IMG/VR virus record: IMGVR_UViG_3300034523_000103
Location: 1-24,333 of that record
From: a virus
DNA length: 24,333 bases
Strand: one strand, 5' to 3'
Part shown: one piece after another, positions 1 through 24,333 of the stretch
Layout of the letters: each line of letters opens with the position of its first letter
How positions within the stretch are numbered: position 1 is the stretch's first letter
The notes under the pieces: model-generated
Seen by the model: only the letters and a program-made list of their open reading frames with translations
The model's database searches: none
Told to the model about the DNA's origin: nothing
Program-made: the position numbers and the translations under genes

Positions 1-16
1 CAGCGCCGGGTTTTTT
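1..16 (+). terminator. 3' end of an intrinsic terminator cut by the window edge
   Basis: A GC run (GCGCCGGG) is followed directly by six T. This looks like the 3' arm and U-tract of a terminator whose 5' arm lies outside the window. It cannot be confirmed without the upstream bases. Confidence 0.3.
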
Positions 17-47
17 ATTGCCTTAATTCTACTGCCGGTAGGTGCGC

Positions 48-212
48 ATGAAGCTGAAGACCAGAATCAACACGCTGGAGCGCGCCCGTACGGCCTGGGA
101 AGCAGTTGCGCGGCAGGTTGGCGAGACCGACTTCTCGCGCCATCCACGCACCGGCGAGTATTTGCATCCCGGTGTCGCCATGGGCTGGCGCATCCACAAA
201 AAGAATCTGTAG
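48..212 (+). CDS. small phage protein of unknown function (54 aa)
   Basis: A 54-codon ORF starts at ATG 48, with AGG at 40-42 five bases upstream, and ends at TAG 210-212. The product is basic. Its C-terminal half has the pattern TGEYLHPGVAMGW, which resembles the 'Y-x-NP-x-x-x-x-W' tail of many small phage proteins whose function is unknown. There is no signal peptide or membrane segment. It sits just downstream of a terminator and upstream of the tRNA-like gene, so it probably ends an earlier operon or forms a one-gene unit. A chance ORF is possible, but the Shine-Dalgarno and the family-like motif favour a real gene. Confidence 0.55.
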   Translation: MKLKTRINTLERARTAWEAVARQVGETDFSRHPRTGEYLHPGVAMGWRIHKKNL

Positions 213-415
213 TTTCACCTGTAGCCAGGACAGCCTTCTGGAAGGCCTGGACGTCGATAGCCGGATAGTGCGACGTACGGAATCAACACCGGCAGCCCGC
301 GCGCCCTGACCTCACATGCTTGTGGAGTGGCGCGAGACAGGAATAGCGAGATCGATGCATTGGGGCGTCGACGCTGGGATTGTCTTTGGATGGCGGCGTG
401 GGAAGACACGCAATT
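213..415. other. non-coding stretch with a short hairpin, otherwise unexplained
   Basis: I see no convincing gene here. A hairpin at 226-250 has outer CCAG/CTGG and inner GCCTT/AAGGC arms around CTGG, but no T-tract follows, so it is not a terminator. A 35-codon ORF from ATG 316 has no Shine-Dalgarno and runs into the tRNA, so I do not call it. The stretch may hold the promoter or processing leader of the tRNA-like gene. Confidence 0.4.
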
Positions 416-485
416 GCGGGTAGCGCAGGTCGCTAGAAAGCCTTCCAAGCTCTCGATCAGGGTTCGATTCCCTGTATCCGCTCCA
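416..485 (+). tRNA. tRNA-Gly (anticodon UCC), compact D-arm
   Basis: The acceptor arms GCGGGTA (416-422) and TATCCGC (475-481) pair fully with one G-U. T482 is the discriminator and CCA (483-485) is encoded. The T-arm is CAGGG-TTCGATT-CCCTG. The anticodon loop CTTCCAA (442-448) carries UCC at 444-446 on a five-base stem with one A-C mismatch. The D-arm is unusually short, with GCG/CGC arms (423-425, 431-433), a five-base loop, and no bases left for positions 8-9. The total is only 70 nt. Bacterial Gly tRNAs share the loop, T-arm and discriminator, so identity is fairly clear. The D-arm makes functionality less certain. It is probably a phage-borne tRNA reading GGA, or a decayed copy. Confidence 0.65.
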
Positions 486-524
486 ATTCCAACTATGGCA
501 AAAGCTGCCATGGTTCATTTCGAG

Positions 525-555
525 GCCTCGCCACTGTGCGGGGCTTTGTCGTTTT
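525..555 (+). terminator. intrinsic terminator after the tRNA
   Basis: Arms GCCTCGC (525-531) and GCGGGGC (538-544) pair over 7 bp with one G-T, around a six-base loop. An interrupted T-tract follows (TTTGTCGTTTT). A second hairpin, ATGGCA/TGCCAT (495-500, 506-511), lies between it and the tRNA 3' end. Confidence 0.5.
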
Positions 556-637
556 CGGCCCCGCCACACCCTTCGCTCTGAGCTGGGAGTGCCGCCGGGG
601 CTGACCTATTTCAAACATGCCCCACGGAGTAGAGCGC

Positions 638-973
638 ATGGAGTACTTACAGCGCCTGCTCGACAAGATCGACAGGTTCGAATTGCTGATTGCGGGCCTG
701 ATTGGGGCTGTGGTTGCGAGCTGGTGGCACAAGGACGACTTGTCCGACTGGCGAGCCTGGATGGTCTTCTTGATCACTGGCATGGCCTGCTCGATCTATT
801 TGACGAGCATGGTCAGCACCTACCTTGGCGTGACTGAGCCGAAGATCGTCGCCGGCATCGGCTTCCTGCTGGGCGCATTCGGCGGCTCGCTCCTGGCGGC
901 CATCAATCGAGCCATCAAATCCGCTGACCTCTGGGCGCTTATCCGCCAGCGGTTCGGGGGAGGCAACCCATGA
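638..973 (+). CDS. putative phage holin, three membrane segments
   Basis: This 111-aa protein starts at ATG 638, preceded by GGAG at 626-629. An in-frame ATG at 617 has no ribosome site and is less likely. Three hydrophobic segments are visible at about residues 16-30, 41-60 and 70-90, with a short charged tail ending in RQRFGGGNP. This is the size and topology of class I holins, which make the membrane lesions that release or activate the endolysin. Its stop overlaps the next gene in an ATGA junction, so the two membrane proteins are translationally coupled, as expected for a holin pair. No endolysin gene is in the window, so the lysis role is inferred. Confidence 0.6.
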   Translation: MEYLQRLLDKIDRFELLIAGLIGAVVASWWHKDDLSDWRAWMVFLITGMACSIYLTSMVSTYLGVTEPKIVAGIGFLLGAFGGSLLAAINRAIKSADLWALIRQRFGGGNP

Positions 974-1314
974 ATCTTGAACTGATCAATTCCATCGCCT
1001 GCGGCCTGATTGCGCTATGGGCCACATGGTGCGTACTGAGCGGGAAGGTGAGGGACGGCATTCTCGGGAAGCTGATCTACTCGGCCATCGCCATCAGCGG
1101 TTTCGTCGTTATGGCGCGCAGCCAGAACATCTTCTTCGGCCCGACCACCGCCGGTCTGACGCTGCATGTCGCCCTGGCCCTGGCAGGCGCCCGCCATATC
1201 TTCATGGTCACCTACTGGCAGACGGTCAAGGCCTGGCTGTGCCGCACGCTTAACTGCGAGCACTGCATGAGCTGCCCAAAGGCGCCCGAAGGTATCGACC
1301 GCCGGAAGCAGTAA
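970..1314 (+). CDS. small phage membrane protein, second holin-like component
   Basis: This 114-aa protein starts in the ATGA overlap with the putative holin. Hydrophobic segments lie at about residues 5-24, 34-50 and 60-82. The cytoplasm-like basic C-terminus contains a cysteine cluster (C-x2-C-x2-C in NCEHCMSC, about residues 96-102) that could bind metal or form disulfides. Tight coupling suggests it works with the preceding protein, as a holin or antiholin partner. The cysteine cluster is unusual for an ordinary holin. I do not recognise a specific family, and 'membrane protein of the lysis module' is as far as the sequence goes. Confidence 0.55.
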   Translation: MNLELINSIACGLIALWATWCVLSGKVRDGILGKLIYSAIAISGFVVMARSQNIFFGPTTAGLTLHVALALAGARHIFMVTYWQTVKAWLCRTLNCEHCMSCPKAPEGIDRRKQ

Positions 1315-1316
1315 TC

Positions 1317-1352
1317 CGCGCCACGTTTTCGAATGCGCCAAATCGTGGCGCG
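1317..1352. repeat. 9-bp perfect inverted repeat ahead of the metallopeptidase gene
   Basis: CGCGCCACG (1317-1325) and CGTGGCGCG (1344-1352) are perfect complements around an 18-base spacer. The repeat begins two bases after the stop of the previous gene and ends four bases before the Shine-Dalgarno of the next. No T-tract follows. It may be an mRNA hairpin that affects coupling or decay, or a DNA-binding site. Confidence 0.5.
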
Positions 1353-1365
1353 CAATGAGGTTGCC

Positions 1366-1989
1366 GTGGTCAGACCATACCCTCCAGCGTCAATGCTTGA
1401 GCTGTCGGACCTTTCCGACTTCGGTATCCGTCTGACCCCTGCGCCCGAAGTATGGGAATGGCTCCAGGCCGAGATCCTTGCTGACACCGGCAGCATTCAC
1501 AACGAAGACCATGCCCATCTACTGGACGCAGACATCCAAGTCATGTGGGCGTCGTCGAGCTTCGAGAAGCAGGGCCGCACAGTTCTGGGTCAGGCCGAAC
1601 AGGTAGCGTTCCGCGCCGGTGGCTGGCAGAAAGCCCGGATGGAGCAGCAGATGCGTGATTGGTTTGGCGATGTGCCGGCCTTCATCATCACCTTGGCTGC
1701 TGACTACTGCGCCCAATGCAGCGACCTTGAGTTCTGCGCCCTCATCGAACACGAGCTGTATCACCTGGCTCACGCGACCGACAAGTACGGTCAGCCAGCC
1801 TTCACCCAAGACGGCACACCGAAGATCAAGCTCCAGAGCCACGACGTCGAAGAGTTCGTCGGAGTCGTCCGCCGCTACGGTGCGAGCCCTGATGTGCAAG
1901 AGCTGGTAGACGCTGCGAACAAACCTGCTGAGGTAGGGAAATTGAACATATCGAGGGCCTGCGGAACCTGTCTGCTCAAGTCGGCCTGA
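1366..1989 (+). CDS. phage metallopeptidase-like protein (HExxH)
   Basis: This is a 207-aa product from GTG 1366, chosen because TGAGG (1356-1360) lies five bases upstream. ATG 1333 is also in frame but lies inside an inverted repeat with no ribosome site. The zinc-binding motif HELYH is at residues 129-133, and a downstream HDVEEF at about 159-164 can supply the third ligand, as in zincins. The shape matches the 'putative phage metallopeptidase' family (PF18894 type) that often sits beside terminase genes. Cysteines at residues 115, 118 and 124 and near the C-terminus may be structural. The substrate is unknown, with a head-maturation or anti-host role possible. Catalysis is inferred from the motif alone. 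Confidence 0.75.
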   Translation: MVRPYPPASMLELSDLSDFGIRLTPAPEVWEWLQAEILADTGSIHNEDHAHLLDADIQVMWASSSFEKQGRTVLGQAEQVAFRAGGWQKARMEQQMRDWFGDVPAFIITLAADYCAQCSDLEFCALIEHELYHLAHATDKYGQPAFTQDGTPKIKLQSHDVEEFVGVVRRYGASPDVQELVDAANKPAEVGKLNISRACGTCLLKSA

Positions 1990-2021
1990 TTCCATGACAG
2001 GTTTTGACGGATGACAACCAT

Positions 2022-2498
2022 ATGGCAGTACTACGAAGCGAGGTCAAAGCCTTCATTGTTCAGGCGCTCGCCTGCTTTGATACGCCATCTCAAGTGGTCG
2101 AGTCGGTCAAGAAGGAATTTGGACTCGATCTGAGTCGCCAGCAGTGCGAATCCCACGACCCGACAAAGTTCGCCGGGCGAGCGCTCGGAGTGAAGTGGGC
2201 CGAGTTGTTTCACTCTGCCCGCAAGCGGTTTCGTGAAGAGACGGAAGCCATCCCGATCGCTAATCGTGCGTATCGATTGCGCGCGCTGGGCCGCATGGCC
2301 GAGAAAGCCGAGAGCATGCGCAACCTGGCGCTGACCGCTCAGTTGTACGAGCAGGCCGCCAAAGAGGTGGGCGATGTCTACGTGAATCGCCGCCTCGAAC
2401 CTGAGAAACCTCTGGGCTCCCAAGCGGACCAGCAGCACGCCGTTGCTGAGTACACCCTGGAGCCTGATGAGAATGTCCCCGCTACCCCGTACCTTTGA
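2022..2498 (+). CDS. terS: terminase small subunit (DUF2280 type)
   Basis: This 158-aa protein begins MAVLRSEVKAF and contains CFDTPSQV and SRQQCESHDPTK. These are the hallmarks of the DUF2280 phage family, taken as small terminase subunits that recognise the packaging site and load the large subunit. ATG 2022 is preferred, with GGATG at 2009-2013. A TTG at 2004 would add six residues but has poor spacing. The N-terminal half is a compact helical DNA-binding domain. The central helices (about 65-120) are rich in Ala, Arg and Glu and suit oligomer formation. The gene overlaps the start of the large subunit by about 32 bases, so the two are co-translated. No packaging site could be recognised by eye. 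Confidence 0.8.
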   Translation: MAVLRSEVKAFIVQALACFDTPSQVVESVKKEFGLDLSRQQCESHDPTKFAGRALGVKWAELFHSARKRFREETEAIPIANRAYRLRALGRMAEKAESMRNLALTAQLYEQAAKEVGDVYVNRRLEPEKPLGSQADQQHAVAEYTLEPDENVPATPYL

Positions 2499-4704
2499 CC
2501 CGCCGGTGAAGCTGACGCCCAAGCAGGCGAACATTTACTGCTGGGGTTTCCAGCCCGAAGCCCGCTTCCGCGATGCGGTGTGTGGTCGCCGGTTTGGCAA
2601 GACGTTCCTGGGCAAAGCCGAGATGCGCCGTGCCGCTCGCCTTGCTGCGGAGTGGGGCGTGAGCGTTGAGGACGAGATCTGGTATGGCGCGCCTACGTTC
2701 AAACAGGCCAAGCGCGTGTTCTGGCGTCGCCTGAAGCAAGCTATCCCCGAAGCATGGCGTGCGCACCGCCCGAACGAGACGGAATGCTCGATCACCCTCA
2801 AGTCCGGCCACGTCATGCGCGTGGTGGGGCTCGACAACTACGACAACCTGCGCGGCTCCGGCCTGTTCTTCGTCCTAGTGGATGAATGGGCGGACTGCCC
2901 GTGGGAAGCCTGGGAAGAAGTCCTGCGGCCGATGCTCTCTACCTGCCAGTACTCGATACCGGGCGTTGGCATGCGCAAGGGCGGACACGCGCTGCGTATC
3001 GGCACGCCGAAAGGCTTCAACCATTGCTACGACACGTTCCTCGATGGCCGGCCAGGCCATGAACCCGATCACAAGAGCTGGCTGTACACCTCGCTCGACG
3101 GCGGCAACGTCCCGGCTGAAGAGCTGGAAGCTGCCCGCCGTAAGATGGACCCTCGGACATTCCGGCAGGAATACGAGGCCAGCTTCGAGAACTACCAGGG
3201 CGTCGTCTACTACACGTTCAATCGTGAGGCTAACCGGACCAGCGAGGCTATCAAGCGCGGCGAGGCACTGCACATCGGCATGGACTTCAACGTCATGAAG
3301 ATGGCGGCGGTGGTCTATGTCGTGCGTGACGGACTGCCCCTGGCGCTGGATGAGTTCCACTCTGTGCGCGACACGCCTGACATGATCGAGAAAATCCAGG
3401 CGCGGTTTGCGGGGCACAACATCGCCGTTTACCCGGATGCCAGCGGCCAGAACACCAGCAGCAAAAATGCCAGTGAGTCCGACCTGTCATTGCTCACGAA
3501 AGCCGGCTTCACCGTGGTGGTCGATTCCACAAACCCAAGCGTGAAAGACCGAGTGAACTCGGTAAACGCCATGTTCCTGAACACCTATGGCGAGCGGCGC
3601 ATGAAGGTCAACATCGACCAATGCCCGCAACTTACCCAGTGTCTTGAGCGGCAGACCTACACCGACAAGGGCGAGCCTGACAAGAAGGGAGGCTATGACC
3701 ATATGTGCTTCTCAGGAAGGACACTGGTTCAAACCCGCAAAGGCTTGGTTCGATTTGATGAGCTTCCCGAGTCCGGGGAGGTCATTGGGCCCATGGGTGA
3801 ATTCGTTCCTTATCACTCTGCAGGTAAAACCGGCAATAAAGTAACCGTCAGGGTAGAGCTTGCTGGTGGTTACGTAATAGAATGCACTCCTGATCATAGA
3901 TTCTTGACGGGAGATGGTTCATGGGTAATGGCGAAAGAGTTGTTGGGCCGAGAGTGCGTGTCCTTAGTGATACCGCGCAGGAGTTCGAGGGCGTCATCTA
4001 TTACTTGTGCGGCAACTACTTTGCCGACTCAAGCTCAGACACGGAGCGCCGATTACACCGAGCCGTTTGGCTCGCCTACCATCTGCACATCCCGGAAGGC
4101 TTCCATGTCCATCATGAAGATGAGGACCGAAGCCATAACCAGATTGAAAATCTTCTCTGCCTTCCTGGTGGAGAGCATATTCGGCATCACAATCTGGAGC
4201 GAAGAGAAGAGCTTGCTGAGATCGGGCGAAAATATCAGCCTCGAACAAAGGAGTGGCATGCATCAGAGGCTGGAAGGCAGTGGCACAAGCAGCACTACCA
4301 AAACACTGCTGAAAAGCTTCACGCGCGCCACGAAGCGCCTTGCTCGTGCTGCGGGAAGGTGTTTCTCGCCAGCGAAAGTGTCAAAAACTCAGATGTTCGC
4401 TATTGCTCAAAATCCTGTAAGGCGCATGCGCGCAGACAGAGCGGCGTTGACGATGTTGCTCGAGTCTGTGGAAAGTGCGGAGCAGGGTTCATGGCAAACA
4501 AGTACAGCGCTCGTAAAAGCTGTGACACATGCTTTCCCGCTCGAAGAACAAAGCGTTTATTGCCTGACAGTGCCTGATTACGGGTGCTTCAAGTTAAGCG
4601 AAGAGTCCCCCATCGTCTCGAACTGCGACGCCGCTGGCTACTTCATTGCCAAGCGCTACCCGATCAAGGTCATCAACACATCCACCACATCCCTGAGAAT
4701 CTGA
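2467..4704 (+). CDS. terL: terminase large subunit precursor interrupted by an intein
   Basis: This is the ATP-driven DNA-packaging motor and nuclease. Counting from ATG 2467 (GGAG at 2459-2462; ATG 2473 is an alternative), Walker A is CGRRFGKT at 39-46. Walker B is FVLVDE at 135-140, and the coupling motif GTPKG is at 179-183. The RNase H-like nuclease has GMDFN (Asp273), YPDASG (Asp324), and a third acidic motif split by the intein: GGYDHM | CDAAGY. The precursor has 745 residues. Removing residues 414-719 gives a 439-aa enzyme, the usual size for the family, so splicing is needed for activity. The last 26 residues lie after the intein. The stop is two bases before the portal ATG. A nested HNH gene occupies another frame of the intein. 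Confidence 0.9.
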   Translation: MRMSPLPRTFDPPVKLTPKQANIYCWGFQPEARFRDAVCGRRFGKTFLGKAEMRRAARLAAEWGVSVEDEIWYGAPTFKQAKRVFWRRLKQAIPEAWRAHRPNETECSITLKSGHVMRVVGLDNYDNLRGSGLFFVLVDEWADCPWEAWEEVLRPMLSTCQYSIPGVGMRKGGHALRIGTPKGFNHCYDTFLDGRPGHEPDHKSWLYTSLDGGNVPAEELEAARRKMDPRTFRQEYEASFENYQGVVYYTFNREANRTSEAIKRGEALHIGMDFNVMKMAAVVYVVRDGLPLALDEFHSVRDTPDMIEKIQARFAGHNIAVYPDASGQNTSSKNASESDLSLLTKAGFTVVVDSTNPSVKDRVNSVNAMFLNTYGERRMKVNIDQCPQLTQCLERQTYTDKGEPDKKGGYDHMCFSGRTLVQTRKGLVRFDELPESGEVIGPMGEFVPYHSAGKTGNKVTVRVELAGGYVIECTPDHRFLTGDGSWVMAKELLGRECVSLVIPRRSSRASSITCAATTLPTQAQTRSADYTEPFGSPTICTSRKASMSIMKMRTEAITRLKIFSAFLVESIFGITIWSEEKSLLRSGENISLEQRSGMHQRLEGSGTSSTTKTLLKSFTRATKRLARAAGRCFSPAKVSKTQMFAIAQNPVRRMRADRAALTMLLESVESAEQGSWQTSTALVKAVTHAFPLEEQSVYCLTVPDYGCFKLSEESPIVSNCDAAGYFIAKRYPIKVINTSTTSLRI
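3706..4623 (+). other. intein within the terminase large subunit (306 aa)
   Basis: It begins at Cys1 (TGC 3706-3708) with CFSGRTLVQTRKG, a typical block A. Block B is IECTPDHRFLT, with Thr61 and His64. The C-terminal blocks are SVYCLTVPDYGCFKL (block F, from about residue 284) and SPIVSN | C. The terminal Asn306 is at 4621-4623 and the +1 nucleophile is Cys (4624-4626). The penultimate residue is Ser, where most inteins have His. The region between blocks B and F (residues about 92-283) shows no endonuclease motif in this frame. It instead looks like a translation of the HNH gene read out of frame. Placement at the nuclease motif of TerL fits the rule that inteins sit in conserved active sites. 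Confidence 0.9.
3921..4577 (+). CDS. HNH homing endonuclease nested out of frame inside the intein
   Basis: A 218-aa ORF starts at ATG 3921, with GGGAG at 3909-3913 and a seven-base spacer. It lies in a different frame from terL. Residues 45-90 form an HNH nuclease: HRAVWLAYH, then HVHHEDEDRSHNQIENL (His64/His65, Asn73, Asn77) and the distal His86, 89 and 90. The C-terminal part has two cysteine clusters that suit zinc binding: CSCCGKVF with YCSKSC (141-166), and VCGKCGAGF with SCDTC (183-204). It ends inside block F of the intein. It should cut an intein-less terL allele at the insertion point and so drive homing. Base composition is more A/T-rich than in flanking terL. Its own ribosome site and start argue for separate translation rather than a sequencing frameshift. 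Confidence 0.85.
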   Translation: MGNGERVVGPRVRVLSDTAQEFEGVIYYLCGNYFADSSSDTERRLHRAVWLAYHLHIPEGFHVHHEDEDRSHNQIENLLCLPGGEHIRHHNLERREELAEIGRKYQPRTKEWHASEAGRQWHKQHYQNTAEKLHARHEAPCSCCGKVFLASESVKNSDVRYCSKSCKAHARRQSGVDDVARVCGKCGAGFMANKYSARKSCDTCFPARRTKRLLPDSA

Positions 4705-4706
4705 CT

Positions 4707-6080
4707 ATGAGCAACGACGACCCAAGCATCGCCCTGCCGGCGGTTGAGCGCATGCGCGAGCACTGGGCCATTGTTGACCCGCTGATGGGTGGAACTCAGG
4801 CCATGCGCAAGGCTGGCACCGCGCTGCTTCCGCAATACCCGGCTGAGGCTGACGACACCTACAAAGATCGCCTGGCGCTGTCCACGCTGCTCCCGGCCTA
4901 CGCCGAGACGGTGGCCAGCAGCACTTCCCGCGTATTCGCCGAACCTCTTCAGTTGGGAGAAGACATTCCCGAGCCGATCAAGCTGCTTTCCGCCGATATC
5001 GACCTTGGCGGCAATGACCTCAATTCGTGGTCGGTCGAGTGGTTCCGCGAGGCACTGGCCAAAGGCCTGTGCCACGCGATGATCGAGCATCAGCCGACCC
5101 GTGACGTTGAAGGTAACAAGCTGTACAAGACCGTAGCCGAGGAACAGGCGGCCGGGGTGCGCCCTTACGCTGTCATCATCAAGCCGGGCCAGGTGCTCGG
5201 CTGGCGTTTCGACGGCGGCAAGCTGATGCAGGTTCGCTACATGGAGTCTGTCGAGGTCGCAGACGGTGACTTCGGCGTCAAGTTCGTGGATCAAGTCCGC
5301 GTGCTGGAGCCTGGTAGCTGGCGCACCTACCGCAAGCCTGAGAAAGGCGGCGCCTGGGTAGCGGAAGCTAGTGGCTCGACCAACCTCACATACATTCCAT
5401 GGGTGACGTTCTACACGGGCCGCACAGGGCCGATGACGGCTAAGCCGCCACTGCTCGAACTGGCCCACCTGAACGTCAAGCACTGGCAGTCACAGAGCGA
5501 CCAGGACAACTTGCTGCACGTTGCCCGCGTCCCGCTGCTGTTCGTGTTCACCGATAACGAAGAATTCCAACTGACTATCAGCTCGGCCAGCGCAACCCGC
5601 ATGCCGAAGGACGGCAACGCCAAGTACGTCGAGCACACAGGGGCGGCAATCACCGCTGGCCGCGACTCGCTGAACGATCTGGTCGATGACATGCGTATGG
5701 CCGGGGCCAAGCTGCTCCAGAAGGACAAGCAGGCCGTGAAGACGGCGGCACAGGCCAACGAGGAAGCGGCGCAGGAGTTGTCCCCGCTGGCTCGCCTGGC
5801 TGGTCAGTTCGCCGACTGCATCGCCCAGCTGCTCCAAATCCTGGCCGATTACGGCAGCCTGGGTGACGGTGGCCGCGTCGAGATGCGCGGCAATTTTGAC
5901 TCAGATTTTGCACCTGAAGTCAGCTTGCCAAACCTGATCAGCATGGCCAACTCCGGCAAGCTCAGCGACGAAACGCTCTACTCCGAAATGCAGCGCCGCG
6001 GCGTCATCAGTGATGAGCTGGATTGGTCTGATGAGCTCGCTCGCATCCAGGAACAAGGGCCGGCACTAGGGGCGATCTGA
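4707..6080 (+). CDS. portal protein (DUF4055 type)
   Basis: This 457-aa protein starts MSNDDPSIALPAVERMREHW at ATG 4707, two bases after the terL stop, with GAGAA upstream. The frame is open further upstream, but only as a shadow of terL. The protein matches the DUF4055 phage family, which occupies the portal position between TerL and the minor head protein. The N-terminal 'GGTQAMRKAGTALLPQYPAE' segment and the central PWVTFYTGRTG are family-like. A long helical stretch around residues 330-400 (TAAQANEEAAQELSPLARL) fits the portal stem and crown helices. The product should form the dodecameric ring at one capsid vertex through which DNA enters, docking TerL during packaging. Confidence 0.85.
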   Translation: MSNDDPSIALPAVERMREHWAIVDPLMGGTQAMRKAGTALLPQYPAEADDTYKDRLALSTLLPAYAETVASSTSRVFAEPLQLGEDIPEPIKLLSADIDLGGNDLNSWSVEWFREALAKGLCHAMIEHQPTRDVEGNKLYKTVAEEQAAGVRPYAVIIKPGQVLGWRFDGGKLMQVRYMESVEVADGDFGVKFVDQVRVLEPGSWRTYRKPEKGGAWVAEASGSTNLTYIPWVTFYTGRTGPMTAKPPLLELAHLNVKHWQSQSDQDNLLHVARVPLLFVFTDNEEFQLTISSASATRMPKDGNAKYVEHTGAAITAGRDSLNDLVDDMRMAGAKLLQKDKQAVKTAAQANEEAAQELSPLARLAGQFADCIAQLLQILADYGSLGDGGRVEMRGNFDSDFAPEVSLPNLISMANSGKLSDETLYSEMQRRGVISDELDWSDELARIQEQGPALGAI

Positions 6081-6081
6081 T

Positions 6082-7197
6082 ATGGCAACGGTCAACGAGC
6101 AGCTTCAGTCGGCATCGATCGGTCACGCGGTTGACCTGCAACACCTCAGCAATGCCGAGGTGCGCAAGATCATGGCGCTGCTGAATCGGGCTGACGAGGA
6201 TCTGCGTGCCAGACTGCTCTCTGCTGTAGAGCGCATGGGGCCGAATCGCTTCACTGTCACCTACATGAACACCGTACTCGCCTCGGTTCGCGAGCTTAAC
6301 AAGCAGGTTTACACGCAAGCCGGCGAGGCCATGAAAGAGGCGGTCGATGAACTGGCTGCCTACGAGATTGGCTATCAGCAGGCGCTGTTCACTGCAACGC
6401 TACCGGCTCAGGTGCTGGTCGCTGTTCCGCTGGCAAGGATCGACCTGGCTCAAGTACAGAAGATCGCATCAGGCCGTCCATTCCAGGGCAAATTGCTCGG
6501 TGAATGGATGGCCGATCTTGAGGTGGGCCGCGCCGCTCGCATCCGTGACGCCATCCGTATCGGCATGGTCAGCGGACAAACCACTGACCAGATCGTTCGC
6601 GGCATCATGGGCATCAAGTCCGAGGGTTACGCTGACGGCCTGCTGAATCGAAGCCGTAACGACATTGACGCGATGGTGCGGACGGCGATAAGCCACACGG
6701 CACAGGGCGCACGCGATGCGTTCTACCAAGCAAACAATGATCTGATATCTGAGGTCGTCTGGCTGAGCACGCTTGACGGACGAACATCTGCTCCATGCCG
6801 GTTGCGCGACGGTCTGCATTACACCACCGATACGCACGAGCCTGTCGGGCATAAAGTCCCATGGCTGTCTGGCCCCGGCCGCATCCACTGGCGCTGTCGC
6901 AGCAGCTCGACCCCTGTCATTAAGGCATGGGAAGAACTGGGGCTGTCTAAGTCAGACATTCCAGAAGGCACTCGGGCGAGTATGGATGGCCAGGTTCCAG
7001 AATCGACCTCATACGGCGACTGGATCAAGGGTCAGAGCGCAGCGCGACAAGATCAGGTCTTAGGCCCTGCACGCGGGAAGCTGATGCGTGAAGGCGGACT
7101 GTCCCTGGACGCCTTTTACAACGACCAAGGCCGCACTCTGACGCTCGACCAGTTGCGCGAGCGGGATGCCGCGGCATTCGCCCGGGCCGGCCTGTAA
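6082..7197 (+). CDS. minor head protein (Mu F / SPP1 gp7 family)
   Basis: This is a 371-aa product from ATG 6082, one base after the portal stop. Its C-terminal half carries the family signature: ISHTAQGARDAFYQAN, then WLSTLDGRTSAPCRLRDG, then GPGRIHWRCRSSSTPV (about residues 210-285). The cysteines and the final WRC group are typical of the Phage_Mu_F domain (PF04233). SPP1 gp7 and Mu F relatives bind the portal and are carried into the capsid, where they affect DNA ejection. The N-terminal half is helical, with no clear motif. A terminator follows at 7216-7242, closing the terminase-portal-minor head block. Confidence 0.88.
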   Translation: MATVNEQLQSASIGHAVDLQHLSNAEVRKIMALLNRADEDLRARLLSAVERMGPNRFTVTYMNTVLASVRELNKQVYTQAGEAMKEAVDELAAYEIGYQQALFTATLPAQVLVAVPLARIDLAQVQKIASGRPFQGKLLGEWMADLEVGRAARIRDAIRIGMVSGQTTDQIVRGIMGIKSEGYADGLLNRSRNDIDAMVRTAISHTAQGARDAFYQANNDLISEVVWLSTLDGRTSAPCRLRDGLHYTTDTHEPVGHKVPWLSGPGRIHWRCRSSSTPVIKAWEELGLSKSDIPEGTRASMDGQVPESTSYGDWIKGQSAARQDQVLGPARGKLMREGGLSLDAFYNDQGRTLTLDQLRERDAAAFARAGL

Positions 7198-7215
7198 CCA
7201 CAAACCAAATCATTC

Positions 7216-7242
7216 AGCCCCGGCATACGTCGGGGCTTTTTT
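7216..7242 (+). terminator. intrinsic terminator between minor head and gp49-like genes
   Basis: Arms AGCCCCG (7216-7222) and CGGGGCT (7231-7237) surround an eight-base loop, and a run of T ends at 7242. The Shine-Dalgarno of the next gene begins only seven bases further on. Confidence 0.85.
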
Positions 7243-7257
7243 ATGGGCGGAGAATCC

Positions 7258-7896
7258 ATGAACGACGAAGCAATCGAGCAAGAGATTAATTCGAAGGGCC
7301 TGAACGCACCTCGCGTCACCCCGACTGAACTGCAAGCGAACATCGACAGTGAGCATTACTTCACTGCGTTTGACGGCGTTATGGGCGCATATCGAAACGG
7401 CAATGACGTGCATCCGGTAGGCGGCACGCCAAGCGCGCAAACAGGCTCCGCGTTGAGCCTGCTGACCTTCTGCGTGCTGGTGCTGAAGAACGGCTTCACC
7501 GTAACCGGCGAGTCTGCCTGCGCCAGTCCTGAGAACTTCGACGCAGATATCGGCCGCAAGATCGCTCGCAAGAACGCCGAGCAGAAGATCTGGCCGTTGA
7601 TGGGTTACGCGCTCAAGGAGCGGCTGTCAGCATGCTCTATTTGCGGATCGCTTGGATGTGCAGGGTGCGGATCGCAGCGCCAAGAGGGCTCGACCTTTGT
7701 TTCGCGCATGTCGGCGGAGCTGGATGAGTTGTGCGGCAAGCTTGCAAAGCTTAGCGCCTTCCTGGATGGCGATAAGGCCAGCACAGTCTCAGAAGAGGTG
7801 CTCTCGGATTTGAAGCTGCAGCGCAAGGCGATGACTGAATACGCTTTCATCCTGAGCAAGCGTTATGACGACGCAGTCGCTGGCGATGCAGCCTGA
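7258..7896 (+). CDS. Gp49-like phage protein with a C-terminal helical hairpin resembling Acb2/Tad1
   Basis: A 212-aa protein from ATG 7258, with GGAG at 7249-7252. Residues 16-122 match the Phage_gp49_66 family (APRVTPTELQANI, EHYFTAFDG, LSLLTFCVLVLKNGFTVTGE, ASPENFDADIGRKIA). The role of this domain is unknown. A linker has four cysteines in CSICGSLGCAGC (126-137), a possible metal knuckle. Residues 149-207 form two amphipathic helices: SRMSAELDELCGKLAKLSAFL, then LSDLKLQRKAMTEYAFILSKR. That pattern is shared with small phage proteins around the Acb2/Tad1 hairpin fold, some of which sequester cyclic nucleotide signals of CBASS or Thoeris defence. The gene lies between two terminators like a moron. 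The hairpin assignment is by pattern only. Confidence 0.7.
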   Translation: MNDEAIEQEINSKGLNAPRVTPTELQANIDSEHYFTAFDGVMGAYRNGNDVHPVGGTPSAQTGSALSLLTFCVLVLKNGFTVTGESACASPENFDADIGRKIARKNAEQKIWPLMGYALKERLSACSICGSLGCAGCGSQRQEGSTFVSRMSAELDELCGKLAKLSAFLDGDKASTVSEEVLSDLKLQRKAMTEYAFILSKRYDDAVAGDAA

Positions 7897-7929
7897 AAAT
7901 TGAGCGCATCTTACAAATAATCAGATACG

Positions 7930-7952
7930 CCTCGCATCTGCGGGGTTTTTTT
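7930..7952 (+). terminator. intrinsic terminator after the gp49-like gene
   Basis: Arms CCTCGC (7930-7935) and GCGGGG (7940-7945) with one T-G pair surround a tetraloop, and seven T follow (7946-7952). Confidence 0.85.
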
Positions 7953-8009
7953 ATGCCTGCTGTTCGGATGGACGGGGCGCACTGAGCCGGATGGCTCGCA
8001 GGAGACAAG

Positions 8010-8756
8010 ATGAAACTCAAGACTGTTGAAGTGGATGGCAAGCAATACGCGGAAGTCCTGGATGGGAAGCCCGTATTTACCGGTGACGACGGAAAAGACA
8101 TCGCTTTCGATGCTGTTGGCACCCGCGACACCATCACTCGGCTGAACGCTGAAGCCAAATCGCACCGCACCCGCGCCGAGGCCGCAGAAACGGCTGTAGC
8201 CGCGTTCTCTGGTATCGACGACCCGGCTGCAGCCCGCAAGGCGCTGGAAACTGTCGCCAATCTCGATGCTAAAAAACTGGTGGATGCCGGTGAGATCGAG
8301 CGCGTGAAGGCCGAAATCAGCAAGGGCTATCAGGCTCAGCTTGACGAGGCCAACGGCAAGTCGCAGACCCTGGAGCAGCAGCTGTATGCCGAGAAGATCG
8401 GCGGCAACTTCGCCCGCTCGGCGTTCATTGCCGAAAAGCTCGCCGTTCCAGCTGACATGGTTCAAGCCACCTTCGGGCAAAACCTGAAGATCGAAGACGG
8501 CAAGGTTGTCGCTTATGACAGTCAGGGCCAGAAGATTTTCAGTCGCGCCCGCCCGGGTGAATTGGCCGACTTCGACGAAGCGATTGAAACCCTTGTCTCG
8601 CAGTACCCCCACCGCGACCACATCCTGAAAAGCTCCAACGCCACGGGCGGCGGCGCACAGAACGGTCAAAACACCAACTCGAACGCAAAAGGCAATTTTG
8701 GTGGAGGCAAAGACGACCGAGTCGCCGCCATCAAGGCCATGACCGCCACGAATTAA
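8010..8756 (+). CDS. capsid scaffolding protein
   Basis: A 248-aa acidic protein from ATG 8010, with AGGAGA just upstream. After a short beta-rich N-terminus (KLKTVEVDGKQYAEVLDGKP), residues about 38-130 are Ala/Glu/Lys-rich and predicted helical or coiled coil. The tail is flexible and Gly/Asn-rich (ATGGGAQNGQNTNSNAKG), ending in a basic KAMTATN. This organisation and the position directly before the major capsid gene are typical of phage scaffolding proteins (DUF6651-like). They guide coat assembly and then leave the procapsid. No protease motif is seen, so the scaffold is probably released intact. The gene ends nine bases before the capsid start. Confidence 0.82.
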   Translation: MKLKTVEVDGKQYAEVLDGKPVFTGDDGKDIAFDAVGTRDTITRLNAEAKSHRTRAEAAETAVAAFSGIDDPAAARKALETVANLDAKKLVDAGEIERVKAEISKGYQAQLDEANGKSQTLEQQLYAEKIGGNFARSAFIAEKLAVPADMVQATFGQNLKIEDGKVVAYDSQGQKIFSRARPGELADFDEAIETLVSQYPHRDHILKSSNATGGGAQNGQNTNSNAKGNFGGGKDDRVAAIKAMTATN

Positions 8757-8765
8757 GGAGTCACC

Positions 8766-9734
8766 ATGTCCCTGTCGAACATGAAGGTATTCAACGAATA
8801 CCTCAAGAAAATCACCATCGAAACGCTGGCTCAGGACGTTGAGAAGTTCAACGCCGCGTCGGCCGGCTCCATTCGCCTCACCACGCAAGGTATCGACGGC
8901 GACTTCCTGCAAGAGTCGTTCTGGGCTGGCCTGCACAGCGCTCAGCGCCGTGTTGACCGCTATGCCGCCAACGGCGCGCAGGCTGCAACCCCGCTGACCC
9001 AGAAGCAGTACGACTCGGTGAAGATCGCAGGCGGCTTCGGCCCGATCCTGTGGGAGCCTTCGCAGCTGTCGTGGGTTCAGAAAAACCCGGAAGAAGCCCT
9101 GGAAGTGATCAGTCGCAACCTGTCCGAAGCCATCATGTCGGACCAGTTGAACACCGCCATCGCCGCTCTGGTCGCCGCCATTGGCAACCAGCCAACCGCC
9201 ACCAACGACGTGTCCGCCACTGCTGGCGTGGACTACATCGCCATTAACAACGCTCACGCGCTGTTCGGTGACGCCTCGCAGCGTCTCATTGCCCAGGTAA
9301 TGACCGGCGCCATGTACCACAAGCTGATCGGCAAGAACCTGGTCAACGCCGAGAAACTGTTCACCTTCAGCGGTGTTCAGGTTGTCGACATCCTGGGCAA
9401 GGCCGTGATCATCACCGACGCCGCCGCGCTGTACGAGGCCGGCACCCCGAACAAGCAAAAGGTGCTGAGCTTGGCTGATGGCGCTGCGATGGTGATGGAT
9501 GGTTCCGACCTGATCACCAACATCCAGACCTCCAACGGCAAGGAGCGCATCGAGACCACTATGCAAAGCGATTATTCGTTCGGCTTGGGCCTCAAAGGCT
9601 TTACGTGGGATGTTGCGGGTGGCGGCAAGTCTCCAACAAGCGCCGAGATTGCAACTGGCTCGAACTGGGACTTGGTGGCTGCCACCATCAAGCAAACCGC
9701 GGGCGTGATTACCATTGGTGATGCAACCAAGTAA
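8766..9734 (+). CDS. major capsid protein (Gp13-like)
   Basis: A 322-aa product from ATG 8766, with AAGGAG nine bases upstream. MSLSNMKVFNEYLKKITIE at the N-terminus, QGIDGDFLQESFWAGL, NLSEAIMSDQLN, and GSNWDLVAATIKQTAGVITI near the C-terminus are typical of the 'major capsid protein 13-like' family (PF20036 type) of siphoviruses. The product builds the icosahedral shell. It follows the scaffold gene with no promoter between them, so both are expressed together in bulk. Codon use is strongly C-ending, as expected for the most abundant virion protein. The next gene is an HNH endonuclease with a structured leader, apparently inserted between the capsid stop and the original downstream terminator. 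Confidence 0.9.
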   Translation: MSLSNMKVFNEYLKKITIETLAQDVEKFNAASAGSIRLTTQGIDGDFLQESFWAGLHSAQRRVDRYAANGAQAATPLTQKQYDSVKIAGGFGPILWEPSQLSWVQKNPEEALEVISRNLSEAIMSDQLNTAIAALVAAIGNQPTATNDVSATAGVDYIAINNAHALFGDASQRLIAQVMTGAMYHKLIGKNLVNAEKLFTFSGVQVVDILGKAVIITDAAALYEAGTPNKQKVLSLADGAAMVMDGSDLITNIQTSNGKERIETTMQSDYSFGLGLKGFTWDVAGGGKSPTSAEIATGSNWDLVAATIKQTAGVITIGDATK

Positions 9735-9749
9735 CGATGTAGAATGACC

Positions 9750-9829
9750 GTGTCAGGACAGCCCATTGCAAGGGGTTTTCGGCTCCGATAAGCCGGATTA
9801 CTGACACTCATTTCTAGCCTTATCGGAGG
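9750..9829 (+). promoter_or_regulatory. structured leader with alternative hairpins that can mask the HNH ribosome site
   Basis: An outer 7-bp stem pairs GTGTCAG (9750-9756) with CTGACAC (9801-9807) and encloses a CGGCT/AGCCG hairpin (9780-9784, 9791-9795). A competing 10-bp perfect stem pairs CTCCGATAAG (9783-9792) with CTTATCGGAG (9819-9828). The latter contains GGAG of the Shine-Dalgarno GGAGG. The two folds exclude each other, so the leader could switch translation of the endonuclease on or off. Confidence 0.6.
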
Positions 9830-9834
9830 CCGCC

Positions 9835-10326
9835 ATGCTTGATCAATCTCGTCTGAAAGAAATTCTCCACTATGACCCGGAAACGGGTGTATTCACCTGG
9901 CTAAAGCCTACATCCAACAGGGTGAGGGCTGGAGCCGTGTGCGATACCGTAGGGCCTATCGGGTATGTCGTTATCGGCGTATTGGGTAAAAGGCAATACG
10001 CTCACCGCCTTGCTTGGCTCTACATGACAGGCGAGTGGCCGTCCGATCAGGTTGATCATGTCAATTGCATCAAGCTGGACAATAGATGGTCGAATCTGCG
10101 AGTTGCTGGCAAATCCAAAAACATGCAGAACATCGGACTGAGATCCAATAACTCAAGCGGCTTTACGGGTGTTGGGTTCCATGCTCAAACAGGAAGATGG
10201 CGCGCCTTCATCGTTGTCGCTGGGAAAATGGTTCATGTTGGCCTGTTCGACACAATAGAGCTGGCCTCTAGAGCTAGAGAGAATGCAGCGATCAAGCAAT
10301 ATGGCGAGTTTTATCACGCCGGATAA
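9835..10326 (+). CDS. free-standing HNH endonuclease with AP2 DNA-binding domain
   Basis: A 163-aa protein from ATG 9835, with CGGAGG five bases upstream. Residues 1-50 are the usual beta N-terminus (LHYDPETGVFTWLK, VGPIGYVVIGVLGKRQY). The HNH domain spans 55-95: AHRLAWLYMTGEWP (His57), VDHVNCIKLDNRWSNL (Asp74-His75, Asn83, Asn87). Residues 107-160 match an AP2-type DNA-binding domain (SSGFTGVGFHAQTGRWRAFI, then VHVGLFDTIELASRARENAA). Such enzymes are mobile selfish genes in phages, cutting related genomes near their own site. It lies directly after the capsid gene and is visibly more A/T-rich than its neighbours, both signs of recent insertion. A terminator follows. Confidence 0.9.
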   Translation: MLDQSRLKEILHYDPETGVFTWLKPTSNRVRAGAVCDTVGPIGYVVIGVLGKRQYAHRLAWLYMTGEWPSDQVDHVNCIKLDNRWSNLRVAGKSKNMQNIGLRSNNSSGFTGVGFHAQTGRWRAFIVVAGKMVHVGLFDTIELASRARENAAIKQYGEFYHAG

Positions 10327-10341
10327 TCAAACAGATAATGC

Positions 10342-10369
10342 AAGGCCGGCTACTGAGTCGGCCTTTTTT
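10342..10369 (+). terminator. intrinsic terminator after the HNH-AP2 gene
   Basis: Arms AAGGCCG (10342-10348) and CGGCCTT (10359-10365) surround a ten-base loop. Six T occupy 10364-10369. It may originally have ended the capsid transcript before the endonuclease entered. Confidence 0.85.
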
Positions 10370-10386
10370 ATGCCTGGAGAATAGCA

Positions 10387-10563
10387 ATGAGCGAGAAAGT
10401 CGTTTACGAGAAGCACCCGGTCACCGCTGAGCGCAAGGCTGAGCTGCGCCAGAAGGGCTACAAGATCATCGACGCCAAGTTTGCGCCGGATGACTACAAG
10501 CACCCCGAGCCGATCAAGGCCGCGAAGTCCGGCGGTGCAAGCCAGAAGGCCGAACAGGAATAA
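10387..10563 (+). CDS. small conserved-looking protein of the head-tail module (58 aa)
   Basis: A 58-codon ORF from ATG 10387, with GGAG at 10376-10379, ends at TAA 10561-10563, three bases before the next gene. The product is charged and soluble. It starts MSEKVVYEKHPVTAERKAEL, has a RQKGYKIIDAKFAP segment, and ends in a low-complexity Ala/Lys/Gly tail. The helix-turn part (AERKAELRQKGYKIID) resembles the short SAP/HeH-like pieces found in many small phage proteins between capsid and connector genes. Its function is unknown. The good ribosome site and tight packing make it a real gene. Confidence 0.75.
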   Translation: MSEKVVYEKHPVTAERKAELRQKGYKIIDAKFAPDDYKHPEPIKAAKSGGASQKAEQE

Positions 10564-10566
10564 CCA

Positions 10567-10944
10567 ATGACCGACTTCATCACTGTTGCAGACGTTGACG
10601 CATTGCTGGGGTCGGACTGGGCGGGTGCCGGTGATCCGGTTCTGTCTGTGATGCAGGCCAACGCCTGGCTGACCAGCAAGATTAAGCGTCCTGTCCCCGC
10701 CGAAGTACCGGCCGAGATCAAGCAGGCCGGCGCCCAAGTTGCAAAGATCGCCTCGACTGGCGGCCTGTATAAGGCTGTCGAACGAGAGACGATAAGCGAG
10801 ACGGTATCGGCCACCTCCGGCACGTCCGTCAGTGAAACCTACGTTCAGGGCTCCGTTGCGCTGTCGTCCGGGGAGAGCTTCGCCTTGGCGCTGATCTATC
10901 CCTGGACCACTGGCACCAATTCCATCCAGATGGTGAGGGGCTGA
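10567..10944 (+). CDS. head-tail adaptor protein
   Basis: A 125-aa product from ATG 10567, directly after the 58-aa ORF. It begins MTDFITVADVDALLGSDW, contains ANAWLTSKI and VPAEIKQAGAQVAKIASTGG, and ends in a beta-rich segment with ALIYPWT. This is the pattern of phage head-completion adaptors, which are sometimes annotated as DnaT-like ssDNA-binding proteins by distant similarity. By position, first connector gene after the capsid, it should form the ring that binds the portal, comparable to SPP1 gp15 or HK97 gp6. The DNA-binding label should not be taken literally here. Confidence 0.75.
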   Translation: MTDFITVADVDALLGSDWAGAGDPVLSVMQANAWLTSKIKRPVPAEVPAEIKQAGAQVAKIASTGGLYKAVERETISETVSATSGTSVSETYVQGSVALSSGESFALALIYPWTTGTNSIQMVRG

Positions 10945-10946
10945 GC

Positions 10947-11333
10947 ATGGGCCTACAGGACAAGCTTCAGACCAAGCTGGCCAAGGCGTTCGACGGGAAG
11001 CTGGCCGATGCGGTTCGCGCTGTATCTGGCGCTCGCGTCGTTGCTGGCGAATACGACCCGATAACCGGCTCGGAGACTGGAAGCTCGACGCTGAATTACA
11101 GCGGGCGCGGCGTCTTTAGCAGCTACTTGGCACGCGAGATTGACGGAAGCCTGATTCAGACGGCTGACGAAAAGCTGCTGGTCCTGCAAAACGAGTTGTT
11201 CGTCCTGCTGGATGGCGCGCAGACGGCAGAAATTGCCGCGCCTGCGATAGGCGACATCATCAGTGGAAAGCGAGTTCTGAACGTGTCGGAAGACCCGGCC
11301 ATGGCGACATTCACCATTCAGTTGCGGGTGTGA
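10947..11333 (+). CDS. head closure / head-tail joining protein
   Basis: A 128-aa protein from ATG 10947, two bases after the adaptor stop. After a helical N-terminus (GLQDKLQTKLAKAFDGKLADAV) it is mostly beta. SGRGVFSSYLAREIDGSLIQ, KLLVLQNELFVLL and IGDIISGKRVLNV resemble the beta-barrel stopper proteins (SPP1 gp16-like) that close the portal after packaging. There is no catalytic motif. The position between adaptor and neck protein supports the call. It ends three bases before the next ATG. Confidence 0.65.
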   Translation: MGLQDKLQTKLAKAFDGKLADAVRAVSGARVVAGEYDPITGSETGSSTLNYSGRGVFSSYLAREIDGSLIQTADEKLLVLQNELFVLLDGAQTAEIAAPAIGDIISGKRVLNVSEDPAMATFTIQLRV

Positions 11334-11335
11334 CG

Positions 11336-11725
11336 ATGAGCTTTGCAGATGATATCCGGCGCTTCAGCGTGAAGACCGAGGCAGCACACAACAAGATTGT
11401 CCGGGCCGCGACTATCGAACTGTTCAGCGGCGTGATCAAGTCGACGCCAGTTGATACGGGCCGAGCCAAAGGTGCGTGGGCAACATCTGTGGGCTCGCCT
11501 ACAAATGATGCGCCTGATCGACTTGGGGAGGCCGCATCCATTGCCGAGGTGGTTGCAATCACACCTCCAGGCGCAGGCCAGGAGACGTATCTGGCGAACA
11601 ACCTGCCTTACATCGAGCGGCTTGAGAACGGCAGTTCCACGCAGGCCCCGGCAGGCATGGTCACCATCAACATGGATCGAGTCTCCAAGATCGTCGCCGC
11701 TGCCATCGAAAAGAACAGGGTTTGA
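11336..11725 (+). CDS. neck / tail completion protein (HK97 gp10-like)
   Basis: A 129-aa product from ATG 11336. A GTG at 11330 would give a GTGA overlap with the previous gene and two more residues, but neither start has a strong ribosome site. The sequence STPVDTGRAKGAWATSVG (about residues 36-53) is the signature of HK97 gp10-like proteins, followed by NNLPYIERLENGSSTQAPAGMV, also typical. These proteins complete the tail end that joins the head. The gene lies between head closure and tail terminator, the expected place. Confidence 0.85.
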   Translation: MSFADDIRRFSVKTEAAHNKIVRAATIELFSGVIKSTPVDTGRAKGAWATSVGSPTNDAPDRLGEAASIAEVVAITPPGAGQETYLANNLPYIERLENGSSTQAPAGMVTINMDRVSKIVAAAIEKNRV

Positions 11726-11728
11726 GCC

Positions 11729-12148
11729 ATGTCTGAAACCAAGATCAACGGAGCGCTGGTTGCCGCCTATCTGGCAAGCAATCTCTACCCGGTAAGCCGA
11801 ACCCATGTCGAAGGCAAGGTTTTCGTTCCAGTAATCGGCCGGGCTTGGGCGCGACTTACCGATATGCCGACCGGCCGCGAGCCAGCCGCATTCGGTGGCG
11901 TGAACCCGGTCGAGCGCACCGGTTACCTGCAGATCGATATCTACCACCCGAACAACACCGGCACCGGGCTCATCCTGGCCGATGTCGACAAGGCGATGAG
12001 CTTCTACAAGCCAGGCCTGAGACTCGAATACCAAGGCCAGCGCGTGCACATCCGCAAAGCTGAACGCTCCAAGATCACGCCAGAGGCTGTTTGGACTGGC
12101 GTGAGCATCCTCGTTTATTACAGCGCGTGGATCTTCCCCGGCACCTGA
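11729..12148 (+). CDS. tail terminator protein
   Basis: A 139-aa protein from ATG 11729, three bases after the neck gene. The order of elements (N-terminal helix NGALVAAYLASNL, FVPVIGRAWARLTDMPTG, GYLQIDIYHPNNTGTG, then VSILVYYSAW) matches the family once called DUF4128 (Phage_tail_terminator_5). Such proteins form a ring that caps the growing tail tube and fixes its length. It is the last gene of the connector block, and a terminator follows within 50 bases. Confidence 0.82.
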   Translation: MSETKINGALVAAYLASNLYPVSRTHVEGKVFVPVIGRAWARLTDMPTGREPAAFGGVNPVERTGYLQIDIYHPNNTGTGLILADVDKAMSFYKPGLRLEYQGQRVHIRKAERSKITPEAVWTGVSILVYYSAWIFPGT

Positions 12149-12173
12149 TTCGCTTTCGCAGCAACACCCGCAC

Positions 12174-12196
12174 CCCGCCCATTGAGCGGGTTTTTT
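12174..12196 (+). terminator. intrinsic terminator before the tail tube gene
   Basis: Arms CCCGC (12174-12178) and GCGGG (12186-12190) surround a seven-base loop, and six T follow (12191-12196). The tail tube Shine-Dalgarno (AGGAG) starts seven bases later. Confidence 0.8.
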
Positions 12197-12215
12197 CGTT
12201 ATAGGAGATCCCAAA

Positions 12216-13118
12216 ATGGGCTTAGCTAACGGCTCTGCCGTACAAACGTATTACACCGAAGAGGTCGCGGGCGTTATCCCTGCCACCCCAGCATGGAAAC
12301 CGATCCGCTTTGTCAGCGCCGGCCTGACGCCGAACATCAATCAGATCGATACGGCGGAAATGAATCAATACCGCCAACAGCAGGCGAGCCGTGGCGGCAC
12401 CTACAGCGTGGCCGGCGATATCGCGGTCGAGCTGTCGTTCTCCAGCTTCGACGACCTGATCCAGGCTGCCATGCAGGGCACTTGGACGGCCAATGTCCTG
12501 AAGATCGGCAAGGTCGAGCGCTCGTTCGCCATCCTTGAGCGTCACACCGACATCGGCGTCGATTACGTCTATCACGGCTGTCGTGTCAGTACGATGGCGA
12601 TCAGCTCCCCGCTGAATGCCCCGGTTGGCGTCACCTTCAGCATGATGGGCACCAAGGCCGAGAAGTACACCGTGCCGGTTGGCTCGACGTACCTGCCGGC
12701 TACCGCGACCGACATCATGATCACCACCAACCTGGCGCTGACCGAGGGCGGGGTGTCCGTGGCTTATGCGACCGAATGGAGCGTCAGCCTCGACAACGGT
12801 ATGGAAGCCCTGTTTGCGCTGGGCAGCCGTGAAGCCTTCGACATTTCCAACGGTGTCGCCAAGGTAACCGGCTCGATGTCGGCCTATCTGGTCGATGCCG
12901 TGCTGTGGGACAAGGTGCTCAACGAGACATCGACCTCGCACGTCATCGAGTTCACCGAGGGAGCGGACAAGTACACGCTGGAGCTGCCAAAGGTTCGCTA
13001 CACCCAAGGCCAGAAGCAAACCAGCGGCCCGGGCGCGATCATTCCTCAGTACACCGTGAGCGCCGGCTACGACGCAACGCTTGCCACCACCATGATGATC
13101 ACTCGCACCGGCGCGTAA
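12216..13118 (+). CDS. major tail tube protein
   Basis: A 300-aa product from ATG 12216, preceded by TAGGAG. The N-terminus MGLANGSAVQTYYTEEVAGV and the repeated beta pattern (TYSVAGDIAVELSFSSFDDL, VGVTFSMMG, VAKVTGSMSAYL) match siphovirus tail tube proteins (Phage_tube_2 type). Hexameric rings of this protein stack on the tape measure. It stands alone between two terminators and has strongly biased codon use, both typical of a highly expressed virion gene. The second half (about 180-300) repeats the beta fold and may be an Ig-like or duplicated tube domain. Confidence 0.85.
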   Translation: MGLANGSAVQTYYTEEVAGVIPATPAWKPIRFVSAGLTPNINQIDTAEMNQYRQQQASRGGTYSVAGDIAVELSFSSFDDLIQAAMQGTWTANVLKIGKVERSFAILERHTDIGVDYVYHGCRVSTMAISSPLNAPVGVTFSMMGTKAEKYTVPVGSTYLPATATDIMITTNLALTEGGVSVAYATEWSVSLDNGMEALFALGSREAFDISNGVAKVTGSMSAYLVDAVLWDKVLNETSTSHVIEFTEGADKYTLELPKVRYTQGQKQTSGPGAIIPQYTVSAGYDATLATTMMITRTGA

Positions 13119-13134
13119 TCGAATCCTTTCTACA

Positions 13135-13158
13135 GGCCCGCCACTGAGCGGGCCTTTT
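13135..13158 (+). terminator. intrinsic terminator after the tail tube gene
   Basis: Arms GGCCCGC (13135-13141) and GCGGGCC (13148-13154) pair perfectly around CACTGA, with four T at 13155-13158. The short T-tract suggests partial read-through into the chaperone gene, which fits a lower need for that product. Confidence 0.8.
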
Positions 13159-13177
13159 CATTTTGGAGATTCACCGC

Positions 13178-13606
13178 ATGTCTGCTAAATCTGAAAAAGC
13201 CACCACCGCTATCAAGCCATTCGCTCTGTCCGACTTCTTCACCTTGGGTGCGCTGGAGAAAGGCAAGAAACTGCCGCTGACCCTGCCGGATGGCACTGAA
13301 ACCGAATACCACTTGATGGTGCTGGGTGCCGATGCGCCTGCTGCCCGTAAAGCCCTGCTGGAAGCAACTCGAATCCTGCGCGATGAGGGAAAGGAAGGCA
13401 TGTCGGTAGAAGAAGAGGCCGCCATCTCTCAGCGTGCCAACCTGCTGTACCGTTCCGCGCTGGCCTTCGACTGGTCGCTGCCGGTGCCATACAGCAAAGA
13501 AGCCGTAGCCGAGCTGCTGCTCAACAACCCAGGCCTGGCGAATGATGTCGAGCGACTGGCGAGCGACCGCGCCCGTTTTTTCGCGCCAGAGTTGAAAGCC
13601 TCCTAA
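13178..13606 (+). CDS. tail assembly chaperone, short form (gpG-like)
   Basis: This is a 142-aa protein from ATG 13178, with GGAGA at 13165-13169; a TTG at 13163 lies in frame but overlaps the ribosome site. The pattern KKLPLTLPDGTETEYHLMV, APAARKALLEATRIL, then a helical LAFDWSLPVPYSKEAVAELL and DVERLASDRARFFA is typical of phage tail assembly chaperones. They bind and spool the tape measure protein while the tail tube polymerises. The gene lies right after the tail tube. Its last codons contain TTTTTTC, where about one in many ribosomes should slip by -1 to make the longer fusion. Confidence 0.82.
   Translation: MSAKSEKATTAIKPFALSDFFTLGALEKGKKLPLTLPDGTETEYHLMVLGADAPAARKALLEATRILRDEGKEGMSVEEEAAISQRANLLYRSALAFDWSLPVPYSKEAVAELLLNNPGLANDVERLASDRARFFAPELKAS
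13576..13582 (+). promoter_or_regulatory. -1 programmed ribosomal frameshift site (slippery T TTT TTC)
   Basis: In the gpG frame the heptamer reads T-TTT-TTC. Slipping back one base re-pairs both Phe tRNAs on TTT. A possible stimulator lies 16 bases downstream, where GCCT and AGGC (13598-13601, 13617-13620) enclose CCC/GGG arms. The -1 frame is open without a stop from well before the site to 13914. Confidence 0.82.
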
Positions 13607-13914
13607 CCCACTGGGAAGGCGAGGCCAAGCTCAATAAGCCGGTCAAGGGATCAACGGCCACAACCCGTGATCACCTGACGCGGGTCTGGAATATGACCGG
13701 CCACAAGCCTCGGGAGCTGGATATTCCGGCAATGCCCGAGGGTATGGGCTATCTGGCCGGCTTGTTCTGGGAGCTCAAGCGCACCAGCGATCCGCTGACC
13801 TGGCAAGAAATGGACGCCTGGACGCGGATGATGGATCGGCAGATCGAGCCGGAAGAGGCCCGGGTGTTGATGAAAATGGACGGCATTCACTGTCGGGTGA
13901 TGAATGAGGGGTGA
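13582..13914 (+). CDS. frameshift extension of the tail chaperone (gpGT-like T domain)
   Basis: This reading frame has no convincing start of its own: the first ATG, at 13693, lacks a ribosome site and lies mid-domain. After the -1 slip the fusion is about 245 aa, 135 from the G frame and 110 from here. The added part reads RARVESLLTHWEGEAKLN at first. DHLTRVWNMTGHKPREL and MPEGMGYLAGLFWELKR then resemble the T domain of lambda-like chaperones, which recruits tail tube subunits. It ends in MKMDGIHCRVMNEG. In most siphoviruses the tape measure gene follows at once. Here a roughly 6 kb accessory island intervenes. Confidence 0.8.
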   Translation, partial: RARVESLLTHWEGEAKLNKPVKGSTATTRDHLTRVWNMTGHKPRELDIPAMPEGMGYLAGLFWELKRTSDPLTWQEMDAWTRMMDRQIEPEEARVLMKMDGIHCRVMNEG

Positions 13915-13946
13915 TGCTGGGCGGGGGGCACCAATCATGCTTTCGA

Positions 13947-14606
13947 CTATTTGAATTTAATCGAATCTAGGAGCTTGAGGGCTGCCTCTGAAGCGTTATC
14001 TGGATCGCGTGCAGCCTCGGCAATGACCTCAAGATACCGCTCCAAAACTTCTCCCGGGGTGAGACCGAACTTTTCTGCCGTATTAATGAGTGACTGGTAT
14101 GCGTCCGTGCTTGCGGCAAAGGTCACGGGCTCGTCGGGGCTTTCAACAAAATCCAGTCTTATGCGAACAGTTTCCGCTTCGTCTTTCTCCCCCGCCAGTT
14201 CCGATACGCTTACGCCCAGCGCGTCGGCCAGTTTGTAGATGTCATCGGTGCTCGGCGAGAGCTCGGCCAGCTCAAAGTCGGTCAGCACCGAGGCATCAAT
14301 TCCTGTCCTTTTGGCGAGCAGGCGAAGGCTAATTTTTTTGGCGCAGCGCAGCTCAAGAAGACGAGTGGAGAAGCCTTCGTACAACTCAATGCTCGGGCGG
14401 CTTACCTCCTCTCCTTGAAGCTCATTGGTAGAAACGCCGAGCGCGTCCGCTAACCGCATTAAGACCTTGAGGCGAGGTATGGACTTGCCGGACTCATACT
14501 TGGAAATCATCGACCATGCGACTCCGGCGGCAGCACCAAGCTCGCGCTGGGTGAGCCCCTTCTGAGCCCTAAGTTGAGTGAGCCGTTCAGCGAATGTTGC
14601 TTTCAT
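13947..14606 (-). CDS. repressor with two tandem XRE-type HTH domains
   Basis: A 219-aa protein read leftward from ATG 14606 (AGGGA just upstream). Residues 7-62 are a first HTH_3 domain (LTQLRAQKGLTQRELGAAAG, SMISKYESGKSIP). Residues 80-137 are a second (RLLELRCAKKISLRLLAKRT, then FELAELSPSTDDIYKLADAL). Each ends with the same ADALGVS-x2-EL motif, so the protein arose by internal duplication. The C-terminal 80 residues may bind other subunits. There is no RecA-cleavage Ala-Gly/Ser-Lys pattern, so an antirepressor rather than the SOS response may inactivate it. It is divergent from an arc-ant-like pair and converges on the tail chaperone gene. It probably acts at the palindrome 14623-14647 and represses its own promoter and the rightward genes. 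Confidence 0.82.
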   Translation of the reverse strand: MKATFAERLTQLRAQKGLTQRELGAAAGVAWSMISKYESGKSIPRLKVLMRLADALGVSTNELQGEEVSRPSIELYEGFSTRLLELRCAKKISLRLLAKRTGIDASVLTDFELAELSPSTDDIYKLADALGVSVSELAGEKDEAETVRIRLDFVESPDEPVTFAASTDAYQSLINTAEKFGLTPGEVLERYLEVIAEAARDPDNASEAALKLLDSIKFK

Positions 14607-14622
14607 GTGTTCCCTGATATTT

Positions 14623-14647
14623 GTACGGGGTTATTTTGTCCCCGTAC
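14623..14647. promoter_or_regulatory. candidate operator of the double-HTH repressor
   Basis: GTACGGGG (14623-14630) and CCCCGTAC (14640-14647) form a perfect 8-bp inverted repeat around the A/T-rich spacer TTATTTTGT. It lies 17 bases upstream of the repressor start codon, where binding would block its promoter. The symmetry and spacing suit a dimeric or two-domain HTH repressor. Confidence 0.6.
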
Positions 14648-14678
14648 CAAGCGTATGCCCCGAAAGGCACAAAAGGCA

Positions 14679-14738
14679 ACAAACGAAACTTTGTTGTTGA
14701 CAGACGACACAAACGGAACAAAACTACACAAACGAAAC
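14679..14738 (+). promoter_or_regulatory. three 11-bp direct repeats and a -35-like box upstream of arc-like gene A
   Basis: ACAAACGAAAC occurs at 14679-14689 and 14728-14738, and as ACAAACGGAAC at 14709-14719. TTGACA (14697-14702) is a perfect -35 match, but the -10 at the expected place (AAAACT, 14720-14725) is weak, so an activator may be needed. The repeats flank and overlap this promoter and are likely binding sites for a regulator of the module, perhaps the Arc-like protein. Confidence 0.5.
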
Positions 14739-14756
14739 GCAGGCAAGGAGCTGGTA

Positions 14757-14927
14757 ATGAGCGAAGTGAAAGAGAAGAAAGTGGTAGGTATTCGTCTGGT
14801 CGATTTGATGCGGGAGAGGCTCAGTGTTCAAGCCGAACTGAACGGTCGCAGTCTGAGCGGTGAGATCGTCTACCGACTGAGGAAGTCGCTGGAGCAGGAG
14901 GGCGAGCATGAAAAGCAGCGCGCATAA
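14757..14927 (+). CDS. Arc-like ribbon-helix-helix repressor (module A)
   Basis: A 56-aa protein from ATG 14757, with AAGGAG at 14745-14750. After a short basic arm, KVVGIRLVDLMRERLSVQAE and LNGRSLSGEIVYRLRKSL form the beta strand and two helices of the Arc/Mnt RHH fold (PF03869 type). NGRS-x-x-x-E-I is the turn also found in P22 Arc. As in P22, it sits directly before an antirepressor gene and probably limits transcription of that operon. The stop at 14925-14927 runs into a hairpin whose T-tract faces the minus strand. The frame is open further upstream, but that part lacks a start signal and overlaps the operator region. Confidence 0.8.
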   Translation: MSEVKEKKVVGIRLVDLMRERLSVQAELNGRSLSGEIVYRLRKSLEQEGEHEKQRA

Positions 14928-14996
14928 AAAAACCCCAGCGCTGGCCGGCGCTGAGGTTTTGGGTAACGAATCCAACTATTCAGGAAAGAAACGTCA
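14926..14996 (-). ncRNA. candidate antisense RNA, sar-like (module A)
   Basis: On the minus strand, ATGACA (complement of 15025-15030), 16 bases and TATGAT (complement of 15003-15008) preceded by TGC form an extended -10 promoter inside the ant start. Transcription would begin near 14996 and cover the ant Shine-Dalgarno. It would end at a hairpin with 9 bp (14933-14941 with 14948-14956, a G-U in this orientation but a C-A mismatch in the other) followed by seven U. The RNA would be about 70 nt, close to P22 sar RNA, which blocks ant translation. Confidence 0.6.
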
Positions 14997-15838
14997 TGAC
15001 GAATCATAGCACAGCCGCATCCAATGTCATCCACTTCGCCTTTGGGGCGAAGAGTGTTCGTATTCAGGAGATCGAAGGGGCGCCCTGGTTCTGCGTAACG
15101 GATGTCTGCAGCATCCTCGGGTATTCGAATAGTCGTGATGCCATGTCCAAGCATTGCCGCGAGAAGGGTGTAGCGAAACGCGACACCCTTACCTCCAAAG
15201 GCAAGCAGGCATTGACGTTCATTGACGAAGGCAACCTCTACCGCCTGATCATCAAGAGCCGCAAGGAAGAAGCGCAGCGTTTCGAGTCTTGGGTTTGTGA
15301 TGAGGTGCTCCCTGCAATCCGCAAGACGGGCCGCTACGAAGATCAGGGCAAGATGGCCGAGCTGATGGATCAGCTGAGCCTGAGCCAGTTCAATACGATC
15401 AAGGGAGTGATTCGCGACAAGATCAAGGCTGCACCTGCAGAGAAGCGCCAAGGCTTGCAGCTAGTCATGCATAACCGCCTGCATACCCGGTTCAACGTGC
15501 CGCGTACCGAGTTGATCCCGGCCAGTCAGTTCGAAGCCGCGTGCAATTTCGTTGCGGCTTATGCGCTTGAGGGTGAGTACCTGCCGAAGCAGGAGGGCAT
15601 ACAGATCGCCGGGAGCCCAAGGTCGCGCTACTTGGTCAGTTTCGACCACAAGGGCGACCAACGAGTCCAAATGATCCCTGCTGATGCTTGCGTAATGACG
15701 CATCGGGAATTGATAGCGGCAATTGTTACACCGGGCGAGCTTCCTGTATCGACTGACGAGATGTTTGAGTTCGTTGTGGCTGGCATGTCCAACTTGAAGG
15801 CTCGCTCCGATTATCAGGCTCGCAAGGTGGCAGCATGA
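14996..15838 (+). CDS. BRO-N family antirepressor (module A)
   Basis: This 280-aa protein starts at ATG 14996, with AGGAAAG upstream. Residues about 16-115 are a BRO-N domain: APWFCVTDVCSILGYSNSRD, then IDEGNLYRLIIKSRKEEAQRF and WVCDEVLPAIRKTGRY. This domain is found in phage antirepressors and binds DNA or repressors. The C-terminal part contains RFNVPRTELIPA and ACNFVAAY-LEGE (165-194), shared with the second BRO protein in the window, so the two are paralogs. It should inactivate a prophage repressor and promote lytic growth. The stop overlaps the Rha gene in ATGA. A candidate antisense RNA covers its ribosome site. Confidence 0.82.
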   Translation: MTNHSTAASNVIHFAFGAKSVRIQEIEGAPWFCVTDVCSILGYSNSRDAMSKHCREKGVAKRDTLTSKGKQALTFIDEGNLYRLIIKSRKEEAQRFESWVCDEVLPAIRKTGRYEDQGKMAELMDQLSLSQFNTIKGVIRDKIKAAPAEKRQGLQLVMHNRLHTRFNVPRTELIPASQFEAACNFVAAYALEGEYLPKQEGIQIAGSPRSRYLVSFDHKGDQRVQMIPADACVMTHRELIAAIVTPGELPVSTDEMFEFVVAGMSNLKARSDYQARKVAA

Positions 15839-16563
15839 ATCTGATCACCACCACCGCTCTAACTATGTCCTCGCAAGAGATCGCCGATCTTGTCGGCTCG
15901 CGTCACGACGACGTCAAGCGTTCCATTGATCGCCTTGTAGCTCGCGGCGTGGTTGCCCAGCCGCCAATGGCGGACGGACAAAAAGCCGGTAACGGAGTGG
16001 TCGTTCAGGAGTACCTGGTCAATAAGCGGGACAGCTTCGTCGTAGTGGCGCAGCTTAGCCCGGAGTTCACTGCGCGCCTCGTTGACCGCTGGCAGGAACT
16101 GGAGGCAGGCCTTGCGCCTGACCTGAATACGGAAGAGGGGAAGCTTGTCCTTATTCAGGAAATGGCGCAAAAGCAGCTAGCACTGATTGCCGAGAACAAG
16201 CTGATTGCCGGTCAGCGCGACCATGCCGTCGCGACCAAGGCAGAAATTGGGAGTCGGCGCGAAGCCACTGCGATGTCTACCGCTTCCACCATGACGCGCA
16301 AAGTCAAAAAGCTTGAGGCTGAACTTGGTCGCAACCAGAAGCATGCGACGGTTATCGCGGTGGAAAGGGCGACAGATAGGAAATTTCCCAAGAACGCCTA
16401 CGTCGCAATGCGTAAATGGTGCCGCGAGAATGGTGTAAGCCCTGTCGACGTAGTCGATGATCGTTATGGCACGGTGAAGGCCTGGCCGGCGGGAGCATGG
16501 AAATCGGCGCACGACATTGACTTGCGCAAACTTTTTGCCGCCGAAAGGAAAAAAGCTGCATGA
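15835..16563 (+). CDS. Rha-family phage regulatory protein
   Basis: A 242-aa protein coupled to the antirepressor by an ATGA overlap, with AAGGTGG upstream. Residues 10-90 match the Rha domain (PF09669): MSSQEIADLVGSRHDDVKRS, NKRDSFVVVAQLSPEFTARLVDRW. A long helical segment follows (about 100-175, EMAQKQLALIAENKLIAGQ). The C-terminal half (KFPKNAYVAMRKWCRENG onward) resembles the winged DNA-binding tails of phage antirepressors. Rha proteins interfere with growth of certain phages in integration-defective hosts and are thought to be regulators. Here it would act with the BRO protein in one operon. Confidence 0.8.
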   Translation: MNLITTTALTMSSQEIADLVGSRHDDVKRSIDRLVARGVVAQPPMADGQKAGNGVVVQEYLVNKRDSFVVVAQLSPEFTARLVDRWQELEAGLAPDLNTEEGKLVLIQEMAQKQLALIAENKLIAGQRDHAVATKAEIGSRREATAMSTASTMTRKVKKLEAELGRNQKHATVIAVERATDRKFPKNAYVAMRKWCRENGVSPVDVVDDRYGTVKAWPAGAWKSAHDIDLRKLFAAERKKAA

Positions 16564-16898
16564 CCAATATCGTGTCGATTCGGCGACTTAGGCCTGGAGA
16601 TAGCGCGACCCCGCAGAGCGCCGCAATGGAGAGGCTGCACTCTGGTGAGTCGGCGGGGGTCGCTGCGCTCATCAGCGTAAAAAGCTTCGAGCGGATTCAG
16701 GAAGTGCTAGGGCTTCTACTTGAGAAGTCCATGGATTGTCGGTCGCTTTCGGATGAGACCATCAATGAAATTGAGGGGCTTGGCGGTCTTTGTCATGAGG
16801 AGGTCTTCGACCTTGTCTTCGCTGCACACTTCGAAATGAGTGCGGCAGAAGAAACACTGAGACTGCTGAAAGCGAGCTGCCCGCAGTCTGCTGACTGA
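16560..16898 (+). CDS. small protein at the end of the antirepressor operon (112 aa)
   Basis: It starts in an ATGA overlap with the Rha gene, so it is the last gene of a coupled arc-ant-rha operon, closed by the terminator at 16935-16954. The N-terminus (MTNIVSIRRLRPGDSATPQS) is basic and unstructured. The rest is acidic and helical (ISVKSFERIQEVLGLLLEKS, then EEVFDLVFAAHFEMSAAEET). It contains no recognised domain, signal peptide or membrane segment. It could be a partner of the regulators. Function unknown. Confidence 0.65.
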   Translation: MTNIVSIRRLRPGDSATPQSAAMERLHSGESAGVAALISVKSFERIQEVLGLLLEKSMDCRSLSDETINEIEGLGGLCHEEVFDLVFAAHFEMSAAEETLRLLKASCPQSAD

Positions 16899-16934
16899 CG
16901 CCAAAACCTAATTGTGACTCCGGATCACCTTTGA

Positions 16935-16954
16935 CCTCGCCTCGGCGGGGTTTT
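16935..16954 (+). terminator. intrinsic terminator closing the module A operon
   Basis: Arms CCTCGC (16935-16940) and GCGGGG (16945-16950, starting from G16945) surround CTCG, with four T at 16951-16954. A promoter-like sequence for the next gene begins inside the T-tract. Confidence 0.7.
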
Positions 16955-16982
16955 GGTCGTTCCCTGTGATTCAGCATAGAAT
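16953..16982 (+). promoter_or_regulatory. candidate promoter of the DUF2513 gene
   Basis: TTGGTC (16953-16958), 18 bases and TAGAAT (16977-16982). The same TTGG-YC-17/18-TAGA layout recurs at 17410-17438 and 19071-19099, each time just after a terminator or its remnant. This supports a shared moron-type promoter. Confidence 0.5.
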
Positions 16983-17009
16983 CTCAGCATTGATAAATTT
17001 GGAGATAGC

Positions 17010-17369
17010 ATGAAACGCGACTGGGAACTGGTTCGCAAAGTCCTGCTGGAGGTCGAGGCGCTTGAATCAAGCAGGCAGATGCTTCGCTCCAGCGCTATCG
17101 ACGGCTATGACTCTGATTTTTCTGCCTACCATATCCACATGCTGATTGAGGCAGGGCTGATTGATGGGAAGTGCGGCAAGTCGCTGAGCGGCCCTCGCGA
17201 TTGCTGGGCCAATGAGCTGACATGGGCAGGACATGAGTTCCTGGACAAGATCAGATCTCAGACGGTTTGGAATAAGACTGTGGGTCTCTTGCGGGAAAAG
17301 GGGCTGGATCTGTCATTCGATACTATCAAGGCTGCTGCTGCGTCCGTGGCGACTAGTCTGCTCGGGTAG
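17010..17369 (+). CDS. DUF2513 family protein
   Basis: A 119-aa product from ATG 17010, with TTGGAGA eight bases upstream. MKRDWELVRKVLLEVEALES at the start, then YHIHMLIEAGLIDGK and LTWAGHEFLDKIRSQTVWNK are the hallmarks of DUF2513. The fold is winged-helix-like (a helix, an 'EAGLI' wing and a 'T-x-x-G-x-x-F-L' segment). The family is common in prophages and mobile elements and has no established function, although the fold suggests regulation. It has its own promoter-like sequence and stands apart from the antirepressor operon, so it behaves as an independent moron gene. Confidence 0.85.
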   Translation: MKRDWELVRKVLLEVEALESSRQMLRSSAIDGYDSDFSAYHIHMLIEAGLIDGKCGKSLSGPRDCWANELTWAGHEFLDKIRSQTVWNKTVGLLREKGLDLSFDTIKAAAASVATSLLG

Positions 17370-17409
17370 TACTCTCTGCAATGGTCGCTTACCTTGGCAG
17401 CTGGGGGGG

Positions 17410-17437
17410 TTGGCCCCTCCCTTCAATAGTGGTAGAT
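17410..17437 (+). repeat. left copy of a 28-bp direct repeat flanking module B
   Basis: The 28 bases match 19071-19098 at 26 positions. The core CAATAGTGGTAGAT is identical. Both copies contain TTGGCC, 17 bases and TAGAT, a promoter-like pattern. This left copy points into the convergent Mnt-like gene and so drives nothing, as if its original downstream gene had been displaced. Upstream, GGCAGC and a G-run look like a damaged version of the terminator before the right copy. Confidence 0.75.
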
Positions 17438-17446
17438 AGTGACGGG

Positions 17447-17782
17447 CTACTTCTTCTTGTTGCGAAGCGCTTCCGCCGCCTCATGCACCGCTCCACCCCG
17501 AGCCTCGGCTAGCTGCCTGGCGCGCCGCTCTATCTCTTGCTCCATTTGCAGGGCGAAGTCGGCAACGATATTTGAAATAGGCTGAGAGGCCTTCTCCCGA
17601 ATCTGGCTCAGCCGGTATTCGCGTTCGACTGCGGATTCTTGTGGGTCGAGGCTTTCCTCTAGGCGCGAAATTATCTCTGCGTGCAACGATCTTGAACCCG
17701 CCTTGGCGCTTTCTTCGAGGCGCCGCCTTAGCTCGACAGGCATTCGAATTGGGTACGGGGAGATGGCGTGTCGATCATTCAT
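17447..17782 (-). CDS. Mnt-like ribbon-helix-helix repressor (module B)
   Basis: A 111-aa protein read leftward from ATG 17782. Residues 8-47 form an Arc/Mnt RHH domain: SPYPIRMPVELRRRLEESAK, then GSRSLHAEIISRLEESL. The rest is a long charged helix (QMEQEIERRARQLAEA) suited to a coiled coil, in the way the Mnt C-terminus forms tetramers. It is divergent from an arc-like gene followed by an antirepressor, which is the mnt-arc-ant order of P22 immI. The ribosome site is weak (GAG only), so expression is probably low. On the minus strand TTGAGT (17833-17838), 17 bases and CATACT (17810-17815) could be its promoter. The protein should repress the ant promoter during lysogeny. Confidence 0.8.
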   Translation of the reverse strand: MNDRHAISPYPIRMPVELRRRLEESAKAGSRSLHAEIISRLEESLDPQESAVEREYRLSQIREKASQPISNIVADFALQMEQEIERRARQLAEARGGAVHEAAEALRNKKK

Positions 17783-17821
17783 GGCGGGCTCGCGCTTTGT
17801 GTTGTGCTCAGTATGCGAAAT

Positions 17822-17880
17822 GAATCAAAAAGACTCAATGAGTTAACTTGACTCATTCCGCGTTTGAGTTACTATGACTC
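17822..17880. promoter_or_regulatory. operator array and divergent promoters between mnt-like and arc-like genes
   Basis: The half-site GACTCA, in either orientation and with small variations, occurs at 17822-17827, 17832-17837, 17839-17843, 17850-17855, 17865-17869 and 17876-17880. ACTCA-A-TGAGT (17833-17843) is a perfect palindrome. Rightward, TTGACT (17848-17853), 16 bases and TACTAT (17870-17875) form a good sigma-70 promoter for arc-ant. Leftward, a weaker promoter serves the mnt-like gene. The half-sites overlap both, as expected for RHH control. Confidence 0.7.
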
Positions 17881-17902
17881 CACACCCAGCAAGGAGCGGA
17901 AA

Positions 17903-18076
17903 ATGAAAGATGCACACAAGGTATCCCCATACAGCCTGCGGATTTCTGAGCAGCTGAAGGCCAGGGCGAGGGATGAGGCGCACGCGAACCGGCGCAGCCT
18001 TAATGCGGAGCTTGAGCTGTTAATTGAGGAGGGTTTCAAGTGGCGGGAAGCGCAGAAGAATCAGGCAGTAGCCTAA
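17903..18076 (+). CDS. Arc-like ribbon-helix-helix repressor (module B)
   Basis: A 57-aa protein from ATG 17903, with AAGGAG at 17891-17896. An in-frame ATG at 17864 falls inside the operator and promoter region and is unlikely. VSPYSLRISEQLKARARDEA and NRRSLNAELELLIEEGF give the RHH strand and two helices. The SPY-x-x-R start is shared with the divergent Mnt-like protein, as P22 Arc and Mnt share ancestry. It should repress the rightward promoter and so damp antirepressor synthesis. Its start is exactly 239 bp before the following ant start, the same as in module A. Confidence 0.82.
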   Translation: MKDAHKVSPYSLRISEQLKARARDEAHANRRSLNAELELLIEEGFKWREAQKNQAVA

Positions 18077-18077
18077 A

Positions 18078-18139
18078 ACGAAGAAACCCCGGCTTGCAGG
18101 CCAGGGCTTCGGATGTGAAAACTTTCGACGGAAATCACG
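18078..18139 (-). ncRNA. candidate antisense RNA, sar-like (module B)
   Basis: On the minus strand ATGACA (complement of 18168-18173), 16 bases and TATTAT (complement of 18146-18151) with an upstream TGC form an extended -10 promoter in the first codons of ant. The transcript would start near 18139 and mask the ant ribosome site. It would end at CCCTGGC/GCCGGGG (18100-18106 with 18087-18093), followed by TTTCTTCGTTTT. The hairpin has a G-U in this orientation but a C-A mismatch in the other, so it is built for leftward transcription. Confidence 0.6.
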
Positions 18140-18141
18140 AC

Positions 18142-19020
18142 ATGAATAATAGCACAGCGGTATCGAATGTCATTCCTTTCAGCTTCGGCAGGCAGCAGGT
18201 GCGCACGCTGATGATTGATGATCAGCCATGGTTCGCCGCCCAAGATGTACTCGACGCCCTTGAGTATGCCGATACATACAAGCCTTCTCGTGCTGTATCG
18301 CACGTCCCATCTCAATGGAAGGGTGTGCAACGGTTGCACACCCTTGGCGGCACACAGCAGATCATGATGATTTCGGAGCAAGGGCTGTACTTCGTGCTTG
18401 GCCGCTCCGATAAGCCCAAGGCCCTACCGTTTCAAATGTGGCTGGCAGGGGACGTGCTTCCATCTATTCGCAAGACTGGTGGCTACACGGACCATCAAGG
18501 CTCAATGGGCGATTTGGTCGGCTCCGTAATCGGTACCAGTGGCGAGCACGTCCTGGATCGGGTCATCGAGCAGAAGGCCTCGCCAGTACCTCATTCGCTC
18601 CAGCGCAGTTTCAAGCACACCATGAAGAGCCGGCTTCGCTCGCGCTTTAACGTTCCGCGCACTGCCTTGATTCCGGCGGAGTACCTGAACGACGCCTGCA
18701 ACTTCGTGGCGGCTTACTCCTTGGAAGGCGAGTGGATTGGCCGCGCCAGCTTGAACACCCACGAATTGACCGACAAGGAACTGTACGATGTTGGCTTCCT
18801 CATTCACCACTTCTTGGCGGTGAAAGGAATTTATGAGCGATGGGGTGTTGGTAGCGCGTTAAGAATGTTGGGTTCGCCAATCCCGGCAGAAATTACCGAC
18901 CACTTCAGCGATGCGATGATGGCTATAGGTGGGCTAAAAAAGCGCTCGGCCGACATGGATGTTGCGGCAAATCGCCTTGGCCTGCGGAATGGGAAGGCGA
19001 CTCGATCTGCCGCAGCCTAA
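18142..19020 (+). CDS. BRO-N family antirepressor (module B)
   Basis: This 292-aa protein starts at ATG 18142, with GGAAA upstream. The frame is open 34 codons further up, but that overlaps arc-like B and lacks a good start. Residues about 12-115 are a BRO-N domain (DDQPWFAAQDVLDALEYADT, SEQGLYFVLGRSDKPKALPF, WLAGDVLPSIRKTGGY). The middle carries RFNVPRTALIPA and ACNFVAAYSLEGEW (168-198), shared with the module A paralog. The C-terminus differs and ends AANRLGLRNGKATRSAAA. It should neutralise a repressor when the ant promoter is released. Its first codons overlap a candidate antisense promoter, and a terminator follows at 19053-19072. Confidence 0.82.
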   Translation: MNNSTAVSNVIPFSFGRQQVRTLMIDDQPWFAAQDVLDALEYADTYKPSRAVSHVPSQWKGVQRLHTLGGTQQIMMISEQGLYFVLGRSDKPKALPFQMWLAGDVLPSIRKTGGYTDHQGSMGDLVGSVIGTSGEHVLDRVIEQKASPVPHSLQRSFKHTMKSRLRSRFNVPRTALIPAEYLNDACNFVAAYSLEGEWIGRASLNTHELTDKELYDVGFLIHHFLAVKGIYERWGVGSALRMLGSPIPAEITDHFSDAMMAIGGLKKRSADMDVAANRLGLRNGKATRSAAA

Positions 19021-19052
19021 TTATTCAGCTACGCCTAGACCTTTAGAGGCAG

Positions 19053-19072
19053 CCCCGCACATGCGGGGTTTT
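19053..19072 (+). terminator. intrinsic terminator after module B
   Basis: CCCCGC (19053-19058) and GCGGGG (19063-19068) pair perfectly around ACAT, with four T at 19069-19072. The right direct repeat starts inside the T-tract. Confidence 0.75.
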
Positions 19073-19098
19073 GGCCCTTCCCCTCAATAGTGGTAGAT
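19071..19098 (+). repeat. right copy of the 28-bp direct repeat, also a candidate promoter
   Basis: This copy matches 17410-17437 at 26 of 28 bases. TTGGCC (19071-19076), 17 bases and TAGATT (19094-19099) would serve as the promoter of the zinc-ribbon gene starting at 19127. Confidence 0.7.
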
Positions 19099-19126
19099 TG
19101 CCGGTATTGAATGGGGAGGGTGAGAA

Positions 19127-19912
19127 ATGTCGGCAGTTAAATGCAGGGAGTGCGGCGCGCAGTTAAGGGTAAAGGCTAGCATCTGCCCGGCATGCGGAGC
19201 AAAGCTGTCACGGAAAGCGAAAGTGTTGGCTTGGGCTGCGCTTGCACTGATCGCTTTTGTAGTCCTGAAAGGCGTCTTCAGCGAAGAGCCTGCGAACACC
19301 GAAGCACAAAAAAGCACTCCGATGGATATCGCGGAGGCTGTGGCTGCAAGCCAGCCAATGCCAGAGCTGAGTTCTGGTCTGGCGCCGATTAGAAGTGGCG
19401 CTCTCGACAGTTACACGAAAGCTACGCACCCAAAAATATATGCAAAATGGGGCGCCGAAGGAGCAAAGAAAATTGAAGCCCATCAGAAGCTTGCCGCAGA
19501 CTTTATAGCAACGTCTGGCAGGTGTGACGCAGTTTCAATAGCCGGCCTATCCGAGCAGCGTAGCAGTCCACCCTCGAACATCGTGGTTTTCGTGGATTGT
19601 GAAAACGGCCAGCGGTTCTATATCGGGCCGAATGATCTTGGCTCTCCACTGCAGTCGGAGGCCGAGCGGGCATTGAACAAAGAGTCAGCTATTTCAATTT
19701 GTCGAGAATCGGTGAGAGCGGCCGCAAAATTCCCATCGTCTGTGAGCTTTAGCGCCTTCGGTACGGCGGCAGAAACCAACAAAACAACAGGCGGTACCAC
19801 GGTCTATATGGACTTTGAATCGAAGAACAGGATTGGAAATTTAATACCGCAGCGAGCTACGTGCGTATTCCCTGTTAGCGGAAAGCCAGAGCTGCGAGTC
19901 AGCAACAGATAG
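19127..19912 (+). CDS. zinc-ribbon membrane-anchored protein, moron-like
   Basis: A 261-aa protein from ATG 19127, preceded by GGGGAGGGTGAG. The N-terminus is a zinc ribbon with CRECG (Cys6, Cys9) and CPACG (Cys20, Cys23). Basic residues and a hydrophobic segment at about 32-50 (VLAWAALALIAFVVLKGV) follow. The remaining 210 residues would lie outside the membrane, with the ribbon in the cytoplasm. The outer part has cysteines (RCDAVSI, VDCENGQRFYIG, ATCVFPV) that could form disulfides. Many bacterial and prophage proteins share this ribbon-TM-tail plan. Base composition is more A/T-rich than in late genes. With its own promoter and terminator it is probably expressed in lysogens, perhaps altering the cell surface or excluding other phages. 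That role is a guess. Confidence 0.75.
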   Translation: MSAVKCRECGAQLRVKASICPACGAKLSRKAKVLAWAALALIAFVVLKGVFSEEPANTEAQKSTPMDIAEAVAASQPMPELSSGLAPIRSGALDSYTKATHPKIYAKWGAEGAKKIEAHQKLAADFIATSGRCDAVSIAGLSEQRSSPPSNIVVFVDCENGQRFYIGPNDLGSPLQSEAERALNKESAISICRESVRAAAKFPSSVSFSAFGTAAETNKTTGGTTVYMDFESKNRIGNLIPQRATCVFPVSGKPELRVSNR

Positions 19913-19930
19913 CGCCGAACAACACCAACA

Positions 19931-19957
19931 AGCCTCGCCAAGTGCGGGGCTTTTTTT
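19931..19957 (+). terminator. intrinsic terminator before the second chaperone-like gene
   Basis: AGCCTCGC (19931-19938) and GCGGGGCT (19944-19951) pair over 8 bp with one T-G around CAAGT, and a run of seven T ends at 19957. Confidence 0.88.
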
Positions 19958-19972
19958 CGACTGGAGAAAAGT

Positions 19973-20371
19973 ATGCGGCCCCAAGATTTCTATGTGAGGC
20001 AGAGGGCGGAAGAGGGGCGGCGCGTCGATCTATCAAATCCTGACGGAACACCTAGTGGCCACTGGATGGTTATCAGGTCTGTTCTCTCAATCCAGTACGA
20101 AGAAGCATTCAAGCAGATCAGCCGTGCCGCGCTAGACGAGGTCACGCAGATCGCAAGCGCTGGAGACGGGGCGGCAATGACGCTGATGACCAAGACGCTC
20201 GCGCGAAGCCGTAAGGCCCGGCTCGTCGCATCTCTCATCGCCGACTGGTCGCTTGATTGCGACTGCTCAGAGCAAGAAAAAACCCGACTCCTTGTAAGCG
20301 CCCCGCGACTACGGCGCCAGATCGAGCGCGTCAGTGAAACAATATTCGTAGCTGGAGCCGGTCATGACTGA
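19973..20371 (+). CDS. second tail-assembly-chaperone-like protein
   Basis: A 132-aa product from ATG 19973, with CTGGAG upstream. Its plan parallels the gpG-like protein at 13178. It has DFYVRQRAEEGRRVDLSNPDGTPSGHW at the start (compare FFTLGALEKGKKLPLTLPDG), a helical middle, LVASLIADWSLDCD (compare ALAFDWSLPVP), and APRLRRQIERVSETIFV near the end (compare NDVERLASDRARFFA). The N-terminal RAEEGRRVDLSNPDG style is seen in chaperone-like proteins of other phages. It overlaps the tape measure start by eight bases, the proper position for a chaperone. No slippery heptamer is evident near its end. It may be an alternative or captured chaperone, or a tail adaptor. Confidence 0.6.
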   Translation: MRPQDFYVRQRAEEGRRVDLSNPDGTPSGHWMVIRSVLSIQYEEAFKQISRAALDEVTQIASAGDGAAMTLMTKTLARSRKARLVASLIADWSLDCDCSEQEKTRLLVSAPRLRRQIERVSETIFVAGAGHD

Positions 20372-23300
20372 ATACGCAAAGCTGGTTATCTCGGTAGACA
20401 GCACCCAGGCAAAGAAGGCAGACAATGATCTAGGGGCGCTCGACAAAAGCGCGTCACGCCTCACGTCCGGCCTTGGCAAGATGATTGCCCCGCTGGTTTC
20501 TGTCGCCGCTGCTATGGCCGCGCTGAATAAAGCATCCGACGTTCAGCGTCAGTTCGACGTGCTCAATGCTGGCCTTATCACTGCCACCGGGAGCAGCGAG
20601 AAGGCAGCCAGCGCTTTTAAGGCTCTGCAAGAATTTGCTCAAAAAACACCGTATGACTTGAATCAGGCGGTCAAAGGCTTCACGCAACTGGTAAACCTTG
20701 GCCTGACCCCGTCAGAAAAGGCCTTGATGTCCTACGGCAACACTGCATCGGCCATGGGTAAAGACCTCAATCAAATGATTGAGGCGGTCGCTGACGCAGC
20801 AACAGGCGAGTTTGAGCGCCTGAAAGAATTCGGTATTAAGGCCAAAGTAAGCGGCGACCAGGTATCGCTCATTTTCCAGGGCGTGACGACGAAGGTCGGC
20901 AATAACGCAAAGGAAATTGAAAGTTTTCTTATCAAGCTGGGAGAGACAAAGTTCGGCGACGCCATGTCGCTGCGGATGGCGACACTAGACGGAGCTGTAT
21001 CCAACCTTGGCGACACCTGGGAAAACACCTTTCGTCTTGTAAATGACGCCGGGCTTGGCGATGTAATGAGAGAGTCCGTCAATGACGCTGCGGAAGCGCT
21101 TGGTGAACTCAATAACATGCTCGCATCCGGGGAGATGGAAGGCTACCTGGAGGCCTCGTCTATCGCATGGTCTGAATGGGCGATTGACATAACGGAATCG
21201 ATCCGCCAAGTAAGTGTTTTCCTTGATGGCACATGGGACGAGTGGGGCGAAGGTGCAAAAGACGCATCGAAGGGTATGTACCTTGGATTCAAGGAGTTCC
21301 CTGCCGAGATTCGCGCCTATTTCCAAGAGGCCGCTGTAGAGGCCATTTCCTTTGTTGATCGCCTGGTTGCTCAGGGCGCGTACGCGAAAGACGCCATTGC
21401 CGCAATATTCGATAACACCACGCTGGATGACGCACGCAAGAAGTATGACGCGACGGTGACCGTGTCGAACCAAGTCCGTCAGGACATGATTGATGACATC
21501 TCACAAGAAAAAGACGCGACGATCAACGCAGTAAACGAAAAGATCGAGTCATCGAAAGGGCTTCGCCACGAATACGACCTTCAGCAAAAGGCCGCCAAAG
21601 CCTTAACCGCTGATCGCCTAGCGCAGTACAAAACCAAGGGTGACGGCTCCAGCGCCTCATCTTCTTCGGCAGTCGAAAAGGCAGCAAAGGCAGCTCAGTC
21701 GCTTGTCGCCACCCAGGCAAAAGCGGAAAAGTCATTCCTTGCGACCACAGCAATAGTTGTCAGCTCCACCAACGCCATGGCCGACGCCTACCTCTCCGGC
21801 GCCGACAACGTGCGTGAGCTGACGATCCAGCAAAAGATCGAAGAGGAGTTGCTCAAGACTGGTGCGGGCGCGCGGGACGCTGTCACTGCGGCAGTGAACC
21901 GCGAAGCCGATGCGAAAGATCGCTTGGACATCAATCAGTACATTGCCAACCTTCGCGTGGAGAATGCCAGTACGGTCGCCCAGGCCGCTGCAACCCTTCA
22001 AGGCAGAGACGCCCTTGAGTCATTCAACATCACCAAGGCGATGACGGTTGCGCTGGCCGGGAGAAACATTGAGGTTGGCAGCAAGGAATACCAACTGCTG
22101 CTGGACCAGACCAAAGCACAGCTTGACGCCAACAAGGCGCTGGAGCAGGCCAACTCTATTGAAGGGATCGTTGACCGGCTGAATCCGCAGGTAAAGCTCC
22201 TGCGCGATTACACGAAAGAGCAGAAAGCGCTCAACGCCGCCATCGCTTCAGGCATCGGGGATACGGCTTTATACCAAGATACTTTGGCAAAGCTTGCCCT
22301 TGAATATGAGCAAAACAAAAACGCCGCGACCGCTTGGGGTCAGTTCACCGAAGGCGCAGTTGATCGGGTAGATAGCGCATTCGCCGATGCGTGGAAGAAC
22401 ATCGGCGATGGTTTCAACGGATTTGCTACCAGCCTTAAGGATGGCTTCAAGCAGCTGCTTGCCGAGCTGGCGCACATGGCGATCACCAAGCCGATCATCA
22501 TGCAAATTGGTGCATCGCTTGGGGTTGGCGGTCTGTCTGCGCAGTCATCCGGGTTGTTCGGTGGCTCGAGCGGTGGCGGCACTGATATTTTCTCGTTGGC
22601 GAAGGGCGCCAATCAGCTCTACAGCGTTGCCAACAGCGGCTTCGGGCAGGCTATTTCGTCCGGCTGGGCCTCTGGTGACGGACTGTTTGGTGGTCTGCAA
22701 AACGCGTTCAGCGGTGGCTATGGTTATGTTGGCAGTGCACTGGGGTTTGGCTCTGGTGCTGCAGGTGCCGCCGCGTCTTCTGGGCTTGCCCAGGGAGCAG
22801 CCGCATACGGTAGTCAGTTCGGTACAGGCATTGGTACTGTTTCGTTCCCAGGTGCCGCGAGTGGTGCAGCTGGCGGCGCGGCAAGCGGTGCAGCAAGTGC
22901 CGGCCTCAGTGGCCTGGGTGCTGCGGGCTATGGGATTGGTGGTGCGCTGTATGGTTATTCACAAGCGGGGCTGAAAGGCGCTGCCACGGGAGCCGCCGGG
23001 GCCGTTGGCGGAGCCTATGCTGGTGCCGCTATCGGTTCTGTTGTTCCTATTATTGGCACCGCTATTGGTGCGGCAATAGGCGCTGTGCTGGGCGGGGTTG
23101 TTGGTGGATCACTGTTCGGCGGTGACTGGCAAACCAAGGATCAAGGCCTCTCGCTGGGTGTCGAAAACGGCGATTTCGCGGGCCAGCAGTTCGAGTACCA
23201 GAAGAAGAAAGGCGGGTTGTTCGGCAAGAACAAGAAACGCACCCGGCTGTCTGCGCTCGACCCTCAAATGCAGTCAGCTCTCGATGCAACGTATGACGCT

Positions 23301-24333
23301 ACTGAAGGATCTGTGCTTTCGTTGTTTGATCGACTTAATGTCGAGCTTAACGATGGCGTCCTCGATGGGCTGAATGTTGCTTCAACCAAGATCAGCACCA
23401 AGGACAAGACGGCTGAGCAGATCCAGGAGGAAATCGCCAAGTGGTTTGGTGGTGTGGCGGATTCGATGGTTTCCGCTGTGGATGCGGCAACCGGTGCAGG
23501 CCTCGGCGGCTTCAACTTCGAGAGCCTGACGACGTTCGTCAATAACCTGTACTCCGTCAACGACGTGTTGAAAAACCTGAATGTCGGGCTTTTCGATCTC
23601 AACGTTAACGGCGGGTACATGGCGCAGAGCCTGTCGGCCATGGCGGGCGGTCTTGAGGCTCTCACCACCAGCGCAAGCACCTACTACGACAACTTCTTCA
23701 CGGAGACGGAGAAGGCTGACGATACGCTTGGGGCTGTCCGCAAGCAGTTCGAAGCCATCAACATGACGCTTCCAGCCAGCCGCCAGGGCTATCGGGACAT
23801 CATTGAAGCGCTGGACGTGACCACTGAATCTGGGCGGGCGATGTTCGTCACGCTGACCGCACTGGCTGGCAATGCCGACGCGGCGTATACGATTCTGGAA
23901 CAGCGCCTGAATCAGGGCGTTACAGACAGCTTCTCGGGCGTACAACGCTCCATTGCAGCCCAGCAAAAGGCCGCAACGTCCGCTTATAACGCGACCAACA
24001 CCTCGCTCAGTGACATGGTCAGCACCGTGACGGAAAGCGTCAACGGCCTGAAGTCTGTCAGCACCAGCTTGAGCTCGGCCCTCAAGGCGTTGCGCGGCGA
24101 TTCGGATGACGCCGTGAAGATGCTGCGTGCGCAGGCGCAAGCGACGCTGCAAAGCGCATTGGCCACCGCTCGTTCCGGTAAGTCGCTGTCTGGCTTCACC
24201 GGCTTGGAGGATGCGCTCGACACCGTCAGCAACAACAACACTGACCTGTACGGTTCCATGGAGGACTTCGCACGGGACCAGGGTCGTACTGCCAACGTAG
24301 TGGCCGAGCTGAATGCCATCAACGGCAAGCAGC
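20364..24333 (+). CDS. tape measure protein, 5' part (truncated by the window)
   Basis: It starts at ATG 20364, with GGAG at 20354-20357, and stays open to the window edge, at least 1323 codons. The N-terminal 240 residues (VQRQFDVLNAGLITATGSSE, FAQKTPYDLNQAVKGFTQLV, EAVADAATGEFERLKEFGIKAK) are typical of phage tail tape measure proteins. Residues about 250-720 are mainly helical and coiled coil. Residues about 730-920 are Gly/Ala-rich, ending in a hydrophobic glycine-zipper stretch (about 872-918, with GSVVPIIGTAIGAAIGAVLG). This may insert in the host membrane during DNA entry. The protein sets tail length and is ejected with the DNA. Its length implies a tail of roughly 200 nm or more by the usual 1.5 Å per residue rule. 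Confidence 0.92.
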   Translation, partial: MTEYAKLVISVDSTQAKKADNDLGALDKSASRLTSGLGKMIAPLVSVAAAMAALNKASDVQRQFDVLNAGLITATGSSEKAASAFKALQEFAQKTPYDLNQAVKGFTQLVNLGLTPSEKALMSYGNTASAMGKDLNQMIEAVADAATGEFERLKEFGIKAKVSGDQVSLIFQGVTTKVGNNAKEIESFLIKLGETKFGDAMSLRMATLDGAVSNLGDTWENTFRLVNDAGLGDVMRESVNDAAEALGELNNMLASGEMEGYLEASSIAWSEWAIDITESIRQVSVFLDGTWDEWGEGAKDASKGMYLGFKEFPAEIRAYFQEAAVEAISFVDRLVAQGAYAKDAIAAIFDNTTLDDARKKYDATVTVSNQVRQDMIDDISQEKDATINAVNEKIESSKGLRHEYDLQQKAAKALTADRLAQYKTKGDGSSASSSSAVEKAAKAAQSLVATQAKAEKSFLATTAIVVSSTNAMADAYLSGADNVRELTIQQKIEEELLKTGAGARDAVTAAVNREADAKDRLDINQYIANLRVENASTVAQAAATLQGRDALESFNITKAMTVALAGRNIEVGSKEYQLLLDQTKAQLDANKALEQANSIEGIVDRLNPQVKLLRDYTKEQKALNAAIASGIGDTALYQDTLAKLALEYEQNKNAATAWGQFTEGAVDRVDSAFADAWKNIGDGFNGFATSLKDGFKQLLAELAHMAITKPIIMQIGASLGVGGLSAQSSGLFGGSSGGGTDIFSLAKGANQLYSVANSGFGQAISSGWASGDGLFGGLQNAFSGGYGYVGSALGFGSGAAGAAASSGLAQGAAAYGSQFGTGIGTVSFPGAASGAAGGAASGAASAGLSGLGAAGYGIGGALYGYSQAGLKGAATGAAGAVGGAYAGAAIGSVVPIIGTAIGAAIGAVLGGVVGGSLFGGDWQTKDQGLSLGVENGDFAGQQFEYQKKKGGLFGKNKKRTRLSALDPQMQSALDATYDATEGSVLSLFDRLNVELNDGVLDGLNVASTKISTKDKTAEQIQEEIAKWFGGVADSMVSAVDAATGAGLGGFNFESLTTFVNNLYSVNDVLKNLNVGLFDLNVNGGYMAQSLSAMAGGLEALTTSASTYYDNFFTETEKADDTLGAVRKQFEAINMTLPASRQGYRDIIEALDVTTESGRAMFVTLTALAGNADAAYTILEQRLNQGVTDSFSGVQRSIAAQQKAATSAYNATNTSLSDMVSTVTESVNGLKSVSTSLSSALKALRGDSDDAVKMLRAQAQATLQSALATARSGKSLSGFTGLEDALDTVSNNNTDLYGSMEDFARDQGRTANVVAELNAINGKQ

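Follow-up and report, generated by a model that had tools for sequence, protein, structure and literature searches.

Intein endonucleases are taught as in-frame domains, and inteins usually hold them between splicing blocks B and F. The gene of the terminase large subunit (TerL) studied here contains an intein and an HNH nuclease in two different frames of the same DNA, and the question is whether this double reading is an accident, an error or a design of a mobile element. The gene lies in the window (i.e. the whole 24,333-nt stretch analysed, from the virus record IMGVR_UViG_3300034523_000103); all the features of the gene given below are on the + strand. The ORF at 2443-4704 encodes the terminase large subunit, with a start probably at ATG 2467 (2473 is the other candidate, and picking one is a matter of choice), and a single open frame (2386-4701) runs across terL and the intein. 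The N-extein (2467-3705) includes the ATPase and most of the RNase H-like nuclease domain (Pfam Terminase_6C, 1.1e-10; Terminase_6N, 4e-4), and on this side residues 1-421 are 92% identical to the TerL of Pseudomonas phage phiAH14a. The C-extein (4624-4704) starts with Cys+1. Elsewhere in the window, an ORF upstream of the terminase genes (1333-1989) matches PHROG 513 (annotated transposase), and two ORFs (14996-15838 and 18040-19020) each match anti-repressor Ant families (phrog_245).

Between the exteins, the terL frame encodes an intein of 306 aa (3706-4623), running from Cys1 (CFSGRT, codon 3706-3708) to the terminal Asn306 (codon 4621-4623), with Cys+1 at 4624. It was matched by TIGR01445 (intein_Nterm, above the cut-off) and by Pfam Intein_splicing (2e-7, under its gathering score). 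Block A (CFSGRTLVQTRK; 3706-3741) was recognized from the translation and an alignment of 49 inteins, block B (3877-3906) carries the TxxH motif (T61 P D H64), and the end of block F together with block G (VYCLTV...SPIVSN; 4555-4623) was located by the intein alignment and a C-terminal HMM; C1, T61, H64 and N306 are invariant among the 49 inteins. In the structure model, the splicing pieces (residues 1-88 and 268-306) are confidently predicted (pLDDT 80-98) with a HINT fold, and Foldseek matched them to the DnaE, DnaB and gp41-1 inteins, gp41-1 being the nearest solved intein by sequence. The middle of the model, which corresponds to the HNH gene read out of frame, is poorly predicted (mostly pLDDT 35-70). 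With its Cys1 nucleophile, block B TxxH, C-terminal Asn, Cys+1 and HINT fold, the element has the make-up of a class 1 type intein, as expected from the original prediction of a terL intein with intact splicing blocks. The penultimate residue counts against the intein reading: it is Ser, and inteins usually have His at this place. When the flanks are joined without the intein they read YDHM/CDAAGYFIAKRYPIK (YDHM/CDAAGYF; the slash marks the insertion point), and the uninterrupted TerLs of phiAH14a and Aurca01 show the empty site as HDHM/NDAAGYFIAKRYPIK (HDHM/NDAAGYF) and YDHL/VDAPGYFIAKRYPIK (YDHL/VDAPGYF), respectively. Removal of the intein leaves a complete host TerL, with a C-extein co-linear with these two intein-less proteins.

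No endonuclease domain is found in the terL frame between blocks B and F, where a canonical endonuclease-containing intein has one. The nuclease is encoded out of frame, by an ORF (3921-4577, ATG start) for an HNH homing endonuclease of 218 aa (Pfam HNH_3, 3.9e-8, above the gathering score; PHROG 15471, 7.4e-36), and the terL phase is +1 relative to it. The ORF contains the HNH_3 core (4050-4169; Pfam stretch 44-83), with H64, H65, N77, H86 and H90 invariant, and two Cys4 zinc clusters (4341-4532; C141/C144/C162/C166 and C183/C186/C201/C204), of which the HNH alignment shows the first to be invariant in relatives and the second at least 90% conserved. The structure model supports this assignment (mean pLDDT 91), and the nearest solved HNH is I-HmuI (PDB 1u3e; profile E 2.4e-4), which is also the top structure match, a weak one (TM 0.26-0.31). 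A Shine-Dalgarno-like GGGAG (3909-3913) lies 7 nt upstream of the ATG, the stop codon falls within the block F region, and over the HNH stretch the terL frame has 0 stops and the third forward frame 12-13. The two-cluster HNH protein, its own ribosome site, start and stop, and the terL frame left open across it are all as the original prediction described them.

The terL frame stayed open in 22% of trials when the HNH gene of the window was shuffled synonymously (P=0.22), so its openness in the window alone is compatible with chance. On that result an HNH gene could have landed recently in a mini-intein, the double open frame being a transient accident. Relatives of the HNH bear on this directly. 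The family was gathered from named phages, IMG/VR and GTDB contigs, with no requirement on layout; in the viral contigs a single-sequence query gave no match, an alignment query did retrieve relatives, and the best 80 of 181 viral relatives were retained. Intein halves were searched with HMMs built from the nested loci, on which the layout labels rest. Overprinted loci were first picked by zero stops; in 75 of them the HMMs later recovered both halves, and the phase was assigned separately. Many loci are metagenomic contigs, and the set is partly redundant.

Among the 133 HNH loci (with the best 80 of 181 viral relatives), 75 (the window counted once) have the HNH overprinted in a continuous intein in the same phase as the window, and 8 have it overprinted in the other phase (L032, L033, L035, L050, L053, L062, L068, L080). 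The HNH lies between split-intein halves on separate ORFs in 20 loci, 28 have no detectable intein (a class that includes contigs ending near the HNH), and 2 are partial. An in-frame HNH, checked with the intein HMMs, occurs in 0 of the 133 loci (best 80 of 181 viral relatives), which extends to the relatives the claim that the nuclease is absent from the terL frame. Window-layout loci include Tetrasphaera phage TJE1, Acinetobacter phage Highwayman, Rhodobacteraceae phage LS06-2018-MD07, the gut sequence MT838676, and two cultured bacteria, Rhizobium lusitanum P1-7 (L134) and Piscinibacter sakaiensis 201-F6 (L138). Two archaeal MAGs (L111, L137) also have the overprinted layout, and the GC content of overprinted loci ranges from 29 to 68%. 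TerL split inteins with the HNH between their halves are found in Lactobacillus phage CL2 (L008) and Vibrio phage 1.245.O (L158), the HNH of the latter being unannotated; other split loci are L020, L021, L022, L025, L040, L046-L048, L072, L100, L102, L104, L105, L108, L110, L113, L121, L129 and L133. In Brochothrix phage BL3 (L017), just the C-terminal zinc-cluster part of the HNH is left (2211-2417) between TerL intein halves, and this locus is a decayed element.

The survey also bears on a sequencing or assembly frameshift that masks an ordinary in-frame HNH domain, for which the sole support is that inteins usually carry their endonuclease in frame. We give this reading a negligible probability: the same relative phase recurs in 75 loci, including the isolated phages TJE1, Highwayman and LS06-2018-MD07, an in-frame copy occurs in none of the 133 loci (best 80 of 181 viral relatives), and a second, compensating error would be needed for block F/G to regain the frame. 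The original prediction had proposed a search for alternate-frame HNH ORFs in other TerL inteins, and had called an overprinted nuclease unusual. The search yielded at least 82 related virus or bacterial sequences beyond the window (at least 83 overprinted loci with it); the second statement did not survive, as the layout is present in 83 of 133 HNH loci (best 80 of 181 viral relatives) and was mentioned for brucellaphages in a passage of a 2015 paper (PMC4422536).

Across the 75 overprinted loci, the terL phase is free of stops (0 in 15,115 codons), versus 346 in 9,304 codons of the split or intein-less relatives, the zero being by construction, as a continuous frame defines the class. A shift in codon use between the same two groups is not by construction: ATA makes up 12% of Ile codons in the overprinted loci versus 39%, Leu codons ending in A or G 46% versus 66%, and Met amounts to 1.0 versus 1.7 per 100. 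With the codon make-up of the 75 window-phase loci as given, synonymous shuffling gave 2.3 expected stops versus 0 observed; the product of the chance values over the set of relatives is about 1e-114 (log10 about -114), which is no strict probability because the loci are related. In the 8 other-phase loci, whose codon use is relaxed in the window phase, 0 stops were observed versus 10.0 expected, and zero was reached in none of 500 shuffles of any locus. Chance opening is thus refuted for the class by the shuffle across relatives. The accident reading retains the P=0.22 of the window, but the same phase is open in 75 loci across the whole HNH tree and at 29-68% GC, the codon usage differs from that of split and free relatives, and the other phase is open in 8 loci against 10 expected stops; we regard it as very improbable. 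Selection against stops in the terL frame, which the original prediction had assumed, is accordingly borne out by the relatives and not by the window itself (P=0.22).

For pairs of overprinted loci with 45-55% HNH identity, the identity of the terL-frame linker is 25.5%, and the same frame, unread, shows 23.0% in intein-less and 23.5% in split relatives at that HNH identity. Conservation in overprinted pairs is seen in the HNH frame and not in the linker of the terL frame. A conserved linker protein as second product was ruled out, since the linker is about as conserved as the unread frame in relatives without the overlap. The claim that one DNA encodes both an intein linker and a separate nuclease therefore stands for the overlap itself but not for the linker as a conserved product. 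As the linker is not conserved, selection acts just on the absence of stops, and the linker appears to be a passenger that needs only to be stop-free. Overprinting has the look of a mobile-element design that is widespread and under selection, and not of an isolated case.

The overprinted HNH starts at a median of 266 nt into the intein, just after block B, and 64 of 74 overprinted copies start with ATG. Shine-Dalgarno matches of at least 4 bases were found at 72% of the overprinted HNH starts versus 23% of internal-codon controls, an enrichment somewhat flattered by choosing the best starts with the same Shine-Dalgarno score (the control had an equal number of candidates). Judging from these start sites, we infer that the nuclease may be made without splicing, from its own start. 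Programmed frameshifting from the terL frame, by which the HNH would be made as a TerL-intein-HNH fusion, fits the HNH frame being open also for a few codons 5' of the ATG (3900-3920) and the HNH beginning soon after block B; the frequency of ATG (64 of 74 overprinted copies) and of Shine-Dalgarno-like sites (72%) argues against it and makes it highly unlikely.

In most cases the insertion site is the terminase nuclease motif DH/CxDA. N-exteins of the loci belong to the Terminase_6, Terminase_3 and T7-type families, and in two loci (L122, L139) the overprinted element occupies another place in TerL, around position 369 of PHROG 2. In one further locus (L097), the C-extein of the host gene matched no PHROG family. 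The HNHs of L045 and L083 are 62% identical and their TerLs 26% identical, as would be expected for lateral spread, and among the 223 pairs whose HNHs are at least 40% identical, 133 have exteins that can hardly be aligned. In the tree (a quick one, with many weak branches), the overprinted state is spread over the whole HNH family, the loci of the other phase form essentially a single clade, split and free copies are interspersed, and the state changes between overprinted and other at least 16 times. These changes led us to reject the idea that the nested state arose once and was then simply inherited.

Position next to terminases could also mean that the HNH is a packaging helper, placed in terL for co-expression, and not a homing nuclease. 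All named free-standing HNH relatives adjoin terminase genes, and HNH proteins near terminases are reported to act in packaging (Kala 2014, cited in a passage of PMC4422536). A mobile element nevertheless fits the sporadic occurrence at a single site, the alleles with an empty site, the transfer between TerLs of low similarity and the nesting within an intein, and the solved protein closest to the HNH is the homing enzyme I-HmuI, so that we consider a packaging role unlikely.

The anatomy, the empty-site alleles, the recurrence and the avoidance of stops, together with the codon bias, the start-site signal and the spread between dissimilar TerLs, make it very probable that the element is a mobile intein of TerL, with an overprinted homing nuclease made from an internal start. 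The steps that we infer, i.e. splicing, translation of the nuclease and cleavage of the empty site, would be as follows. The intein would sit at the TerL nuclease motif (DH/CxDA), with the HNH zinc-ribbon nuclease in the alternative frame between blocks B and F. Ribosomes translating terL would produce a TerL-intein precursor with a long unstructured linker, from which the HINT domain would excise itself to leave intact TerL, and initiation at the internal ATG with its GGAG would give the nuclease as a free protein. Its cleavage target would be the insertion site in terL alleles that lack the intein, and repair of the cut would copy in both the intein and the nuclease gene.

Here, the intein linker is overprinted by a nuclease that is a protein of its own. 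At least 83 loci have this layout, which occurs in two phases, among phage and prophage TerLs from bacteria and in two archaeal MAGs. The layout couples a selfish gene to an essential one, and it gives a direct case for the cost of overlapping genes, as one nuclease family occurs with and without the overlap. Because the frame is overprinted, annotation pipelines call one long terminase and miss the nuclease. One protein family holds contiguous, overprinted, split and free-standing arrangements, which makes the origin of split inteins testable. A broader proposal, which is possible but which we would lean against, is that overprinted HNH inteins are a large natural class with two phases, interconverting with split inteins and free-standing nuclease genes; entanglement with the essential gene might guard the nuclease against loss by frameshift, and a single stop codon ending the entanglement might be a route to split inteins.

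Among known systems, fractured-gene split inteins with free-standing endonucleases were reportedly described by Dassa and colleagues in 2009. The likeness, in the outline of Dassa et al. (2009), is an endonuclease gene between intein halves, and among solved inteins gp41-1 comes nearest to the window intein in sequence; in those systems stop codons interrupt the gene and splicing of the halves occurs in trans, whereas the terL frame of the window runs through as one continuous frame and not as separate ORFs. That split layout does occur in 20 of 133 relatives of this HNH (best 80 of 181 viral relatives). Splicing and an active endonuclease were demonstrated for several of the TerL inteins of mycobacteriophages (Kelley et al. 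2016, PMC5050341); the mycobacteriophage TerL inteins are all in the ATPase domain, whereas the window intein is at the nuclease motif with its endonuclease out of frame. I-HmuI is the HNH homing endonuclease of a phage group I intron, and differs in being intron-borne and without two zinc clusters in the arrangement of the window HNH. Out-of-frame HNHs are also known in phage methylases, as the ShiLan domain and the Pacc40 insertion (Arsenault, Gosselin, Gogarten 2025, PMC11855218). Like the ShiLan element, the window has an out-of-frame HNH with zinc fingers and a stop-free host frame; the ShiLan element, however, has no splicing domain (the window has one), is thought to stay in the methylase, has no Shine-Dalgarno site and is in another host gene (PMC11855218). 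For brucellaphages, one passing sentence in Farlow et al. (2015, PMC4422536) describes an out-of-frame HNH in the large terminase gene, a TerL intein; that passage gives no splicing blocks, selection or relatives, and the element is likened to ours by its description. No account of the scale of overprinting, of the second phase or of the split-intein link was found in the literature consulted, and a preprint on non-canonical actinobacteriophage inteins (Gosselin et al. 2025) may overlap. As far as the cited passages go, mobile inteins and the out-of-frame HNH of brucellaphages are known already, and the scale of the overprint, its second phase and its link to split inteins are what appears to be new here.

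Follow-up and report, generated by a model that had tools for sequence, protein, structure and literature searches.

The junction between the arc-like and ant genes of module A, one of two arc-ant modules carried by the window (the whole 24,333-base IMG/VR virus record IMGVR_UViG_3300034523_000103), very probably harbours on its minus strand a gene for a Sar-type antisense RNA, which would pair with the arc-ant mRNA and block translation of a Bro-N antirepressor. In the proposed mechanism, leftward transcription would start from a promoter embedded in the opening twelve codons of ant and stop at a terminator that works in one direction only and lies on the stop codon of arc. The resulting RNA, about 70 nt long, is perfectly complementary to the spacer between arc and ant, the ribosome-binding site of ant included. 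Pairing would keep ant silent both in the lysogen and at the start of infection, and the repressor of the prophage, or of a newly infecting phage, would thus be spared inactivation; the copy in module B would do likewise for its own ant. Promoter, terminator, direction, conservation and complementarity are read here from the sequence and its comparison with relatives, and we infer transcription, pairing, the block of translation and the effect on lysogeny from P22, in which sar pairs with ant mRNA and halts translation initiation (PMC12197685).

The two arc-ant modules and the predicted antisense element

Table 1. Coordinates of genes and predicted elements of modules A and B in the window
Feature	Position	Strand	Basis
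CI-type repressor, divergent, upstream of module A, where P22 has mnt	13947..14606	-	Pfam HTH_3 E 8.6e-29
arc-like repressor gene, module A, 56 aa	14757..14927	+	Pfam Arc PF03869 E 2.2e-7
arc A stop codon TAA	14925-14927	+	
Predicted Sar-type antisense RNA, module A, about 70 nt	14926..14996	-	Pair scan, models, folding; position as P22 sar
Terminator hairpin, module A, 13 pairs	14929..14960	-	U run over 14926-14932; covariation
Shine-Dalgarno AGGAAA of ant A, inside predicted antisense RNA	14982..14987	+	Sequence
ant A, antirepressor gene, Bro-N type, 280 aa	14996..15838	+	Pfam Bro-N E 2.3e-23; PHROG anti-repressor Ant
Predicted extended -10 (TGC TATGAT), module A, under ant codons 3-6	15003..15011	-	Box scan; codon footprint
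Predicted -35 box ATGACA, module A promoter, under ant codons 10-12	15025..15030	-	Box scan; codon footprint
Mnt-like (Arc family) repressor, divergent from module B	17447..17782	-	Pfam Arc E 1.1e-7
arc-like gene, module B, 57 aa	17903..18076	+	Pfam Arc E 0.0033 (below cut-off); position
Predicted Sar-type antisense RNA, module B, about 66 nt	18076..18141	-	Pair scan; RF00262 23.8 bits, below cut-off
Terminator hairpin, module B	18083..18110	-	Hairpin search; folding
ant B, antirepressor gene, Bro-N type	18142..19020	+	Pfam Bro-N E 1e-18
Predicted extended -10 (TGC TATTAT), module B	18146..18154	-	Promoter-terminator pair scan
Predicted -35 box ATGACA, module B	18168..18173	-	Promoter-terminator pair scan

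A preliminary description, made from the sequence alone, had proposed a minus-strand promoter with an extended TGC inside the ant codons, a hairpin followed by seven U right after arc, and an RNA of about 70 nt over the ant ribosome site, and each of these elements was recovered, with boxes, length and coordinates (14926-15030) as described. On the minus strand, ATGACA (15030..15025) and TATGAT (15008..15003) are separated by a 16-nt spacer, and the promoter (15030..15003) lies within ant codons 3-12 (ant ATG at 14996), aimed at arc. The RNA is predicted to start at about 14995-14997 and to end at about 14926, which gives 70-72 nt with both ends accurate to about two bases, and to span the arc-ant spacer together with the ant Shine-Dalgarno sequence (14982-14987). 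Its 3′ hairpin (14960..14929) is strong, and the predicted 5′ stem comprises only 5+3 pairs round a 13-nt loop. The seven-U run overlaps the arc stop codon, and one U-G pair of the hairpin on the antisense strand corresponds to a C-A mismatch on the sense strand, with folding energies of -26.4 kcal/mol antisense versus -21.2 kcal/mol sense. Because of the G-U on the antisense side and the near lack of a U tract on the sense side, the structure has the design of a terminator that stops leftward transcription and should let arc-ant transcription through; the leftward orientation and the G-U/C-A difference between the strands, both borne out here, had been proposed at the outset. Between the predicted RNA of either module and the target of the other, perfect complementarity never exceeds 7 nt, which suggests that the two RNAs probably form separate circuits.

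Upstream of arc A, at 14660-14740, the window contains ACAAACGAAAC / ACAAACGGAAC repeats, and relatives carry different, unrelated repeats at the matching position, as if each Arc or CI had an operator set of its own. Elsewhere in the window, a Proteo-phage-1 RNA (RF03044) is found at 219-297 upstream of the packaging genes (77.9 bits versus a cut-off of 42), and the 753-aa terminase large subunit ORF (2443-4704) has at residues 464-716, after the nuclease domain, an intein-splicing match below the Pfam cut-off (E 1.6e-6).

Chance expectation within the window

We scanned both strands of the whole 24-kb window for promoters with a terminator 25-105 nt further on. Exactly two such pairs were found, both on the minus strand at the two arc-ant junctions and both with promoters scoring 12 of 14 points, and 20 dinucleotide shuffles of the window yielded none. 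Scanned separately, the sites were no commoner than expected by chance (promoter-like, 2 versus 1.3 expected; terminator-like, 2 versus 4.1). When the protein was held fixed and codons were drawn according to phage usage, 0.4% of the random sequences contained a promoter this good, in module A as in module B. Because synonymous codons reach the score at that rate, the promoter of one gene taken alone is only moderately striking, and the weight is carried by comparison with relatives.

Conservation among relatives and alternative explanations

Relatives of the antirepressor were gathered by protein, and the promoter and hairpin played no part in their choice. The minus-strand promoter-terminator pair was present in 56 of 87 distinct antirepressor regions, the annotated sar of P22 being among those recovered, compared with 0/97 on the plus strand of the same regions, 0/97 in shuffled sequences and 2/97 elsewhere on the minus strand of the relatives' regions; since the sequences are mutually related, these counts are not independent and p-values derived from them are optimistic. 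Relatives devoid of promoter and terminator had been named in the preliminary description as potential evidence against it, and the comparison did not overturn the proposal. The pair follows the presence of arc: both parts were kept in 53 of the 65 relatives with arc, and relatives lacking arc had the pair in a single case out of 21, the other 20 lacking both parts. In the P. aeruginosa phages PAJU2, R656 and P54, which encode Ants with no upstream arc, neither the RNA nor the NNSTAxSN leader could be found.

Covariation, also proposed at the outset as a check, supports the hairpin: once 44 distinct elements are aligned, compensatory changes are seen at 9 of its 12 pairs and 97.5% of cells are paired, while none of 500 shuffles was as good and no slid control came near. 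Five relatives (L007, L008, L013, L028 and L036) display near-identical RNA 5′ halves joined to different terminator hairpins, and the reverse, which we take as a sign of recombination within the RNA gene.

Antisense promoters are known to interfere with opposing transcription by collision, and a leftward RNA could be made at this junction and yet act mainly through polymerase collision with arc-ant transcription, or on targets in trans. The convergent promoters, about 300 nt apart, would suit collision, but that mode of action needs neither a terminator nor a stable product of about 70 nt, both of which are conserved with covariation; moreover, the RNA ends just past the ribosome site in all relatives, and P22 sar works by pairing (PMC12197685). 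We therefore regard collision or action in trans as unlikely to be the main mode.

Even less probable, to the point of being very doubtful, is the reading in which the hairpin, which directly follows the arc stop codon, serves as a terminator or attenuator of rightward arc mRNA, with the promoter-like string arising as a by-product of a coding leader. The leader peptide is itself conserved, and neither promoters nor terminators exceed chance when scanned singly, as this reading would have it. Most relatives, however, have no sense-strand U tract after the hairpin and carry C-A mismatches on that strand, and with a symmetric finder treating G-U and A-C alike, used in place of one that favoured G-U, G-U pairs were more numerous on the antisense strand in 28 hairpins and on the sense strand in 1. 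Codon choice, too, is kept mainly under the -10 and -35 boxes. At shared amino acids, codon identity is 0.96, 0.79, 0.96 and 0.84 at ant codons 3-6 and 0.71-0.76 at codons 11-12, as compared with 0.41-0.57 at codons 7-10 and 13 and 0.44 in the body of ant; these two peaks match the footprint of the extended -10 and the -35 box. Codon 14, at 72%, is likewise high, perhaps through ordinary TTC preference. The leader is kept before unrelated domains and is absent from 42%-identical Ants without arc, such as that of PAJU2. In two relatives (L004 and L005), three leader codons are missing and ATGACA is thereby gone, and TTGAAA is found at exactly the same 16-nt spacing. That the antisense gene is a decayed relic in this phage, as the shortness of the contig (24 kb) might hint, is extremely improbable given the near-ideal boxes of both copies (12 of 14 points each) and the intact arc and ant frames.

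Distribution in Pseudomonas and other phages

Searched with a model of the element, 30 of 398 Pseudomonas genomes, or about 7%, contained 33 full-length matches with E of 6e-8 or better; most of these are unannotated, and weak matches restricted to model positions 72-116, which are plain terminators, were left out of the count. The Rfam sar model RF00262 (gathering cut-off 43 bits) exceeded its cut-off in one of these 398 genomes, as opposed to the 30 with strong matches to the new model. Since a draw over the wider class to which the Pseudomonas reference genome belongs yielded matches in only 1 of 369 genomes, we confine the claim of wide distribution to Pseudomonas and to the enteric phages found via their proteins.

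Small Arc/RHH-like genes lie upstream in the loci found with the model, and the genes 3′ of the arc-sar cassette encode Bro-N, P22_AR_N, AntA, ORF6N or Rha domains, with AlpA and DUF3077 added among the weaker matches. In eight Pseudomonas loci (L235, L239, L241-L244, L246 and L247), arc and a sar-like hairpin precede a gene of about 103 aa with DUF3077, which is not an antirepressor by any known annotation. The -10 box at the DUF3077 loci lacks TG and reads TATGCT, TATCCT or TATTCT, and a Sar function is for this reason less sure there. Taken together, the DUF3077 and AlpA loci have a -10 that is either without the TG extension or weak.

Two Pseudomonas phages, the only ones above noise in a BLASTN search of the region among phages, carry a sar-like RNA, found by the models, between arc and the antirepressor that is unannotated in their records: UFJF_PfDIW6 (78 bits), with a target annotated as antirepressor N-terminal domain protein, and Medea1 (68-73 bits), with a target annotated as Rha family. 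The 14-base pattern AATAATAGCACAGC, tried as a search key in viral contigs, was rejected, its matches being mostly due to chance. In the literature that we looked at joining antirepressors, antisense regulation and Pseudomonas, such an RNA is not described.

Since 1987 Sar has been a textbook example of an antisense RNA, that of one phage group, and what is new here is breadth, with one arc-sar cassette placed before Bro-N, P22_AR_N, AntA, ORF6N and Rha genes. We lean, with some reserve, towards the view that arc and Sar make up an exchangeable control cassette of Pseudomonas prophages, which precedes antirepressor or regulator domains of five or more unrelated kinds and perhaps also non-antirepressors (AlpA, DUF3077); that the codons of the spliced-in leader mainly hold the Sar promoter; and that several mutually blind copies, each with its own immunity circuit, may share one phage. 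On the present evidence, Sar emerges as a widespread device of Pseudomonas temperate phages as well, largely invisible to Rfam, and the leader MxNNSTAxSNVIPF common to unrelated antirepressors is accounted for. The same evidence points to many unmapped immunity circuits, and arc with a sar-like hairpin upstream raises the possibility of a control role for DUF3077 in prophages.

Comparison with known antirepressor RNAs

Module A has a weak Rfam match to Esr41 (19 of 102 bits), which was dropped because Esr41 is an sRNA encoded on the SpLE1 island whose targets are iron genes, not an antirepressor RNA (PMC5286369). The c4 RNA of P1/P7 and the CA RNA of N15 are processed out of the antirepressor's own transcript, from a position upstream of ant, and have no opposite-strand promoter; this type was ruled out for module A, in which promoter and terminator are on the strand opposite ant. 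Like Sar, c4 and CA are small phage RNAs that stop antirepressor production (PMC12197685, PMC10732415).

The likeness to P22 sar put forward in the preliminary description extends to anatomy, position, length and strand asymmetry. In the P22 annotation, sar occupies 15021-15090 on the minus strand, Psar (15097-15125) lies inside ant (start 15091), and the 3′ end of sar with its terminator overlaps the arc stop codon. Module A has the same layout to within a few bases: in both, as in the sar annotated in epsilon34, the RNA is antisense to the arc-ant spacer and covers the ant ribosome site, and P22 and module A share a promoter in the first ant codons, a length of about 68-70 nt and a terminator on the arc stop. 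The stem of the P22 sar terminator, GAAGCCCU...GGGGCUUC, resembles those of module B and of relatives, and the gene order of module B is that of P22 immI. The differences are that the 5′ stem-loop of module A is predicted to be much weaker than that of P22 sar, that a CI-type repressor stands where P22 has mnt, that two sar-like copies are found in one phage, and that the target is a Bro-N antirepressor instead of the P22_AR_N type.

RF00262 passes its cut-off on P22, epsilon34 and CUS-3. Module A gives no match to it even at E 5, and module B gives a full-length match of 23.8 bits, under the cut-off. Module A is thus Sar-like in its readable features, the 5′ stem-loop being weak, yet falls outside RF00262 as modelled. 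In CUS-3 (L253), sar is intact and an unannotated ORF upstream of ant, at about 1031-1400, matches the arc profile (E 1.8e-10), to be set against the report that this phage appears to lack arc (PMC2629481). A covariance model built from 24 elements, none of them of P22 type, finds sar in the right place and on the right strand in P22 (34.6 bits, E 4e-8), epsilon34 (32.4 bits, E 1.6e-7) and CUS-3 (46.6 bits); it spans promoter and terminator, and its score is partly generic. Because module A escapes RF00262 and module B stays under its cut-off, the predicted RNA of module A is best described as a divergent Sar, directed at a Bro-N antirepressor.

Follow-up and report, generated by a model that had tools for sequence, protein, structure and literature searches.

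A putative P22-type sar gene at the start of an antirepressor gene, and its relatives in Pseudomonas prophages

The first codons of antB, one of two antirepressor genes in an IMG/VR virus record of 24,333 bases (the window, analysed at its full length), very probably belong to a sar gene of the P22 type that would silence antB. As judged from sequence comparison, RNA polymerase would start at an extended -10 promoter within these codons and transcribe leftward, and the resulting RNA of about 66 nt would end at a terminator that overlaps the end of arcB. Pairing of this RNA with the antB ribosome-binding site should then block translation of Ant.

The details of P22 used here come from its GenBank annotation and from excerpts of secondary papers. 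In the immI region of P22 (NC_002371), sar is annotated at 15090-15021 on the minus strand, with its promoter at 15125-15097 and its terminator at 15058-15021; arc ends at 15022 and ant starts at 15091. PMC12197685, in the portion available, describes P22 sar as pairing with ant mRNA and interfering with initiation. The element in antB has the same place and strand as P22 sar, a TGC-extended -10 promoter in the first ant codons, a terminator at the arc end with a stem resembling that of P22, a length near 70 nt, and a late-operon location. Its promoter points toward arc, on the strand opposite ant, and reads across the arc-ant gap. A previous reading of the sequence alone had called the element sar-like, and promoter, terminator, strand, and predicted length do match the annotated P22 gene. 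P22 immI and module B also share a divergent mnt gene beside arc-ant, whereas module A has a helix-turn-helix (HTH) repressor instead. Other differences are that the sar sequences have diverged, that two modules occur here in one phage, and that P22 Ant groups with P22_AR_N while the Ant proteins of the window are of the Bro-N type.

Layout of the two modules

The window contains two regulatory modules, A and B, amid tail genes, which include the tail tube (12216-13118), tail chaperones (13163-13914), a chaperone-like ORF (19973-20371), and the tape measure gene (from 20364). The arc and ant genes of both modules are oriented in the late direction. In module B, a gene for an Mnt-like RHH repressor (17447..17782, minus strand; Pfam Arc 1.1e-7; P22 Mnt, 1mnt, E 0.0057) is divergent from arcB (17903..18076, plus strand), which encodes an Arc-like RHH repressor of 57 residues (PHROG Arc-like repressor, E 3e-7). 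ArcB has no Pfam match at 0.001, and P22 Arc in the PDB is matched only at E 0.6. The proposed target of the sar-B RNA, antB (18142..19020, plus strand), encodes a Bro-N antirepressor (Pfam Bro-N 8.3e-19; PHROG anti-repressor Ant 2.8e-36). A candidate Pant-B, TTGACT-16-TACTAT (17848..17875, plus strand), is recognized only by its match to the consensus, and three TGAGTYA...TGACTC repeats within 17821..17880, around and over it, are candidate operators. Module A consists of a double-HTH repressor gene at the position that Mnt holds in B (13947..14606, minus strand; Pfam HTH_3 in two stretches), arcA (14757..14927, plus strand; Pfam Arc 2.2e-7), and antA, another Bro-N antirepressor gene (14996..15838, plus strand; Pfam Bro-N 2.3e-23). 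Cargo genes accompany the modules: pRha (15835-16563), DUF2513 (17010-17369), and a zinc-ribbon gene (19127-19912). The two tail-chaperone pieces lie on either side of both modules, and modules and cargo together resemble material inserted into the tail operon.

Elsewhere in the window, the large terminase gene (2443-4704) has an intein-like interruption (Intein_splicing 1.6e-6, under the Pfam cut-off), and an HNH endonuclease ORF (3921-4577) overlaps that stretch. Amid the head genes, the ORF at 9835-10326 encodes an HNH endonuclease with an AP2-like domain and is likely a free-standing homing endonuclease.

Promoters within the first ant codons

Psar-B, a candidate extended -10 promoter of the form ATGACA-16-TATTAT called from consensus and conservation, occupies antB codons 2-11 on the minus strand (18146..18173). 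It is composed of ATGACA (18173-18168), a 16-nt spacer, and TATTAT (18151-18146) preceded by TGTGC, and it matches 10 of the 12 consensus bases in addition to the TG. Within antA, Psar-A (15003..15030, minus strand) also has 10 of 12 bases plus TG; its sequence is ATGACA-16-TATGAT. Thus, the idea that both ant genes carry ATGACA-16-TATTAT with a TG extension holds for B, but not for the -10 of A. The two promoters tie for best among the 6 promoter-like sites in 8000-24333 (16.3 kb), and both sit at the same place in the two ant genes. The number of such sites is not in excess (6 versus a shuffle mean of 6.2), and terminator-like sites in the region are not far over chance (21 versus 16.8). With counts so near chance, it is place, score, and conservation that carry the argument.

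Protein searches with ant (5 and 7 loci) and with arcB (50 viral and 19 genome loci) supplied the relatives, and an RNA model later added more. Removal of identical loci reduced the listing of arc-ant starts from 71 to 62; five loci (L021, L062, L080, L081, and L082) have no qualifying downstream ORF. Codons 2-15 of 52 ants were replaced by synonymous codons at the usage of the same genes in 2000 trials. The summed promoter score of these ants is 496, while the protein-preserving null averages 380 and never exceeds 403. For modules A and B each, the observed score was attained in 0.45% of the 2000 trials (tail 0.0045). Some ants are not individually significant against this null, for example the pRha-type ants, L005, L012, L033, L036, L040, L054, L068, and L086.

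The codons themselves show the same pattern, in counts from loci that are related and hence not independent. In 29 Bro-N ants, pairs that share a residue also share its codon at frequencies of 1.00, 1.00, 1.00, and 0.85 at codons 2-5, versus a gene-body mean of 0.47 over 225 columns (99th percentile 0.97). In codons 6-8, which lie in the promoter spacer, this frequency is down to 0.29-0.50. The sequence-only reading had called for this comparison, naming high synonymous divergence across the -35 and -10 as the result that would speak against it; the relatives show the opposite, with 85-100% identity at codons 2-5 versus 47% in the body. Threonine is encoded by ACA in 36 of 44 distinct starts, although only 9% of the gene-body Thr codons are ACA; serine is encoded by AGC in 35 of the 44, and all 11 SNVI ants use AAT-GTC-AT. 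Thirteen ants lack the three codons ahead of the AAT-GTC-AT site, and 12 of these have TTCAA, which corresponds to a TTGAA-type -35 restored at the same 16-nt spacing after the three-codon loss. Together, these comparisons indicate that the promoter itself is under selection.

It is very unlikely that the conserved ant start instead reflects the peptide itself, or AT-rich early codons that serve initiation, with the promoter likeness as a by-product. The N-terminal tail (NSTAVSNVI in antB, HSTAASNVI in antA) is indeed conserved as a peptide too, and the protein-preserving null is fairly high, with a mean for module B itself of about 7.4 of 13. However, synonymous choice is fixed just at the -10 and -35 but relaxed across the codons of the spacer, AT-richness leaves the preference for AGC and ACA unexplained, and none of 7 arc-less Bro-N ants has the tail. 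The proposal that this promoter dictates the N-terminal residues of Ant survives with one refinement: it applies to NNST and the SN of SNVI, but VIPFxF is also found in Bro-N antirepressors that have no arc and thus belongs to the Ant proteins.

Predicted RNAs and their terminators

The predicted sar-B RNA (about 66 nt; 18074..18139, minus strand), whose 5' end is set by the P22 spacing, is exactly complementary to the stretch between arcB and antB, antB ribosome-binding site included, and ends at the arcB stop. As had been anticipated for the arcB end, a leftward intrinsic terminator with wobble pairing is found at 18110-18083 (18083..18110, minus strand); its stem of 11 pairs contains two wobbles (G-U and U-G) and is followed by TTCGTTTTAG, an interrupted U-tract. 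By the same spacing, the sar-A RNA is predicted at about 71 nt (14926..14996, minus strand), with a terminator at about 14929-14960 (minus strand) that has a 13-pair stem and a T7 tail. A short inverted repeat, AGGC-NNNN-GCCT (18061-18076), lies in the last arcB codons directly past the sar-B terminator and is retained in most relatives; it is a possible second terminator. An Rfam 15 search of the window gave nothing at the sar site at the gathering score, its sole match being the Proteo-phage-1 RNA (RF03044; 219-297, E 6.9e-13), and a BLASTN search of the sar-B region against plasmids gave no match.

Structure was compared in an alignment of 50 regions that includes P22 and phage UFJF_PfDIW6 (A1) and in one of 35 rows with a few near-duplicates omitted (A2); L015, whose sar segment is identical to that of module B, was omitted from the sar alignments. 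The terminator stem is kept across the 50 regions, with changes on both sides at 5 of the 11 pairs. Its 50 rows contain 65 G-U cells versus 2 A-C cells, and at least one G-U is present in 49 of the 50 and, by reading of the list, in 18 of 19 distinct stems. Because a G-U pair becomes an A-C mismatch on the complementary strand, it is the antisense strand that folds, and in 49 of 50 regions it has the lower minimum energy. The same wobble bias rules out a hairpin that acts mainly in the arc-ant mRNA. In the predicted two-hairpin fold, the terminator hairpin is clear, while the sar-B 5' hairpin is predicted yet weak (Z -0.46). For the sar 5' part in general, mean Z is -1.07 antisense versus 0.16 sense, and 16 of 35 fall below -1. 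Selection on both promoter and terminator, as originally argued from their recurrence in the two modules, is supported by promoter scores above the codon null, stem covariation, and strand-biased wobbles.

In phages P1 and P7, the c4 RNA comes from the ant strand, upstream of that gene. In contrast, the promoter and the structured strand described here are opposite ant, which sets the element apart from c4. What the two would share is inhibition of antirepressor translation at the ribosome-binding site, which PMC12197685 describes for c4.

Predicted pairing energies are -143 and -135 kcal/mol for the cognate pairs and -55 and -51 for the crossed pairs. The crossed values are within what 200 shuffles gave (mean -42, minimum -58 and -62); thus, modules A and B should be largely separate, and in these energy models sar-A is expected to target chiefly antA.

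There is only a very small chance that the conserved block is a mere homologous junction for the swapping of ant genes among phages, without an RNA function. The block does stand ahead of five antirepressor families, and in UFJF_PfDIW6 the DNA similarity is highest at this arc-ant block. A junction would, however, conserve the spacer like the hexamers, and the spacer is not conserved; moreover, strand-biased wobbles, stem covariation, and its reappearance in enteric phages, where the -10 sequence differs, point to RNA. A junction and an RNA function can both be true. That Psar works by collision with Pant transcription, or by way of a long antisense transcript that extends across arc, instead of a short pairing RNA, is close to negligible in probability: the promoters are convergent and the imperfect sar-B U-tract makes some read-through into arcB plausible, but the arc-end terminator is conserved with covariation and the short RNA of P22 pairs with ant mRNA (PMC12197685, in part).

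Occurrence, antirepressor families, and proposed role

An RNA model (R1), trained on 35 sar regions from the window and from IMG/VR loci, contained neither P22 nor promoter sequence past the start codon. R1 detects P22 sar at its annotated position (15093-15006, E 5.8e-5); its second-best P22 match falls on the late terminator with E 0.0013. It matches the cultured P. fluorescens phage UFJF_PfDIW6 at E 4e-14, and Medea1, PhiR12_5, Kapi1, GF-2, and a Klebsiella phage at E 2.7e-7 to 1.4e-5. Of 398 genomes from the genus to which Pseudomonas fluorescens PS918 belongs, 22 have an R1 match at E<=1e-6, two of them twice; the 22 include G001 and G002, already found by the arcB protein search. By reading, the ant start carries a TG-extended -10 in 18 of 22 newly added genome loci (L099-L120); in the 4 without it, the downstream gene is of the DUF3077 or AlpA type. 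Among 369 genomes sampled across the class, the centre genome G001 alone, and none outside Pseudomonas, is matched at E<=1e-5, a cut-off that enteric phages would score too low to pass.

In the open full-text literature, as far as accessible, sar is described solely in P22-like phages, and an earlier report may exist in subscription papers. Sar is reported with arc and ant in epsilon34 and UAB_Phi20 (available text of PMC2629481 and PMC12111858), which are Salmonella phages close to P22; none is from Pseudomonas. The accessible part of the UFJF_PfDIW6 paper names two Arc proteins and an antirepressor, and no antisense RNA. On the evidence of these matches, the predicted P22-type sar is far wider in range than annotated, so that a textbook antisense RNA of P22 and close kin would now be an unannotated, widespread family in these prophages.

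For a count by protein family, 94 distinct starts (102 before removal of identical loci) were classed by domain, with Pfam names taken from representatives; L093, with no start codon at the expected place, was skipped, and the count covers arc loci whose next ORF starts within 50-95 nt. The extended -10 is found at its fixed place in 65 of 70 pseudomonad arc-linked antirepressors of five Pfam families (Bro-N 35/37, P22_AR_N 12/13, pRha 12/13, ORF6N 3/3, AntA 3/4) and in 4 of 4 enteric ones. The five pseudomonad exceptions are L033, L036, L040, L054, and L086. A stricter cut (total score >=9, with TG) retains 52 of the 70 (Bro-N 33, P22_AR_N 10, pRha 3, ORF6N 3, AntA 3); pRha-type genes mostly fall under it through a poor -35, and L005 and L012 have the extended -10 with a total score below 9. 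The extended -10 occurs in none of 7 arc-less Bro-N antirepressors, nor in arc-linked DUF3077 (0/4) or AlpA (0/1) genes, and in 1 of 8 unclassified ORFs, L107, which is a truncated Bro-N ant with an intact Psar. This pattern argues that the site tracks the arc-antirepressor pair, not the protein family. Likewise, the NNST tail is common to unrelated antirepressors, while five arc-less Pseudomonas Bro-N proteins start with MQTA without NNST.

Arc-sar is probably a portable cassette for unrelated antirepressors (Bro-N, P22_AR_N, pRha, ORF6N, and AntA), whose common N-terminal tag Psar would write. It is likely that the regulatory DNA dictates these first residues, the tag being NNST in pseudomonad phages and of the SIA type in enteric ones, and there is a reasonably good case that one phage can run two arc-sar units with separate RNAs. 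The cassette would provide an example of an antisense promoter that fixes the N-terminus of unrelated proteins. It also yields a sequence rule that annotation pipelines can use: an extended -10 in ant codons 2-5 together with a terminator at the arc stop.

Since both modules lie in the late tail operon in the same direction, the likeliest need for sar, by analogy with P22, would be the silencing of ant messages from late read-through. Arc and Mnt could stop Pant but not such messages, which the RNA could silence too. The sections available of two papers on P22-like phages bear on this point: PMC2629481 locates the "ant moron" in the late operon, and PMC12111858 states that PLATE also transcribes arc and ant and, contrary to the usual view, that arc translation is inhibited by sar. 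Loss of sar should raise Ant and disfavor lysogeny. The sar family makes lysogeny control testable in Pseudomonas prophages with arc-sar.

Two further groups of arc loci were observed. In L099, L117, L118, L037, and L116, a sar-like arc-end hairpin and leader are followed by DUF3077 or AlpA without the extended -10; these are perhaps decayed or differently controlled units. In L074, L075, L076, and L083, an Arc-like gene lies beside a gene of about 92 residues with an SPESALIxNP motif, without Psar.
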